Origin: Fulvivirga maritima
Lineage (GTDB): Bacteria > Bacteroidota > Bacteroidia > Cytophagales > Cyclobacteriaceae
DNA length: 64,000 bases
Reading direction: 5' to 3'
NCBI RefSeq assembly: GCF_021389955.1
Contig: NZ_CP089980.1
Coordinates: forward strand, 867,501 to 931,500
A program made the position numbers and the translations under genes. Below, one piece after another: positions 1 through 64,000 of the stretch. Under the pieces are notes generated by a model. That model made no database searches. It was not told where the DNA came from and worked only from the letters and a program-made list of their open reading frames with translations. How positions within the stretch are numbered: position 1 is the stretch's first letter; each line of letters opens with the position of its first letter.

Positions 1-1
1 T

Positions 2-2041
2 GTAGCAGCAGTAGCCTCTATTACAGCACCTATCTCTATTATAGTCACTTTTGGACTTATGAACATGGTAGGCCTTTACCTGCACCAGGTTACGCTTTCC
101 GGTTTAATTATAGTACTGGGTATGGTGGTAGATGATGCCATAGTAGTAGTAGATAATTATATAGAAAAACTAGATGAAGGAGTACGCCCATGGACTGCCG
201 CCTGGACTTCGGCCAAGCAGCTTTCAATACCTATTTTCACCGCAACTATTGCTATTATCTTCGCCTTCGCACCTTTAGCCATTTTCATGGATGGAGTAGC
301 TCAGGATTTCATGTCTTCATTACCCGTAGCTATTGGGTTAGCACTATGCACATCTCTGATTGTAGCGCTGTTTTTCACTCCATTTACTTGCTATGTCTTC
401 ATAAAAACAGGCCTTAAGCATAAAATGAAAGAGCGTAAGAAAAGAAGAAAGAGCCTGCTGGATCATATGCAACAGCTGTTTGATAAATGTATAGAGCTAG
501 CATTTCGTTGGCCTAAAGTAACACTAGGATTCGGCGTTTTGTCTATCATCTGCGCCTTTATGGTGGCAGGTAATGTTCAGGAAAAATTCTTCCCTAAAAG
601 TGAAAGAAACCAGTTTAACCTGGAGGTTCGTTTACCGGTAGGTGCCACCCTTGCTCGCACCGAAGAAGCGGTAAAGGAATTAGAAGCCATCCTAAAGAAA
701 GAAGAAAGGATTACTGATATCACCAGCTTTGTAGGTATGAGTTCGCCTCGTTTTCACACGGCCTATGCTCCTGAGACGCCACGAAGAAACTATGCTCAGA
801 TTTTCATTACCACCATCAGCAATGATGCTGCCGATGACCTGGCTAATGAATACCTTGAAAAGTTCAAGCACTTTTTGCCCGACGGAGACATTCAGGTGAA
901 ACAGCTCAGTCTGCAAGAAGGTGCTCCTATTGCCGTTCGTGTATTTGGTGAAGATGATAATGATCTGAAAAAAGTAGCCTTAAAGGTGAAAGATATTCTG
1001 GAAAACACGGAAGGCACTAATTATATCCGTCTGGATGCAGAAAATGATTATCTGGGCGTGAAGCTAAATATAGATGAAGACAGAGCGGCTCGCCTTGGCG
1101 TTAGTAATGCGGCCATTACCCAGGCCTTAGGTGCTGGACTAAAAGGTTATGCAGTATCTACCATGTGGGAAGCGGATAAGCCTGTCGATATTTTTGTGCG
1201 TTATGACTCGGTAAGCCGTAAAGATTTCGATGCCCTGGCCAACCTGCATATTTCTTCTGCCTATGGACAAAAAGTGCCATTGAAAGATGTTGCCAGCCTG
1301 GATATGTCATGGCACACCGGCATGATAGCCCACAGAAACGGATTAAAAGCACTATCTGTACTATCAGAAGCGCAGTTAGAAAGAACACCGGCCAGTATAC
1401 TTAGAGACATCACTCCTAAAATTGATGCCTTAGAATTGCCAGCAGGAGTGCACATTGAGTACGGTGGTGATGCAGAATCTACCAGAGACAACCAACCTAA
1501 TATGATGACTTCATTAGGTGTGAGTTTAATACTTATTTTCCTGACATTACTATTCCAGTTTAAGAACCTGGGTAAAAGCTTGATTGTGCTCAGCACCTTC
1601 CCGCTTAGCCTTTTAGGAGCCTTCACCGGATTATACATTACAGGAAATCCTTTAGGAATGACAGCTTTCATGGGTATTATCAGTCTTATTGGTATAGTGG
1701 TGAGAAACGGAATTATACTGGTAGATTATACTGATGAGCTAATCCTTGATCATGGATATAAGATTAAAGCTGCAGCATTGGCCGCTTCAAAACGTAGGAT
1801 GAGACCTATATTCCTTACCTCCGGAGCAGCAGCCGTGGGGGTAATACCTATGATACTGAGCAAATCTCCTATGTGGGCTCCACTAGGTAGTGTGCTAGCT
1901 TTTGGCTTATTAGTTTCTATGGTGCTCACCTTGTTTGTAGTACCTGTTCTTTACAGTCTTTTCATTAAGCCTTCAAAACCAGCTGAATTTGATCAGCCTG
2001 ATGGTGACGATCCTGTAATGTATAAACCAGCACATGCATAA
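2..2041 (+). CDS. RND efflux transporter permease, C-terminal part (runs off left edge)
   Basis: Inner-membrane proton-driven efflux pump subunit of the AcrB/HAE-1 type, which takes substrates from periplasm or membrane and passes them to a TolC-like channel. The frame is open to the left edge, so roughly the first third is missing (679 codons remain of a usual ~1030). Visible hallmarks are the TM4 segment with the paired aspartates of the proton relay (GMVVDDAIVVVDN, about 40-50 residues into the visible part), the periplasmic porter domain in the middle, and the last membrane bundle (LILIFLTLLF, GIVVRNGIILVDY, PMWAPLGSVLAFG) near the C-terminus. A TolC-family gene follows 76 bp downstream on the same strand, so this is the end of an efflux operon whose membrane-fusion gene should lie upstream of the window. 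Family assignment is firm; substrate is unknown. Confidence 0.95.
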   Translation, partial: VAAVASITAPISIIVTFGLMNMVGLYLHQVTLSGLIIVLGMVVDDAIVVVDNYIEKLDEGVRPWTAAWTSAKQLSIPIFTATIAIIFAFAPLAIFMDGVAQDFMSSLPVAIGLALCTSLIVALFFTPFTCYVFIKTGLKHKMKERKKRRKSLLDHMQQLFDKCIELAFRWPKVTLGFGVLSIICAFMVAGNVQEKFFPKSERNQFNLEVRLPVGATLARTEEAVKELEAILKKEERITDITSFVGMSSPRFHTAYAPETPRRNYAQIFITTISNDAADDLANEYLEKFKHFLPDGDIQVKQLSLQEGAPIAVRVFGEDDNDLKKVALKVKDILENTEGTNYIRLDAENDYLGVKLNIDEDRAARLGVSNAAITQALGAGLKGYAVSTMWEADKPVDIFVRYDSVSRKDFDALANLHISSAYGQKVPLKDVASLDMSWHTGMIAHRNGLKALSVLSEAQLERTPASILRDITPKIDALELPAGVHIEYGGDAESTRDNQPNMMTSLGVSLILIFLTLLFQFKNLGKSLIVLSTFPLSLLGAFTGLYITGNPLGMTAFMGIISLIGIVVRNGIILVDYTDELILDHGYKIKAAALAASKRRMRPIFLTSGAAAVGVIPMILSKSPMWAPLGSVLAFGLLVSMVLTLFVVPVLYSLFIKPSKPAEFDQPDGDDPVMYKPAHA

Positions 2042-2056
2042 GATATGAATTACAGT

Positions 2057-2081
2057 GGCAGGCTCTTGTACCAGACCTGCC
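2057..2081. other. small inverted repeat between pump and TolC genes
   Basis: GGCAGG (2057-2062) pairs with CCTGCC (2076-2081) around a 13-base loop in the 76-bp gap between the permease stop and the TolC start. No T-run follows, so it is not a convincing terminator. It might stabilise mRNA ends or modulate expression of the downstream gene. This function is inference. Confidence 0.35.
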
Positions 2082-2117
2082 CTTAATTCCATTTTGATAA
2101 CGATAATAATTATTTAA

Positions 2118-3398
2118 ATGTCTATTTATAAATTGATTACCATCCTCAGCTGTGTGGGGATTTTAATGGTGACACAAAGGACCAAGGCCCAGCAGATAAC
2201 CATTAGCCTGGACTCCGCCAAGCAACTGGCGCTGACCAATAATCGGGATATCCGGCAGGCACAGCAGCACCTGGAAGCGGCCGAGGCAGCAGAAGCATCG
2301 GCAAAAGCCGCCAACAAACCCACGGTAGATGCCAGCGTGGTAGGTTTATACCTGGGTGAGCCCATGCAAACCATACTGCCTGAAACTAGCCTTAACGGTA
2401 GCCTCGCTATCAGCGAAGTAGTATATGCAGGTGGAAAAATTCGAAATGGCAAGAAAATGGCCACATCCTCTGTTTTATTACAAACCTCGCAAAAGGAGTT
2501 GACCGAAAGTGAGATACTATTACAAACAGAAACAGCCTACTGGCAGCTGGTAAGCACTTATGAACAAGTAGCCCTAGCTCAGAAGTACCTGTTATTATTA
2601 GACACTCTGCATCAGGACTTGCTCAACACATATAATGCTGGTGTTATTAATAAAAATGATGTATTACGAGTAAAAGTAAGGCTCAATGATGCTCAAATTT
2701 CTCTGCAAACAGCCCTGGATGGACTAGAGATTGCTAAACGAAGCTTTGCCCAGCTAACCGGCATCAACACTTTAGATTTTGTTTTGGAAGATAACATACC
2801 CGAAGCAGAAACCTCACAGCAGCTATTAACAGATCCTGATGCTGTGGTGAACAGACGAGCTGAAATTAATATTCTTGAACAGTCGGTAAAAATGCAGGAG
2901 CTACAGGTAGACCTACTGGAAGGTGATCGCAGACCCAGCCTGGCTGTAACTTTAAATGGCATATATGCTGCAGGAGACAATATTGACTTCTCTGATGGAA
3001 GCAATAATTTCACCTCTGCCGTTGGCTTGGTAAGCCTGAGCATACCTATACTAGACTGGGGCGGTCGCAAGCAGCTAGTGAAAGAGCAGAAAGCTAATGC
3101 GCAAGCTCAACAGCTAGAACTAGAAAACACCAAAGAACTTATTTCCATAGAAATAAGAAACGCGTATCTGGAATTAAAAAGAGCCTCTATCAGGGTGAAA
3201 TTATCTCAGGAATCATTAGAACAAGCCAAGGAAAACCTCAGGTTACTCAATGACCAATTTGATGCAGGCACTATTACAGGAAAAGATGTGTTAGAAGGTC
3301 AGGTGCTGTGGCAAGAAGCCTATGCTCAGGTGATAGACGCAAAAACTTCTTTAAAAATCAATGAGGCCAGCTACCTCAAAGCTATAGCCGAATACTAG
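2118..3398 (+). CDS. TolC-family outer-membrane efflux protein
   Basis: Outer-membrane channel partner of the pump encoded just upstream. The 426-aa product has an N-terminal signal peptide (ends near TKAQQ, residue ~25) and two homologous halves of long alpha-helical coiled coil rich in Ala, Gln, Glu and Leu. Each half carries the OEP-type pattern, including LVSLSIPILDWGGRK (about residues 300-315), typical of the second beta/coil transition. Length fits the family (400-480 aa). Start ATG 2118 is chosen because it gives a proper signal peptide. Same strand and a short gap support co-transcription with the RND permease. A strong terminator-like hairpin follows the stop. Confidence 0.93.
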   Translation: MSIYKLITILSCVGILMVTQRTKAQQITISLDSAKQLALTNNRDIRQAQQHLEAAEAAEASAKAANKPTVDASVVGLYLGEPMQTILPETSLNGSLAISEVVYAGGKIRNGKKMATSSVLLQTSQKELTESEILLQTETAYWQLVSTYEQVALAQKYLLLLDTLHQDLLNTYNAGVINKNDVLRVKVRLNDAQISLQTALDGLEIAKRSFAQLTGINTLDFVLEDNIPEAETSQQLLTDPDAVVNRRAEINILEQSVKMQELQVDLLEGDRRPSLAVTLNGIYAAGDNIDFSDGSNNFTSAVGLVSLSIPILDWGGRKQLVKEQKANAQAQQLELENTKELISIEIRNAYLELKRASIRVKLSQESLEQAKENLRLLNDQFDAGTITGKDVLEGQVLWQEAYAQVIDAKTSLKINEASYLKAIAEY

Positions 3399-3419
3399 AA
3401 AATAAATTCTTCATTGGTA

Positions 3420-3472
3420 AAACCCTGGATGATGCTGCTTTCTTAAAGCACTAATCCGGGGTTTGTTTTTTT
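3420..3472 (+). terminator. intrinsic terminator after the efflux operon
   Basis: AAACCCTGGAT (3420-3430) pairs, with one G-T wobble, with ATCCGGGGTTT (3454-3464) and is followed by GTTTTTTT. It starts about 20 bp after the TolC stop and would end the efflux transcript. Confidence 0.75.
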
Positions 3473-3654
3473 AGGAGATTAATTTCTTATGCCTTTCTAT
3501 ATCTTCTAGCGCATTATCAGAAAATTTCTTTCACACCTTGCCTGATGCGCTCTACCATTTCTACATTAAAATAAAGGTCATCCTTCACTACAAGAGTTAA
3601 CACATACGCTTTATCCTTTCCTCTTAGAGAAATCACTTGTTCTCCGGCATTCAC
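3471..3654 (-). pseudogene. remnant of a small gene, frameshifted
   Basis: On the minus strand a GTG at 3654 opens a frame reading NAGEQVISLRGKDKAYVLTL... to about residue 45, where a shift near 3525 moves the sensible reading into another frame ending ...LEDIERHKKLIS at a TAA (3471-3473). The two halves together give a ~60-aa acidic/basic helical protein. I do not recognise a family; its size and composition recall small antitoxin or regulator proteins, but that is a guess. It could also be chance coding. Confidence 0.3.
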
Positions 3655-3914
3655 CTATTAAAAATAATAGAATAATAACCTCCAAAACGGGCTTAATAAA
3701 TCGATTTAACATAAAATAACATCAAAAAAATTAAGATCCACCATCTATACCTACCAATTCTGGTAATCCATTCATCAAAATGCCTTAAATTTACCCGTTG
3801 CTATTGGCAGAATGAATGCTTAGGCTACTATTGATCAATTATTTTCGGAAGAAGTAAACATATTTTTTAAGCTGGAAGTTATTTAGACTTTTGGGGAAAA
3901 GAGGAAAATAGAAA
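3655..3914. other. AT-rich intergenic region upstream of nadA
   Basis: 260 bp without an ORF. It must carry the nadA promoter, but no copy of the Bacteroidetes TAnnTTTG box stands out. No NiaR/NadR-like operator or riboswitch was recognised by eye. Confidence 0.4.
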
Positions 3915-4913
3915 ATGACACCAAACATTATTGAAGCTAAGAAAAAGCTTAATCAAATAGGTTATCTTAATATCAAAGTGGATGAGGAGCTTGATTTAGT
4001 AGCAGAAATCCAAAAGTTAAAGAAAGAGAAAAATGCGGTGATCCTGGCTCATTATTATCAGGAAGCGATAATACAAGACATTGCAGATTATCTGGGAGAC
4101 AGCCTGGCTTTGGCCAAAAAAGCAGCTCAGACTGATGCTGAAACCATAGTATTTGCCGGAGTGCACTTTATGGCTGAAACCGCTAAAATCATCAATCCTG
4201 ATAAAAAAGTATTGTTACCAGACTTAAAAGCAGGCTGTTCTTTAGCTGACTCTTGCCCTCCTGATGAATTTAAGAAATTTATTGACCAGCATCCGGATCA
4301 TATAGTAATTACTTACATCAATTGTTCGGCAGAGATTAAGACTTTGAGTGACATTACCTGCACCTCTTCTAATGCTGTACAGGTAATAGAATCTATCCCT
4401 AAAGATCAGCCCATTATATTTGCACCTGACAAAAACCTGGGCAAATACCTCATAAAAGAAACTGGCCGTGATATGTTACTTTGGGATGGCTCCTGCATGG
4501 TGCATGAAGCGTTTTCTATAGAAAGATTACTTGACCTTCATAAAAAACATCCGAAAGCAAAAATCATTGCTCACCCTGAATCTGAAGAGCCTCTTTTAAA
4601 AACGGCTCAATTTATTGGCTCCACCGCTCAGTTACTGAAATTTGTAAAAGAAGATGCTGGAGAAGAATTTATAGTGGCCACGGAAGCAGGCATTCTACAC
4701 CAGATGGCTAAAGAAGTGCCTAATAAAATATTGATACCTGCCCCTAGCAACGAAGACAACACCTGCGCTTGTAGCGAATGTGCTTACATGAAACTTAACA
4801 CTTTGGAGAAACTATATCTCTGCATGAAGTACGAATCGCCAGAGATTACGCTATCAGAAGAAGTGATAGAAAAAGGAAGAAGACCTATTGAAAGAATGTT
4901 GAGTATATCTTAA
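3915..4913 (+). CDS. nadA: quinolinate synthase
   Basis: Condenses iminoaspartate (made by NadB) with dihydroxyacetone phosphate to quinolinate, the second step of aspartate-dependent NAD synthesis, using a [4Fe-4S] cluster. The 332-aa length is that of the longer NadA subtype. Recognisable segments are [20 protein letters not shown] (about 41-60), [13 protein letters not shown], the cysteine segment GCSLADSCP (about 112-120), [16 protein letters not shown], the substrate loop APDKNLGKY, and the C-terminal [14 protein letters not shown] with cluster cysteines. The L-aspartate oxidase gene follows 73 bp downstream on the same strand. No nadC is in the window. Identification is firm. Confidence 0.98.
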
Positions 4914-4986
4914 CAAAAATATCAGCTTTTATCCTTTACATTTGAGCGAAGAATAAAGCACAAGCGCTTTAGAAAGAGAAGTTATT

Positions 4987-6555
4987 ATGAAATTTGATAC
5001 AGACTTTTTAGTGATAGGCTCCGGACTAGCCGGGCTCGCTTATGCGCTAAAAGTGGCTAATAAACTACCCGATACCAAGGTAACGATAATCACCAAAGCA
5101 CAAGAAGAAGAATCTAACACCAGATACGCGCAGGGAGGCATCGCTGTAATGCTGGATAAAGACGAGGATTCTTTTAAAAACCATATAAATGACACCTTAA
5201 TAGCGGGCGACGGGCTGTGCGATAAGGAAGTAGTGAAAATGGTGGTAAAAAAAGGGCCTAAAAGGTTTAGAGAGATTACTGGCTGGGGTGCTGAGTTCGA
5301 CAAGCAGCCTTCTGGAGATTATGACCTGAGCAGAGAAGGGGGCCATTCTGTAAATCGAATTGTACACCATAAAGATGTTACTGGCTGGGAAATGTCTCGC
5401 ACGCTGTTAAAACAAGTGCACTCTATGCCCAACATAGAAATTCTATCTTTCCACTTTGCTATAGATTTAATTACAGAGCATCATTTTAAAGAAAAAGGAG
5501 AAATCAATTCTGATGAGGTGAAATGTTATGGTGCATATGTACTGAATCAGAAAACGCAACAGATCGAAAGAGTCTTATCAAGAATCACTCTTTTGGCCAG
5601 CGGCGGCACCGGCCACGTTTACAAAAACACCACCAACCCATTAGTAGCCACCGGAGATGGTATAGCCATGGCCTATAGAGCCAAGGCCTTCATTCAGAAC
5701 ATGGAGTTTATCCAGTTTCACCCCACATCTCTTTATAACCCCGGAGCTTCTCCTTCATTTTTAATATCTGAAGCGGTAAGAGGGTTTGGCGCTAAGCTCA
5801 GAACCCGATCAGGAGAAGCCTTTATGCATAAATATGACAAAAGAGAAGAGCTTGCCTCCAGAGATATTGTAGCTCGGGCTATTGACTCCGAACTCAAGAT
5901 TAGCGGTGATGATTTTGTATACTTAGATTGCCGACATTTAGACATGGAAGGTTTTAAGAATCACTTTCCTAACATCTATGAGAAATGTGCCAGCTTAGGC
6001 ATTCATGCCGAAAAAGATATGATACCAGTAGTGCCCGCCGCCCATTACCTGTGCGGCGGCATTAATGTAGATATGAAAGGCCGAACTAACGTAAGTAACC
6101 TATATGCATGTGGCGAATGTAGCAACACCGGCTTGCATGGCGCTAACAGACTGGCCTCTAACTCACTCTTAGAAGCCCTGGTTTATGCCCATAAATGCTA
6201 CAAAGACGGTATCAAAAAATACGAATCTATCGAAATACCTGCCGAGATAAACGAATGGAATGCTGAAGGCACGGTAGAACCAAAAGAGAAAATAGTGATT
6301 ACGCACATGCGTAAAGAACTGCAAACCCTCATGAGTGATTTGGTAGGTATTGTAAGATCGAACGAAAGACTAAGGCTTGCCAAAGAAAAGCTGCATTTGA
6401 TCTACAAAGAAACCAAGAAGCTATATGATAACTCCACCCTTTCTCCGCAACTCTGCGAACTGAGAAATCTGGTAACTATTGCCTACCTCATCATAGAGCA
6501 ATCAATAGACAGAAAGGAAAACAGAGGCGGGTATTTTAATAAGGATTTGGTGTAG
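4987..6555 (+). CDS. nadB: L-aspartate oxidase
   Basis: FAD enzyme oxidising L-aspartate to iminoaspartate, the substrate NadA needs; the two proteins work in sequence in the cytosol. The N-terminal dinucleotide-binding motif VIGSGLAGLAYAL (about residues 9-21), TRYAQGGIAV, FIQFHPTSLY, PVVPAAHYLCGGI and GECSNTGLHGANRLASNSLL are the conserved fumarate reductase/aspartate oxidase blocks. The 522-aa length is typical, including the C-terminal helical domain (ELRNLVTIAYLI). It is the second gene of a nadA-nadB operon, separated by 73 bp. Confidence 0.98.
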   Translation: MKFDTDFLVIGSGLAGLAYALKVANKLPDTKVTIITKAQEEESNTRYAQGGIAVMLDKDEDSFKNHINDTLIAGDGLCDKEVVKMVVKKGPKRFREITGWGAEFDKQPSGDYDLSREGGHSVNRIVHHKDVTGWEMSRTLLKQVHSMPNIEILSFHFAIDLITEHHFKEKGEINSDEVKCYGAYVLNQKTQQIERVLSRITLLASGGTGHVYKNTTNPLVATGDGIAMAYRAKAFIQNMEFIQFHPTSLYNPGASPSFLISEAVRGFGAKLRTRSGEAFMHKYDKREELASRDIVARAIDSELKISGDDFVYLDCRHLDMEGFKNHFPNIYEKCASLGIHAEKDMIPVVPAAHYLCGGINVDMKGRTNVSNLYACGECSNTGLHGANRLASNSLLEALVYAHKCYKDGIKKYESIEIPAEINEWNAEGTVEPKEKIVITHMRKELQTLMSDLVGIVRSNERLRLAKEKLHLIYKETKKLYDNSTLSPQLCELRNLVTIAYLIIEQSIDRKENRGGYFNKDLV

Positions 6556-6708
6556 AGTTTTTGCTTTAATGAATAGGTTTATTGGTATGGTTTAGCTCTT
6601 ACTCTACCAACCACACATCAAAAGTGAGTGGAGTCCTTCAGGTAATTTTTCTATCTTAAAGAAAAATTTATCAACATACGTATTTTACTCTCTATCGTTC
6701 TTTTTTCA

Positions 6709-7629
6709 TTGATTATTGGCTGTACACCTAAGGAACAATCAAACCCATATTTAGAGCCTGGAGATGGACTGGTAGAAGTAGAAGGTGGTAAAGTTTGGTA
6801 CGGAATTATGGGCGAAGGAACCAAAGCTCCCTATGTCTGCCTACATGGAGGACCCGGCGGTACAAGTCGCCGATATTTTGATTTGGAACCACTCACAGAA
6901 GAGCGTCCCGTGATTATGATTGATCAGCTGGGTGGCGGGCAATCCACCCATCACACGGACACCTCTCTGCTAAAAGTTGAAAATTTTGTAGAGCAAGTGC
7001 ATGCAGTAGCGAAACATTTGAATCTCAAAGAATATTATATAACCGGGCATTCATGGGGCACAGCATTAGCATTAGAATATTATTCAGCATATCCGGAAGG
7101 GGTTAAAGGCATAGCATTTAACAGTCCTTACTTTAGCACACCGGTATGGATAGCCGGCACCAATCAGTTAGTTACTGAGATGCCCGACAGCATCCAACAA
7201 GCCCTTGCTATTGCCAACCAGGATAGCGTATATGACAGCGATTCATATCAAAAAGCAAACGAATATTTCTCTCAACAGCACCTACTCCGCACCAGCAGAA
7301 CCGAGCACCCTTATGACACCGTGAAGGCATCAGGCAGTAGCTTTATCTACAATTATATGTGGGGTCCTAGTGAGTTTAGAGCCACAGGCACCTTGCGAGA
7401 TTATGACAACATTACTGCTCTCAATGAAGTTAAAGTACCCGTACTATTCACCACCGGTCAGTACGACGAAGCACGCCCTGAAGATGTGAAGAAATATGTA
7501 AAAATGGTTAATAATGCCGAGTATGTAGAGATACCGAACGCCGGCCATGCCTCTATGAGCGACAACCTCCCAGTTTACTTAAAAGCACATAAAGAGTTTG
7601 CTAATAAGGTAGATGCTGCGGATGAGTAA
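6709..7629 (+). CDS. alpha/beta-hydrolase lipoprotein, proline iminopeptidase-like
   Basis: Serine hydrolase of the prolyl aminopeptidase (S33) type, probably an exported peptidase or esterase. Visible are the oxyanion motif HGGPGG, DQLGGGQS, the nucleophile elbow GHSWG, the acid in TTGQYDEARPE and the histidine in NAGHAS. The only canonical start is TTG 6709, but that cuts off an obvious signal. The same frame is open from 6646 and reads NIRILLSIVLFSLIIGC, a complete lipoprotein signal with lipobox ending at the Cys. The natural start would be the ATC at 6670, one base from ATG. So the protein is probably a lipoprotein whose start codon is either non-canonical, mutated or misread. Substrate unknown. 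Confidence 0.85.
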   Translation: MIIGCTPKEQSNPYLEPGDGLVEVEGGKVWYGIMGEGTKAPYVCLHGGPGGTSRRYFDLEPLTEERPVIMIDQLGGGQSTHHTDTSLLKVENFVEQVHAVAKHLNLKEYYITGHSWGTALALEYYSAYPEGVKGIAFNSPYFSTPVWIAGTNQLVTEMPDSIQQALAIANQDSVYDSDSYQKANEYFSQQHLLRTSRTEHPYDTVKASGSSFIYNYMWGPSEFRATGTLRDYDNITALNEVKVPVLFTTGQYDEARPEDVKKYVKMVNNAEYVEIPNAGHASMSDNLPVYLKAHKEFANKVDAADE

Positions 7630-7702
7630 GGTTATTTTCTTTAAATAAAGCTTCCAGCTTAACATCAGATTGCACTATGAAACATATAGATTTTGAGTGT
7701 AA

Positions 7703-7721
7703 GTTGAAAACCTGAACCAAG
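7703..7721 (+). repeat. 19-bp direct repeat, left copy
   Basis: GTTGAAAACCTGAACCAAG occurs here and again at 9376-9394 in the same orientation, bracketing the split membrane-protein gene and its inserted IS1595 element. Confidence 0.6.
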
Positions 7722-8122
7722 TTAGTGATAACTTCCATGATATCTCTGTTCATCAAAATCATAATAAGCAAAAACAGAATTTCCACGCCATCCTACTGCA
7801 CTTATATCTCTAATTTTGCCGCTTTTTGACACAATCCTTATTTCTCTATATCTTACCCCTATCCAAGCTCGTCTATTTTCTTGAGGTATGTTTTGAACAT
7901 CTTTAGTTTCCTGAAACTTAATTAAACTTTCAATTGGTATTGACTTTAATTTTGAATAAGCAACGTTAGTTTCATAAGTGATAATACTATGCATAAGTAT
8001 ATATGTGAAAAATAATGAAGTAACGATTACGAAACCAAAAGCATTTGATTTAACTGTAAAAAATTTTAACCTTATTAAAGTGTAAAAAATACACACTCCA
8101 ACAATTAAATATGTAATTAAAT

Positions 8123-9098
8123 ATGATTATCCGTAATTACCCATAATGTAAAAAAAGTATTAAATTAGTGTATGGATATATTCAGTTTCACTACCCACTT
8201 CAGTGATGAACAATCATGCAGAGAGCATTTTAAAGGAGAACGAGACAAGTTAGGAGTTATATGTCACCGTTGCGGTCATGATCAGCATTATTGGATAAAA
8301 AGCCGATGGAGCTATGAGTGTAAAGCTTGCCGAAGTAGAACTTCTTTACGTAGCGGCACGATCATGCAAGACTCTAACCTTTCTTTTCTGGTTTGGTACA
8401 AAACAATGTTTTTAATGAGTGTTACCAAAAAAGGTTTTTCCAGCAAGGAGATTCAGAAGCAATTGGGATTGAAACGATATGAGCCCGTATGGGCAATGGT
8501 TCATAAACTGAGAAAAGCCATGGGAAATCGAGATTCCAGATACACTTTAGAGGGAATGATTGAGATGGATGAGGGCTATTTTACAGTGGAATCAACTGAG
8601 ATCGAGAAGAATAAAGGGAAAAGAGGTAGAGGAGCGGCAGGAAAACAAAATGTAGCAGTAATGGCTGAATCTACTCCTTTAGAAGACTTGGAAACAGGAA
8701 AAAAAGAACGTCAATGTCGTTATTTCAAAGCTAAAGTACTTAAAGGCCACAGTTCACAGGAAGTAGATCATGTATTACAATCATCCATTGATGAACAAAG
8801 TATTGTTTTTTCAGACCAAAGCACTTCCTATGTTAACATTGCTGATTATATAGAGCTTCACATTACTGAGAAATCTAATAAGCAAACCACTAACGAGACA
8901 CTTAAATGGGTGCATATCACCATTAGCAATGCCAAAAGAACATTTCTAGGGAACTACCATAAGATTAAAGGAAAGTACCTTCAATTGTATCTCAATGAGT
9001 TTGTTTACAAACTCAATAGACGATACTTTGGTGATAAGCTCTTTGATAGGCTCGTTATAGCTAACATTACAGCATATGACTAATTACGGATAATCATA
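8123..9098 (+). mobile_element. IS1595-type insertion sequence, copy A (intact)
   Basis: Ends are inverted repeats: ATGATTATCCGTAATTA at the left and its reverse complement at 9081-9097. An 8-bp target duplication AATTAAAT (8115-8122 and 9099-9106) fits the family. It carries one full-length transposase gene. A second, heavily interrupted copy lies at 56822-62092. The duplicated target lies inside a gene on the opposite strand. Confidence 0.92.
8172..9083 (+). CDS. IS1595-family (ISXO2-like) transposase, copy A
   Basis: Transposase for the surrounding element. An N-terminal zinc ribbon is visible (CHRCGH ... CKAC, about residues 31-55), followed by a helix-turn-helix-like segment (KKGFSSKEIQKQLGLKRYEPVWAMVHKLR). 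The DDE-type ISXO2 core follows, with the first acid in IEMDEGYF, the second in FSDQSTSY, and the WVHITISNAKRTFLGNYH block. Length 303 aa is normal and there is no internal stop, so this copy is probably active and may have supplied copy B. Confidence 0.95.
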   Translation: MDIFSFTTHFSDEQSCREHFKGERDKLGVICHRCGHDQHYWIKSRWSYECKACRSRTSLRSGTIMQDSNLSFLVWYKTMFLMSVTKKGFSSKEIQKQLGLKRYEPVWAMVHKLRKAMGNRDSRYTLEGMIEMDEGYFTVESTEIEKNKGKRGRGAAGKQNVAVMAESTPLEDLETGKKERQCRYFKAKVLKGHSSQEVDHVLQSSIDEQSIVFSDQSTSYVNIADYIELHITEKSNKQTTNETLKWVHITISNAKRTFLGNYHKIKGKYLQLYLNEFVYKLNRRYFGDKLFDRLVIANITAYD

Positions 9099-9375
9099 AA
9101 TTAAATATACAATTATATCAAATTCCATTTCTATCCCAATAATTGTCATAATAGAGATAATCAAAAAATAGGAGAGTATATAATTAAATAATTTCATCAT
9201 GTATTAGTTTTCCCTGCATAGCCTTTTAAAATCAACGTTTACCGTAAAATAAATGCATTATCCTTTCCGTGTCGACCATAAATATCCTAACCTGAAGATA
9301 GCAAAATTATTCCAGAGGGTTGAAAGCCCTTACACACAGGAGTGTATGTTCAAAACTTACACATGGTAGATCCAT

Positions 9376-9394
9376 GTTGAAAACCTGAACCAAG
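9376..9394 (+). repeat. 19-bp direct repeat, right copy
   Basis: Second exact copy of GTTGAAAACCTGAACCAAG (left copy 7703-7721), sitting between the disrupted gene's promoter side and the terminator of the glycan hydrolase gene. Confidence 0.6.
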
Positions 9395-9406
9395 GTTGTG
9401 AAAACA

Positions 9407-9438
9407 TAAAAAAACAGGCACGCAATGGCCTGTCTTTT
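9407..9438 (-). terminator. intrinsic terminator of the glycan hydrolase gene
   Basis: ACAGGC (9414-9419) pairs with GCCTGT (9428-9433). Read on the minus strand the hairpin is followed by TTTTTTT. It lies just after the stop of the 9461-12772 gene. Confidence 0.75.
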
Positions 9439-9460
9439 CATCTTATAGTTTCATATCTAA

Positions 9461-12400
9461 TTATTGCTTGATAAAGCTATAATTTACTTCTCGTCCGGCA
9501 TGAGAGACTTTGATATAATATATACCCGATTCTAAGGTGGCAATATTAATTTGATCCGATGCCTGAAGCTCATCTTTTTTCATTACCACTTTTCCTAGGT
9601 TATTATAAATGCTTAATTCTGCTCCTTTAAAATCATCTGACAAGGCTATATTCAACACATCATTTGCAGGATTAGGATAGATCATCATGCCATTATCAGC
9701 ATTTTCATTTATATCCGCACTTGCTCTTGCTGTACTATTCGCAGAATTTTCCACAATCTCAAACTCGGTATTACTAGACCATACCCCCGTATATCCTGAT
9801 GCACCTGTGATTGTGAGTCGTACATAGCGAGCTGATATTTCCGAAAAACTATCAGAAATAGGTTGCGTTGTACTGGTATTCGTACTGCGATCTACCATAT
9901 AAGAATTGGTGAAATATAGGTTGTCAGACAGCTCAACAGTAAACTGATAGGCTCTATCCTCATAGGTAGATAGCCTGGTGCCAGTAATTCGTTTGTTTTC
10001 TCCGTAATCAATGATAACCGTTTGAGGAAAGCCCTCTGCTGACCACCGGGAATCATAATCGCCATCAATAATATTTGTAGCCGGGTTCCCCTCTTGTTCT
10101 TCAGACGCAGATATGATTAGCGGATAAGACGGGGCAGAGGCACAACTAGCAGGGTATCCGCCTGTGATCTCAATATAGTCTACATTACCTAATCCCTCAG
10201 CGGTAGTTGCTTCTATTCTAATATCAGCCGTGCCTACTTGAACCGGAATATTAACTGATGCATTGAGATAAGTACCAAAGCCCCCAGTAGCGAGGAATGG
10301 CAAGCTGGCCACTATACTATCATTCACCAAAATATTCCCAGGACGATTAGTGGCTGAAGCATAGCGAATGATAAGAGTTTCTGTACCATCAGCCATGAAG
10401 TTGATCTTATAGTCAATACCGTTACCAACAGCGTTAGTAGTATTGGCAGCTCCTGATCCTGTATAATTAAAGTCCGTATCTATAGTGCCATCCACACCAC
10501 AAAACCCTGCTTCGTTTTCCTGTATGGTTTTGGTTACAGGAGAATTATAAAAATCATCTGAATAAGCCATAGTAGACTCCTGATTTTGATATACCTCCCC
10601 TGCAGGGTATAACGCTCCGGTACCTGAGTTAGTCATTCTTAAGGTCTCATTGCAGCCATCCCACACATAATATCTCTCTACAAAGGGGGCATTTTCCAGC
10701 ATGGCAATGAATTCCTGAATCACCTCTGCATTTTCATCTACACCTGGTTCGTTACCATTATAAGTCCAGTTGCATCCATTATTAAACTCCGTAATCCAGA
10801 TGGGGCGCCCGGTATTATTATGAACAGATAATAATTGATCATAAAGCTGCTGCGCGGTATAATTAGCTCTATAAAAATGCCATGCTACAAAGTCAACACG
10901 ATAGCCTAGGGCATCTGCCTGATTCATGAATTCATAAGTCCAGGACAAACCACCATCAGTAGTGGCCGGCGCACCAAGCCTTAACCCTGATTCCATCATA
11001 GATGGCCAGGCGGCTATGGCATCTGCTACCGAGCTAAAGCCATCATCAACCGAGTTATCAGGCTCATTATACCCCAAGGCATGCGTACAAGAATATTTAT
11101 CGTAGAAGTTATCATAAGAATTCCAGTTAGGGTTATGCCTCATAGGCACATACTCTCTATCCAAGGTTCCATAATCGGTATTATTATAGTCATAAAATGA
11201 ACCGCAATTAAACCTGTCAGCATCTGCTACACTACCTCTCCATCCTTTTTTGGTGGTCCACCTCCATTGTCTTACCACTACCATGGAGGCCGTATTCACT
11301 AGCCCTTCAGGCATTTCATCTATAATCAGATCGGTATCATCAGCTATATATACCCTACTGCCTCCGGTTCCGTTAGCATTAACTGCAAATGTGGCCATAT
11401 AGCCCTTTTTCAATATAAATGACTCAATATTATCATTCATAGCACCCAGGTCAGCAGTTTTATAATGCTGATTAATCACAAAATCCATAGATGACCCACT
11501 TTGGCCAGCTCCTGCATAGACCGTTAATGCAGCATAATCGTTAGGGTGCGCCATTACCATTGCCCCTTCCAGGTAATTAGTCACTCTGATGTTAGTTCCT
11601 AAAACAGGAGCATCTCCCTCGACAGTCATATACGCCAGTGGGCCATTAACCACAGCCGAAGGAATCATATTAGGGAAATACACCCAAGTATCAGTGGTGG
11701 CAAAATCAATCACACCATCAACAATAGGGGCGGTTGAAGAGGTCAGCGTGATTTGCCCGACACCTGTTAACTTAACACTATCACTAAAAGAGGTCATGGT
11801 AGCGCTATAATTATCATATACGGTAAGAGAAGCACTGTAAACATCCTGCTCCACGTTCAGTATAGCTGCATTCATTGCATCTTCAGCAGTAAGAATATCC
11901 CCTACGTCAGCGGATGTATTATTTAACACTGCCTGTGAAAGATTTACTTCAGCTTGAAGATCAGCATACACCGTTGATCCGGCAGGCACAGGTTCAGGGT
12001 TTGCTATCATAGTGTTGGCCTGATCAACCAGAGACTGCAACTTCACTTTGGTAACAGGAAGACTATAAAGCTTCACATCATCTGTAAAAACCTTAGCATA
12101 GGCACCAGTTCCTGAGTTTCCTGCCCTCACTCCTACCTGAATATATCCGGATGTTTGACTAGTTAGCCTGAAAGAAATGGTAGTGGTGTTCCAGGCTCCC
12201 AATGAAGAACTATAGGTAAAATCAGATAAGGCACTATTACCATCATCTCCCAGCCAACCCGTTAAGTTAGCAGCAATACCATTGGTTCCAATAAATGTGC
12301 TCACCACCTCCATTTCGTACAACCCTGCAGGCAAGGTTACAGCCTGGTTATAGACAATATCACCACCCCAGCCAATAGTGGTTCCGAGCGCTCCCTGCCC

Positions 12401-12772
12401 TGAGCCACTGGCTCCATTAGAACCTGTGGCAGGCACCTGACTACTATTCAACAGCCCTTCCCAGCCAAATTCGAAAGTTCCAACGGCACCCCAGCCATCG
12501 GCAATCGCCAAGTTCCAACCACTCACCTCGTTGGTTATGGGAGGACCAGTAGTGGGTATAGAAGAGGAATCACCAGTGAGATAATTACAATTATTATTAA
12601 AACCAGGGTTAGAAAGGTGGGTATTGGTAATATCTGTTTGTGCGTGCGAATTATATCCGGCTATAGATGCCGAAAATATTAAAAGACAATAAAGCCATGA
12701 CTTATACCATCTGAAATAAACTGCTACATTGTCTGCAATTTTTGAGTAGGTTAAATAGATACATTTTTTCAT
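9461..12772 (-). CDS. secreted multidomain glycoside hydrolase (GH128-like) with T9SS sorting tail
   Basis: Likely extracellular beta-glucan-degrading enzyme. The N-terminus has a long signal region ending near NSHAQ (~45). Residues ~50-240 resemble a jelly-roll carbohydrate-binding module. About 490-740 is a Glyco_hydro_cc/GH128-type barrel, with the acid/base Glu in GYNEPDN (~567) and nucleophile Glu in WITEFNNGCNW (~659). A CBM6/35-like module follows (about 755-880, FNYTGSGAAN...VDYIEITGG), then an F5/8 type C (discoidin-like) module (about 890-1010). The last ~75 residues are a Por/T9SS sorting domain (MIYPNPANDVLNI ... GIYYIKV). So it crosses the inner membrane by Sec and the outer membrane by type IX secretion. 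It stands alone with its own terminator. Domain order is clear; exact substrate is inferred from family. Confidence 0.88.
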   Translation of the reverse strand: MKKCIYLTYSKIADNVAVYFRWYKSWLYCLLIFSASIAGYNSHAQTDITNTHLSNPGFNNNCNYLTGDSSSIPTTGPPITNEVSGWNLAIADGWGAVGTFEFGWEGLLNSSQVPATGSNGASGSGQGALGTTIGWGGDIVYNQAVTLPAGLYEMEVVSTFIGTNGIAANLTGWLGDDGNSALSDFTYSSSLGAWNTTTISFRLTSQTSGYIQVGVRAGNSGTGAYAKVFTDDVKLYSLPVTKVKLQSLVDQANTMIANPEPVPAGSTVYADLQAEVNLSQAVLNNTSADVGDILTAEDAMNAAILNVEQDVYSASLTVYDNYSATMTSFSDSVKLTGVGQITLTSSTAPIVDGVIDFATTDTWVYFPNMIPSAVVNGPLAYMTVEGDAPVLGTNIRVTNYLEGAMVMAHPNDYAALTVYAGAGQSGSSMDFVINQHYKTADLGAMNDNIESFILKKGYMATFAVNANGTGGSRVYIADDTDLIIDEMPEGLVNTASMVVVRQWRWTTKKGWRGSVADADRFNCGSFYDYNNTDYGTLDREYVPMRHNPNWNSYDNFYDKYSCTHALGYNEPDNSVDDGFSSVADAIAAWPSMMESGLRLGAPATTDGGLSWTYEFMNQADALGYRVDFVAWHFYRANYTAQQLYDQLLSVHNNTGRPIWITEFNNGCNWTYNGNEPGVDENAEVIQEFIAMLENAPFVERYYVWDGCNETLRMTNSGTGALYPAGEVYQNQESTMAYSDDFYNSPVTKTIQENEAGFCGVDGTIDTDFNYTGSGAANTTNAVGNGIDYKINFMADGTETLIIRYASATNRPGNILVNDSIVASLPFLATGGFGTYLNASVNIPVQVGTADIRIEATTAEGLGNVDYIEITGGYPASCASAPSYPLIISASEEQEGNPATNIIDGDYDSRWSAEGFPQTVIIDYGENKRITGTRLSTYEDRAYQFTVELSDNLYFTNSYMVDRSTNTSTTQPISDSFSEISARYVRLTITGASGYTGVWSSNTEFEIVENSANSTARASADINENADNGMMIYPNPANDVLNIALSDDFKGAELSIYNNLGKVVMKKDELQASDQINIATLESGIYYIKVSHAGREVNYSFIKQ

Positions 12773-13404
12773 TTTACAAGGTTTAGGTTGAACTTTTATT
12801 AATACTATTTCATTTCTAATTCATTTTTTGGATTGAAAATTCTATACTTATTCTGGTAATTCATTGAGCTGATAAGGTGACAACAACATATTTTTTCAAA
12901 TCAATTGCTACTACAAGCCAGTCATCTAGTCTGAATAAAGAAGGATGACACCTAAACAACTAACCACCAAGACAATAGCGACATATAACATCTACGCATA
13001 AGCTTGAACACTGAAAATGTTATATTACCCACTCCTTTAATTTAACATTTCCAATAATATATTGACATTTAAAGTCGATATATTATTCCCTCCAACCCTA
13101 CTCAGCTCAGCGGCAGATGCTTCTAATGAAATTATAAAGATTTGACATTTAGTACCATGTTAGGTAGGCTGGTGATCATGATGAAGTTCGGAACTACGTA
13201 CATTAACTGATCTTCTGAAATAGCAACCCTACCTTTGTAATGAGGAAGTCCTCTCTAAGGGAATCGGGAATTTCAATTTCTGCCATTGCCTCAAAAGAAT
13301 CATTAATGATCATTAAAAACTGTTTTGGAGTTGATTGGGTATTGCTTTGTGATCGGTGCATCCGATAAAAATCGCCTGAGTATTTACTTTATTCAAAAAA
13401 AAGG

Positions 13405-13425
13405 TCACCGTATAGGTCTCATTTT
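13405..13425 (+). repeat. 21-bp repeat shared with 52957-52977
   Basis: The 21-bp sequence beginning TCACCGTATA and ending CTCATTTT is identical at both places and in the same orientation. Each copy lies near, and outside, one of the two 17-bp att-like repeats. Its nature is unknown. Confidence 0.5.
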
Positions 13426-13466
13426 CATTGATAATAAAGGTGTTTTACTGGAGGGGGTAAAATTAA

Positions 13467-13500
13467 AAAACCCTCCAAATCGTGAAATTTGGAGGGTTTT
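13467..13500. terminator. bidirectional terminator hairpin beside the left att-like site
   Basis: AAAACCCTCCAAAT and ATTTGGAGGGTTTT form a near-perfect stem around CGTGAA, with an A-run on one side and a T-run on the other. Read on the minus strand it directly follows the tRNA-3'-end-like sequence, as a tRNA terminator would. Confidence 0.75.
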
Positions 13501-13518
13501 GTACTTAGATGGTTATCT

Positions 13519-13535
13519 AATCGTCGGGATGACTG
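13519..13535. other. putative attachment site (left), tRNA 3'-end-like 17-mer
   Basis: AATCGTCGGGATGACTG is repeated exactly at 52876-52892, next to the tyrosine recombinase. On the minus strand, the sequence extending to GGATT reads like the T-arm and acceptor stem of a Bacteroidetes tRNA (compare ...TTCGAATCCTGTCATCCCGA of tRNA-Pro), but no tRNA body is present. Interpretation as attL is inference. Confidence 0.5.
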
Positions 13536-13868
13536 GATTACAACTACCCCTTATTAATTATTGAATATCAATTACTTAACTGAATTTTAATTTTTAAGGA
13601 ACACGAATTGGAGCCTTTTATTTTGACCTCCATTGTTCTTGTTTCAATTTAGTTAATTATGGGTTTTGTTACAAGGTTGAACATCGGTATTGCATGCCTG
13701 TACATGTGACCCTGCCTTAATATCAGTGTCTTTTAAATAGCCTAAATAAACTAGCAGCACTATATGAAAGACTACTAGCCTCAGAAAAGGGAAAAGTGGA
13801 GACGCTTAAAAACAAGGTAAATAGATCTTAATATATTTTGAATGGCCGACAATTATAACGGCCTAGAT

Positions 13869-13899
13869 TTAGCACGTGTATTGCTTCGCTACGTGCGAT
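13869..13899. repeat. REP-like hairpin, copy 1
   Basis: GCACGT ... ACGTGC stem around GTATTGCTTCGCT. Related sequences with the same core (GTATTGCT.TCGCTACG) occur at 16105-16137 and 53156-53188, forming a small dispersed palindromic family. Confidence 0.5.
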
Positions 13900-13959
13900 A
13901 TATATTAGTATTAGAATAAAGTACAGGAACTTCAATGTTATTTTGTAATAGATAGACAT

Positions 13960-14397
13960 CTATTCTATAGCAGTGAAAATATATTCACTTCTTCCTGTAA
14001 CTTTTTTACTATCATAGTAGCCATACATAATTATTAACTCTTCCTGATTAAGTGAAAAAATAGACGCGCTTCCATAAAAGGTTAAAATCCTTAAGTCATC
14101 ACTTATTTCCCATGTACCAAAATCATCTGTAGACTCTGGAAAACACTTTTGATTATACATGAAACTAAATTCTTGATTTTCCTTTTTAAAAACTAGTACA
14201 TCATCATCTTGGCAATCCTTTTTAATGTTATTTCCATCTGGATCTATTATTCGATCAATTTTCCACGATTTTTCAGATCCATTTGTCAAAAACTGAATAT
14301 ACTGTTCTTTTGTAACAGGATCATCTTCATCATCTTCGCAGGCAAAAACAAAACATACTATACACGTCGCCAATATTAGTTTAAAAAATTTATTCAT
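13960..14397 (-). CDS. lipocalin-like lipoprotein, hypothetical
   Basis: 145-aa lipoprotein. The signal peptide ends in a lipobox (FVFAC, Cys ~20), followed by a very acidic linker (EDDEDDP) that would allow surface export. The rest is a small beta-rich domain (NGSEKSWKIDRI, FGTWEISDDLRILTFYG) of the lipocalin-like Bacteroidetes lipoprotein type. Isolated gene; role unknown. Confidence 0.8.
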   Translation of the reverse strand: MNKFFKLILATCIVCFVFACEDDEDDPVTKEQYIQFLTNGSEKSWKIDRIIDPDGNNIKKDCQDDDVLVFKKENQEFSFMYNQKCFPESTDDFGTWEISDDLRILTFYGSASIFSLNQEELIIMYGYYDSKKVTGRSEYIFTAIE

Positions 14398-14667
14398 TGT
14401 TGTTTATTTATATTTGTCTTAATTTAAAAATGAAAATTTCTTACTGCTTTGGGTAAGATTCATCACGCTCTCTGTATGATTAGCATCCATTGATGCCAAC
14501 AGCTAATCATCGGTCAATCTAATAGATAAAAATAATATCAACAAAAAAATTAGAAATTATAAATACTCCAATTTAGGAAGATGACTCATGAGTTATAATA
14601 CCTCTATTCTCGTTACAGTATCACCATAACCTAACTGCAAAAATTAGCTTCTAATCGCATAACAAAC

Positions 14668-15066
14668 CTAATACCCTTCATCAGATATACCATAATCAGA
14701 TTTATTAACAGTATACCAAGCTCTTAACTCTTGTAAGGCTTGCTCGTAATTATCTACTGCCAGTTCTCCGTCTTCTGCGGGGAGGGGCTGAGCAGTAAGG
14801 TGTGGGGCAAGGTATTCCATTACTCTGTAGCCACAAAGGATAGCGGCTTCGTTATCTGGGTCTGCGGAGGTGCAGTTGTTTTCATTGCTGTTAATGATGG
14901 TGAAGAGATAATCAAAGGCCGTTTTGTTACGGGTGTATACCAAGTCTGGCACTAGTTCATAGACCAGGTTATCATTGACCGGAAGGTTTTCAAGGATGCC
15001 TATTATTTTTTGAGCTGAAGCCTCATCTCCCATGCGAGATAAGGCTAGCAAGGCGGACCATTGTAA
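14668..15066 (-). pseudogene. 5'-truncated copy 1 of the HEAT-repeat gene
   Basis: Encodes only the C-terminal ~130 residues of the protein intact at 15164-16063 (LQWSALLALSRMGDEASAQKI ...). Its last residues differ (YTVNKSDYGISDEGY). Homology stops abruptly at 15064-15066, where the sequence CCCGCTATCC begins. Exactly the same sequence abuts a different broken gene at 19755. No signal peptide or start remains, so it is a fragment made by recombination. Confidence 0.85.
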
Positions 15067-15857
15067 CCCGCTATCCTTAGTCTTACCGAAGGACGACTAA
15101 GGATTTATGAATGGTAACGAGTGTCTCTGACACGGCGAATTGGCTTCTTATCTCAAAAGCAATCTAATAACCTTCCTCCAATATACCATAATCAGACTGA
15201 TGATTAGCATACCAAGCCCTTAACTCTTGTAAGGCTTGCTCGTAATTATCTACTGCCAGTTCTCCGTCTTCTGTGGGGAGGGGCTGGGCGGTGAGGTGTG
15301 GGGCAAGGTATTCCATTACTCTGTAGCCACAAAGGATAGCGGCTTCATTATCTGGGTCTGCGGAGGTGCAGTTGTTTTCATTGCTGTTAATGATGGTAAA
15401 AAGATAATCAAAGGCGGTTTTGTTGCGGGTGTAGACTAGGTCTGGCACTAGTTCATAGACCAGGTTATCATTTACCGGGAGGTTTTCTAGAATGCTGATG
15501 ATCTTTTGAGCTGAAGCCTCATCTCCCATGCGAGATAAGGCTAGCAAGGCGGACCATTGTAGCCTGCGATTGGAGGATGACGCATAGCTTTTCAATGTAT
15601 TCTCGGCTTCTAAAATATTTACATAGCCGATTAACTTGATCAATTCTGGTTTGTGGTATTTTATAGTACTCAAGGCAGACAAAAGCGCTTGCTGCTCTTT
15701 GGCTGAAAACAAGTCTCTATCAAACTCAGTGAGAAATTCTATGTTATCTCCTGAAAGGCCGGAATCTTTATCTTTTACACCTTCTATAAGTGCTTCTATA
15801 GCTGCTTTTTTAATCTGTTGATTATCAGTATTAGTGGCTGAGCGATAAGCAATATAG
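15067..15857. repeat. 791-bp duplicated block, copy A (HEAT gene 3' part plus hairpin)
   Basis: 15067-15857 matches 19755-20545 at a constant offset of 4688 bp with only scattered substitutions. The outer end of the block carries a hairpin: ATCCTTAGTC (15073-15082) and GACTAAGGAT (15095-15104) pair perfectly around a 12-base loop. A second short palindrome (GTGTCTCTGACAC) lies about 30 bp further in. Confidence 0.85.
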
Positions 15858-16063
15858 TAGGCCTTACCTCTCACATCATCTATTGAGTCTTTGTAATACG
15901 GTGTAAGCTGATTCATTAAAGTCATATCTCCAGAGAAAAACGCTGAAGGTATTTGTGGGTAAGAACCCGTTCTTACGGATTGAAAGTAAGTGCCTATGTC
16001 CTGGCTTCTTACTGTGAAGGTAAAGAGACAGGCTATAAATATGGGGAGTAGTGTTTTTTTCAT
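15164..16063 (-). CDS. HEAT-repeat protein, full-length copy
   Basis: 299-aa exported protein: signal peptide MKKTLLPIFIACLFTFTVRSQ, then helical repeat sequence throughout (IKKAAIEALIEGV, LQWSALLALSRMGDEASAQKIISIL) typical of HEAT-like scaffolds. The family partner and function are unknown. Two partial copies flank it (14668-15066 and 19852-20550), which is unusual for such a gene. This is the only copy with a start and signal peptide. Confidence 0.85.
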   Translation of the reverse strand: MKKTLLPIFIACLFTFTVRSQDIGTYFQSVRTGSYPQIPSAFFSGDMTLMNQLTPYYKDSIDDVRGKAYYIAYRSATNTDNQQIKKAAIEALIEGVKDKDSGLSGDNIEFLTEFDRDLFSAKEQQALLSALSTIKYHKPELIKLIGYVNILEAENTLKSYASSSNRRLQWSALLALSRMGDEASAQKIISILENLPVNDNLVYELVPDLVYTRNKTAFDYLFTIINSNENNCTSADPDNEAAILCGYRVMEYLAPHLTAQPLPTEDGELAVDNYEQALQELRAWYANHQSDYGILEEGY

Positions 16064-16501
16064 TTATTGATTAGATTGATAACTTTTTGTGTAACCTAGG
16101 TAGGTAGCACGCGTATTGCTATCGCTACGCGCGCTAGGGGATAGTATCCTGACACCTCCTAGTCATCGTCCGCTCAAATACCTGACTGATTATGGAACTA
16201 CACAATAACTGCTAAAAAGGATAAGATTTTGTTGCTTAATATCGTGTTAGAGACACTAGTGATCATCGGAAAGTCGTAGTTGTAGCTACGAACGGCTAAG
16301 TAGTATACTGCCCACAATAATCGAGGAAAATATGCCATTGATATTATTTAAATGGCTAACCCCAATGTAAACCTTCGTTTAAGAATACATTTTCATAAGT
16401 ATTAACAGTATATACATATACCTAAAACAAACCCTAAAGATTTTAATCAATTAAGGTTTGTCTTCACACAAAGTATTATTCTAGTAGGAATGAGTTTAAA
16501 A
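16064..16501. other. non-coding region upstream of the HEAT gene
   Basis: 438 bp with no plausible gene. It contains the second REP-like hairpin and some short inverted repeats (for example GTAGTTGTAGCTAC near 16275), and it ends in the 8-bp duplication of the IS256 insertion. The HEAT gene promoter should be near 16070-16110. Confidence 0.4.
16105..16137. repeat. REP-like hairpin, copy 2
   Basis: TAGC..GCGTA and TACGC..GCTA pair around TTGCTATCGC. Same core as the copies at 13869 and 53156. Confidence 0.5.
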
Positions 16502-16527
16502 GGGAGTGTTAGCTCATCTCTGTCTGC

Positions 16528-16559
16528 TTCCCTCCCAGGGGCTAGCCCCTGGGAGGGAA
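16528..16559. terminator. 32-bp perfect palindrome at the 3' end of the IS256 element, copy A
   Basis: A perfect 16-bp inverted repeat followed on the plus strand by TTTTTTATTTTTT. It faces into the element, against the transposase gene. Transcription entering from the left flank would stop here. Copy B has the same palindrome with two compensated base-pair changes. Confidence 0.7.
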
Positions 16560-16774
16560 TTTTTTATTTTTTGGTTTGACTGGTTTTTAGTTCCAGTTCC
16601 AATCTTCCCTCAAATCTAATGGCTAATTGCTGCACCGTCAAACCCCAATTCCGCAAAGGTGAAGTCCATTTTTTCTCAATACGTCTGCAAACTAAGTAAA
16701 CTAATTTCATCAAGTGGACCTGCTACATTTGATTGGACAGTAAGTTAAGCGCTTTTGAGTTAAATTTACTAAAT

Positions 16775-17089
16775 ATGAAAAGAGCAAGAAGAGAGTTTGA
16801 CAAGGAGTTTAAACAGATGGCAGTGAACCTGTGCCTGTCAGGAAAAAGTACAAGAGAAGTAGCTGATGAGCTTGGTTTAAGGACTGAGCTGGTTACCCGA
16901 TGGAAACGTGAATACAATGAGTACAAAGAAGGTAGTTTTTCAGGTCATGGTAATCAGAATTTAACCTCAGAACAAAAGGAGATAGCCCGTTTAAAACGAG
17001 AACTGCGTGAAGCCCAACTAGAAAGGGATATTTTAAAAAAGGCAGTAAGCATCTTCTCCAAGGGAGACAACAAATATTCCGGTTCATAA
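16775..17089 (+). CDS. IS3-family transposase OrfA
   Basis: 104-aa DNA-binding subunit: helix-turn-helix (STREVADELGLRTELVTRWKREY) followed by a leucine-zipper-like coiled coil (EIARLKRELREAQLERDILKKAV). Start ATG 16775 (MKRARREFDKEFK) is the usual IS3 beginning. The slippery run AAAAAAG at 17035-17041 allows the -1 shift that makes the OrfAB fusion. Confidence 0.92.
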   Translation: MKRARREFDKEFKQMAVNLCLSGKSTREVADELGLRTELVTRWKREYNEYKEGSFSGHGNQNLTSEQKEIARLKRELREAQLERDILKKAVSIFSKGDNKYSGS

Positions 17090-17121
17090 AGGAATACAAC
17101 CACAGATTTGGTGTTGAGAGG

Positions 17122-17946
17122 ATGTGTAAAGTACTTAAAGTCAGTAGAAGTGGTTTCTATAATTGGAGCAACAGAAGGCCATCAATGAGAAAGTTGGAGA
17201 ATGAAAAGGTATCCGCATGTATCAGGACTATACACAGCAATAGCAGAGGAAGGTATGGTAGCCCGAAGATCACCGAGGAGTTACGAGACCTGGGTTGGCG
17301 TATCTCTCGCCCCAGAGTGGCCAGGATCATGCGTAACCAGGGCATTAGAAGTATTATTTGCAGAAAGTTCAGAGGAACTACCACCCAATCAAGACACAAC
17401 TATCCAGTAGCTAAAAACCTATTAAACAGAGATTTTCAGGCAAACCTTCCGGGGCATAAATGGGTCTCTGATATTACATACATCCCCACTGGTCAAGGTT
17501 GGATGTATTTAACCATCATTATGGATTTGTACGATCGAAAGATTATAGGATGGTCATTGAGTAGGTCTATGGCGTGCCATGATACAATATGGCCAGCCTG
17601 GAGAATGGCTTTAATTAATAGGCCAATAACAAACCAATTAATATTTCATTCCGACCGGGGAGTGCAGTATGCCACCTATTCTTTTTCAGATCACCTCAAA
17701 AGTAAGGGTATACAACAAAGCATGAGTAGAAAAGGTAATTGCTGGGATAATGCTGTGGCAGAAAACTTCTTTAAGATACTGAAGTCAGAACTGGTCAAAC
17801 ATACCAATTTCTATAGTATTCTTCAGGCCAAGAATGACCTGTTCGAATTTATAGAAATATGGTATAATAGAAAAAGAAAACATTCGCACTTAGGATATAA
17901 GACGCCTGAACAATTTAATAACCATAACTATTCAAAATGTGCTTAA
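17122..17946 (+). CDS. IS3-family transposase OrfB (made by -1 frameshift)
   Basis: Catalytic part of the OrfAB transposase. The -1 frame is open from the slippery run at 17035-17041 (KGSKHLLQGRQQIFRFIKEYN...), so the natural product is a fusion and ATG 17122 is not the real start. The rve/DDE core has D in SDITYIP, D in FHSDRG and E in NAVAENFFKILKSE. The C-terminal YNRKRKHSHLGYKTPEQF is typical of the family. Intact; probably active. Confidence 0.92.
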   Translation: MCKVLKVSRSGFYNWSNRRPSMRKLENEKVSACIRTIHSNSRGRYGSPKITEELRDLGWRISRPRVARIMRNQGIRSIICRKFRGTTTQSRHNYPVAKNLLNRDFQANLPGHKWVSDITYIPTGQGWMYLTIIMDLYDRKIIGWSLSRSMACHDTIWPAWRMALINRPITNQLIFHSDRGVQYATYSFSDHLKSKGIQQSMSRKGNCWDNAVAENFFKILKSELVKHTNFYSILQAKNDLFEFIEIWYNRKRKHSHLGYKTPEQFNNHNYSKCA

Positions 17947-19068
17947 CTTATTGTCCAGTTTTTTGTTGCAAATCCACAAGGCCATATCACTGGTAAATGC
18001 TCCCTTACTCTTGGTAACTTTTCTTACTTGTCTATGAAAGCCCTCCACTGGATTTGTAGTGTATATTAACTTTCTTATGGGTTTACTGTAATCGAAATAA
18101 GTGCTAAGTAGTTCCCAGTTATCATTCCAAGATCGTATCACCACAGGATATTTCTTTCCCCATTTTTCTTCCAGTTCTAATAAAGCAGTCTCTGCCTGAT
18201 CTTTTGTGTCTGCTTGATAAACTAATTTAAGATCTTGTATAAACACTTTCTGTTCTTTACTGGCTACATATTTCAAGCTATTTCGAATCTGATGAACTAC
18301 ACAAAGTTGAACATCTGTTTGTGGGTAGATGGAGTGTATCGCTTCACTAAAACCTTTCAAGTTATCAGTGCAGGCTATCAAAATATCTTTCAAGCCTCTA
18401 TTTTGTAGCTCAGTAAGTATCTGAAGCCAAAAATTAGCTCCTTCGCTTTCTGATAGGTACATGCCCAATATCTCCTTGTTGCCCTGCTTATTGATCCCTA
18501 AAATATTATAAAGGGCTTTATGCTTCACCTTACCTTCATCTCGCACCTTGAAATGCATGGCATCTAGCCAAACAATACAATAGACCGATTCTAATGGCCT
18601 ATTTTGCCACTCCTTTACTTTAGGGATCACTCGGTCTGTGATATCACTTAACACCTCTGTTGATATATTTGTGTCATACATCTCCTTGATGTGCTCTTGA
18701 ATATCTCTCAAACTATTACCTAGCCCATACATGGCTATTATTTGCTTCTCAAGATTGTCTGCCAGTATACGCTGGCGTTTCTCTACTATTCTTGGCTCAA
18801 AGCTGCTATGACGATCTTGAGGAGTATTTATCTCAACGTCTCCTAAACTACTCTTAACTGTTTTCTGGCCTTTGCCATTGCGCTTATTGCCATGAGAGCG
18901 TCCTTTTTCTTCACTGGATAGGTGATCCTCCATTTCTGCTTCCAGAGCTTCTTCTAAGAACTCCTTCAACATGGGGCTGAAAGCCCCATCCTTACCAAAT
19001 AGAGATTCTCCTTTTAAAAATTGTTTAAGTGCTTTTTCCTTTAATTCTTCTTTCTCTTGTTTGTTCAT
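17932..19068 (-). pseudogene. IS256-family (mutator-type) transposase, C-terminus cut by IS3
   Basis: Mutator-type transposase: N-terminal helical part (LKEFLEEALEAEMEDHL), catalytic region with D in VWLDAMHFKVRD and D in ACTDNLKGF, and the TTNPVEGFHRQVRKVTKSKGAF block. After ...SDMAL the frame enters the IS3 end and adds WICNKKLDNKLSTF. Copy B shows that the real C-terminus is MKLVYLVCRRIEKNGLHLC. Otherwise this copy is free of stops. Confidence 0.9.
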
Positions 19069-19181
19069 TGCTCTTTAGTCTAAACATTATTTCTTTATAT
19101 CCAAAGTTTAGACAGAGATGAATTGACAGTCTCGTTTAAAATTCACCAAAATAAAATTACACTTCCCTTACTTTAAAATTA

Positions 19182-19745
19182 TCAATCTTCACTAAGTGCC
19201 CCTTTCTTATCAATTTTAATAATCTGCAGTTCGGATAAATCATCAGCTATCGAAAGATCTTCTATGCCCACTAAAAAGTAATTATCTCCTAATGGAAGTA
19301 TTCCACAAGTCAACTTGTGAGCATAATCTACTGTATATTTCACCCCCTCAATATTGGCATAAGTTACTTCCATATCATTTCCAATAATTAAAAATCCATC
19401 ATTGTCGGCTTCTACAACTGAATGCGCCCCTGAGTTTATTTTAGGTTCTTCCCAAATTTTTATATCTTTTTCAAAGCATATATAGTTATCATGAAGTATC
19501 ATTAGCAGATCTCCCTTCACGTAAAAAACAGGTTCATACAAATCTCTTACTTTTGTAATAGGTAATTTATATTCGTCTACAGGATGACCGTCTTCATTCA
19601 AATCCATTCTAATAAGCTCACGCGTAGCACTATCCTCTAATATGAGGGTATATCCTGATTCCATATTTTTTACAAAAGCAATTAAATCAGTTTCCTCAGC
19701 TATTGAAGTAGGCAAATCATAACTTGCCACTAAATCCCCATCCAT
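19182..19745 (-). pseudogene. fragment of a beta-rich hypothetical protein, 5' end lost
   Basis: 187 residues (DGDLVASYDLPTSIAEETDLIAF...) with repeated hydrophobic/acidic beta-strand patterns suggestive of a beta-propeller or WD-like periplasmic protein. The reading frame begins immediately at the junction with the duplicated HEAT block (19755), with no signal peptide, so the N-terminal part was probably removed. The IS256 copy A sits 48 bp beyond its 3' end. Family not recognised. Confidence 0.55.
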
Positions 19746-19754
19746 ATTAATTTC

Positions 19755-20545
19755 CCCGCTATCCTTAGTCTTACCGAAGGGCGACTAAGGATTTATGAAT
19801 GGTAACGAGTGTCTCTGACACGGCGAATTGGCTTCTTATCTCAAAAGCAATCTAATAACCTTCCTCCAATATACCATAATCAGACTGATGATTAGCATAC
19901 CAAGCCCTTAACTCTTGTAAGGCTTGCTCATAATTATCTACTGCCAGTTCTCCGTCTTCTATGGGGAGGGGCTGAGCAGTAAGGTGTGGGGCAAGGTATT
20001 CCATTACTCTGTAGCCACAAAGGATAGCGGCTTCGTTATCTGGGTCTGCGGAAGTGCAGTTGTTTTCATTGCTGTTAATGATGGTGAAGAGATAATCAAA
20101 GGCCGTTTTGTTGCGGGTGTATACTAGGTCTGGCACTAGTTCATAGACCAGGTTATCATTTACCGGGAGGTTTTCTAGGATGCTGATGATCTTTTGAGCT
20201 GAAGCCTCATCTCCTATGCGCGATAAGGCTAGCAAGGCGGACCATTGTAGGCTGCGATTTGAGGATGCCGCATAGCTTTTCAATGTATTCTCGGCTTCCG
20301 AAATATTCACATAGCCGATTAACTTGATGAGTTCTGGCTTGTGGTATTTTATAGTACTCAAGGCAGATAAAAGCGCTTGCTGATCTTTGGCCGAAAACAA
20401 GTCTCTATCAAACTCAGTGAGAAATTCTATATTATCTCCTGAAAGACCAGAATCCATATCTTTTACACCTTCTATCAGTGCTCCTATAGCTGCTTTTTTG
20501 ATCTGTTGATTATCAGTATTAGTGGCTGAGCGATAAGCAATATAA
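19755..20545. repeat. 791-bp duplicated block, copy B
   Basis: Matches 15067-15857 at a constant offset, including the outer hairpin (ATCCTTAGTC 19761-19770 with GACTAAGGAT 19783-19792). Both ends join unrelated sequence, so the block moved or was copied as a unit. Confidence 0.85.
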
Positions 20546-20571
20546 TATGCAACATTGATAAGACTTATCAA
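19852..20571 (-). pseudogene. 5'-truncated copy 3 of the HEAT-repeat gene
   Basis: Matches the intact protein from AYYIAYRSATNTDNQQ onward (about residue 68 to the end) and ends identically (ANHQSDYGILEEGY). Upstream of AYY the sequence is unrelated, so the signal peptide and first ~67 residues are missing. An ATG/ATT-region start at 20571 would give a cytosolic 239-aa product, but this is more likely a dead fragment. It follows the surface-protein operon 45 bp downstream on the same strand and could be transcribed by read-through. Confidence 0.8.
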
Positions 20572-20615
20572 AATTAAAGTAGTAACCTAAAGCTCTAGTA
20601 ATTCTCTCCAACATC

Positions 20616-21773
20616 TTAATCAATTAAAGTATTTAATTTTACAGTGTTGATAATATTATCCTCATCTTTTACCTGGCTTGATATATTTTGAATCTCTTTG
20701 GGAGTTTCTGAATTACTTAATGCATTTAAATTTTGAATTTGATCAATGGACAATGCCCTTAACACCTTCATGACAGGTTCTAACCTTGAAGGAATTTCCG
20801 AAACTATCTGCAGTTTCTGTTTTTTTGTATTTTTAAAAATTAGCATTTCATCCTCATTTGACTCCAAATGTTTAATTTTAACAATTTCATAATGATCATC
20901 GTTATAGCTAAATAGGTAGCTAAAGTCGGGTATTGCAGTTTCAAAACTTAAATTAGCCATCCTTAGTTTTTCTTCGATTTGAGTATCTTCATGAGCAGAA
21001 ACAAATGAATCATCCTCATATACTCTTATTTTTTGATCTTGAATAGGAAATACAAATTCACAAGGTACCCTAATCAAAGAATCTTTATTGCTGGAAGAAT
21101 TGCTATTAAAAATTATATTAGCCTCTTCTGGAGTGTAGGGTTTATTGGCGCGCATATTAATCGCTTTACTTAAATATAATAATTCCCCATTGTACACCTC
21201 ATCTACCATATTATCGAAAACAGGTATTCCTAAATTCATATTATAGAAAATAGCATCTAGAGCCCTTTCTGAAAGGTATTCGAACATAATTACCAATTTT
21301 GACATCACGACATCAGAAGAAACAACCTGCCAACGTGAAGAAATAAACTTAAACATCATGGCATGATTAGTTGTATCATTGGTCGTTTCCAATCGGAACT
21401 TAACTATCTCATACTTATCTTGACCAATTGAAAAATCTATTTTTCTTAGAGGAAGAAATCTATCTGACAATTCTTTATCCTCATAAGACTTATCTTTAGG
21501 AATAGAATAAGCATAATTTCTTTGATCCCAACTGTAATTCTTAGCTGACAACAGAGATTTTAGTAACTCTATAGTGGTACGTGTAGGGCAATCCTCATAC
21601 GATTGGCAAGAATTTGTTATGACTGACTCAGATGAATATTTATAATATTCAATCTCTTTACCATCCAATGGCAATCCAAAGTATGCTTCTAATTCTCTAA
21701 ACTTATTTTGAGCAGAGCAGAAACAAGGTAGATATAGGGTCATCACTAAAATTATTGATTTGTATAAATTCAT
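20616..21773 (-). CDS. exported hypothetical protein, last gene of the surface operon
   Basis: 385 aa with a signal peptide (MNLYKSIILVMTLYLPCFCSAQ). The rest is mixed alpha/beta with two similar-looking halves, around residues 35-200 and 220-330. Each half has a segment on the theme F.IGQDKYEIVKFRLE / FSYNDDHYEIVKIKHLE followed by a 'MMFKF.SSRWQVVS / MLIFKNTKKQKLQIVS' strand pair. This suggests an internal duplication. No known domain is recognised. Its ATG overlaps the stop of the preceding gene (ATGA), so it is translationally coupled. Confidence 0.75.
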   Translation of the reverse strand: MNLYKSIILVMTLYLPCFCSAQNKFRELEAYFGLPLDGKEIEYYKYSSESVITNSCQSYEDCPTRTTIELLKSLLSAKNYSWDQRNYAYSIPKDKSYEDKELSDRFLPLRKIDFSIGQDKYEIVKFRLETTNDTTNHAMMFKFISSRWQVVSSDVVMSKLVIMFEYLSERALDAIFYNMNLGIPVFDNMVDEVYNGELLYLSKAINMRANKPYTPEEANIIFNSNSSSNKDSLIRVPCEFVFPIQDQKIRVYEDDSFVSAHEDTQIEEKLRMANLSFETAIPDFSYLFSYNDDHYEIVKIKHLESNEDEMLIFKNTKKQKLQIVSEIPSRLEPVMKVLRALSIDQIQNLNALSNSETPKEIQNISSQVKDEDNIINTVKLNTLID

Positions 21774-22186
21774 CTAAATCTTCTTATACTGTAATAAATT
21801 AAAAATAAAAGTGCTGCTGTATGATAAGTTAAGCTGAAATAATCAATGAAATGGAAATAATTAGAGACTTCCTTCCCATTTATTTGTAAGATTTGCGCTG
21901 AACCTGCACCACGATATAGTTTTCTAAAAACAACCGAGTCCCCAGGCATTGGTTTTTGATCTTCATCATACGCATGAGTTGAATATTCCCCCCCTTCTCC
22001 ATCAATATGAACTAACAAGTAATATCCAGCCCCTTTTGAATATAACCGATTTTCTACGGAGCGAACCGTTCCCTTATACCGTTCATAATTATTAAAAGTG
22101 ACTCTCAATACACCTAAAGACATTGGGAGAAATAGTATGAATATAAAAATCCCTGCGATCCATGCTACTTTTAATATTGCTTTCAT
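21770..22186 (-). CDS. small DUF3592-like membrane protein
   Basis: 138 aa with membrane segments at about 5-27 and 110-132. Between them is a beta-rich loop with the pattern YKGTVRSVENR ... GYYLLVHIDGEGGEYSTHAYDEDQKPMPGDSVVFRK, which resembles the DUF3592 fold. Overlaps neighbours on both sides by ATGA. Role in the operon unknown. Confidence 0.7.
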   Translation of the reverse strand: MKAILKVAWIAGIFIFILFLPMSLGVLRVTFNNYERYKGTVRSVENRLYSKGAGYYLLVHIDGEGGEYSTHAYDEDQKPMPGDSVVFRKLYRGAGSAQILQINGKEVSNYFHFIDYFSLTYHTAALLFLIYYSIRRFR

Positions 22187-25100
22187 TTAGTTAAACTATT
22201 AAAATCCAATTTATATATCTCTATTTCTTTTTTAGTATTTAATCTAAACAATTCGTATGTTATGGATTTAGATAAATATTGACTAAAATCCTTACCTACT
22301 TCCACTTTGCCACTTATATCACTTGAATACCAAATGAAACCTATTAATGCAGGGTTTCCATCATAAGGATATTCTATTCTAACACCAGTATCCATATCTA
22401 TTTTGCCCACTATCCCTGCTAAAGTTGCTTCAACAAATGGGCTTACAAAAGCAGCAGCAGTAACTTTACTTTTATTATAAAAAGTTTTTCCCGTTTCTAC
22501 TTGGACTTCCCGAACTAACTCAACCTCCCCCTTTAAACCAGCTTTAACACCAAAATTAGCAGCAGCAAGAGTAATTTCAGATGAACTAAAAGGTATGGGT
22601 ATAGTAATATCTTTGCCACAAGTCAAATCAACAATATTAGCTCCCGTTGCTGAAAAGACAAATTTATCGATATTACGATAATATCTTGTTTCATCCTCCT
22701 CTTCATTAAAAGTTTCATAAGAAAGACCAAATTCATTTCGACCAATAGCTCTAGGCAAGTTATCAAGAACCGCCACCTTGCAAGGAATTCCTACAGCCTT
22801 AAAGGTCTTCGACCAATAATTAATTTCATCAAAAATGGATAATATCGGCCCTAATTTACTCGCCACGTCTATTTTTTTTAAATCTTCATCAACCCATGAA
22901 ATTTCCACTTTTTTTTCTACTCTATTTGGATAACCTGACCGAAACTCCGTACTTATTATATTATCTTCTTCATAAAGTTTTCTTACAATCTTTTTTTCAC
23001 CAAAGACTTGTTCTAAATTATGTTGAGGTGTAAGCTGCTCTATATAAGACCAGACCATATCCAAATTCACATAATCTCCATTTTTTATGTCTCCAGGATT
23101 TATATCTGAATCAAATATTATTTGTCTCTCATCATCACCAGCAACCAAATAAAGTATTTCTTGAGATTTCGCCACCCTATCTCCATCTTTAGCATAAATT
23201 TCCTCGAGAGAAAATTCCTTTCTCTCAACATTCAAAATAACCTCAATAACGTCTTCGTCATACTGAACTCTAAGTCTTAAATCTCCAAACCTTCCCCCAA
23301 TATTCATCCCAAAATTATCAAGATTACGATCATTATTAAGCACCTCGACAGTATGATCTACTCCATCCTGCAAAAATGACCAGTTAAATGTTTCTACATT
23401 ATTAGGATAGTCTCTCAAGGTAAAAGCTAAATGGTTATCTAATGATGTAAAAGGTATAGTAATAACATCTCCATCATGATACTCATTATCGTCTAAGGCA
23501 AACCAGATAGAAGGTGTAACTCCACTACCATTTCCATTACCCTCATTATTGCTATCATTTGGGGCATTGGGGTCAATCACATTATTGCCTCCCGTACTAT
23601 CACTTTCATTATAATCATCATTATTATTATAATCTGTCAAGGTACTATCACTAGAGTTTACATTATCAGCTTCAGTAATTAACGAATCCATAGGAATCAC
23701 TGCTTCTTCCAAGCTAGTTGAATCAGTAGGGGCATTACCGCCAACCTCAGTATCAGAACTTTCCGATTCAGCTTCCTCGCTGCTCGCATTATCTTCTGCC
23801 TCTGAATCCCCCACCTCTTCATCTTCTCGCACTTCTCTCCATTGCTGGATGTACTCATCCATACCGGTGCTGATGGCTACCAGCTCTCCTGAAACCATGC
23901 GATACCTGTCGTTGATCTTAATATCGCTAAACTCAACAGGAATGCGATTGCCCAAAAAGTTAATCGAGATTGTTCCCCATCCAGAATAAACACCATCCTG
24001 GCCATTACCGGTTACTGAAACCAGCGTCACATCTACATTCGCTGCTTGTATAACGTCACCTACACCAGCATTTATTAAGGGTATAAAATCATCGTCTGAC
24101 TCTACAGTCGGCATATCTCCACAAGCTAGCACCTCTTCATCAGGAGTGGAGAAGAACACGCTCTCACTCCAGCTGCTGACCAGCTCTTCTCGTTTGCTAC
24201 CTACTCGTACCTCATAGCCATGTCCTGGTGTTAATCCGGTCAGGTTCACCTGCCCATCAATGGCCCCCCCCGCTTCTTCGGGCTCATCAATACTATACCA
24301 CTGGCCAGATCCTCCTTCAGTAGAGCGGTATTCTATGCGGTAATTATCTACCCCATCTACTAAATCCCAATAAGTGCGACCCTGATAGCTGGTAACGGCT
24401 TCTGCCCTCACACCTGTTGCTACTGGTAGAGATTGCTCGGCTATGCGAAAAGTACAGACACTACTAAATCCCTCATTTCTGAATTTCTCCTTGCCCCCTA
24501 CATCTTTCGCGTGTACACGCCAGGCATAGGTCATGCCGGGCAGCAACAGCGGTTCGTCATTATCATATACCAGACTGGTCTCACTGGTAGTATACTGGTA
24601 TACTGGTGCAGTAGTACGCATGGCTTCATAGGGATCTCTGCCTTCAGGACGGATTTCTACCAATGAAAATTCATATTCCAGCTCTCCGAAGGTGTTAGGA
24701 GAAACGCCTATGGGCGACCATTGAAAAACGATATATTGCATGCCGCTTTCCAAATTAATCTCAGACTCACAGAAAGGCTGGTTTAGCCTGGGAGGCTCAC
24801 TTAGGGCCATCCAGGCGATAGCTTGCGCCGGCATGGATAGTTGCCTTCCGGTATTTGCATCATAAGCGGTGAAACTAATTCTATATAATCCTTCTGGTAG
24901 CCTGCCACCCTGCTGCTCATATTTACTTTTGCTGATACCACCAAAAATCAAATTAGCCGCATCAAAATAAGGAGAGAGCTCTACGGTAGTAAGCAACTGT
25001 GGAGTTCCACTTTCCAGGGTCAAGGCCGGAGGCATATAGTATGGAGCCGTTTCCATGCTCAGCCCCTGCCCTTCTATCTTTAACTTTAATACTACATCTA

Positions 25101-25317
25101 CAAAGGGCTCCTGCAAATCTCGTAGGATCAGATTTAACTTCACCTGATCAGTTTCAGGACGCAACAGGTCAGATAAGTATACACTATATGGCGGAGTAAG
25201 CTGCAGCTGAGCACTTACAGGAAAGGTCTGCGCCTGAGCTCCTGGCAAGCAGGCAACAAGGTATGCCTGCAACAGGAGAAGGGTATAAAGTATATATTTT
25301 AGTCTTTTACAGGACAT
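22183..25317 (-). CDS. TANFOR/fibronectin type III surface protein, large
   Basis: 1044 aa. Signal peptide to about residue 30 (ends GAQAQ). Residues ~31-180 match the TANFOR-type N-terminal pattern of Bacteroidetes surface proteins (LTPPYSVYLSDLL, GRLPEGLYRISFTAYD, ALSEPPRLNQPFC). Two FN3-like domains follow (~190-300, ending in YAWRVHAKDV; ~305-395, TGLTPGHGYEVRV). Next comes a linker at about 496-600 that is almost wholly Asp, Ser, Glu and Asn, then a beta-rich C-terminal part of ~450 residues that I do not recognise. No T9SS sorting tail is seen. The gene lies 6 bp after the barrel gene and overlaps the next one. Confidence 0.82.
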   Translation of the reverse strand: MSCKRLKYILYTLLLLQAYLVACLPGAQAQTFPVSAQLQLTPPYSVYLSDLLRPETDQVKLNLILRDLQEPFVDVVLKLKIEGQGLSMETAPYYMPPALTLESGTPQLLTTVELSPYFDAANLIFGGISKSKYEQQGGRLPEGLYRISFTAYDANTGRQLSMPAQAIAWMALSEPPRLNQPFCESEINLESGMQYIVFQWSPIGVSPNTFGELEYEFSLVEIRPEGRDPYEAMRTTAPVYQYTTSETSLVYDNDEPLLLPGMTYAWRVHAKDVGGKEKFRNEGFSSVCTFRIAEQSLPVATGVRAEAVTSYQGRTYWDLVDGVDNYRIEYRSTEGGSGQWYSIDEPEEAGGAIDGQVNLTGLTPGHGYEVRVGSKREELVSSWSESVFFSTPDEEVLACGDMPTVESDDDFIPLINAGVGDVIQAANVDVTLVSVTGNGQDGVYSGWGTISINFLGNRIPVEFSDIKINDRYRMVSGELVAISTGMDEYIQQWREVREDEEVGDSEAEDNASSEEAESESSDTEVGGNAPTDSTSLEEAVIPMDSLITEADNVNSSDSTLTDYNNNDDYNESDSTGGNNVIDPNAPNDSNNEGNGNGSGVTPSIWFALDDNEYHDGDVITIPFTSLDNHLAFTLRDYPNNVETFNWSFLQDGVDHTVEVLNNDRNLDNFGMNIGGRFGDLRLRVQYDEDVIEVILNVERKEFSLEEIYAKDGDRVAKSQEILYLVAGDDERQIIFDSDINPGDIKNGDYVNLDMVWSYIEQLTPQHNLEQVFGEKKIVRKLYEEDNIISTEFRSGYPNRVEKKVEISWVDEDLKKIDVASKLGPILSIFDEINYWSKTFKAVGIPCKVAVLDNLPRAIGRNEFGLSYETFNEEEDETRYYRNIDKFVFSATGANIVDLTCGKDITIPIPFSSSEITLAAANFGVKAGLKGEVELVREVQVETGKTFYNKSKVTAAAFVSPFVEATLAGIVGKIDMDTGVRIEYPYDGNPALIGFIWYSSDISGKVEVGKDFSQYLSKSITYELFRLNTKKEIEIYKLDFNSLTK

Positions 25318-25323
25318 AAGGTA

Positions 25324-27165
25324 TTAAAATCTATAACTATAATTAAGGGTTATGGTCAGCTCTGAAAAATCATTGGTAGCATTAGCGGCGGCAGCTTCTT
25401 CTGACACCATTTTTTTCATATAACTGACTCCCAGAGTAATGGCATGTTGTCCCCAGCTTTTATTTTTAGCTTCTGACTTTGCTTCTTTCTTTTCATTGAT
25501 TTCCGAAAACTCTTCTGGCATTTCCAGCCCTGTAGAGCTACTGACTTCTGAGGGCTTATGATCAGCCTTTTCTTTGCTTTTCTGATCTCTATTTCGTTTT
25601 CCAAAAGCAATCTCTTGTGGCTTTAAGCCGAAGTTCAAGCGGATATTAATGACCCCGGTAGCAGGCCGCCCTGTCACCTCCTGTCTCAGGTAGGTGCCTG
25701 AAAGGGTGCTTCTGATGTTTTTATTCATCAAAGGCTTACTTAATGTCAGGTTAGGGCCGTAGGATTGGGATACATTTTCTGCGAAAGCACTTCTATTACC
25801 ATTGATAGCAGCACTGGCACTGGTACCATCTTTTAAGCTCATTCTATAGCCTAAGTTGCCACTTAAGAAAGTGGATTGTGCGCTCTCTGCTTCCGTTGAT
25901 TCTTCATTGGTAATCTGATAGGATCCATTAAGCATAATGCTTTTTTTTATCTCTTTTGAGCCAAAGCTATACATGGTGTTAAAGGTGGCGCTTTGGTTCA
26001 CCTGATAAAAGTTAAGCGTATCCATTTCATCCTGAAAGGTGGGGTCTACCTGTGGCCTCACGTTGGTGTAGGTATTAAAGTTAGAATAGCTGGCAGAAAA
26101 ATTCCAGGAAGATGACGGGCTGTAATTAACATTAGCAGAACCCACTACTCTTCTGGTAGAGCTAGCTTCTGTGTCTTCAAGATTATTCCGTTGCACTCCG
26201 GTTGATAGTGTTATAGCCATCTGGTTCCTTAATAAATTGAGATTGCCATTCACCGTGATATTTTCCATATCATTGTTATTATAATAAGCTCCCAGTGTTT
26301 CATAGCCTGGGTCAATGCGTTCATACTTAAGCATCAGGCTGTATACTCGCTGACTATAAGCCAACCCAAAATTATAGGCATGAAAAGTGCCTTCTGTGTT
26401 GTCTGCTTCTGTACCCAATGAGTCTCTATAAATATCTCTGATATCACGATTATAGCGACTTTGAGCATATTCAAACTCCAGGCTCAGCCTATCGATCAGT
26501 TCTTTTCCCCCTGTCAGGCTCCACACCACATTATCTTCAGGAGTGATTTCGGTATCTTCAGGTATATATTCTACACTGCTTACGTCATCCTTAGCTGTGA
26601 AAACCGACATTTCTACATGATAGCCATCTCCACGATAGCCTACTTTTGCCCCATATCCCATTCTTTTATACACCGGATCTGTGTAGGTGACACTATCTAG
26701 TGCTACCGACTCGGTAGCTTTATTCAGTCTGCCATACATAATACCTACATACCAGGGACCTGGGGTCAGTTCTACTCCTCCTCCCAAAAAAGTATAACCT
26801 GAAAGGCTATAGCTAGAAAAATTCATGTTACTATAGCCTATATGGCCTTTCACCCATTTATAGGTAGGGGTGAGTCCTATCTGGTTAAAAGGCTGTGAAT
26901 AATTCAGTTGCCTATTAGTATAGCTAAAGGTTAAAGGAATAGAAAAATCATATAGCGATATATTAAGATTACCATTGAGATACCAGGAGAATGGATCTCT
27001 GCGCTGCTCTATACCCTGGGCATTATAGCCTATCATGTTGTAGCTCACCCCTCCATTCACTTTCACGGGCTCCTTTTCTGATAGGTTACTCAGGTCTTGT
27101 GCCTGCAACCTAAAGAAGCTTAACAAGAGTATGCTGGCAATGAATATGTACTGTAGTCTACTCAT
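25324..27165 (-). CDS. outer-membrane beta-barrel protein
   Basis: 613 aa with signal peptide (FFRLQAQ) and a long series of alternating amphipathic strands (FSWYLNGNLNISLYDF, WNFSASYSNFNTYTN, LTITLNYSYRF) ending in an aromatic C-terminal residue, as outer-membrane barrels do. A Lys/Glu-rich loop (~530-575) interrupts the last strands. There is no TonB plug, so it is more likely an anchor or conduit for the neighbouring surface proteins than a TonB receptor. It lies between the SprB-like gene (5 bp) and the TANFOR gene (6 bp). Confidence 0.85.
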   Translation of the reverse strand: MSRLQYIFIASILLLSFFRLQAQDLSNLSEKEPVKVNGGVSYNMIGYNAQGIEQRRDPFSWYLNGNLNISLYDFSIPLTFSYTNRQLNYSQPFNQIGLTPTYKWVKGHIGYSNMNFSSYSLSGYTFLGGGVELTPGPWYVGIMYGRLNKATESVALDSVTYTDPVYKRMGYGAKVGYRGDGYHVEMSVFTAKDDVSSVEYIPEDTEITPEDNVVWSLTGGKELIDRLSLEFEYAQSRYNRDIRDIYRDSLGTEADNTEGTFHAYNFGLAYSQRVYSLMLKYERIDPGYETLGAYYNNNDMENITVNGNLNLLRNQMAITLSTGVQRNNLEDTEASSTRRVVGSANVNYSPSSSWNFSASYSNFNTYTNVRPQVDPTFQDEMDTLNFYQVNQSATFNTMYSFGSKEIKKSIMLNGSYQITNEESTEAESAQSTFLSGNLGYRMSLKDGTSASAAINGNRSAFAENVSQSYGPNLTLSKPLMNKNIRSTLSGTYLRQEVTGRPATGVINIRLNFGLKPQEIAFGKRNRDQKSKEKADHKPSEVSSSTGLEMPEEFSEINEKKEAKSEAKNKSWGQHAITLGVSYMKKMVSEEAAAANATNDFSELTITLNYSYRF

Positions 27166-27170
27166 CCTGC

Positions 27171-30100
27171 TTATTCTATCACTATTCGTAAGGTCATCTG
27201 ATCATTACTGGTCACCAGACGCATTAAGTAAGCTCCAGCCTGTTTATCTGATAAATCAAAATTGATTTCAAAACTGTCTGCCTCATCGTAGTTATCTCTG
27301 TATTCTTCCATTCCCATGGTAGAGACAATGACTATACCCAACACATCATCTTCATGCAGCTCTACTGATAAGGTAAATTCTCCATCAGAAGGATTAGGAT
27401 AAATCCTCACATCTTTAAACCCTGTCTGTCCGAACCTAAACTGATCTACCGTTTCAGGAGCTTCTTCAGGCAAGAACACTGACACCGTTTTAGTAAGGCT
27501 ATCAGTACATGGGCCATAGTAAGCAGCGAAACTTATAGTATAATCTCCTGCCTGGTCAAACCATAAGGTAGGTATAGTGTTGGAAGCGGTGAGCACCGTA
27601 GCCTGATCATCAAACCTCCAGTATAATGAATCTGGTGTTGGCGTGCTGGTTTCTACTAATTGCAGCGTGTCTCCTACTACCAGTTCAGTAGCAGCTAAGA
27701 ATTTAGCTTCAAACTCTATATCATAAGAAGAAATGCTAATGGTATCATACATCAGACATGCCCTGGTATTCAATGATGCCTGAGCATAATAATCTCCAGG
27801 CTGATCAACCCATAAGGTAGGCTCTGTGGTTAGCTGTCCCTCAACCCCACTCCATGAATAGGTGGCATTACCCTGAGGCCAGCTGGCATCTAACGTAGCG
27901 GATTGCTCATAGCATAGGTTCAGGTCTGGTCCGGCATTAATATTAGGAGGTTCCGGCACAAAAACGCTGTCTGTCCAAATACACCCTTCCTGATCCTGAA
28001 CACGTATTTCATACCAGCCATCAGTAACATAAGCAATAGATTGTTGCTGATTATTAATATCATGCATCCAATTGATAGCATAAGGAGCATGACCTCCCAC
28101 AATAGTTACCTGAGCAGCACCATCGCTATAATTATAACAGGTAACACTATCTACCTGCCAATCAAATTCAATGGGTGGAAACAGATTAATAATCTCTGTA
28201 TTTAGAGTGTCTCTGCACGTATTGCGATCTTGTATAATCACCTGATAGTCTCCACTAGTGAGGTTAGTAAAGAGGCTATCACCCATGAAAGGAGACTCGT
28301 TAATAGAAAAACGATAGGAAGTAACTCCTCCATTGCCTGCTACCTGAATATACCCGGAGCTATCACCAAAGCATTTTACATGCTTAATATCATCTAAAGC
28401 AATGGTTAATGCTGATGGTTCTATTAGTTCTATGTCCTGACTTTTTAAACAGCCATTAAGATCTCTTACATAGAGGGTATGAAGACCTGAAGATAATCCC
28501 GTGACAGTGCTGCTTCCTCCAAACTCTCCATCATCAGCGGCGTATTGATACCCCTGTTGTGAGGTAGTGATTCCTCCCTGAGCGCTCACTGTTACTTCAC
28601 CATCAAAAGACCCGAAGCAACTAATGTCAAAGCCATTGTATTTTTTACTTGTCAAACCGGTAAGCTCTAATGGTTGATCCGCTTCGGCAAAAAGAAGATC
28701 TTCCTCCCACTCCACGCTACAGCCTTCAGGATCTGAAACTCTTATTTTATAAGTACCCTGATCAAAATTATCTGTCAGGTCATAGACCTGCCACTGGGTA
28801 TCTGGTAGCTTAATATATTCATACTGATAGTTACCCCAGCCTCCTGTCACTTCCGGAAGAATATGACCATTTTCTTCTTCTTTACATGCCAGCCCCACCA
28901 ATAGCACGTCTTCTATTACTAAGGGTTCCGGGTTTACGATTTCAACAGCAGCGGAAGCCTTTTCGCAACCCTTACTATCGGTAACATACAGGCGATAGAT
29001 GCCATCAAAAAGGTCATGAATCAACAAGTCATCTGTTCTTTCTTGGTCTGTGAAATCCCCCCACACACCTGCTGATTGCACTTGCCAGCGGTAGGAATAA
29101 TCACCAGTATTACCACCACTAATACTTGCTGAAATGGAAGCATCAAAACTGTCAGTACAGGTCATATCATCTTTCACTAATTTGACAATAATTGGAGTAG
29201 GCTGCTCTATTTCTACAAGTTCTGCCAAGGTATAAACATCTGTACATCCATTATTATAAGAGATGCTTACTTCGTAATCTCCTGCAGGTAAGTTGCTAAC
29301 AATATTAGTGTTTGAGGTGAAGTCCTGACCGGTCTGCTCGTCCGTCATGGTAATAGTATAAGGAAAAGCATTATTATAAACTGTAAAATGTACTTCTCCA
29401 TCATTAGCCGCGGGCACCGGACAAGTAACAGGTATAATCTCCTGCACTTCCATAGTAATACGAGTCGGTTCAGGCAAGTGAAAGCTTCCATCAATAATAG
29501 TACAAGCCTTTTCAGAATCTTGTACCTCCCAGGTATAGTCGCCATAACCTAAGTTGGTGAAAACGACTTCCTCACTATCATTATAAACATTAAACTGCTT
29601 AACCACGTCACTGCCTTTGTACAAGGTAATAGCGTAGTCCCCATAACCACCTGTAGGGATAACAGAGATAGTACCATCTCCTGCATCATGACAAACTGGT
29701 GCGGTAAAACTCGCAGTAGCCGCGATAGGAGCGGTGGGCTGTACTACTTCTATTTCGCTAGAGTACACATCACACCTATCTTGCACCCAGGCTACATAGG
29801 TACCTGCTTCCAGCGACTCAAAGGTATCATCATCTTGCCATACTGTAGTTTCTCCCTTGAGATTAAGACCATATTTTATGGTTCCTGCGTCGCCATCAGA
29901 GGCTGAGACCGTAATACTTCCGTCATTACTTTCATAACAGGATAATTCGGTTACACTCACACTATCCAACTCAAGTGGAGGGATTTCTTCTATTATAAAA
30001 GGGCCATATTCATTATAGCATCCTCCAGGGTTGTAACTTTGTGAAGACTTCCAGTTCTGAACATACAAGTAATATTCACCTGGGCCTGCTTGTGCAGTCA

Positions 30101-31256
30101 CTCTGCCTGCAGATGTATTACCCTGCCCCGCTATATCAGAAGAGAAACATTTTCCATCCTTTATATCTGATATGCTACAATCAGGAATCCTTTCTTGCAG
30201 AGACCAGCGATAATTTCCTCCGCCCCCACTTATATTAAATGAAATAGAACCATCATTCGCATTTGCACAGGATGGAGATCGTGTAATATTAGATACAGTA
30301 GGAGGTGCTGCAGATATCTGGCCAATCTTCGTGTTTGATAAAATAGAGGCTGTACCATCGCTAGCTCTTACCCTAAAATGCACATCATGACTATTAGAGC
30401 TAACGGCTGCAAGAATTTTCGCATAATTCTGTCCCAAAAAAGAAAATGAATTCACCCCGTCATTATAATTTGTCACTCCTAATGTATTCCACACATCCTC
30501 TACCACTGGGTTATCACAGCATGGAGGTAAGCTAACAGGGTTACAATTACCGCTATACGAGTCATAACAACCAATAGACCCATCTGGTAATCGACATCCT
30601 GTACCATTAGGACAAAGAGCATTAGGTCCACAATCACACGGTTCTGTTATTTGATCTCCAGCTATATGATACTGCCAAGTAAGGTTAACATTTGATGAGT
30701 TTGATGGAATTTTATTAATAGCAGTATTCAATGTGATCGGATTATTGATACATAAATAGCTTGAATTATCAATTGTAATGTTGTCTGGTTTAGGCACCTG
30801 ATAAATAAATCTGAATGTGATTTTATTATTATCACACATGAAAAACTTGGTATTCATGACTCCAGGTTTAAATTTAGATAAATCTAAGATGACATTAACG
30901 GTTGTTTCATTACCATACTTTCTATCTTTTCTTTTATCCACCTCACACACATGACCTTTAAAATCTCTATGTGTTATTATTTTAATAGACACTTTAAGAG
31001 AATTATTAACTGGCATATTATACCCTAACTGATAATCATATACCTTTAACCTATCCTTTGTTGTAAGGCATTTTTCTGCCAATGAACCAATCGTTATACG
31101 CTGTACAAAATAATCAGCGTTATCCCTGTCTCTACCCCCTAGAAAATCCTGACACCAAATATTTAATTTAGTCTCCCCTATGCCTTGTCCAAAAGTGCAA
31201 GGGATTATTGTTGTGAAAAATCCTATGAATAGGATCAGTATTCTTACTTTTAACAT
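27171..31256 (-). CDS. SprB-repeat surface protein with T9SS sorting tail
   Basis: 1361 aa from ATG 31256. Signal peptide (ILILFIGFFTTIIPCTFGQ), a Cys-rich N-terminal region (EPCDCGPNALCPNG), then about nine SprB-like repeats between residues ~325 and ~1065. Each repeat follows a plan such as VTCYNYSDGAAQVTIVGG or LSCYESNDGSITVSASDG, with a conserved Cys and a DGxI/V motif. A PKD-like segment (YSWSGVEGQL) and a Por/T9SS sorting domain (VRIYPNPSDGEF ... AGAYLMRLV) close it. SprB repeats are known from gliding and surface adhesins of Bacteroidetes. Here the protein probably forms the outermost filamentous part of the operon's complex. Confidence 0.9.
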   Translation of the reverse strand: MLKVRILILFIGFFTTIIPCTFGQGIGETKLNIWCQDFLGGRDRDNADYFVQRITIGSLAEKCLTTKDRLKVYDYQLGYNMPVNNSLKVSIKIITHRDFKGHVCEVDKRKDRKYGNETTVNVILDLSKFKPGVMNTKFFMCDNNKITFRFIYQVPKPDNITIDNSSYLCINNPITLNTAINKIPSNSSNVNLTWQYHIAGDQITEPCDCGPNALCPNGTGCRLPDGSIGCYDSYSGNCNPVSLPPCCDNPVVEDVWNTLGVTNYNDGVNSFSFLGQNYAKILAAVSSNSHDVHFRVRASDGTASILSNTKIGQISAAPPTVSNITRSPSCANANDGSISFNISGGGGNYRWSLQERIPDCSISDIKDGKCFSSDIAGQGNTSAGRVTAQAGPGEYYLYVQNWKSSQSYNPGGCYNEYGPFIIEEIPPLELDSVSVTELSCYESNDGSITVSASDGDAGTIKYGLNLKGETTVWQDDDTFESLEAGTYVAWVQDRCDVYSSEIEVVQPTAPIAATASFTAPVCHDAGDGTISVIPTGGYGDYAITLYKGSDVVKQFNVYNDSEEVVFTNLGYGDYTWEVQDSEKACTIIDGSFHLPEPTRITMEVQEIIPVTCPVPAANDGEVHFTVYNNAFPYTITMTDEQTGQDFTSNTNIVSNLPAGDYEVSISYNNGCTDVYTLAELVEIEQPTPIIVKLVKDDMTCTDSFDASISASISGGNTGDYSYRWQVQSAGVWGDFTDQERTDDLLIHDLFDGIYRLYVTDSKGCEKASAAVEIVNPEPLVIEDVLLVGLACKEEENGHILPEVTGGWGNYQYEYIKLPDTQWQVYDLTDNFDQGTYKIRVSDPEGCSVEWEEDLLFAEADQPLELTGLTSKKYNGFDISCFGSFDGEVTVSAQGGITTSQQGYQYAADDGEFGGSSTVTGLSSGLHTLYVRDLNGCLKSQDIELIEPSALTIALDDIKHVKCFGDSSGYIQVAGNGGVTSYRFSINESPFMGDSLFTNLTSGDYQVIIQDRNTCRDTLNTEIINLFPPIEFDWQVDSVTCYNYSDGAAQVTIVGGHAPYAINWMHDINNQQQSIAYVTDGWYEIRVQDQEGCIWTDSVFVPEPPNINAGPDLNLCYEQSATLDASWPQGNATYSWSGVEGQLTTEPTLWVDQPGDYYAQASLNTRACLMYDTISISSYDIEFEAKFLAATELVVGDTLQLVETSTPTPDSLYWRFDDQATVLTASNTIPTLWFDQAGDYTISFAAYYGPCTDSLTKTVSVFLPEEAPETVDQFRFGQTGFKDVRIYPNPSDGEFTLSVELHEDDVLGIVIVSTMGMEEYRDNYDEADSFEINFDLSDKQAGAYLMRLVTSNDQMTLRIVIE

Positions 31257-31262
31257 CAACTT

Positions 31263-33365
31263 CTAGTTAGTTACAGGTTTAATCCACTCGCTTAATGGCG
31301 ATCTATATTCTCCTTTATAGGCTTGAACGCGGTATTTATAGATTCGGCCTATCTTATAGTTTCGTTCTACATATTGCGCCTCTTGTGGAGTTATATAATC
31401 CAGCATTCTTAGTGCTCCTTCATCTAATGACCGGTAGAGTATAAAGCCATCTATGTCCTTTACATCATACTTCCATTTTAGGGTTAGCTTGCGATTATCA
31501 AAATCCACTTGATAGGTGATCTTCTTTACTGGTGGTAATATGCCATTATCAGGAATGCTAATGCTATAGGAGGCTGTGTCTGAAGTGAGGCCTGACTGAT
31601 CGACTGACACTATACTATAGATATATTGCACCCCTCCTGCTACCTGTAAATCCTGATACTGAGTAACTCCTTTTTGCAGATGTGACAATAAAACTAACGA
31701 ATCAGTGCCTTGACGGAATAGATTATAACCTTCTAAATCATCATCACTTCCCTCAATCCATGAAAGCGTAACTGTACCTTCTTTATATTTAGGAACTTGT
31801 AGAATAGGTGCCGTTGGTGCTACTACATCTGGCTTGATCACCAATATAGGAGTAGAAAAATCAGAGGCATTAGACCTTCTGTCCACTGCCGCTACCTGAT
31901 AGTAATAATCTTTGGTCAGGTTACGAAGCTGTACTTTCTCGGTAAACATCGTGTCATACACCAGGTTATCATGAGCCTGTACATATTCTCTATCTTTATA
32001 ATAAGATTTAAATACCTTATACCCATCAAAATCTCTTTCTGTATTCTTATTCCAGCGAATAGTGACCTGCCCCGTAGAATCAATCACTCCTTGTAGCCCT
32101 ACAGGTGGCAATGGAGGAATACTGTCTTCAGTTTGTACCAGTAGGGGCATAGATTCTACCATCTCTCCATAGCGAGACTCTGCCCGCACCACATAATAGT
32201 TAGTAGCCATTGGGTTGGGATCACTGTAATAGCGCTCTGAGGCAGGAATAATTTTGTTATGTACATTTTTAAAGGGGCCTTTGCTGGTTACTGCTTGTGC
32301 TATATAAAATCCTTTGATTCTATTTTCGAGGCTATCTGGAAAAAACCAATGAATCTGTGCTTTTCCTGCTCCATCTACCTTGCCACTTTTAATGCCCGGG
32401 ATGGTTCCTATTTTTTGATGAGCCTTACCTGAAACGACATTAGAAGGAGGGCCTGCCTCTCCAAAAGCATTGATTCCTTTGACTCTATAATAATACATCT
32501 TCTCATTTTTTAAAGAGTCCATGTAATACAAATTGTAATCATCCAGACTGGAGTTATTTCTTAACTGCAAAAAGTTAAGTTCATTGAGGCGTTGGTAGTT
32601 TTTACCGTCTTCTGAGCGCTCTATAACATAATAGTTGTAGATGTTTCGATTAAAAAAGCTATTCCAATGTAATCTCACAGAGGCATCACCATAGTCTGCC
32701 TCTAAATCCGCAGGAGTAGGTAATGGCTCTACTTCTGAAGGATTAATGATAATACTCCCTCTTTGAATGCGTAGACTGGGATGTTGATGAGCCAATCTGA
32801 CCCGATAGACATAAGTAACGCCTGGCTCTATATTGTTATCTTCATAATACAACCCTGACGCTTCTGCTACTTCTAAGGATTGATCTGCTGAAGCCAGAGC
32901 AAAGGCAAAACGGTTTTGTTGTTCTGTATTTTTATTTAACAACGCCGCCTGACCAGCATCGCTCTCTTCATCGAGCTGAAAGGATTCTCCATAAAGTGCC
33001 TGTGCTGTAATAGCTGCATATCGGTTTTTCTTGGCTAGTGGTTCCCAGCCAGCTAAAGGTAGAGGTTGTATAGGTGTAGGAGTCAGAATTACTGAATCCT
33101 TGAACATTTGCTCTCCATCACCATCAAAACGATAGCGCACCACCTGATAGCCATATTGATTACCGTAATTCCAGGCAATATAATTGGTAGGTGCCCAGCG
33201 AAGCATCACGCCATCACCAGTAGCTCTGCCTAAAACTTTAACCTCTCCAGCATATTGAGCCTGAACAGTGAAAAATAGGCTTAAAAAAATGAGCGTTAAA
33301 AAAAGTCTTTGAACCGATTGTTGCATAAAAGAAAGGGATAGAGGAAGTTTAATCACTTCCTCCAT
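31263..33365 (-). CDS. multi-fibronectin type III exported protein
   Basis: 700 aa from ATG 33365, or 687 from ATG 33326, which begins directly at the signal peptide (MQQSVQRLFLTLIFLSLFFTVQAQ). Five clear FN3 domains occupy roughly residues 215-700, each with the W...D..GY pattern (VRLHWNSFFNRNIYNYYVIERS, VTIRWNKNTERDFDGYKVFKS, VTLSWIEGSDDDLEGYNLFRQ, LTLKWKYDVKDIDGFILYRS). An N-terminal FN3-like region precedes them. No sorting tail. Probably a periplasmic or surface scaffold. Lies 10 bp from the lipoprotein and 6 bp from the SprB-like gene. Confidence 0.85.
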   Translation of the reverse strand: MEEVIKLPLSLSFMQQSVQRLFLTLIFLSLFFTVQAQYAGEVKVLGRATGDGVMLRWAPTNYIAWNYGNQYGYQVVRYRFDGDGEQMFKDSVILTPTPIQPLPLAGWEPLAKKNRYAAITAQALYGESFQLDEESDAGQAALLNKNTEQQNRFAFALASADQSLEVAEASGLYYEDNNIEPGVTYVYRVRLAHQHPSLRIQRGSIIINPSEVEPLPTPADLEADYGDASVRLHWNSFFNRNIYNYYVIERSEDGKNYQRLNELNFLQLRNNSSLDDYNLYYMDSLKNEKMYYYRVKGINAFGEAGPPSNVVSGKAHQKIGTIPGIKSGKVDGAGKAQIHWFFPDSLENRIKGFYIAQAVTSKGPFKNVHNKIIPASERYYSDPNPMATNYYVVRAESRYGEMVESMPLLVQTEDSIPPLPPVGLQGVIDSTGQVTIRWNKNTERDFDGYKVFKSYYKDREYVQAHDNLVYDTMFTEKVQLRNLTKDYYYQVAAVDRRSNASDFSTPILVIKPDVVAPTAPILQVPKYKEGTVTLSWIEGSDDDLEGYNLFRQGTDSLVLLSHLQKGVTQYQDLQVAGGVQYIYSIVSVDQSGLTSDTASYSISIPDNGILPPVKKITYQVDFDNRKLTLKWKYDVKDIDGFILYRSLDEGALRMLDYITPQEAQYVERNYKIGRIYKYRVQAYKGEYRSPLSEWIKPVTN

Positions 33366-33375
33366 TTTATTGCAT

Positions 33376-33976
33376 TTAGTCTTTTACATATTTAAATTCA
33401 CCTGAAAAGCTGCCACTAAGGGTTCTACCATCCTCCAGATTCAACTCAAAAAATAAAGTGTACTCTTTATCTGATCCAGTAACTTCTACACTACCCCCTA
33501 CAGCAGCAATAGTTTCATCACCATCATAAATTCCATCATTATTAAGATCAAGTCTGATCTCTGCCCAATCAATAAAAGGAGTATTAATTATACTTCCATC
33601 TGAAATCATTTCTTCTGATGCGAAAACATACTCCCCTGGTCCAAATACTGATGCACTAGGATAATACAAATCCAAATTAACATCGTAGGTACCCCCCTTA
33701 ACTTGGAAATAAAAATAATCAGGATCGACTGAATCTTCGACCAATTCATAACTACCATTTGTTAAGGAAAATTCATAATAATAATAATCATGACCTTCTA
33801 CTCTATCTGCACCATAATCTGTAATGCTTGCATCTTTCACTTCGTAAGTATTACTATTGTACATAAAAGAATTAGTCACTTCAGGGCCTTCTTTACTATC
33901 ATCATCTGAGCATGAAGTCAAGGTAAAAATTGCTATTACTAATAGCGCTCCCCCATTTAAAAAATCGATTGTTCAT
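33376..33976 (-). CDS. lipoprotein of the surface operon, frameshifted in its signal peptide
   Basis: The body (181 aa from TTG 33921: SCSDDDSKEGPEV...) is a small beta-rich acidic domain with an EF-like acidic stretch (DLNNDGIYDGDET). Upstream the same frame reads ALLVIAIFTLTSC, a textbook lipobox, but hits a stop before any start codon. ATG 33976 (NNRF...) lies in another frame. Removing one A from the six-A run at 33959-33964 joins them into MNNRFLNGGALLVIAIFTLTSC. Either the gene is off by a one-base slip or the run is a read error. The gene sits 23 bp after the giant first gene and 10 bp before the FN3 gene. Confidence 0.75.
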
Positions 33977-33999
33977 CTGGTATTATATTTAGTTGTGTT

Positions 34000-36900
34000 T
34001 TACTTATTAATATCTATAGTCAATATTTTCTTAGAGGTAATGATATCAGTGCCCGGCAAACGATACTGCACTAAAAACTGTAGTGGCTCATTGGCATACA
34101 GATACTGATAAGTTCCTGTAAGAACTCTTCTTATTGGCGTAGTATTGAGTTCATTATCATTTAAATTGACCAGGTTGTTTTTGATGTCGTAATAATCATA
34201 ATAGCCATAGAAATCCCAGTCGTGCATAATATCTACTTGTCCTCCTTGTGAGGTGTAGGCTCCCATATTTACTTCATCTTCTGACATACTCGGGAAGGTC
34301 TCTTGCTGTACAATGATAGGCTGATCCGGAGGCACCCCACTATCTCTTGTCTCATCCTCATCTACCTCTCTCCATTCTATAATTGCCTGATGATGAACCG
34401 GATAGTTATTATAGATAGTCGGGCCTGCAAAATTCTTATACCAGCCATAGTCTTGAATGGCCTCTATCAATACTAGTCGCTTGAATTTATTATTTCCACG
34501 TACTTCAGTCTCTTCAAAAAGTTCATCCAGATTCATACGTAGTCCATAGCGTTTGTACTGTTTCTGAGCAAGCATCTGACTAAAACTAAAGGCATTATCA
34601 TCATTTAGCTTATCCAGGAATTTAGCATATCTACTGGTTCTGAAATAGTTTTCATACAGGTTAAAGCCTTGGCCTACCACCAGATTCTCCATCAAAGAGG
34701 TTTGTTGTACATTGACATTGTTGCCTCCTTCATCATTTAATTGGTTTACCTGCTCTGTGTTGATATTTGATTCCAAATTGAGTCCTCCATTTTCAGGCTC
34801 TCGTACTAAAACCATTTTATATGCTGTTTCTGTGGCTAATTCAGGTAAGGCAAAGGATACTTTCTTTGCGCCTCTATCATAACTCACCGGCGACTTAACG
34901 CTAGCCTGAGAAGTAGATACAAAATTCATTTCGTACTTCATACCTGGCTCTGTAAACAGGTACTCCTGATCAGTATCTAAAAGAATATATCCCGAATTGG
35001 TTTCTTTAGGGTGGAAACTATATTGCCCTAAATATGGGTAACCTGCCACTATGTTATCTTCAGGAATATAGTCTGGAGCCTCTCCTGTTATAAAGGTCAG
35101 TTTCTCTTCCTCTATTTCATCTTTTCCTCCCTGGCTTAGGTTCTTCCACCCAGAAGATACTCGCTCCTGCCACACTACCTGAACTAAGACTTCAATCTTT
35201 TCTTGTGGAGGTAATATGCTTTCTGTTTTATAGACTACCGAGGTTCTCGCTTCATTCCAAACCAACTCTCCTTTTAATGGAGCTCCGTTATGAGTGACCT
35301 CGAATTTCTGCATTTTAATACGATAGAACTTAAAGTCATTATCATTATTAAGTATCTCCATAGCCGTTCCTTCTGCTACGTTTAATGACACCTGTGGCTT
35401 AGTAAAGACATCTACTTCTTTATCACCCTCTACCGGTTTGATCTGTCCGATAGCTTTCACTCCAGTAACAGAATTGGTACCTACTATTTCACATTTCTCT
35501 CCGAAGCTAAATTTGAATTTACACTTACCGCTCACCAAACCGCCTAGTATATTAAATTCACCCGCCACGGCTCCCTGCATAAATATAGGGTTAGGAAGTT
35601 CTGCCTGAAGGGCGGCTGCTAAGCCTAATTGTAGTATAGGAAACTCTCCCTTGATAAATCTTAAATCCACCTTAATACCTATCTCTGCCATAATATATGC
35701 CCAGGCTTGTCCTGATGCATACCATCCGTTAATACCTGGGGTATCTCCGGTATTGCCGCAAGTGTAATTACTCAGGTCTCTGAGCATAACATCAAAGCCC
35801 AGCCCCGCTCCTATCTCTCCATAGAAGACCAGAAAGTTAATCTTACCAGTGCTCAGTTTCAGTGAAGTTCCGAAGGCCATCCCTTTGGCGGAAGCCAAGG
35901 CTCCGTCATCACGCGACAAGGACATCTCCCCTGTTAAGCGGGTAACCTCCGCCGGTAATTCTGGAATATCAGGAATACGATGGCCAGCCATGAAATAGCT
36001 TTCAGCAGTTACTAACGGTTGATTACCCAGTGCCACAAAGGCCAGGCCTATACGTTTATCCGGCCTTCCGATATGTATGAACCATTCATCTGGGCTGAAA
36101 TACATTTCTGCCCATCCGGCAAGGTCATTAGTTCCTACTCCTTTAAGGATATCAAATATGTTGATGTATATCTCCAGGGTAGAATGAAAGATCTTGTTTT
36201 CAAAATCAAACATCATCATCATTGAAGCGTTCAACTTCACCTCACCGGCCTCACGTTTTTCCATGGGGGTCATAAAGAAAGCATCACCTCTGAACTGCAT
36301 ATATTTGACCCCTCCACTGCTGGAAAATGCAATCTCAAAGAAAGCATCAGCATTGAATACATATGGATCTGGAATCATGCCCAAGGTGACCCCGGCGTTA
36401 AAACCTAATGATACACTCTTATCTGGTTCATAATCAATATTATCTATGACTCCTCCTGGAGGAAGTGGCGATTGCTTCATATGGTAAAACAATCCGCCGC
36501 CAAGTTTATAGATAGCAAAGTTGGAGCTACCCAAAGGCAGGTTAACGTGTACATACGCTTCGACCATCCAATACCTAAAATCCGCCTTTTTACCAAAAGT
36601 ACCTTCCGCTTCTACTTTAAAACCCGCTATCTCTGCATCCAGCGTTCCCCTAAAGCCATTACCATATTTAGGATCATCATCAAAGAAGTCTACGGTACCT
36701 GTAATCTGGTAAGCACTGGTTTTTACAGTGATGCCTATTCCATGGACTTTTACATCCTTAAATCTAAAACGGGTGCCAGTCGCCTGACCTTCGTCATTGA
36801 GAGTTTCTTCTATTTCTCCATTAACTCCGATGGTTGTAGAGCCTGAAAAGCCACCTGATCCACCCATAATGGTAAGCTTGGCCTGGATGATCAAGGCTAA

Positions 36901-38319
36901 ATCATTCATATTATGATGAAGGCCTATGCTATCTATCTGTAATGGGAAACCAGCAGTAAGGGCTTCGGTCTTCATTCCCCACTCTCCACCACGTATAATG
37001 GGTGATTTATTAGATAAGGTCAAATTCCTGAAATGTAGGCCTTCGGCGGTGATCTTCTTACCGCCATTCATGTTCACTACACCATGCAAAACTGCTTTGG
37101 CTTCAAATGATCCGTTTTCCTTTTTTATGCTGATAACACTATTTTTATCTAAAACCACATCCGCCAAAAGAAGGTCTGAGTGCATGGTTTCACTAGTTTT
37201 TACTAATACTTGGTAGTCTAGCCCCTTACCATTCCAATAGATTCCTGCTCCATAATCCATTGGTTCATCGAACAACGGTAATTTAAGTTCTCCATTAAAT
37301 TCTGCTCCATGAAGTTTATTCTTGAGCATAACCACATAAAACTTGTCTATAGAAAATGGCCAGCTAGCCAGTGATCCCTGTTCCAGATTCACCAATCCTT
37401 CTACAGTGAAGGCTCCTGTAAAGCCCTGACGATCAATAAACATATTACGCGCCTGAAGGGATAGCCTGTCTTTACCTGAACTTAGCTCTTTAGGAAGGTC
37501 TATGCGTAGCTCTGCAAAATGAACACCTGTCCAAAATTCAGGATAGGTACCGTATTCAGACTTATACTCATCCGGTAATTTAAAACCCTCAGCATTACGG
37601 TCATCACTAAAGTCTAGTGTAGCCCTGGAGATTGTGAAACGAAAGCCTGGCAGCTGTTTTACCTCAAAAGCAGGAAGGTCTATCTGAGCGATAATAGAAC
37701 CCGGGTCGGCAGCCTGCACGGTAAATGCGGCTTTAACGGGTTGACCTGGAGCATCAGCTTTTTCGGCTGTACTCGGAGATATGGTGACCATTCCATTTAT
37801 GCTCAGGTTTTTAAAGCCATTACAATCCCACTCAATATAATTTTGGCCGCTAGCTGAAAGTAGATCTATAGTAATGTGTTCTCCTATGGGTAATTGCGCA
37901 TCGGTTAGCAGGGTAAGCTTGGTGCCTGTAGAAGCAGCTATTCCTCCTTTATGTATTTTGACTTTAGTGGCAGCAAAAGCAAGCTTTCGTTTGGCTATTG
38001 GAAAATCCAGTGATACATATACATTAACATAGGCTGCATCAGGAGTGATTACCAGATTATCAAATAAAAGATACTGCGTCCTGCCATTGATAACTTTCTC
38101 TACTCCCAAAGGAAGGTAGGATAAATCCGTATCGGTAAGCTGACTTACTATTCGGTTTTGCTCTAAAACATACTCCTGTAAGGCATGTACCCGATTGGCC
38201 AATTGTGAGCTATCAGCAGCAACACTGTCTGCTATAAAAACCTCTGCAGAAGCACAAACAACAACAAAAGACAATAAAAATGAAAGCCACAAGGCTTTCC
38301 TATCCAGAGCTAAAAACAT
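34000..38319 (-). CDS. giant exported beta-rich protein, first gene of the surface operon
   Basis: 1439 aa from ATG 38319, chosen over TTG 38325 because it starts right at the signal peptide (LWLSFLLSFVVVCASA). The product is almost all short beta-strands. Residues ~60-800 contain long AsmA-like or beta-solenoid-like stretches (FTGAFTVEGLVNLEQGSLASWPFSIDKFYVV, GTLDAEIAGFKVEAEGTFG). Residues ~900-970 include hydrophobic glycine-rich segments with four cysteines, and ~1000-1110 is an Ig-like region. No standard domain is recognised with confidence and there is no sorting tail. Size and position suggest a main structural or periplasm-spanning part of the complex. Confidence 0.8.
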   Translation of the reverse strand: MFLALDRKALWLSFLLSFVVVCASAEVFIADSVAADSSQLANRVHALQEYVLEQNRIVSQLTDTDLSYLPLGVEKVINGRTQYLLFDNLVITPDAAYVNVYVSLDFPIAKRKLAFAATKVKIHKGGIAASTGTKLTLLTDAQLPIGEHITIDLLSASGQNYIEWDCNGFKNLSINGMVTISPSTAEKADAPGQPVKAAFTVQAADPGSIIAQIDLPAFEVKQLPGFRFTISRATLDFSDDRNAEGFKLPDEYKSEYGTYPEFWTGVHFAELRIDLPKELSSGKDRLSLQARNMFIDRQGFTGAFTVEGLVNLEQGSLASWPFSIDKFYVVMLKNKLHGAEFNGELKLPLFDEPMDYGAGIYWNGKGLDYQVLVKTSETMHSDLLLADVVLDKNSVISIKKENGSFEAKAVLHGVVNMNGGKKITAEGLHFRNLTLSNKSPIIRGGEWGMKTEALTAGFPLQIDSIGLHHNMNDLALIIQAKLTIMGGSGGFSGSTTIGVNGEIEETLNDEGQATGTRFRFKDVKVHGIGITVKTSAYQITGTVDFFDDDPKYGNGFRGTLDAEIAGFKVEAEGTFGKKADFRYWMVEAYVHVNLPLGSSNFAIYKLGGGLFYHMKQSPLPPGGVIDNIDYEPDKSVSLGFNAGVTLGMIPDPYVFNADAFFEIAFSSSGGVKYMQFRGDAFFMTPMEKREAGEVKLNASMMMMFDFENKIFHSTLEIYINIFDILKGVGTNDLAGWAEMYFSPDEWFIHIGRPDKRIGLAFVALGNQPLVTAESYFMAGHRIPDIPELPAEVTRLTGEMSLSRDDGALASAKGMAFGTSLKLSTGKINFLVFYGEIGAGLGFDVMLRDLSNYTCGNTGDTPGINGWYASGQAWAYIMAEIGIKVDLRFIKGEFPILQLGLAAALQAELPNPIFMQGAVAGEFNILGGLVSGKCKFKFSFGEKCEIVGTNSVTGVKAIGQIKPVEGDKEVDVFTKPQVSLNVAEGTAMEILNNDNDFKFYRIKMQKFEVTHNGAPLKGELVWNEARTSVVYKTESILPPQEKIEVLVQVVWQERVSSGWKNLSQGGKDEIEEEKLTFITGEAPDYIPEDNIVAGYPYLGQYSFHPKETNSGYILLDTDQEYLFTEPGMKYEMNFVSTSQASVKSPVSYDRGAKKVSFALPELATETAYKMVLVREPENGGLNLESNINTEQVNQLNDEGGNNVNVQQTSLMENLVVGQGFNLYENYFRTSRYAKFLDKLNDDNAFSFSQMLAQKQYKRYGLRMNLDELFEETEVRGNNKFKRLVLIEAIQDYGWYKNFAGPTIYNNYPVHHQAIIEWREVDEDETRDSGVPPDQPIIVQQETFPSMSEDEVNMGAYTSQGGQVDIMHDWDFYGYYDYYDIKNNLVNLNDNELNTTPIRRVLTGTYQYLYANEPLQFLVQYRLPGTDIITSKKILTIDINK

Positions 38320-39312
38320 AGACAATCAGGCTCAGAAAAAAATATGTAAATAAAGAAAAAATATAATGTTAATAACATTTTGCAAGCAATATGTAACCCC
38401 CTTATTATTGAAATTATGAGCAGATGGTGAAATATTTTTCATATCATATCTCTTTCACCTACAAGCCTTCGATCATCAAATATTATTTTACTACCTTATC
38501 CTTGGTTTGTGCCTTTACAAGCGATTTTGCTCATTTTTGTCTTTTTCTGACATACTTATTCATACTGCTATGGATATTAGCAAGCCATAAGTAGCATACC
38601 TCATAAGTTTATTTAATCAAGTGCCCCTTTTCACAAAGCCGCCTCACTACGATACTTCGTTCACCACCTTCTCAAAACGCACAATAAGAATAAGCCAGAA
38701 TGTCTCACTGCATAGGCCTCATTACATACTGGCTCAACCTTATTTTTAGCCCGCGCTTTTCATTAAAACCAACAGGCTGAATAAGGCTCTTTCCGTTCCT
38801 GCAATCGCCCCATTCAACCTCGCACAACAAGCCTTTTTACTTACCCGCCCACTCCCCTGGGTAAGTCAATACACTTGTTCTTTCCTCGCTCAGTTTCTAT
38901 ACAGTAATTCGGAACCTGCTCACATTTCTAACCGCAAAAATATATCACAATACAAAGCCTGTAAAGGGTATATAAACAGTGCCCTACTTAGCCCTTCCCT
39001 ACTGCCCTTGACATACTTTGTATATTAATATGAACTGGCATTTAAGAAATGACGACTGATTCTCTGGTGCAGGTAAAAGATATGATTATACGACTTATAT
39101 ATACCCTCCCTTTTTATGTGAGTGGCCTGTTGGGGTGGCCACAGCAAGATGTACAAATGTATACATTTGGATCTTGTCATCTGGCTTGGCCAGATGATGA
39201 GCCTCGAAACTCGGCACATAAAATTGAAGGTTTTAGAGCAACTTTTATTGGTTTAGAACAAACCTCTTTTTATTATCTATTTTCAGGAAGCATTACATAC
39301 AATAACACCCTT
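38320..39312. other. 1 kb non-coding region with clustered inverted repeats
   Basis: No plausible gene; the short plus-strand frame at 39049 reads through hairpins and is not believable. 38320-38400 should hold the promoter of the eight-gene operon. 38620-38960 is unusually C-rich on the plus strand. The right part (39120-39200) has three perfect inverted repeats, listed separately. Confidence 0.5.
39122..39197. repeat. three consecutive perfect inverted repeats
   Basis: GTGGCC (39122-39127) with GGCCAC (39137-39142); the 16-bp palindrome CAAATGTATACATTTG (39154-39169); and TCATCTGGC (39077+100, i.e. 39177-39185) with GCCAGATGA (39189-39197) around TTG. All lie within 76 bp. No T-run follows, so this is not an ordinary terminator. 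It could be a protein-binding DNA structure, a transfer or replication origin, or a structured RNA. Confidence 0.65.
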
Positions 39313-40125
39313 TTAAAAGTCTCTACATAATAGCTCCACCAAAGATTTTACCCGATCTAACAGTACTGATAAATCTGCATTACTAACCTTATAATTTCTC
39401 TTATACCTTGCATCAGAATAAGCATTTTGTAAAAGCTTGAATAGCCGTTTATCTTGTTCAGAATCTTGAGGAAAGATCTGTTGGGTCTTGCTGGTAATCA
39501 AGTATGATAACCGAATTAGTCTACCCAGATTATGCGTACGACGATGATAGCCTACACCTGACTTAAGTAATGCCGTTAGTCCTTGCTCCGTAGATTGATG
39601 TAGCATAAATACAGCTAAAGTGTTTTGCTGACATAAGCTACAAAGCTCTGCCGTCTTTAAGAATTCTTTGGCCTTAGATAGACCCAACTTATAAAATGCG
39701 TTGATTTCATTTTCATCGGTACACTTTGAATTATGTGTATTATTAAGTTGGGGGTAGTACTGATTATAAATGAGTTCCCCTTGCTGGCAAACCTTTACAG
39801 CAAAGGTATACCCTGCCTGTAGCCACTGCTCAAAAGTATGAGTTTGTAGTACTATACAGGTTATTGAAACACTAGGCTTACAATGTGTTTCAATAATATC
39901 TTCCCACTCATACGTGCTTTTACCGTCGTTTTCAGGAATTAAGATTAAAACAAAATATTCCTTTGAAAAGCTGGAAGCTATCCTGGAAGAACTAAAAATG
40001 GTCTGACTCTTCTGCTCATGCGCTAAACCACCTAACCAATAAACAGCATCCGGCTGTACCACTTGTGATATATATGCAATTAGCGGTTGACAATCAGAAC
40101 AATATTTTAACTCTCCCTCGCTCAT
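39313..40125 (-). CDS. HEPN-domain protein with degenerate nucleotidyltransferase-like N-terminus
   Basis: 270 aa. Residues ~25-130 have a minimal nucleotidyltransferase-like layout (DAVYWLGGLAHE ... EYFVLILIPEN), but the catalytic GS/DxD residues are not evident. Residues ~150-265 are a HEPN-type helical bundle (FYKLGLSKAKEFLKTAELC, LAVFMLHQSTEQGLTALLK, YHRRTHNLGRLIRLS, YSDARYKRNY). HEPN proteins are often RNases in toxin-antitoxin or defence loci. The RRTHNL segment resembles a HEPN RxxxxH site but is not exact. It overlaps the preceding gene by ATGA and sits opposite an XRE regulator. Confidence 0.75.
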   Translation of the reverse strand: MSEGELKYCSDCQPLIAYISQVVQPDAVYWLGGLAHEQKSQTIFSSSRIASSFSKEYFVLILIPENDGKSTYEWEDIIETHCKPSVSITCIVLQTHTFEQWLQAGYTFAVKVCQQGELIYNQYYPQLNNTHNSKCTDENEINAFYKLGLSKAKEFLKTAELCSLCQQNTLAVFMLHQSTEQGLTALLKSGVGYHRRTHNLGRLIRLSYLITSKTQQIFPQDSEQDKRLFKLLQNAYSDARYKRNYKVSNADLSVLLDRVKSLVELLCRDF

Positions 40126-40502
40126 TTGTCATATGATAATGAAGCCAGCTTGGTTGCCTTCTCCTTATCCTGTTGCTGCCTTCTGCCTTTGAGCGCTTGA
40201 AAAATAGTTATAGAAGCTTCACTAGTTGAATATTCAGTCTTGCTCTCTTCTAATTTATTGACTTGATCAGTAAGCATATCTAAGAACCAATTATAAGCAT
40301 CGTCATCTGGGCGGATGCCTACTAGAGCAAAAATTGCAGACTCAAGACTTATAGGCCATCCCGATGGATCAAAGCCAACATTCTCTAAGTCACTAAGAAA
40401 CCAATGAATATTTAGCTGCTTTTGGATCAAACAAAGAATAAGATCTTCTTCTACCTCCATACGAAAGAATGGATATTGCGGACGTTTTAGGTGTAGTTTC
40501 AT
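40122..40502 (-). CDS. small hypothetical protein coupled to the HEPN gene
   Basis: 126 aa from ATG 40502 (KLHLKRPQYPFFRMEVEED). The longer reading from 40544 crosses the promoter and is unlikely. The product is acidic and helical (ESAIFALVGIRPDDDAYNWFLDMLTDQVNKLEES) with no recognised domain. Its stop overlaps the HEPN start, so the two are made together. It could be a partner or antitoxin for the HEPN protein, but nothing in the sequence proves that. Confidence 0.7.
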   Translation of the reverse strand: MKLHLKRPQYPFFRMEVEEDLILCLIQKQLNIHWFLSDLENVGFDPSGWPISLESAIFALVGIRPDDDAYNWFLDMLTDQVNKLEESKTEYSTSEASITIFQALKGRRQQQDKEKATKLASLSYDK

Positions 40503-40536
40503 AAGCAAATGGTTAGTTATATAAAGATAATAAAAT

Positions 40537-40552
40537 AGAGCCAATTGGCTCT
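40537..40552. promoter_or_regulatory. 16-bp palindromic operator between the HEPN pair and the XRE gene
   Basis: AGAGCCAATTGGCTCT is a perfect palindrome. A third half-site (GGCTCT) lies at 40581-40586, across the start of the XRE gene. The palindrome covers the -33 region of a plausible XRE promoter whose -7 box is TATTTTTG (40567-40574, fits TAnnTTTG). On the other strand TATCTTTA lies between it and the HEPN-pair start. The layout predicts autoregulation and control of both operons by the XRE protein. Confidence 0.7.
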
Positions 40553-40587
40553 AATAATTATTTAATTATTTTTGCAGCTTGGCTCTT

Positions 40588-40812
40588 GTGTCGAAAAATC
40601 AGGAATACATAAACGCATTTGGCAAGCACCTTAAAAAACTAAGAGAGCAAAAAGGTCTTACCCAAGAAGAATTATCTAATCGATCTGGCCAAGCATTTAG
40701 CCAAATAGGGCGTTTTGAAAGAGGAGTACGTAGCCCAACACTTAGCACATTAATTGCCATAGCCAATGGGCTGGATGTTCACCCAAAAAAGCTATTGGAC
40801 TTCGATTTTTAA
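40588..40812 (+). CDS. XRE-family transcriptional regulator
   Basis: 74-aa protein that is essentially one Cro/CI-type helix-turn-helix: FGKHLKKLREQKGLTQEELSNRSGQAFSQIGRFERGVRSPTLSTL, ending LDVHPKKLLDFDF. Start GTG 40588 (SKNQEYINAF) is preferred over TTG 40579 because the likely transcript starts near 40580. That makes the mRNA nearly leaderless. Divergent from the HEPN pair with a palindromic operator between them. Confidence 0.88.
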   Translation: MSKNQEYINAFGKHLKKLREQKGLTQEELSNRSGQAFSQIGRFERGVRSPTLSTLIAIANGLDVHPKKLLDFDF

Positions 40813-40891
40813 AACAAAGAGTTTTGTAAGGCCCCCTAAAAATAGGACAGTTTAAAAGTAGAAAAATTTAATTAAATTTAAACTGTTCACT

Positions 40892-41158
40892 ATGAAACGA
40901 AAGAAATTTTCACCCCAACAGATTGCCAGCATCTTGAAGGAATTTGATGCAGGTAAGACCGCGGCTGAGATCAGCCGTGAGCATGGCGTTAGTCAGGCAG
41001 CCTTCTACAAGTGGCGCCAGCGATTTGGAGGCATGGATGCTTCAGAGTTACGGAAGCTAAAAGAACTTGAAGAGGAAAATCGCAGGCTTAAACACATGTA
41101 TGCAGAATTAGCCCTTGATCTTAAGCTTGCTAAAGAGATCATCGAAAAAAAGCTTTAA
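40892..41158 (+). CDS. IS3-family transposase OrfA (separated from OrfB by IS21)
   Basis: 88-aa helix-turn-helix protein (FSPQQIASILKEFDAGKTAAEISREHGVSQAAFYKWRQRFGG) with a C-terminal coiled coil. An A-run near the end (ATCGAAAAAAAGC) is the -1 slip site. After the shift the frame reads KKALKPC and, once the IS21 is removed, continues straight into OrfB. Confidence 0.9.
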   Translation: MKRKKFSPQQIASILKEFDAGKTAAEISREHGVSQAAFYKWRQRFGGMDASELRKLKELEEENRRLKHMYAELALDLKLAKEIIEKKL

Positions 41159-41265
41159 AGCCCTGTGGCTATTTCGGTCGGACTATGCCAGTTGTTTCGG
41201 TCAAACTATGCCAGTGATTTCGGTGTATCTATGCCACTTTAAGAGTTTCGTAATTTTAGTAAATA

Positions 41266-42000
41266 TTAATGTTTCAACATACCTTTTCTCAAAGATTCTC
41301 CTTTGAGATCTATTCTATGAGAAGAGTTAACGAGCCTGTCTAATATGGCATCAGCAATAGTGCCTTCACCAATAATATCATACCAGGCTGATACTGGTAT
41401 TTGAGAGGAGATTATAGTTGAAGTTTTTCCATGACGATCATCGATAATATCCATAAGTACTTCTCTTGCAATATTGTCCATGCTTTGTAAACCAAAATCA
41501 TCTAGTATTAAGAGTTGGGCAGAGGTAATTCTTTTAAGTTCTTTGATATAGGTGCCATCTACTTTGGCGAGTTTCATTTTGTTGAACAGGCGAGCTGTTA
41601 CCTGATAGATGGTGCTATAGCCCATCAGACAAGCTTGTCTGCCTATGGCCTGACTCATAAAGCTTTTGCCTACTCCTGAAGCACCTGTAATAATGATGTT
41701 TTCACTTTGCTTGATGAACTGTAAGGAGGACAACCTGTTGAACATGTTTTTATCCAGATTCCTATTTTCAGAGAAGATTATTTCATCCATGTCTGCCTGC
41801 TGCTTGAAGGTGGCCTTTTTCATCAGCCGTGTAATCTTCTTATTCTGCCTGTCTTCCCATTCACTTTCAGTGAGTAAGGCCAGATATTCATCTGGGGTGC
41901 ATTTTTGATAAGCATTGCTGCTGAGTTGTTGTCTGTGCAGTTCAGCCATCGCAGATAGCCTCATGGATTTTAGTTTTTCTATTGTTTGATTATTGTTCAT
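41266..42000 (-). CDS. istB: IS21-family ATP-binding helper protein IstB
   Basis: 244-aa AAA+ helper ATPase that selects target DNA for IstA. Walker A GASGVGKS, Walker B LLILDDFGLQ, and the usual C-terminus RIDLKGESLRK. Its start lies 11 bp after the istA stop. Intact, unlike the slipped copy at 58804. Confidence 0.95.
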   Translation of the reverse strand: MNNNQTIEKLKSMRLSAMAELHRQQLSSNAYQKCTPDEYLALLTESEWEDRQNKKITRLMKKATFKQQADMDEIIFSENRNLDKNMFNRLSSLQFIKQSENIIITGASGVGKSFMSQAIGRQACLMGYSTIYQVTARLFNKMKLAKVDGTYIKELKRITSAQLLILDDFGLQSMDNIAREVLMDIIDDRHGKTSTIISSQIPVSAWYDIIGEGTIADAILDRLVNSSHRIDLKGESLRKGMLKH

Positions 42001-42011
42001 AAAATTATTGT

Positions 42012-43556
42012 TTACTGGTAATGGTTAGCCCCTCTGATGTTTTTGTGAGAAGGGATATGTGATTGATGATTTTCTTGTTCTATTTCATGCTCGTCCATAT
42101 TATTACTGAGTATATTTTTGAGCCTTTGATAGCTGTATGTGTCATGATGAACAGCCCTTAGGCAGGCTTTATCTACACGCTCATGGCCATAGTTTTTGGC
42201 CAGCATTAAAATGCCCATGGCTCTTTTGTAGTTAATCTCAGGATAGTCACCCTGCAGGAATAAACCTGTCATAAACAGCTTTACATTTACACCTATTTTA
42301 CCTCCCTGATCAGAAAAATACTGGGGACTCCATTGGCTATAAGCACGGTGTGTACTGGAGAGGTGATTCTTATTAGTAATATAAGCACCCTTACTCATTA
42401 CTCTATTATGCAGCGCAATGCGTTGGCTTTTGTAGTATACTTCAACATGTTTGGAGGTGTACTGTATCTGAGTTTGAGAGCCAATGTAGCGATAGGGAAC
42501 GCTATAATAAGTCTTGTCAGCCGAGAAGTATACATATCCCATCTTCTGTACCTTGGCTCTGGCGTATTCTTTAACCTGATAAGTACTTTGGGGTAAGCTT
42601 TTTAGAAGGGATGATTCTACGGATTGGAACAGCTCTTTTCTGGAAGCTTCTTTTCTTTGAAAAAGCACATTATTATAGCCCTTAAGATGATGCTGGATCT
42701 CTTCATTAAGCGCTTCAATAGAGAAGAAAGTCATTTTACGCATAGGGTAATAAATGCGCTGATAGGCCAGCTGAACAGCATTTTCTACCAGTGCTTTATC
42801 TTGTGGGGCATAACTACGTGTAGGGTTTATGGCACACCCATAGTGATGAGCGAAGTCTTTGAAAGTTTTATTAATAACCGCCTCATACTTACTGGATCGG
42901 GTAACTGCCGATTTAAGGTTGTCTGACACGATGGCTACAGGTACTCCTCCAAAGAAGCGGAGTGCATTATTGAGGCATTGAATAAAGTCCTCCCTTTTTT
43001 GACTTTTACATGCTTCCACATAAGTATACTGACTAAAAGGAAGTGTGGCCACAAAAACTTCTACCTGGCTTACTTCTCCTGTAGATGGATCTACTACTTC
43101 TAATTTCTTACCTGCAAAATCAACATAAAGCTCTTTTCCTGCCTTGTGCTCTAACTTCATAGAACCTTTGGCCTGTTTGTACTTACGCTGATAATGGGTG
43201 GTAAACTGAGTGTAACTGTAACTATCCTGAGTTTGCTCAGCATACAACTGGTAGTGGTACTGAAGGGTAAAGCCAGGGTGATGACGCTGTGGGTGCATGG
43301 TCTCAAAAAAACGCATTAAAACCGCATAACGATCATTGTTTATGGTTGTCTTAGACGAAAATAGCTCTTCTAAAGCATCAGTATCCAACTGTAGCAATGC
43401 TTCCATGGGCTGATCGCTTGACTGAAGTGATCGCAAATAATGGTTAACAGTGTTTCTATTCACACCCAGGGTCAAAGCAATTTGCCGATTGCTCAGCCCT
43501 CTCAAATGAAGATTGATAATTTGTTTTAAGTCCATTATGTCAAGTTTATTCGCCAT
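42012..43556 (-). CDS. istA: IS21-family transposase IstA
   Basis: 514 aa. N-terminal helix-turn-helix (LRGLSNRQIALTLGVNRNTVNHYLR), then an rve integrase core with acids in VDFAGKKLEV, IVSDNLKSAV and LVENAVQLAYQRIYYP, then a basic C-terminal domain (YYSVPYRYIGSQTQIQY). Intact reading frame, forming an operon with istB. Confidence 0.95.
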   Translation of the reverse strand: MANKLDIMDLKQIINLHLRGLSNRQIALTLGVNRNTVNHYLRSLQSSDQPMEALLQLDTDALEELFSSKTTINNDRYAVLMRFFETMHPQRHHPGFTLQYHYQLYAEQTQDSYSYTQFTTHYQRKYKQAKGSMKLEHKAGKELYVDFAGKKLEVVDPSTGEVSQVEVFVATLPFSQYTYVEACKSQKREDFIQCLNNALRFFGGVPVAIVSDNLKSAVTRSSKYEAVINKTFKDFAHHYGCAINPTRSYAPQDKALVENAVQLAYQRIYYPMRKMTFFSIEALNEEIQHHLKGYNNVLFQRKEASRKELFQSVESSLLKSLPQSTYQVKEYARAKVQKMGYVYFSADKTYYSVPYRYIGSQTQIQYTSKHVEVYYKSQRIALHNRVMSKGAYITNKNHLSSTHRAYSQWSPQYFSDQGGKIGVNVKLFMTGLFLQGDYPEINYKRAMGILMLAKNYGHERVDKACLRAVHHDTYSYQRLKNILSNNMDEHEIEQENHQSHIPSHKNIRGANHYQ

Positions 43557-43741
43557 CCTTTTTTTGGGGCGATATTAACAATCAATGAACTCTTAAAGTG
43601 GCATAAATCGAACCGTAATAGGTATCAATTATTATAATATGGTGGCACAAATCGAACCGTAATCAAATAGATACACTGGCACGGTTTGAACCGAAATCAC
43701 TGGCATATACCTAACCGAAATGGGTGGCATAATTCAAACCG

Positions 43742-44605
43742 TTGTATCCACCCTGCCAGAAAAAGCAGCTAGTTACGGAAATAAAAAGGGAATTTAATTA
43801 CGCGATCAGCATCAGCAGGGCGTGCCGGGTTTTAAATCTTGCCAAATCCGTCTATTATTATTCATCTATTAAAAATGATGAGCCTATTATGGCTGCTTTA
43901 AAAGAAAAAGCAGAGCAGTTTCCCAGAGAAGGTTTTTGGAAAGCTTTCAGGCGACTTCGCAATGAGGGGCATCAATGGAATCATAAGAAAGTACATAGAG
44001 TCTATAAATCCATGGGATTAAGTATGCGTAGAAAGACAAAAAAAAGACTGCCCGCAAGAGTGAAAGAGCCTTTGGAAATACCGCCTGTAATCAATCATAC
44101 CTGGTCTATTGACTTTATGAGTGATGCTCTATTGAACGGCAGAAAGTTTCGATCTTTCAATGTAATGGATGATTTTAACAGGGAAGCGCTACATATAGAG
44201 ATTGACTATTCTCTTAAGAGCAATAAAATAGTATGGGTTTTAAACCATTTAATTAAACGTCGAGGCAAACCTGAGCGGATCAGGATGGATAATGGCCCTG
44301 AATTTATTGCAACATTAACTAAGGAATGGAGCCAAATGCACGAAATCGACTTCATTTATATACAACCAGGTAAGCCCACTCAAAATGCCTACATAGAAAG
44401 GCTGAATGGCACCTTCAGAAGAAATGTATTGGATGTGTGTCTTTTTGATGATATAAATGAAGTGCGTGAAGCTACTGAAAAGTGGATGAATGACTATAAC
44501 TTTTTCAGGCCTCATGAAAGTCTGAATGACTTGAGTCCGGTGCTGTATGCACAGAGGGCGTTAACAGTGGATAACTCTATCGAGTTACCCACAATTAACA
44601 CCTGA
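43742..44605 (+). CDS. IS3-family transposase OrfB (separated from OrfA by IS21)
   Basis: Catalytic half of the outer IS3 element: D in WSIDFMSD, D in RMDNGPEF, E in [10 protein letters not shown], and the C-terminal [18 protein letters not shown]. The first codons as read (MYPPCQ) come from the IS21 end. True OrfB sequence begins after the duplication at 43751. With OrfA cut off upstream, the element should be inactive. Confidence 0.88.
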
Positions 44606-44832
44606 TTTCAATAATAATAATTGTTAGAAATCTATACATTTAAACAGTCCTAATTTTGGGGCGCTTACAGTTTGATTGGCTAATGCCGAGAGAAACTAAG
44701 ATCATATGAAGTAAATGAAAATTTCATGCCGTTAAACTCAAAATCTTTTGCAAATATACGCCTCTTATGCTTAATTAATTCGGCAATACACCACTTAAAC
44801 AATATGTTTCAAGAAGCCTATCCATAAATAAG

Positions 44833-46971
44833 CTATATTTCGTTTTCACATAAGTTTATTTTCGTTAGCAGGTCAAATACCCCCTCAAAATCAAACATTT
44901 TCTCTCTTAAAAGATAAGCCTGATACTCTAAGGGCAAATATTTTCCCCACTTATAAAAGCCAATTAATCCCTCATTTGCCTTTAGCTCATCAATGATATA
45001 ATCATGAATTTCATCCTGTGTTAGCTTTATAACCTGAGCCAAAACTTCCCCAAACCTATCCAATGTTTCCGGAACCTCAATTAAGCTTTTGCTATCATCA
45101 ATGTGCAGTTCACAGTTAAAACATTTAAAAAGAAAAACGATTGTATTATTGATTTCAGAACCAGTGAATGTATAAACCTCTAGTTTTCCTTCTTTCTCGA
45201 TCACTGGACGATCATATTCAAAATCCTTAATATTGAACCCATTGAAATCGGCCCTTAACTTATCTATTTCGTCGTGACTTTCTACATTGAGATACTCATA
45301 TCCTTCTGAATTCATCAAGATTCTTAGCATCTCTGCACGAACTCTTTTATGAATACTTCCAGTTCTACCAAAAAACTTAGGTTTCTTCCCATCTTTAGCT
45401 GGAACTACAATAATCTTGGCCCCTTTGATATCTACATCCTTTATCTTCCAAATAGAAGCTGCAAGCAGAATATTCTCATCTTTTTTAACTTGAGGGGAGT
45501 AAGGAATATTTCCTATCACCTTTCCTGAGTGAGTAACTTTAAAGTTAAGCTCTGTTGAAAAGACACTATAAAACTCCCTTGAGTTAACTATAAATTCTCC
45601 AGTCACTCCGATTATCAACTCTCTCTCAAAAGATTCCAGGTAATCTGATTTTATGGATTGATTAATTAAATCATCTATATCTTCACTAGAAATATGCTCA
45701 AAAGTGGGGTTGCTTCTTAAGTGATCATTAAGTTCTTTCTTAGAACATCCAGACAACTGCTTAACGATGGACAACATTTGATGAAAGAGTATATCATAAG
45801 GCCTCTGAATGATCTTTATTGGCTCAAGAAAGTCTTCTTGATACAATTTCCAACATGCTAGTGACTGCAATAGACTCCATTCATTTGTAGCATATAGACT
45901 TAAAAGGCTCATTTCCCCTTCTCTTCTACCACTACGCCCAACTCTCTGTACTAGTGATGCAACGGAGTGAGTCGAATCAACTTGAACCACCTTATCAATT
46001 GTTCCGATATCTATACCAAGCTCAAGGGTTGAAGTACATGTAATACAAAAATTGAAATGCTCTTTCTCTTTGGCAAAGCGCTCGATACTTTCACGTATTT
46101 CTTTGTCTACTGATGAATGATGTGCAAAGTAGTTCCTATGCCCACCAACCTTAGATGAGATTTTCAAAAGCTTGACCGCAATTTCCTCTACTCTACCCCG
46201 ACTATTAGGGAATATTAATGCCTTGCTGACACTTGTTTCTTTGTAAAGTTCTTTCAATAATGAAAGGGGAAGCTCCACGGATTCTGATTTGAAATATTTG
46301 AATGAAACCTCCGTGTCCTTTTTTGTCCTATCAATTAGTATTTTGGTACGATCTACATCCCCAATCAGAAGTTTTGCAGAATAATAGTTTTCATCCCCTA
46401 TAGTTGCCGACAAGCCTATGGTTATAATCCTTTCTTTGTTCAATCGCTGAATCCTCGACAACAAAGACATTAGTTGTAGACCTCTATCAACACCTAAAAA
46501 GGAATGAATTTCATCAATCACTATATAATGCAAATTCCCCAGTAAAGAGCTGACATTGTATGGCGCATTTACAAACATGGCTTCTATTGACTCCGGAGTA
46601 ATCAACAATACTCCATTAGGATTCTTTAGCAGTTGATTTTTCAAAGACTTTTTGGCTTCACCATGCCATTTTGTAACCGATATCTCGAGATTTTCACAAA
46701 GTTCCTCTATTCTAAAAAATTGATCATTGATCAAAGCTATCAATGGTGAGATATAGAGTATCTGAACACCAGGTCTATTAAAATCTACCTTAGAAAGAAT
46801 GGGAAGAAATGCTGCCTCTGTTTTACCTGAAGATGTTCTAGAGGCGAGAACATAATTATTATCAGTCTCAATAATTCGTGAAATTGCCGCTGCTTGAATA
46901 GGACGCAAATTTTCCCAGCGCTTATTACGAATGAATTTGCGAATCGGTTCAGAAAGTAGTTGATAAGACAT
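44833..46971 (-). CDS. Lhr-like DEAD/DEAH helicase of the TerB-ATPase-helicase unit
   Basis: 712-aa superfamily II helicase. Motifs: I RTSSGKT (45-51), II DEIH (153-156), III SAT (188-190), VI QRVGRSGR (342-349), followed by a ~350-residue C-terminal part with no named domain. The layout is that of Lhr-type and BrxHI helicases of BREX-like defence loci. It is the last gene of a three-gene unit and its ATG overlaps the ATPase stop by one base (TAATG), so the three products are made together. Predicted to move along or remodel DNA for the unit; cytosolic. Confidence 0.88.
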   Translation of the reverse strand: MSYQLLSEPIRKFIRNKRWENLRPIQAAAISRIIETDNNYVLASRTSSGKTEAAFLPILSKVDFNRPGVQILYISPLIALINDQFFRIEELCENLEISVTKWHGEAKKSLKNQLLKNPNGVLLITPESIEAMFVNAPYNVSSLLGNLHYIVIDEIHSFLGVDRGLQLMSLLSRIQRLNKERIITIGLSATIGDENYYSAKLLIGDVDRTKILIDRTKKDTEVSFKYFKSESVELPLSLLKELYKETSVSKALIFPNSRGRVEEIAVKLLKISSKVGGHRNYFAHHSSVDKEIRESIERFAKEKEHFNFCITCTSTLELGIDIGTIDKVVQVDSTHSVASLVQRVGRSGRREGEMSLLSLYATNEWSLLQSLACWKLYQEDFLEPIKIIQRPYDILFHQMLSIVKQLSGCSKKELNDHLRSNPTFEHISSEDIDDLINQSIKSDYLESFERELIIGVTGEFIVNSREFYSVFSTELNFKVTHSGKVIGNIPYSPQVKKDENILLAASIWKIKDVDIKGAKIIVVPAKDGKKPKFFGRTGSIHKRVRAEMLRILMNSEGYEYLNVESHDEIDKLRADFNGFNIKDFEYDRPVIEKEGKLEVYTFTGSEINNTIVFLFKCFNCELHIDDSKSLIEVPETLDRFGEVLAQVIKLTQDEIHDYIIDELKANEGLIGFYKWGKYLPLEYQAYLLREKMFDFEGVFDLLTKINLCENEI

Positions 46972-48284
46972 TAAAGCTCTTCTATATTATCGACAGAACT
47001 TTCATTTGGCCTTTCATCATTAATTTCAATTTCTGAAATCAAGGAAGCTTTATTTGCACCAGGATTCTGTCTAAGAATACTGAGAATGTTAAGAAAATCC
47101 CTTATTACTTCTCTTGGAGTTAGAAATTCGTCAGCTCCAGGCTTGTTAAACATTTCTTCCATGAATTGATGGATATCAGAATCATTAATATCAATGTTAA
47201 CTCCATAGTTAATATCAAAGATCCCTTTCAGCTTATTCAGTAGGACAAAAATCTCATTATGATCCAGCGGTGTAAGTCTAAGAACGGGTTGCGCCAAATC
47301 TCGGTAGGTTGATGTCTCATACTTGTTTGTTTCTAACCTTGTTTTAAGAGCATCATAACTAAAAAGCCCTCTTCTTGAGTTTTCTAAAAACTCTTTGGTT
47401 CCAGCTATATTGATGAACAGATTTGAGACTTTCCCCTGAAAACAATCATTGAAAATGGTCAGAATCTTTTCGTAATTCTTTTCCCTAGTTGTTGATGTTG
47501 AAATTTTATAAAGATTAATTGCCTCATCTAGATTAATCATAAATCCACTATACCCCATGCTAACAAACAGCCTACTGAAGTTCTTTAGCATGTCATAATA
47601 GTTAATATCATTTACTATCTCACGAACACCTAAATCCTGACGGGCTTCCGTCTTTGTAGTATATTCTCCCTTAAGCCACTTCAGCGCATTTCGCCTAAGA
47701 ATGTCATCATCTTTTATATAACCTTCATAGTATTTTATAACTACTACACCAAAGTCAAACCCCCCAGATTCAGTAACCTCTTTTACGGTCTCCATTATAG
47801 AGGTTTGTATCAAGCCGAAATGCTTCTCATCTCTTATTTCTGTTATTGGGATGTTATTATCAATTGCGACTTTGGATACAACTTGCTCTATCCATTTATC
47901 AAGCAAAGTGGGCAAAGCTCCGCCCTCAGGCTTTGTCTGTATCGCTATATTATCCATGATGGAGCTATATAGCACCAGGGCTTTACCATCATTAGAATAA
48001 AGTCGATTATCAGGAGTAAAATCAGCATTCGTGACTACAAATTTTTGCTTGATAGCAACCGTATTAATTAAATGCAACATGAAACTCTTTCCAGACCCAA
48101 AGTCCCCAATCCAGAATTTCATCATGCTATGACCATTCTTTACATCATCCAATGCTTCTGTAAGAGCTTCTATTTCTAATGCTCGACCCACAGTAATGTG
48201 TTGAACTCCAATTCTGGGAACTACACCACCTGAAAGTGAATTAATAATTGCTGTTGCTTCTTTTGATTTAATCTTTAGTGACAT
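46971..48284 (-). CDS. DUF2791 (BrxD-like) P-loop ATPase
   Basis: 437 aa. The start follows the DUF2791 plan closely: IINSLSGGVVPRIGVQHITVGRALEIEAL, Walker A GDFGSGKS (60-67), TNADFTPDNRLYSNDGKAL, GGALPTLLDKWI, and Walker B-like MINLDEA near residue 250. DUF2791 proteins are known as the ATP-binding BrxD of BREX variants, usually paired with a BrxHI-type helicase, as here. No BrxC, PglZ or methyltransferase is present. It lies 2 bp after the TerB gene. Confidence 0.88.
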   Translation of the reverse strand: MSLKIKSKEATAIINSLSGGVVPRIGVQHITVGRALEIEALTEALDDVKNGHSMMKFWIGDFGSGKSFMLHLINTVAIKQKFVVTNADFTPDNRLYSNDGKALVLYSSIMDNIAIQTKPEGGALPTLLDKWIEQVVSKVAIDNNIPITEIRDEKHFGLIQTSIMETVKEVTESGGFDFGVVVIKYYEGYIKDDDILRRNALKWLKGEYTTKTEARQDLGVREIVNDINYYDMLKNFSRLFVSMGYSGFMINLDEAINLYKISTSTTREKNYEKILTIFNDCFQGKVSNLFINIAGTKEFLENSRRGLFSYDALKTRLETNKYETSTYRDLAQPVLRLTPLDHNEIFVLLNKLKGIFDINYGVNIDINDSDIHQFMEEMFNKPGADEFLTPREVIRDFLNILSILRQNPGANKASLISEIEINDERPNESSVDNIEEL

Positions 48285-48286
48285 AC

Positions 48287-50527
48287 TTACTCTAATATTT
48301 CCTCGTAATAAGACTGCTCAATTATGTATGAATCATCCTCTTCTTCAATTAAAGGCTCACCCTCCAAAAACCCTTCGCAAGCCTCGTTGATAGCGTCAAT
48401 TAATTGATTCTTAAATAATGAATTTTGAGATGCATACACATCTACCTCTGATTGCCGAATGATAAAGTCATTTTCTACAATCTTCTTAATGAGTCCTTCA
48501 TGTATAGACGACAGTCCAATCTCCTTTTTGAAAAGGCTATTTGATGTCGATTCAGGTTCATTTGACTTATCTGGAGTTTCGATCAGTTTTAGCTCCTGAC
48601 TTGATTCATCTTCTGTCTCTAGGTATTTGTTCAATAAACACACGGTTCCTTCGTGCTTCTTTCTTACACTATCTATTTCAGACTTGTCCAAACTGATCTT
48701 CTTCCTCTTTGGAGTGAATAAGTCATTTACTGCCTCCAGAGATTCATCAAGCATCATAGACTTGGCTAATTCTCTTAAGATTGATTCATAATCGATAAGT
48801 TTATCACTATCGGAAATTATCTTCTTTAGCTGATTTGGGATATCCTTCTTCTTGTATGATGAAATTGTATTGTAGTAAACATATTTTGTGTAATTTCTCA
48901 AGGCCTCAATGTGGTCATGTTTTGTGAGAAATTTGGCCGCCTCTAAAAATATTGCTTCTATTTTGGAATTCTTTAGATTACTCATTTCTAAATAATCAAG
49001 CTTATCCTTAAAAACAGTAAGATCCTGTATGTTAAAAGTAAGTTTTGCTAATTCCAATTCGGCACCCCATCTATTAACATTCAGAGCATTAAGTTCAATC
49101 TGTGTATCTATATTTGGGGAAGCAATGTTACCTGTAACATCTTGCATAGATAAATAAAGTTGCTCGCCTAAGGTATTTTCTATTAACTTAATAGTTGCCT
49201 GGGAGTAAGGATGAAATTCAGGTATATTTAATAGCCTTTTATGTCCATAGCACTCCCGGACCATATTTTCTATCTTCTTGAATATTGTTAAATAAAAGCT
49301 CTCTTGAAACTGATTAAATGCCGATTTTCGATCAAATTCTTCAGAGTAATTTGAAAACTTAAATTTTTCAATACTGATAACTTTATCAAAAATACTTTTC
49401 AACACTTCATCAATTTCTTTTTTCTCATTGATCCGATTAAGAACAGATATATAACTCTCAATGATTGCAATACAACAACCTTCTATAGAGTTAAAAGTAT
49501 TTGATGGGTTATTGAATTTATTGAGCCACTTTACTTCTCTCGGCTTTAATCCTAGCTTTTTTTTGTATACATTACCCAATTTATACATATCTGGGTTATA
49601 ATCAGAATACCCATTATCATAAAGATAATTTGGATCCTCATATTGCTCTAGCTTATCCTTAGCCTTCCGAGTTTCCAGTTTTCCCCATTCCCTTCTTAAA
49701 GAACCTAAAGAATAAAACCTTGTCTTTGGACAGATCTTTCCTATTAATTTAAACTGACTTTCTAACAAGTCTATATCGGAATGAGACTGATACTCATTCA
49801 AAAAATCAAAGTACAGCACAAAAGCATAGTTTGTATTACCTTCAATATCAACGAATTGACCTTTTATCACCTCGCCTTTAAAATATTCGTAGAATTCCTT
49901 CTGAGCTTTTGTGGCATGCTCAATCTCCTCAAATGAATAAACATAGGAATCACTCCAGTGAGGCACTTTGGAAAAATTAATTTTATTTCTATTAACATCC
50001 TTTGATTCAGCTGAACCTAAATAAAAGTCAGAAACATTTGTCCCATCGACATTTTGGCTCTTGCATTTCACTCTCCCAATCTCTACTATTTCCCTCTGAT
50101 TATTCAATAAGAAAAACGCATGTTTCCCGAGTTCTGGGCAGATCTTTTCTAGTAGCTTAAACTGCCTTTCTAACTGCTTTAAATCTTTATGATCTTTGTA
50201 ACTGTCATATAAATCGTAAAGCAAAATAAAGGCATAGTTTGAATTGCTTTCGATATCAATAAATTGGCCATTGAGCACTGCCCTTCTTAGATATTGGTAA
50301 AATTTCTTTTGTTCAGCAGTTGCCTCCTTGATTACATCACAGTTGTTAATATTTTTCTTCCTCCAATGTGGCACTTTAGATTTACTCTTATAATCTATAG
50401 CTAAATCCAATTGCTCTTTATTCACGTCAATAATGGACGAATCTGATCCAATCTTCCCCTTACTTATTTTTTTGACATGAGTTTTAGACTGTTGATTATA
50501 ACTTTTCCGATGATCATCTGCTGCCAT
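48287..50527 (-). CDS. TerB-N/TerB-C protein, first gene of the putative defence unit
   Basis: 746 aa, no signal peptide. Two similar N-terminal modules, about residues 52-155 and 185-290, share the plan VPHW....ATaeQKkFYqYfr..v.nGqFvDIE.NsNYAFvLlyD and ...RQFKLLEKICP, which fits a duplicated TerB-N domain. A helical middle region follows. The last ~130 residues (SLFKKEIGLSSIHEGLIKKIV ... INEACEGFLEGEPLIEEEDDSYIIEQSYY) fit TerB-C. Such proteins are known to neighbour a P-loop ATPase and an SF2 helicase in predicted DNA-processing or defence loci. Role of the duplicated module is unknown. Confidence 0.82.
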   Translation of the reverse strand: MAADDHRKSYNQQSKTHVKKISKGKIGSDSSIIDVNKEQLDLAIDYKSKSKVPHWRKKNINNCDVIKEATAEQKKFYQYLRRAVLNGQFIDIESNSNYAFILLYDLYDSYKDHKDLKQLERQFKLLEKICPELGKHAFFLLNNQREIVEIGRVKCKSQNVDGTNVSDFYLGSAESKDVNRNKINFSKVPHWSDSYVYSFEEIEHATKAQKEFYEYFKGEVIKGQFVDIEGNTNYAFVLYFDFLNEYQSHSDIDLLESQFKLIGKICPKTRFYSLGSLRREWGKLETRKAKDKLEQYEDPNYLYDNGYSDYNPDMYKLGNVYKKKLGLKPREVKWLNKFNNPSNTFNSIEGCCIAIIESYISVLNRINEKKEIDEVLKSIFDKVISIEKFKFSNYSEEFDRKSAFNQFQESFYLTIFKKIENMVRECYGHKRLLNIPEFHPYSQATIKLIENTLGEQLYLSMQDVTGNIASPNIDTQIELNALNVNRWGAELELAKLTFNIQDLTVFKDKLDYLEMSNLKNSKIEAIFLEAAKFLTKHDHIEALRNYTKYVYYNTISSYKKKDIPNQLKKIISDSDKLIDYESILRELAKSMMLDESLEAVNDLFTPKRKKISLDKSEIDSVRKKHEGTVCLLNKYLETEDESSQELKLIETPDKSNEPESTSNSLFKKEIGLSSIHEGLIKKIVENDFIIRQSEVDVYASQNSLFKNQLIDAINEACEGFLEGEPLIEEEDDSYIIEQSYYEEILE

Positions 50528-50537
50528 AGAGACCTTC

Positions 50538-50939
50538 TTAGATTTTCTTTTTTCTTCGGATAACTATAATTATCACCCCAACTATCAGCAGTATATATAT
50601 TGCAGCTCTATTTGCAGCTCTTTCCTTTTTTGGAGGTTCTTTAATATCAACAATTGGAAGTCTCTTTAAATACCTGATCGCAGAAAAACCTTCAATATTC
50701 TTATACCTTAGGTGAATCCAATATTGAGTAGTATCACTTAAACATTCTACTGTATCTCCTTTTGGAATAATAGTAACCGATTTATAAGAGGTTCCTGGAC
50801 CACTTCTTAAATTCAAGTCAACTGTAGTTATGTACAGATTATCCGCTTGCCCGTTAAACCCACAAAGTATAAACGCCTGAATTATTAGAATACCAATTAT
50901 CAAGCCTTTCGACTTGAATAATAAAAATTTGATAATCAT
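50538..50939 (-). CDS. bacterial SH3-domain membrane protein
   Basis: 133 aa from ATG 50939. Signal-like hydrophobic segment (LIIGILIIQAFILCGF), an SH3b domain (VDLNLRSGPGTSYKSVTIIPKGDTVECL ... WIHLRYKNIEGFSAIRYLKRL), and a C-terminal membrane helix with a basic tail (AIYILLIVGVIIIVIRRKKK). It lies 10 bp upstream of the TerB gene on the same strand and is probably co-transcribed. An envelope sensor or anchor is possible but is inference. Confidence 0.82.
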   Translation of the reverse strand: MIIKFLLFKSKGLIIGILIIQAFILCGFNGQADNLYITTVDLNLRSGPGTSYKSVTIIPKGDTVECLSDTTQYWIHLRYKNIEGFSAIRYLKRLPIVDIKEPPKKERAANRAAIYILLIVGVIIIVIRRKKKI

Positions 50940-51373
50940 ATAATTAATACTTAAAAAGTTCAAGTACTGATAGATACATTCTACCAAAAAATAGACCTAT
51001 ATTAGAAATATAATATATAATTATAGGATCAATAATATTCATTAAAGCCTTTTAATTAATAAGCTATTAAAACTTAAACTTTAATACAACTAACAATGTA
51101 ATTATTCATACACCCTATTCAACCCAAACATTCATTAAGAAACCGAATAGTATAATAGACATATCTACATATAAGGATCTTCTCCTTACATTAAATAAAT
51201 CAGTTGATCTGAATTAATTTGTTTTCCAAAGAAGCGACTTTTATTTCCGAACAGAAGAAAACCTAAATTATCAATAACAAGAAAGGGGGAACTTTTCATA
51301 CAGACTTACTATAGATTTTCTAAAAAAATTTACGCTACTTTTAAGCCTTGAAACCTTCTTGCTTTATTAGTCA
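50940..51373. other. AT-rich intergenic region between SH3 gene and integrase
   Basis: 434 bp with no gene seen. It must contain the promoter of the SH3/TerB operon. TATTTTTTGG on the minus strand near 50985 is close to, but one base longer than, the TAnnTTTG box. No integrase terminator is evident. Confidence 0.4.
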
Positions 51374-52597
51374 CTACCTAAGCTTCTCCCTCAACCCCGC
51401 CATATCCCTACTGATCTTTTGCTTTATAACTTTAGCATAAATTTGTGTGGTACTCAATTTCGTGTGGCCAAGCATTTCACTCACGGTTTCTATGGGGATA
51501 TCATTTGCTAAGGTTATAGTAGTTGCAAAGGTGTGCCTGGCAGTGTGGAAGGTGAGATTTTTATTAATTCCGCAAAGTACAGCCAGTTCCTTTAAATATT
51601 GATTAGTCTTTTGATTGGAATATACTGGCAGGCATTTGCCTTCACCTTTCATAGGCAAATCATTGCGGTGTTTATACTTCTTTAAAATACTTAATGCTTT
51701 TGGCAAAAGCGGTACTGAAAATAGCTTATCAGACTTTTGGCGTCTACCTGTAATCCACAATTCATTATCCACTCCTTTAATAATATTATCTGTCGATAAA
51801 TTCAAGGTATCTATATATGACAACCCGGTATAACAGGCAAAAACAAACACATCTCTTACTAACACCAACCTATCTTTAGTCAGCTTTACACTTTCTACAT
51901 GCTGCAGTTCATCATGATTTAAGTAGCATCTTTCTGTCTTCCTAAATTTCAGTTGGTATTTAATAAACGGGTTTTTAGTTATCGACTCTTCCCGTAAGGC
52001 CAGATTCATCATTTTACACAACCTTTCCATATGCTTCATTGTGCCATTCTGCGTACAGGGTAAGTGCGATTGCAAAGGATTATTTCTGACATACCTTTCA
52101 AAGGATTTAATAAAACCATAATTCAACTCTTCCAGGTAGATATCCTTTACTCTAAGTCTGGATTTAAGAAATCTACGAATATACCTTTCAGTACTCCGAT
52201 AGTTCTTCATAGTGCCTTCCTTAAGCTCATAGCTCATTTCCCGATTATGATATTCTACAAGTTGAAGTAAGGTATTACGCTGCTGATCCTGCCCGGTATA
52301 CCTGTTTTTAATGGCATCTGCTGTAATTATCTTTCGCCCCTTTTCCAGCTCTTCTATACATTCATATAATCTATTACGCAGGGTACCTAAATAGCTATTT
52401 AAAATATCGCTCCCATTGCCAGATTTACGCACTCGGGACTTCACAGCATCCCAATCTTCCAGATGTACCTTGAGCTTGATAGACATATCCACAGAGTGTC
52501 CATTAACCGTAATACGCACATAAATAGGCACCTGACCGCTTATTTTCTTATACTTCTTAACATAAAAAGAAAAACCAAATGTTGACTGACTCCTCAT
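51374..52597 (-). CDS. tyrosine recombinase (phage/CTn-type integrase)
   Basis: 407 aa: an Arm-type N-terminal domain (TFGFSFYVKKYKKISGQVPIYVRITVNG), a SAM-like core-binding domain (~120-210) and the catalytic domain. HTARHTF (~350), GHTKLSTTQIYAKV and Tyr ~387 are the H-x-x-R, H and nucleophile motifs. At the first catalytic Arg position it has Ser (CYTGLSYIDT, ~256), as in IntDOT-type Bacteroidetes integrases. It points away from a tRNA-3'-end-like repeat at 52876, and the stretch between them carries repeated AAAAGGGCACA blocks, like an att site with arm sites. Confidence 0.93.
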   Translation of the reverse strand: MRSQSTFGFSFYVKKYKKISGQVPIYVRITVNGHSVDMSIKLKVHLEDWDAVKSRVRKSGNGSDILNSYLGTLRNRLYECIEELEKGRKIITADAIKNRYTGQDQQRNTLLQLVEYHNREMSYELKEGTMKNYRSTERYIRRFLKSRLRVKDIYLEELNYGFIKSFERYVRNNPLQSHLPCTQNGTMKHMERLCKMMNLALREESITKNPFIKYQLKFRKTERCYLNHDELQHVESVKLTKDRLVLVRDVFVFACYTGLSYIDTLNLSTDNIIKGVDNELWITGRRQKSDKLFSVPLLPKALSILKKYKHRNDLPMKGEGKCLPVYSNQKTNQYLKELAVLCGINKNLTFHTARHTFATTITLANDIPIETVSEMLGHTKLSTTQIYAKVIKQKISRDMAGLREKLR

Positions 52598-52630
52598 ATA
52601 ACATAGTGTTTAATGTAATTTGACTTTATT

Positions 52631-52779
52631 TGTGCCCTTTTTTAAAAAGGGCACAGAAACGGAGGTCATTTAGAACCAATCGAGTTCATTCAATAAAACT
52701 CAATCAATTGATTATCAATATATTAATTCATCATCAACACTAAAAATAGCAATAAAAAAGGGGGCACGAAAAGGGCACA
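52631..52779. promoter_or_regulatory. repeated AAAAGGGCACA blocks between integrase and att-like site
   Basis: Two copies form a 25-bp inverted repeat at 52631-52655, just upstream of the integrase start. One variant (AAAAAAGGGGGCAC) lies at 52754 and one exact copy at 52769-52779. The arrangement resembles arm-type integrase-binding sites and could also control the integrase promoter. Confidence 0.55.
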
Positions 52780-52824
52780 TTTTTATTGGTTTTCTTTGTG
52801 TTTAGTTGGTGGGGTAATAACAAA

Positions 52825-52858
52825 AAAACCCCTTAAAACATATGTTTTAAGGGGTTTT
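52825..52858. terminator. 34-bp perfect palindrome beside the right att-like site
   Basis: AAAACCCCTTAAAACAT and its exact reverse complement, with an A-run before and T-rich sequence after: a bidirectional terminator. It mirrors the hairpin at 13467 that lies beside the left att-like site. Confidence 0.75.
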
Positions 52859-52875
52859 GGTTTTTGTTGTTGTAA

Positions 52876-52892
52876 AATCGTCGGGATGACTG
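52876..52892. other. putative attachment site (right), tRNA 3'-end-like 17-mer
   Basis: Exact second copy of AATCGTCGGGATGACTG (13519-13535), same orientation, 279 bp from the integrase start. On the minus strand the extended sequence (GGTTCAAGTACAGTCATCCC) resembles a tRNA T-arm and acceptor stem, without a tRNA body. Confidence 0.5.
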
Positions 52893-53310
52893 TACTTGAA
52901 CCCTATCTCACAATTATCTTATTATCAATGATTTATCTGATGCTGCAATATTCAGTTCACCGTATAGGTCTCATTTTTCAATTTCGTTTGACTTTGGTTA
53001 ATCAGTGACTAAATCTAGTCAAATTTCACAAAAGAGTCAATTGATTCTTTCCTGCTTATAGTATTGCACAAGTTGAAAACAACGCGCCAACAACTAAAGA
53101 CATGCGCGAACCAAGATATTGTATTTTTTGATTGATTAAGGGTTATAAATTCAGATAGCATGGTATTGCTGTCGCTACGCTCGTTAGTGGGAAATCACAC
53201 CATCATGCCAAGCATGACGGCAACCGAGATCCAACATATTCAGAATTTGAGCACCAACGGGGGAATACTTATTTGTTAAGGATAATGCTTGAATAATTAT
53301 TATTATTAAA
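52893..53310. other. non-coding region between att-like site and IS4
   Basis: About 420 bp. It contains the 21-bp repeat shared with 13405 (at 52957-52977), the third REP-like copy, and the short hairpin TCATGCCAAGCATGA (53203-53217). It ends in the 9-bp duplication of the IS4 element. No gene seen. Confidence 0.45.
53156..53188. repeat. REP-like sequence, copy 3 (degenerate)
   Basis: TAGCATGGTATTGCTGTCGC followed by TACGCTCGTTA keeps the shared core of copies 1 and 2 but its stem is imperfect. Confidence 0.45.
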
Positions 53311-54702
53311 CACTAGTGTCCGACTAAACTCTGGGCTAAGAAATTTTAGCGATTCTAAGCAAGAAAAAAGTGGTTTTCTTCTATTCTGGAAAAGCGTGCC
53401 CCTTTACGGACTAAATAAAGGGTATTGAGTGGTTTTATATATTGTTTTTTGAAGTTCTAGGTCTGGATTATTTAGAAAGCGGGTAAGGTGAACATAGGCC
53501 ATCAAGTGAAATCTTACCAATGAGACCATATTAGAGAAGGCCCATCTTTTTTTGATCTGTTTTCGGACTACTTCCATCAATAATAGACAGATCAGGGCAC
53601 TCCAAATTTGGATCTCAATAGCATTTTGGTTGTCCCCCAGAAAATATTTGAGAGGAAAGTTCTGCTTCAGCTTTTTAAATAAAAGCTCTATCTGCCATCG
53701 GTATTTATAAATGGCCGCTATTGTGGCTGCTTCCAACTCCATATTATTGGTCATAAACACTAATAATTTATTATTGAGGTCATCATAATAGGCTATTCTT
53801 CTATTTTGAAGCTCTTGCACTTGTCCATCAGTCTTGAAACTGATAACAACTTTTTCATCCTTAAGTACACAAAAGTCTTTATCTTCAGGCAGTTCTAGCT
53901 CATCTATTGATTGATATCTGGCATTTTCCTTCATTCTGGTAATGTAAAATATCCCTTGATGACTCCACTATGCGTATTGTCTATAATCGATATACCCTTT
54001 ATCCATCACCACATAGGATCCTTCTGGGAGTTGTAATTGCTTTAAAAATGTATGATCATGCTGACTTCCCTTGGTCAACCGTACTAAACATGGCATTAAT
54101 TCTGCCGCATGAATCATTACATGAGCTTTAATGCCTCCCTTGCTTTTGCCATCTTTTCTAGGGCGTCCTGCTACCTTGAGAATATTTTTAAACAGACTAA
54201 TAATCGTTGAATCAACAATATAAAGTTTATTGAGAACTTCCATTCTCAAGCGGCTGTACGGCAAAAGGTGCCGGTACTTTTTAAACAATTTCATGTAAAT
54301 GTCTGCAAAGACTATACTACTGCGTTTTTTGTTGCTATCTGATAAAGTGGAACGTCTGGGTATAAATTGAATACCTAAATGGATCAGCTTGTTTTGGCAG
54401 GCCAAAAGCCCCGTAGTAAGCTCTCTGAGAGCACTTGCCCCACTGAAACAGCAGTATAACATGCTTACTAGGTGATGCCAAGTATTCAATTTCTTGTAAT
54501 ATCTGTCAGATTGGTATTTTGATATTATTTGATTTAACACCGATTTATCTATCAGCGATAATAGTTGAGAAAAGATTGGCTGTCCGTAGAAATATGTATT
54601 TTTACTCATGTGTGATTTTTTGTTGTGGTAAACCGAAAATACACATTATGGGGCACTCTTGAAATTATTCAGAGGCCCTATCTTTTTTCTCGGACACTAG
54701 TG
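53311..54702 (-). mobile_element. IS4-family element with a nonsense mutation
   Basis: 1392 bp. Inverted ends CACTAGTGTCCGA (53311) and TCGGACACTAGTG (54690-54702). Duplication ATTATTAAA at 53302-53310 and 54703-54711. One transposase gene on the minus strand, broken by an in-frame stop. Confidence 0.9.
53404..54609 (-). pseudogene. IS4-family transposase, in-frame TAG
   Basis: Two open pieces in the same frame (54609-53968 and 53967-53404) are separated only by TAG at 53968-53970, between DYRQYA and WSHQGIFYITRMKENA. DDE residues are split between them: D in YIVDSTIISLF, D in YVVMDKGYID, E in YRWQIELLFKKLKQ. Full length would be 401 aa, normal for the family. Inactive unless the stop is suppressed. 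Confidence 0.9.
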
Positions 54703-54711
54703 ATTATTAAA

Positions 54712-55380
54712 TAAATAATCAAGAAACAAACCAATAAGCGCTAAATCTGCCCCAAGGATATTTGTTTTGCTCATTATTTTCTATAGTTTGAGTTGGACTT
54801 AAATAAGTATTCGATTTTGTTAGGAATAAATTCAGCTAACTCTTTCAATAGACGAATAGCATTAATTGCTTCCCCTCCACTTTAAGTACATATCCATGAT
54901 CATAAATTATTAAATCAAGCCCGTTTATTGATAATCTTTTATGGATAGTGCTATTTTCGTCAACACCTGACTTATAAAGTATATCAAAATTTAATTTTGA
55001 TCGAAGCTGAATATTATCACCAAAATTCAGCATATCACCTCTCGGGATTAAACCATCAGATTGAATACAAAAATTGTTGTCTCCATATTTATGGCGTCCA
55101 AGGAACTACCTCAATTTTAGTTGGTACATTATATTTTTTAGCCCCTGAGGAAAAAGTAAATACTATCTTCACCTACCCTGCTAATGTATATTATTAAAGG
55201 TTCGGTAGGATTAGACTCATCAGAAATAATTTTGACAAAACATACCTTCGGATCAAGTTTATTATATAGTCTGGATCGACGGAATCTGCTTCAAACTAAG
55301 ACAGAACGGTAAAGGAATCAATAATGAACTAACATCGTGAGAAGCTGGGAACTAATTATGAGTCAGTTTATTAATCTTTA
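54712..55380. other. 670-bp spacer between IS4 and IS256 copy B
   Basis: Contains one decayed small gene (listed separately). The remainder (54712-54844, 55173-55372) is AT-rich with nothing recognised. Confidence 0.4.
54845..55172 (-). pseudogene. small frameshifted hypothetical gene
   Basis: A GTG at 55172 opens KIVFTFSSGAKKYNVPTKIEVVPWTP and then meets TAA. Deleting the single base at 55091 continues into KYGDNNFCIQSDGLIPRGDM and on to ...LDLIIYDHGYVLKVEGKQLMLFVY, a ~108-aa beta-rich product. No family recognised; it recalls immunity-type or small beta-sandwich proteins only in size and pattern. Confidence 0.35.
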
Positions 55381-55445
55381 GAGACTGTCAATTCATCTCT
55401 GTCTAAACTTTGGATATAAAGAAATAATGTTTAGACTAAAGAGCA

Positions 55446-56597
55446 ATGAACAAACAAGAGAAAGAAGAATTAAAGGAAAAAGCACTTAAACAATTTTTAA
55501 AAGGAGAATCTCTATTTGGTAAGGATGGGGCTTTCAGCCCCATGTTGAAGGAGTTCTTAGAAGAAGCTCTGGAAGCAGAAATGGAGGATCACCTATCCAG
55601 TGAAGAAAAAGGACGCTCTCATGGTAATAAGCGCAATGGCAAAGGCCAGAAAACAGTTAAGAGTAGTTTAGGAGACGTTGAGATAAATACTCCTCAAGAT
55701 CGTCATAGCAGCTTTGAGCCAAGAATAGTAGAGAAACGCCAGCGTATACTGGCAGACAATCTTGAGAAGCAAATAATAGCCATGTACGGGCTAGGTAATA
55801 GTTTGAGAGATATTCAAGAACACATCAAGGAGATGTATGACACAAATATATCAACAGAGGTGTTAAGTGATATCACAGACCGAGTGATCCCTAAAGTAAA
55901 GGAGTGGCAAAACAGGCCATTAGAATCGGTCTATTGTATTGTTTGGTTAGATGCTATGCATTTCAAGGTGCGAGATGAGGGTAAGGTGAAGCATAAAGCC
56001 CTTTATAATATTTTAGGGATCAATAAGCAGGGCAAAAAGGAGATATTGGGCATGTACCTATCAGAAAGCGAAGGAGCTAATTTTTAGCTTCAGATACTTA
56101 CTGAGCTACAAAATAGAGGCTTGAAAGATATTTTGATAGCCTGCACTGATAACTTGAAAGGTTTTAGTGAAGCGATACACTCCATCTACCCACAGACAGA
56201 TGTTCAACTTTGTGTAGTTCATCAGATTCGAAATAGCTTGAAATATGTAGCCAGTAAAGAACAAAAAGTGTTTATACAAGATCTTAAATTAGTTTATCAA
56301 GCAGACACAAAAGATCAGGCAGAGACTGCTTTATTAGAACTGGAAGAAAAATGGGGGAAGAAATATCCTGTGGTGATACGGTCTTGGAATGATAACTGGG
56401 AACTACTTAGCACTTATTTCGATTACAGTAAACCTATAAGAAGGCTAATATACACTACAAATCCAGTGGAAGGCTTTCATAGACAAGTAAGAAAAGTTAC
56501 CAAGAGTAAAGGAGCATTTACCAGCGATATGGCCTTGATGAAATTAGTTTACTTAGTTTGCAGACGTATTGAGAAAAATGGACTTCACCTTTGCTGA
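55446..56597 (+). pseudogene. IS256-family transposase, copy B, nonsense mutation
   Basis: Nearly identical to copy A but with TAG at 56085-56087 where copy A has TGG (Trp of GANFWLQILTEL). The frame resumes and continues to the authentic C-terminus (LMKLVYLVCRRIEKNGLHLC). Full length would be 383 aa. Copies A and B therefore carry different inactivating lesions. Confidence 0.92.
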
Positions 56598-56687
56598 ATT
56601 GGGGCTTGACGGTGCAGCAATTAGCCATTAGATTTGAGGGCAGATTGGAACTGGAACTAAAAACCAGTCAAACCAAAAAATAAAAAA

Positions 56688-56719
56688 TTCCCTTCTAGGG
56701 GCTAGCCCCTAGAAGGGAA
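56688..56719. terminator. 32-bp perfect palindrome at the 3' end of IS256 copy B
   Basis: Same position as in copy A, still perfectly paired although two base pairs differ (C-G in A, T-A in B). On the minus strand it is followed by TTTTTTATTTTTT. It faces inward, as in copy A. Confidence 0.7.
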
Positions 56720-57246
56720 GCGGACAGAGATGAGCTAACACTCCCACTCTTTATGCTGATAGATGTTGAATTTAAATTATTACCTTTCCATCGTTGGTTA
56801 ATGACAAATACACAAAATTATAATGATTATCCGTAATTACCCATAATGTAAAAAAAGGATTAAATTAGTGCATGGATATATTCAGTTTCACTACCCACTT
56901 CAGTGATGAACAATCATGCAGGGAGCATTTTAAAGGAGAACGTGACAAGTTAGGAGTTATACGTCACCGTTGCGGTCATGATCAGCATTATTGGATAAAA
57001 AGCCGATGGAGCTATGAGTGTAAAGCTTGCCGAAGTAGAACTTCTTTACGCATGGATACCACGGTTTGAATTATGCCACCCATTTCGGTAAGGTATATGC
57101 CAGTGCTTTCGGTTCAAACCGTGCCAGTGTATCTACTTGATTACGGTTCGATTTGTGCCTCCATATTATAATAATTGATACCTATTACGGTTCGATTTAT
57201 GCCACTTTAAGAGTTCATTGATTGTTAATATCGCCCCCAAAAAAGG

Positions 57247-58792
57247 ATGGCGAATAAACTTGACATAATGGACTTAAAACAAATTATCAATCTTCATTTG
57301 AGAGGGTTGAGCAATCGGCAAATTGCTTTGACCCTGGGTGTGAATAGAAACACGGTTAACCATTATTTGCGATCACTTCAGTCAAGCGACCAGCCCATGG
57401 AAGCATTGCTCCAGTTGGATACTGATGCCTTAGAAGAACTGTTTTCGTCTAAGACAACCATAAACAATGATCGTTATGCGGTTTTAATGCGTTTTTTTGA
57501 GACCATGCACCCACAGCGTCATCACCCAGGCTTTACCCTTCAGTACCACTACCAGTTGTATGCCGAGCAAACTCAGGATAGTTATAGTTACACTCAGTTT
57601 ACCACCCATTATCAGCGTAAGTACAAACAGGCCAAAGGTTCTATGAAGTTAGAGCACAAGGCAGGAAAAGAGCTCTATGTTGATTTTGCAGGTAAGAAAT
57701 TAGAAGTGGTAGATCCATCTACAGGAGAAGTAAGCCAGGTAGAAGTTTTTTGTGGCCACACTTCCTTTTAGTCAGTATACTTATGTGGAAGCCTGTAAAA
57801 GTCAAAAAAGGGAGGACTTTATTCAATGCCTCAATAATGCACTCCGCTTCTTTGGAGGAGTACCTGTAGCTATCGTGTCAGACAACCTTAAATCGGCAGT
57901 TACCCGATCCAGCAAGTATGAGGCGGTTATTAATAAGACCTTCAAAGACTTCGCTCATCACTATGGGTGTGCCATAAACCCTACACGTAGTTATGCCCCA
58001 CAAGATAAAGCACTGGTAGAAAATGCTGTTCAGCTGGCCTATCAGCGCATTTATTACCCTATGCGTAAAATGACTTTCTTCTCTATTGAAGCGCTTAATG
58101 AAGAGATCCAGCATCATCTTAAGGGCTATAATAATGTGCTTTTTCAAAGAAAAGAAGCTTCCAGAAAAGAGCTGTTCCAATCCGTAGAATCATCCCTTCT
58201 AAAAAGCTTACCCCAAAGTACTTATCAGGTTAAAGAATACGCCAGAGCCAAGGTACAGAAGATGGGATATGTGTACTTCTCCGCTGACAAGACTTATTAT
58301 AGCGTTCCCTATCGCTACATTGGCTCTCAAACTCAGATACAGTATACCTCCAAACATGTTGAAGTATACTACAAAAACCAACGCATTGCTCTGCATAATA
58401 GAGTGATGAGTAAGGGGGCTTATATTACTAATAAGAATCACCTCTCCAGTACACACCGTGCTTATAGCCAATGGAGTCCCCAGTATTTTTCTGATCAGGG
58501 AGGTAAAATAGGTGTAAATGTAAAGCTGTTTATGACAGGTTTATTCCTGCAGGGGGACTATCCTGAGATTAACTACAAAAGAGCTATGGGTATTTTAATG
58601 CTGGCCAAAAACTATGGCCATGAGCGTTTAGATAAAGCTTGCCTAAGGGCTGTTCATCATGACACCTACAGCTATCAAAGGCTCAAAAATATACTCAGTA
58701 ATAATATGGACGAGCATGAAATAGAACAAGAAAATCATCAATCACATATCTCTTCTCACAAAAACATCAGAGGGGCTAACCATTACCAGTAA
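57247..58792 (+). pseudogene. istA: IstA transposase, copy B, frameshifted
   Basis: Open from ATG 57247 to ...SQVEVF, then shifted by one extra T in the run at about 57747-57752 (six Ts, five in copy A). The frame resumes as ATLPFSQYTYVEA and continues to 58792. Otherwise matches the intact 514-aa IstA. Inactive. Confidence 0.92.
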
Positions 58793-58803
58793 ACAATAAT
58801 TTT

Positions 58804-59622
58804 ATGAACAATAATCAAACAATAGAAAAACTAAAATCCATGAGGCTATCTGCGATGGCTGAACTGCACAGACAACAACTCAGCAGCAATGCTTATCAAA
58901 AATGTACCCCAGATGAATATCTGGCCTTACTCACTGAAAGTGAATGGGAAGACCGGCAGAATAAGAAGATTACACGGCTGATAAAAAAAGCCACCTTCAA
59001 GCAGCAGGCAGACATGGATGAAATAATCTTCTCTGAAGATAGGAATCTGGATAAAAACATGTTCAACAGGTTGTCCTCCTTACAGTTCATCAAGCAAAGT
59101 GAAAACATCATTATCACAGGTGCTTCAGGAGTCGGCAAAAGCTTTATGAATCAGGCCATAGGCAGACAAGCTTGTCTGATGGGCTACAGCACCATCTATC
59201 AGGTAACAGCTCGCCTATTCAACAAAATGAAACTTGCCAAAGTAGATGGCACCTATATCAAAGAACTCAAAAGAATTACCTCTGCCCAACTCTTAATACT
59301 AGATGATTTTGGTTTACAAAGCATGGACAATATTGCAAGAGAAGTACTTATGGATATTATCGATGATCGTCATGGAAAAACTTCAACTATAATCTCCTCT
59401 CAAATACCAGTATCAGCCTGGTATGATATTATTGGTGAAGGCACTATTGCTGATGCCATATTAGACAGGCTCGTTAACTCTTCTCATAGAATAGATCTCA
59501 AAGGAGAATCTTTTGAGAAAAGGTATGTTGAAACATTAATATTTACTAAAATTACGAAACTCTTAAAGTGGCATAGACACACCGAAATCACTGGCATAGT
59601 CCGACCGAAACAACTGGCATAG
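58804..59622 (+). CDS. istB: IstB helper ATPase, copy B, altered C-terminus
   Basis: Same AAA+ protein as copy A (GASGVGKS, LLILDDFG) to residue ~238. Then an extra T near 59512-59515 changes ...GESLRKGMLKH into GESFEKRYVETLIF..., adding 28 residues read from the IS21 end. Possibly still folded, but without its IstA partner it has no element to mobilise. Confidence 0.88.
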   Translation: MNNNQTIEKLKSMRLSAMAELHRQQLSSNAYQKCTPDEYLALLTESEWEDRQNKKITRLIKKATFKQQADMDEIIFSEDRNLDKNMFNRLSSLQFIKQSENIIITGASGVGKSFMNQAIGRQACLMGYSTIYQVTARLFNKMKLAKVDGTYIKELKRITSAQLLILDDFGLQSMDNIAREVLMDIIDDRHGKTSTIISSQIPVSAWYDIIGEGTIADAILDRLVNSSHRIDLKGESFEKRYVETLIFTKITKLLKWHRHTEITGIVRPKQLA

Positions 59623-60419
59623 TCCGACCGAAATAGCCAACGCAGCGGCACGATCATGCAAGACTCTAATCTTTCCTTTCTGGTTTGGTACAAAACAATG
59701 TTTTTAATGAGTGTTACCAAAAAAGGTTTTTCCAGCAAGGAAATTCAGAAGCAATTGGGATTGAAACGATATGAGCCCGTATGGGCAATGGTTCATAAAC
59801 TGAGAAAAGCCATGGGAAATCGAGATTCCAGATACACTTTAGAGGGAATGATTGAGATGGATGAGGGCTATTTTACAGTGGAATCAACTGAGATCGAGAA
59901 GAATAAAGGGAAAAGAGGTAGAGGAGCGGCAGGAAAACAAAATGTAGCAGTAATGGCTGAATCTACTCCTTTAGAAGACTTGGAAACAGGTAAAAAAGAA
60001 CGCCAATGTCGTTATTTCAAAGCTAAAGTACTTAAAGACCACAGTTCACAGGAAGTAGACCATGTATTACAATCATCCATTGATGAACAAAGTATCGTAT
60101 TTTCAGACCAAAGCACTTCCTATGTTAACATTGCTGATTATATAGAACTTCACATTACTGAGAAATCTAATAAGCAAACCACTAACGAGACGCTAAAATG
60201 GGTACATATCACCATTAGCAATGCCAAAAGAACATTTCTAGGGAACTACCATAAGATTAAAGGAAAGTACCTTCAATTGTATCTCGATGAGTTTGTTTAC
60301 AAACTCAATAGACGATACTTTGGTGATAAGCTCTTTGATAGACTCGTTATAGCTAACATTACAGCATATGACTAATTAGGCCTCCCTTGATAATTGCATA
60401 AATCAAAACAAGATATAAA

Positions 60420-60448
60420 AGCTGGACTGATTAAGTCCAGCTTTTTTT
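60420..60448 (+). terminator. terminator hairpin at the left end of the IS1182-like element
   Basis: AGCTGGACT (60420-60428) and AGTCCAGCT (60434-60442) pair around GATTA and are followed by a T-run. It would stop transcription coming from the IS1595 transposase gene. Confidence 0.75.
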
Positions 60449-60585
60449 GTTATAAATCTGAACACCTTCCGCTTTAGCGTCTTCGAAAAGTGCAAAATCG
60501 TGAGTGGTTTTATTAATAAATCTGAAGGAATATCGATTTAGAATAGTATAGACACACCGATCCCTAAGGCTTTTCTGATTTAGGT

Positions 60586-61923
60586 TTAGGCGGCCTGAAG
60601 TAGTGGTATGTTTTCTGATTTCTTTTTGCTCATCTTAACAGCATTGGCCATCATAACGGCAAAGAATACATGTATCATTTCTCGTTTTTCTCCCTTAACC
60701 TTGATTTTATTCAGGCCGTAAGCCGTTTTATGGGTACCAAAACTTCCCTCCATCACGGTTGCTCTCTGGTTAGAGATGAGGCTTCTGAGTTTGCTTTCCT
60801 CAGGTTTGTTTATCTTGGGGCCTTTCTTTGGAAAGCAAGTGAACACTTTCCTTACTGTTAAATACTTTCTGTTGGCATTAGTGGCATAAATGCGATCTGC
60901 CCCCAGCTGATGAAGGGAGCCAAATATCGATCTATGTTTTAAACTACTTATTTTTAGTCTGGTACTTTCATTGAATGCCCTGAACTCCATGGCATCAATA
61001 AAGCAGATGCCGTCAACCTGAAGCATGTGGGTTTTCATTCCAAACTCAACCCTTTTAGTTTCTTTGCCTCGTACGATAGGCCTGACATAAGGTCTGGGAA
61101 GCGATACTATCCTGTTTTTCAATTCTTTAGCTGGATGATGCTGCAAGAATTGCTGTTGCTCAAGTACCTTCTTTATTGTTTTAGGTATGATCGCTCTTGA
61201 AAGTGAAGCTGTATTTGTGGGTTTTCATTGAGTAAGTATTGCAGCTGTCCAAGCCCTTTGGACAGTAGATATATCAATGCCTTTTTACGCTTGCGTCCAG
61301 CTTTGTATGTCTTTTTTCGACTACGATCGTAAGACATCTGCTTGCGTTTTTGATCTATATATTTGGAGCGAGGCCGTTTTACACCTAATATTTTACTCCA
61401 TCTGTAAAGCTGTTTTTCAAACACCCATTGACAGCTTTCCCAAAGTAGTTTTACATCGGTAGGAAAACGAATATAACTTTCATAGCAAGTGGCATCCATT
61501 AAGAGAACATGTGTATTATTCATATCTCTTTTCCAATGATGAATGAGTACTTCCTGAAGTTGTTGCCAATCAGTATTATCAGTCATATACGTCCTGATTC
61601 TACTTAAAATGGCCTTATCCTTAATTCTTTGGTTATCATCCAACAATTTATTGCAAAAAAAGCTGAAGGCTCCAGTCCGTATTAAATCGTTCTATTAACT
61701 TCTCGTCACTCAGGTTTAAATAAGATTTTAGAAACATTAGACCAAACATGCCTTGGGCCGAAAACCAGCGGGGTGCGCCTGGGCCTCTATTTTCCTTTGG
61801 CAAACATTCTGAAAGTTGACTCCAAGGAATAGTATTATAAACCTTACCTAATTTGCTATTCTTGAATAAGTACCATTTTGGAGTTAAGTAATCTTGCGGT
61901 TGGAAAAGCTCTTGATCTCTCAT
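60586..61923 (-). pseudogene. IS1182-like transposase, two frameshifts
   Basis: Three open pieces: 61923-61648 (DUF772-like N-terminus, PWSQLSECLP ... WFSAQGMFGLMFLKSYLNLSDEKLIERFN), 61646-61173 (first acid in LLMDATCYES), and 61146-60586 (HMLQVDGICFIDAMEF, MEGSFGTHK, VFFAVMMANAVKMSKK). The first break is a seven-T run (61655-61661 region) where six Ts would join QLF to CNKLLDDNQ. The second, near 61190, needs a compensating shift to read IIPKTIKKVLEQQQF. First and third pieces share a frame. Full length ~445 aa. Inactive. Confidence 0.85.
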
Positions 61924-61969
61924 ATATTGCAGTGTTAATTGTGATTAGGCACTACAATTTAACAAATCA

Positions 61970-62012
61970 AAAACCCCGAAAAAAGCTTTATATAGCTAAT
62001 TTCGGGGTTTTA
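61970..62012. terminator. bidirectional terminator at the right end of the IS1182-like element
   Basis: AAAACCCCGAAA and TTTCGGGGTTTT form a strong stem with A- and T-runs outside. It lies upstream of the element's transposase and would shield it from incoming transcription. Confidence 0.7.
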
Positions 62013-62077
62013 TTTTATGCTTTAATACTGATAAGAAACTGTATTTCAGTGTTTTTTATTTAAAAGGGAGGCCCTAA

Positions 62078-63466
62078 TTACGGATAATCATAAAAATTAT
62101 TTAGAGACTCTTTTAAAGAAGCTCCTTTAACTGGTAGTTTTTCACGTTCACTTATACTTGTTAATTTAATTGCCTTTTTATTATGAGTAATCACAATGTC
62201 TATTTCGATCTTTTCTACATTTTCTGAAATCTTACTTTTTATCCTCTTTAAAAGCTCTGAATAAAAAACTTCGTCCTCATTAAATTCAAAAATTGTCACC
62301 AAATCTCGTGCAAATTCTAATTTTAATATTTGATTAGCCACTGATAAATCATACCCTACATCTATAGCTATTTGTCTCATTGGTGCTTTTTTCCAGGTAG
62401 ATACCGCATAGCTATTTTTATCTGTAAAACCCTCCACAATCAATTTGATCGCCTCCCCTAATAGGAGTACCACATTAGCTCTTTTTACAGGTGATTTATC
62501 TAAGAAAAGTAGGGCATCTTGCAAGGCGGCACCATATTGCACTACGCTATCTTTTGATATATCAGGAAGTATACTAGTGTCAGTGCTGGAACTTGATAAT
62601 AGTGTGATTTCCGATAAATTGTGGTTCTCGACGTGTTCAAAAGCCGCTTGCATAGCTATTTGCACTTCTTTTTCTTTCAAAAGATTGTGACCTCTTGCTG
62701 AAAAATAATTGAGGGAATCCCGGTATTCAATTGAGTCTAACCAATCACTGGCCTCTGAGTAGTCATAATCTGATGAAAGTATCTTTTCCACATTTTTTGA
62801 TATATTGGATGGGAGCTTTTGAGCATACCCAAACAGCATATCGAAATGATCTTTATTCCAAGTATTTGTACCGTGACATACATATATATAAAGATTATTT
62901 GCAACGGTTGGGAACACCTTACTTCTCATTAGTAAAGTATTCATAAACTCATAATCTTCAGAACGCTCCAATGTTTCATATTTGCAATCATCAATCAATG
63001 ACCGTAACCCAAAAACTGTATTTTCCCATAATCTAAAGCCAGAAAAGTATGCCTGTTTTTCTTCCTCGTCAAACATTATGATGTTAGTAAGCATGGATAC
63101 AGGATGAATATTTTCTTCCGCCGCCTTAAACTGCTTGAGAAGTCTGTCTCTATGATACCAATCATCGTCATCCCACTGACAAAAGTATTTTCCATTAGCA
63201 TTTTGAATGGAGATATTTCTAAGCTCCCCTAGTTTAATATTATGTTCAGCCTCCAACTTCACTAACACAAATTGCTCATCATTAAATTGATTGACATACT
63301 CAATAGTCTCATTATCTGACTCCCTGCATACAATAACCATCTCCTTGTTAGGATAACTTTGACCTAAGAAGCAGCTAATTGATCGTCTTAAATATTGGAT
63401 ACGATGATCTGTAACGCAAACACATGATATCAATGGGAAATCGATTTTATCCATAGTTAAATTCAT
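62078..63466 (-). CDS. family 2 glycosyltransferase with extra C-terminal domain, 3' end replaced by IS1595
   Basis: 462 aa from ATG 63466 (NLTMDKIDFPLISCVCVT); the longer TTG start overlaps the upstream gene. Residues ~10-230 are a GT-A glycosyltransferase: LISCVCVT, FLGQSYPNKEMVIV, LRNISIQNANGKYFCQWDDDDWYH with the metal-binding DDD. The ~230-residue C-terminal region, including VVLLLGEAIKLIVEGF and RQIAIDVGYDLSVANQIL, is not recognised. The final YDYP and stop are encoded by the IS1595 end. Removing the element and one duplication gives NNFVYLSLTNDGKVII and a stop near 56777. It begins right after the thioesterase stop, so both belong to one operon. Confidence 0.85.
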   Translation of the reverse strand: MNLTMDKIDFPLISCVCVTDHRIQYLRRSISCFLGQSYPNKEMVIVCRESDNETIEYVNQFNDEQFVLVKLEAEHNIKLGELRNISIQNANGKYFCQWDDDDWYHRDRLLKQFKAAEENIHPVSMLTNIIMFDEEEKQAYFSGFRLWENTVFGLRSLIDDCKYETLERSEDYEFMNTLLMRSKVFPTVANNLYIYVCHGTNTWNKDHFDMLFGYAQKLPSNISKNVEKILSSDYDYSEASDWLDSIEYRDSLNYFSARGHNLLKEKEVQIAMQAAFEHVENHNLSEITLLSSSSTDTSILPDISKDSVVQYGAALQDALLFLDKSPVKRANVVLLLGEAIKLIVEGFTDKNSYAVSTWKKAPMRQIAIDVGYDLSVANQILKLEFARDLVTIFEFNEDEVFYSELLKRIKSKISENVEKIEIDIVITHNKKAIKLTSISEREKLPVKGASLKESLNNFYDYP

Positions 63467-63467
63467 T

Positions 63468-64000
63468 TTAATAGGTAAACAGTTTTTGCTCAAAATACTT
63501 TATCAATAAATCCTTATTACTGAAAATATAAAAGTGATCCCCCGTAAACACCTGTACATCAAAATCTTTCCTAGTTTCCTTACTCCAAGCATAAGCCATA
63601 CCGGGAGTTACATAATCATCAGAACCAATGAGCACTGATAATGGTATAGGCAACGGTAAAGATTTATAATAGCGATATGTTTCTACCGCCTTAAAATCCG
63701 ATCTGATATAGCTAGAGAAGAGATGAAAAGCTTTGGGATTTCTAATTAACTCTTCTGGTAAACCACTGTAGCCTTTCAGGCTATGAAAAAACTCTTGATC
63801 AGGTAATTGGCTGATTTTTCTATTTGGTCTTGATAAATAGGGCGCACCATTAGCTGAAAAAATAGCTCTTACAGGAAGCACCCTTTCCTGTTCAATGAGT
63901 AACTTACATAATTCATAAGCCACTAATGCTCCCATACTATGTCCGAAAATAGCATATGGCTCAGAAATCAAGTGTTGCACTTGTTCCAAGACATCTTTTG
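63468..64000 (-). CDS. type II thioesterase (GrsT/RifR type), N-terminus beyond the window
   Basis: Editing thioesterase of the kind that clears stalled or wrong acyl groups from NRPS/PKS carrier proteins. Visible: nucleophile motif GHSMG with ALVAYEL, lid region (LPDQEFFHSLKGYSGLPEELI), acid in GSDDYVTPG, histidine in GDHFYIF. The frame is open to the right edge (no start before DVLEQVQH), so the first ~70 residues are outside. It suggests a natural-product cluster upstream (to the right). Confidence 0.93.
   Translation of the reverse strand, partial: KDVLEQVQHLISEPYAIFGHSMGALVAYELCKLLIEQERVLPVRAIFSANGAPYLSRPNRKISQLPDQEFFHSLKGYSGLPEELIRNPKAFHLFSSYIRSDFKAVETYRYYKSLPLPIPLSVLIGSDDYVTPGMAYAWSKETRKDFDVQVFTGDHFYIFSNKDLLIKYFEQKLFTY

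Follow-up and report, generated by a model that had tools for sequence, protein, structure and literature searches.

At positions 44833..50527 of the window analysed here, a 64,000-nucleotide stretch of the Fulvivirga maritima genome, three genes on the minus strand form a unit that, judged by its sequence, is near certainly a Shango (SngABC) anti-phage operon. The genes sngA (48287..50527, 746 aa), sngB (46971..48284, 437 aa) and sngC (44833..46971, 712 aa) are intact, lie on the same strand in the order A-B-C and are tightly spaced, with a gap of +2 bp between sngA and sngB and of -1 bp between sngB and sngC. The operon is located at about 912333-918439 in the genome. Each gene matches its own PADLOC Shango model (SngC 7.5e-204, SngB 3.5e-166, SngA 4.1e-41), which rules out a novel three-gene system. 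The arrangement is also conserved elsewhere: among 75 loci retrieved by way of SngB, 74 have SngA and 72 have SngC adjacent to it.

The sequence-only reading of the window had proposed a candidate anti-phage unit. Its observations were confirmed, including the close spacing of the three genes, and its interpretation is partly supported: the anti-phage type and the conserved co-occurrence of the genes hold, but the unit is not an undescribed one. The core of the operon is not new because the triad of TerB protein, ATPase and helicase has been published as anti-phage, with plaque assays of the PA14 system of P. aeruginosa tested in PAO1 (PMC10250203). The anti-phage role of the Fulvivirga maritima locus would be carried over from this PA14 system by analogy. 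A 2026 review still tables Shango among the systems of unknown mechanism (PMC12926258). Searches with SngA gave no match in phage records and three in plasmid records, against 691 for SngB, and promoter and terminator scans of the locus performed no better than on shuffled sequence. The operon differs from the known Shango in that a separate SH3-TM gene lies upstream of sngA, that the N domain of SngA is duplicated, and that this domain is too distant from TerB_N for Pfam.

The product of sngB is a BrxC/BrxD-type ATPase (Pfam BrxC_BrxD 4.9e-143) with the Walker A motif GDFGSGKS, as had been proposed. It departs from the conserved columns of its family at 6/269 positions (median of 80 others 2, maximum 50), and a sequence search at E up to 0.01 found no related solved structure. 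SngC is an SF2 helicase of the Lhr/BrxHI type, again in agreement with the first assignment, with Pfam matches to DEAD (1e-32) and Helicase_C (4.7e-17) and a weak one to WH_Lhr (0.00011; 22 bits, below the cut-off of 27). Of 214 columns with 95% conservation across 71 relatives, it departs at five, where the others have a median of 1 and a maximum of 9; in both SngB and SngC the changes are mostly conservative. At E up to 1e-20 SngC matches the PDB entries 5v9x, 7lhl and 6znp (YprA). The first two carry the label ATP-dependent DNA helicase and are, we presume, Lhr. SngC differs from Lhr-type helicases in being operonic with SngA and SngB, and none of the 25 NCBIfam models listed, out of 31, attains its cut-off. 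A potentially separate clade of helicases has been described in which SngC stands with BrxHI, DruE and DpdJ (PMC12278908). No nuclease domain was significant in a Pfam search of SngA, SngB and SngC, the only trace being RNase_T in SngA at E 0.13.

A BrxC/D-family ATPase and a BrxHI-like helicase are also found in BREX. However, SngB scores 153 bits on the NCBIfam BrxD model, below its cut-off of 350, and among the PADLOC models BrxD reaches 150 bits vs 552 for SngB, and BrxHI 436 vs 677 for SngC. The absence of PglZ and BrxC noted earlier also holds for the neighbourhood and the genome, respectively: the sole PglZ-domain match of the genome (497222-497797) lies ~415 kb from the operon, and BrxC_BrxD occurs once, in sngB itself, leaving no second gene for BrxC. 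A BREX variant is rejected on these model scores, the distant PglZ and the single BrxC_BrxD gene. PglZ matches occurred in 20/20 genomes searched, which at first sight resembled BREX; one in nearly each, in frames mostly of 515-578 aa, would fit PorX of type IX secretion. A BrxA search of the genome was blank, as were its controls everywhere, and carries no weight.

SngA is a TerB-type protein. Its C-terminal TerB_C domain (aa 604-744, 48296..48718, minus strand; Pfam 2.8e-18) was recognised correctly from the outset. The duplication towards the N-terminus is equally real, with copy 1 at aa 46-153 (50069..50392) and copy 2 at aa 182-290 (49658..49984), both on the minus strand, and 54/135 aligned positions are identical. 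As a notable detail of the system it fares less well, being private to the window (1/56 SngAs having the domain). The name TerB_N did not stand in Pfam, which gave no match in the window SngA at E up to 1 and matched at most 1/76 of the SngA set at E up to 0.1, while TerB_N was present in 5/5 scanned SngAs from outside Bacteroidota. Compared profile to profile with five genuine TerB_N domains, the SngA N domain gave E 8.7e-6 (probability 64%) and, with other settings, E 2.5e-4 (probability 43%); in the latter run none of 11 control profiles did better than 0.047. These comparisons support a distant homology of the SngA N domain to TerB_N.

The AlphaFold2 model of SngA (mean pLDDT 79.5, pTM 0.55) shows a winged-helix-like fold at aa 667-746. 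Fold comparison, which barely tested the model outside residues 206-602 and of which only the C-terminal winged-helix hint was used, returned mostly TPR-like and other helical-repeat chains with middling Z; no TerB structure was among the best 50 matches listed. The SngA profile gave a single marginal match to solved structures (E 0.079).

Directly upstream of sngA, at a distance of 10 bp, lies a separate small gene on the same strand (50538..50939 from its ATG, with an alternative TTG start possible at 50987). It encodes a signal-peptide-like start, an SH3_3 domain (aa 58-107, 50667..50816; Pfam 4.3e-10), a predicted TM helix (50559..50615, mean hydropathy 2.49 over 19 residues) and an RRKKK tail; its hydrophobic segments are aa 18-36 and 125-143 of a 149-aa frame. 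The protein retrieved its own copy and three weak matches (26-30% identity) from 58 relatives. The reading frames of this gene and sngA differ and overlap by ~18 open codons, so that their division into two genes could reflect a recent frameshift or an error in base calling.

On the other side of this gene a tyrosine integrase (51374..52597, minus strand; Pfam Phage_integrase 2.3e-17, Arm-DNA-bind_5 7.8e-16) adjoins the operon, and insertion-sequence ORFs, recognised by eye, are present on both sides, as had been noted before. One inverted pair of IS copies, 97.9% identical, flanks the operon. Such surroundings, together with a possible frame break between SH3 and sngA, the duplicated N domain and a fast-evolving SngC, could indicate a decaying Shango that has lost protection. 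The end branch of the window SngC is 0.56 vs 0.06-0.19 in six SH3-fused relatives, and departures from conserved columns exceed those of the median relative, in SngA at 6/34 columns vs a median of 0. However, all four frames are open, the few departures in SngB and SngC are those described above, and sngA retains its own ATG with AAGAAGG upstream. We therefore consider decay improbable.

The small gene had been described as an SH3 membrane protein next to the unit. It is indeed a neighbour, but not an unrelated one, because 11 of 72 complete relatives have the same signal peptide/SH3/TM module fused to the front of SngA. Another hydrophobic segment starts within the first 60 residues of SngA in 33 of the 72, and 28, mostly short Chryseobacterium and Flavobacterium forms, have neither. 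For comparison, an N-terminal hydrophobic segment is found in 21/87 other ORFs of 450-900 aa at the same loci and in 0/159 SngB and SngC proteins. One unannotated locus (L098) was excluded from the anchor count, and all TM assignments in the SngAs and the SH3 gene are those of hydropathy alone. Pfam detected SH3_3 in 11/76 and TM2 in 8/76 of the SngA set; the TM2 domain of the nearest SH3-fused relatives is missing in the window. Among 12 hand-picked SngAs from outside Bacteroidota nine have an N-terminal segment and three have none. A literature search confined to its top-ranked matches, a scope outside which the founding Shango paper fell, returned no description of a membrane module of SngA.

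The SngC tree groups the window with SH3-fused rows (SH-aLRT 81 for eight rows, 93 for six of those and 100 for the 11-row set), the supports of the window's clades being under 95. The SH3 label is scattered on this tree, its 11 rows needing five changes of which at least three are forced by starred branches; the module is therefore easily gained or lost.

The membrane modules could be incidental or regulatory additions outside the defence act, in which case the window would hold an ordinary soluble Shango. The 28 relatives that lack any segment are in agreement with this, as is the window SngA, in which a hydropathy scan found no hydrophobic segment. Against it, the N-terminus of SngA repeatedly carries a membrane module, be it a single segment, TM2 or SH3-TM, across Bacteroidota, Pseudomonadota, Fusobacteriota and Archaea, and none of the 159 SngB and SngC proteins does. 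A purely soluble system thus appears rather unlikely. Since 28/72 relatives and 3/12 in other phyla have no segment, an anchor is not required by every Shango, and since the window SngA has none, anchoring here rests on a putative partner.

A further possibility is a membrane stress or toxic-anion response of the Ter/Tel type, with phage defence secondary. Ter/Tel stress systems, reportedly treated by Anantharaman in 2012, share the TerB_C domain with SngA; the history of the TerB family points the same way, and two Tannerella MAG loci pair SngA-SngB with TelA and have no SngC. This TelA-linked form was not recovered in 395 class genomes, where seven matched in the ATPase part only. In contrast to these loci the window has the helicase, with its strong SngC score, and TelA was absent from the Pfam matches of the operon proteins and the integrase. 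Moreover, the published Shango triad stops phages (PMC10250203). A Ter/Tel function is accordingly given very little credence.

In view of the above, we lean towards a Shango operon with SngA, its first protein, located at the inner membrane. The small membrane gene, fused to SngA in some relatives, suggests that defence may take place at the cell membrane, and we infer that SngA docks the SngB ATPase and the SngC helicase there. The SH3 protein, with a putatively periplasmic SH3 domain, would hold SngA at the membrane or signal to it. SngA, with its helical N domains, helical middle and winged-helix-like TerB_C end, could serve as a docking platform that recruits SngB. SngB might then load or drive SngC on the DNA of the phage, either as it reaches the membrane or while it is replicated close by. 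The phage would be stopped through unwinding or displacement, which is proposed because no significant nuclease domain was found. Counted in favour of the membrane reading, besides the recurrent N-terminal segments and fused SH3 modules, were the Shango family scores, the adjacency of the three genes and the published P. aeruginosa activity, as well as the SngC tree placement, the winged-helix-like SngA C-terminus and the SngC helicase clade; counted against it, besides the SngAs that have no segment, the missing TM2, the scattered SH3 label and the differing frames, were the long SngC branch, the above-median conserved-column departures and the middling-Z fold matches.

A broader and more doubtful proposal is that Shango is generally membrane-docked and that the SH3 subset is envelope-sensing. 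A periplasmic SH3 domain would feel the cell wall or phage passage through it and, via SngA, activate the ATPase and helicase where the DNA enters. SngA and SngB would together form a membrane relay open to reuse, driving SngC in Shango and acting with TelA in the SngC-less form. Although the core of the finding is a known system, the recurrent membrane segment of SngA, with a periplasmic SH3 domain predicted in one subset, would offer a cheap and concrete test of where and when Shango acts.

The operon occupies the minus strand and comprises, in order of transcription, the SH3 membrane gene (50987 or 50939 to 50538), the 746-aa sngA (50527-48287), the 437-aa sngB (48284-46971) and the 712-aa sngC (46971-44833), separated by 10, 2 and -1 bp. 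It almost certainly belongs to the anti-phage system Shango, for which Millman 2022 is said to be the source paper. In PADLOC each of the three core genes matched one Shango model (SngC 7.5e-204, SngB 3.5e-166, SngA 4.1e-41). The kinship with BREX noted in the sequence-only reading is more distant, since on the window helicase the BrxHI model reached 436 bits against 677 for SngC, on the ATPase the BrxD model reached 150 bits against 552 for SngB, and the NCBIfam BrxD score of the ATPase fell below its cut-off. The Shango core is already in print: published work covers a P. aeruginosa triad of TerB-like protein, ATPase and helicase (PMC10250203), tabulates the TerB domain under both Shango and Bunzi (PMC10952713), and assigns SngC, together with BrxHI, DruE and DpdJ, to a clade that is potentially distinct (PMC12278908).

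The proposed co-occurrence of the three genes was borne out. A scan with SngB returned 75 loci at 63-86% identity, close relatives by construction, in which SngA adjoins SngB in 74 (the exception, L082, starts within SngB) and SngC is adjacent in 72, being absent from L073 and L075 and 2031 bp away in L040. The latter interval (L040:7575-9591) holds two extra same-strand ORFs of 196 and 478 aa, by eye similar to DUF4062 and Schlafen/AlbA-type proteins, which we read as an insertion within a Shango operon. The Tannerella MAG loci L073:6668-11178 and L075:6581-11059 carry an SngA-SngB pair in which a bacterial PH domain (bPH_3) is joined to SngB and TelA comes next (Pfam 1.4e-106 and 2.3e-88); in L073 another TerB_C protein lies upstream. 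Such loci are possibly a Tel-type sister of Shango, a form not found in 395 genomes of the class.

The SngA model matched eight of these 395 genomes, counting the window's own and one weak match (1.6e-4), and SngB was found in one of 15 genomes of the genus, again the window's own; the operon is therefore accessory. SngB also matched 691 of 72,556 PLSDB plasmid records, of which 449 are from Klebsiella and 144 from Salmonella, at about 37% identity among the matches listed; 541 of the 691 are typed conjugative. The one enterobacterial record examined, an E. coli plasmid, encodes the full triad, and on the haloarchaeal plasmids L094 and L089 genes for a metallophosphoesterase and an SMC-family protein come after the triad.

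The product of the window SH3 gene starts with a signal-peptide-like segment, continues with SH3_3 and a TM helix, and ends in an RRKKK tail. In 11 of 72 complete relatives, a set that omits L010 and L014 (truncated at contig ends) and L082 (which lacks SngA), SngA begins with a fused module of this kind, in several with a TM2 domain next; Pfam placed SH3_3 in 11 and TM2 in 8 of 76 SngAs. The homologue on a Persicobacter plasmid, L085, is not counted here but has the same kind of start by eye and hydropathy. Another hydrophobic segment begins within the first 60 residues in 33 of the 72, and 28 have neither feature. N-terminal hydrophobic segments occur in 21 of 87 comparison ORFs of 450-900 aa from the same loci and in none of 159 SngB and SngC proteins. 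In other phyla, nine of 12 hand-picked SngAs (L086-L090, L091-L097) have one, L087, L093 and L096 being those without; the L089 segment is TM2 by Pfam, and the start of L094 is by eye nearly identical to it. On the SngC tree (73 rows) the 11 fused rows require five changes, so the module is evolutionarily labile. The window's neighbours on this tree are SH3-fused rows, with supports of 81 and 93, below the starred level; on the plain reading its separate SH3 and sngA genes would derive from the fused form, although these supports allow doubt.

The TerB-N duplication claimed for SngA is a real repeat, identical at 54 of 135 positions, but it is confined to the window protein. With an iterated profile the N domain was found in 56 of 81 SngAs, 57 copies in all, and elsewhere no second copy scored better than E 0.98 at a lax threshold. 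Its name also needs qualification. Pfam TerB_N did not match the window SngA and matches at most one of 76 SngAs, since of the 52 families found those beyond the best 25 have no more than one match each; it is present in all five non-Bacteroidota SngAs scanned. Aligned to the TerB_N of those five with hhalign, the N domain gave E 8.7e-6 (probability 64%) or, with other settings, 2.5e-4 (43%), against 0.047 or worse for 11 control profiles. 'TerB-N' is thus a fair label for remote homology only. In the SngAs of L011 (1325 aa), L076 (1115) and L019 (1031) the N domain is set apart from the membrane module by several hundred added residues with no significant Pfam domain.

All four frames of the operon are open. 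At columns 95%-conserved the window departs at 6 of 269 in SngB, 5 of 214 in SngC and 6 of 34 in SngA, against medians of 2, 1 and 0 in other relatives, mostly by conservative changes. Counting against full health are the fast evolution of SngC (end branch 0.56 on its tree) and the SH3 and sngA frames, which differ and share about 18 open codons of overlap, as a recent frame break or a base-calling slip might cause. The flanking insertion element, present as two inverted copies (41166-43750 and 57053-59639) 97.9% identical over 2587 columns and presumably IS21-like from its two-gene layout, differs between copies by 52 mismatches and two single-base indels in T runs, which either real divergence or base-calling slips would produce. 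A tyrosine integrase (51374-52597, Pfam) lies upstream of the operon. At 39313-40544 the gene for a 270-aa HEPN-domain protein (Pfam 1.6e-11) and a 140-aa gene share 4 bp, and the two may form a toxin-antitoxin-like pair. A protein of 1362 aa (27171-31259), which carries SprB repeats and ends in a type IX secretion tail, adjoins an fn3 protein (31263-33365), together a surface or gliding protein cluster.

A search of ranked titles and abstract starts found none that gives SngA an SH3 or membrane portion, nor is one mentioned in the accessible parts of PMC10250203, PMC10952713, PMC12278908 and PMC12926258, and the novelty of this detail is unproven. In the last, a 2026 review, the Shango mechanism is tabulated as unknown. 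What is observed is the set of parts, the gene order and the membrane segments given by hydropathy; on the inferred model, SngA would be a membrane dock, SngB a loader or motor, and SngC a helicase acting on phage DNA. A mechanism of DNA entry or envelope sensing is a tentative and rather doubtful proposal; that SngA-type proteins dock at the membrane is somewhat probable.
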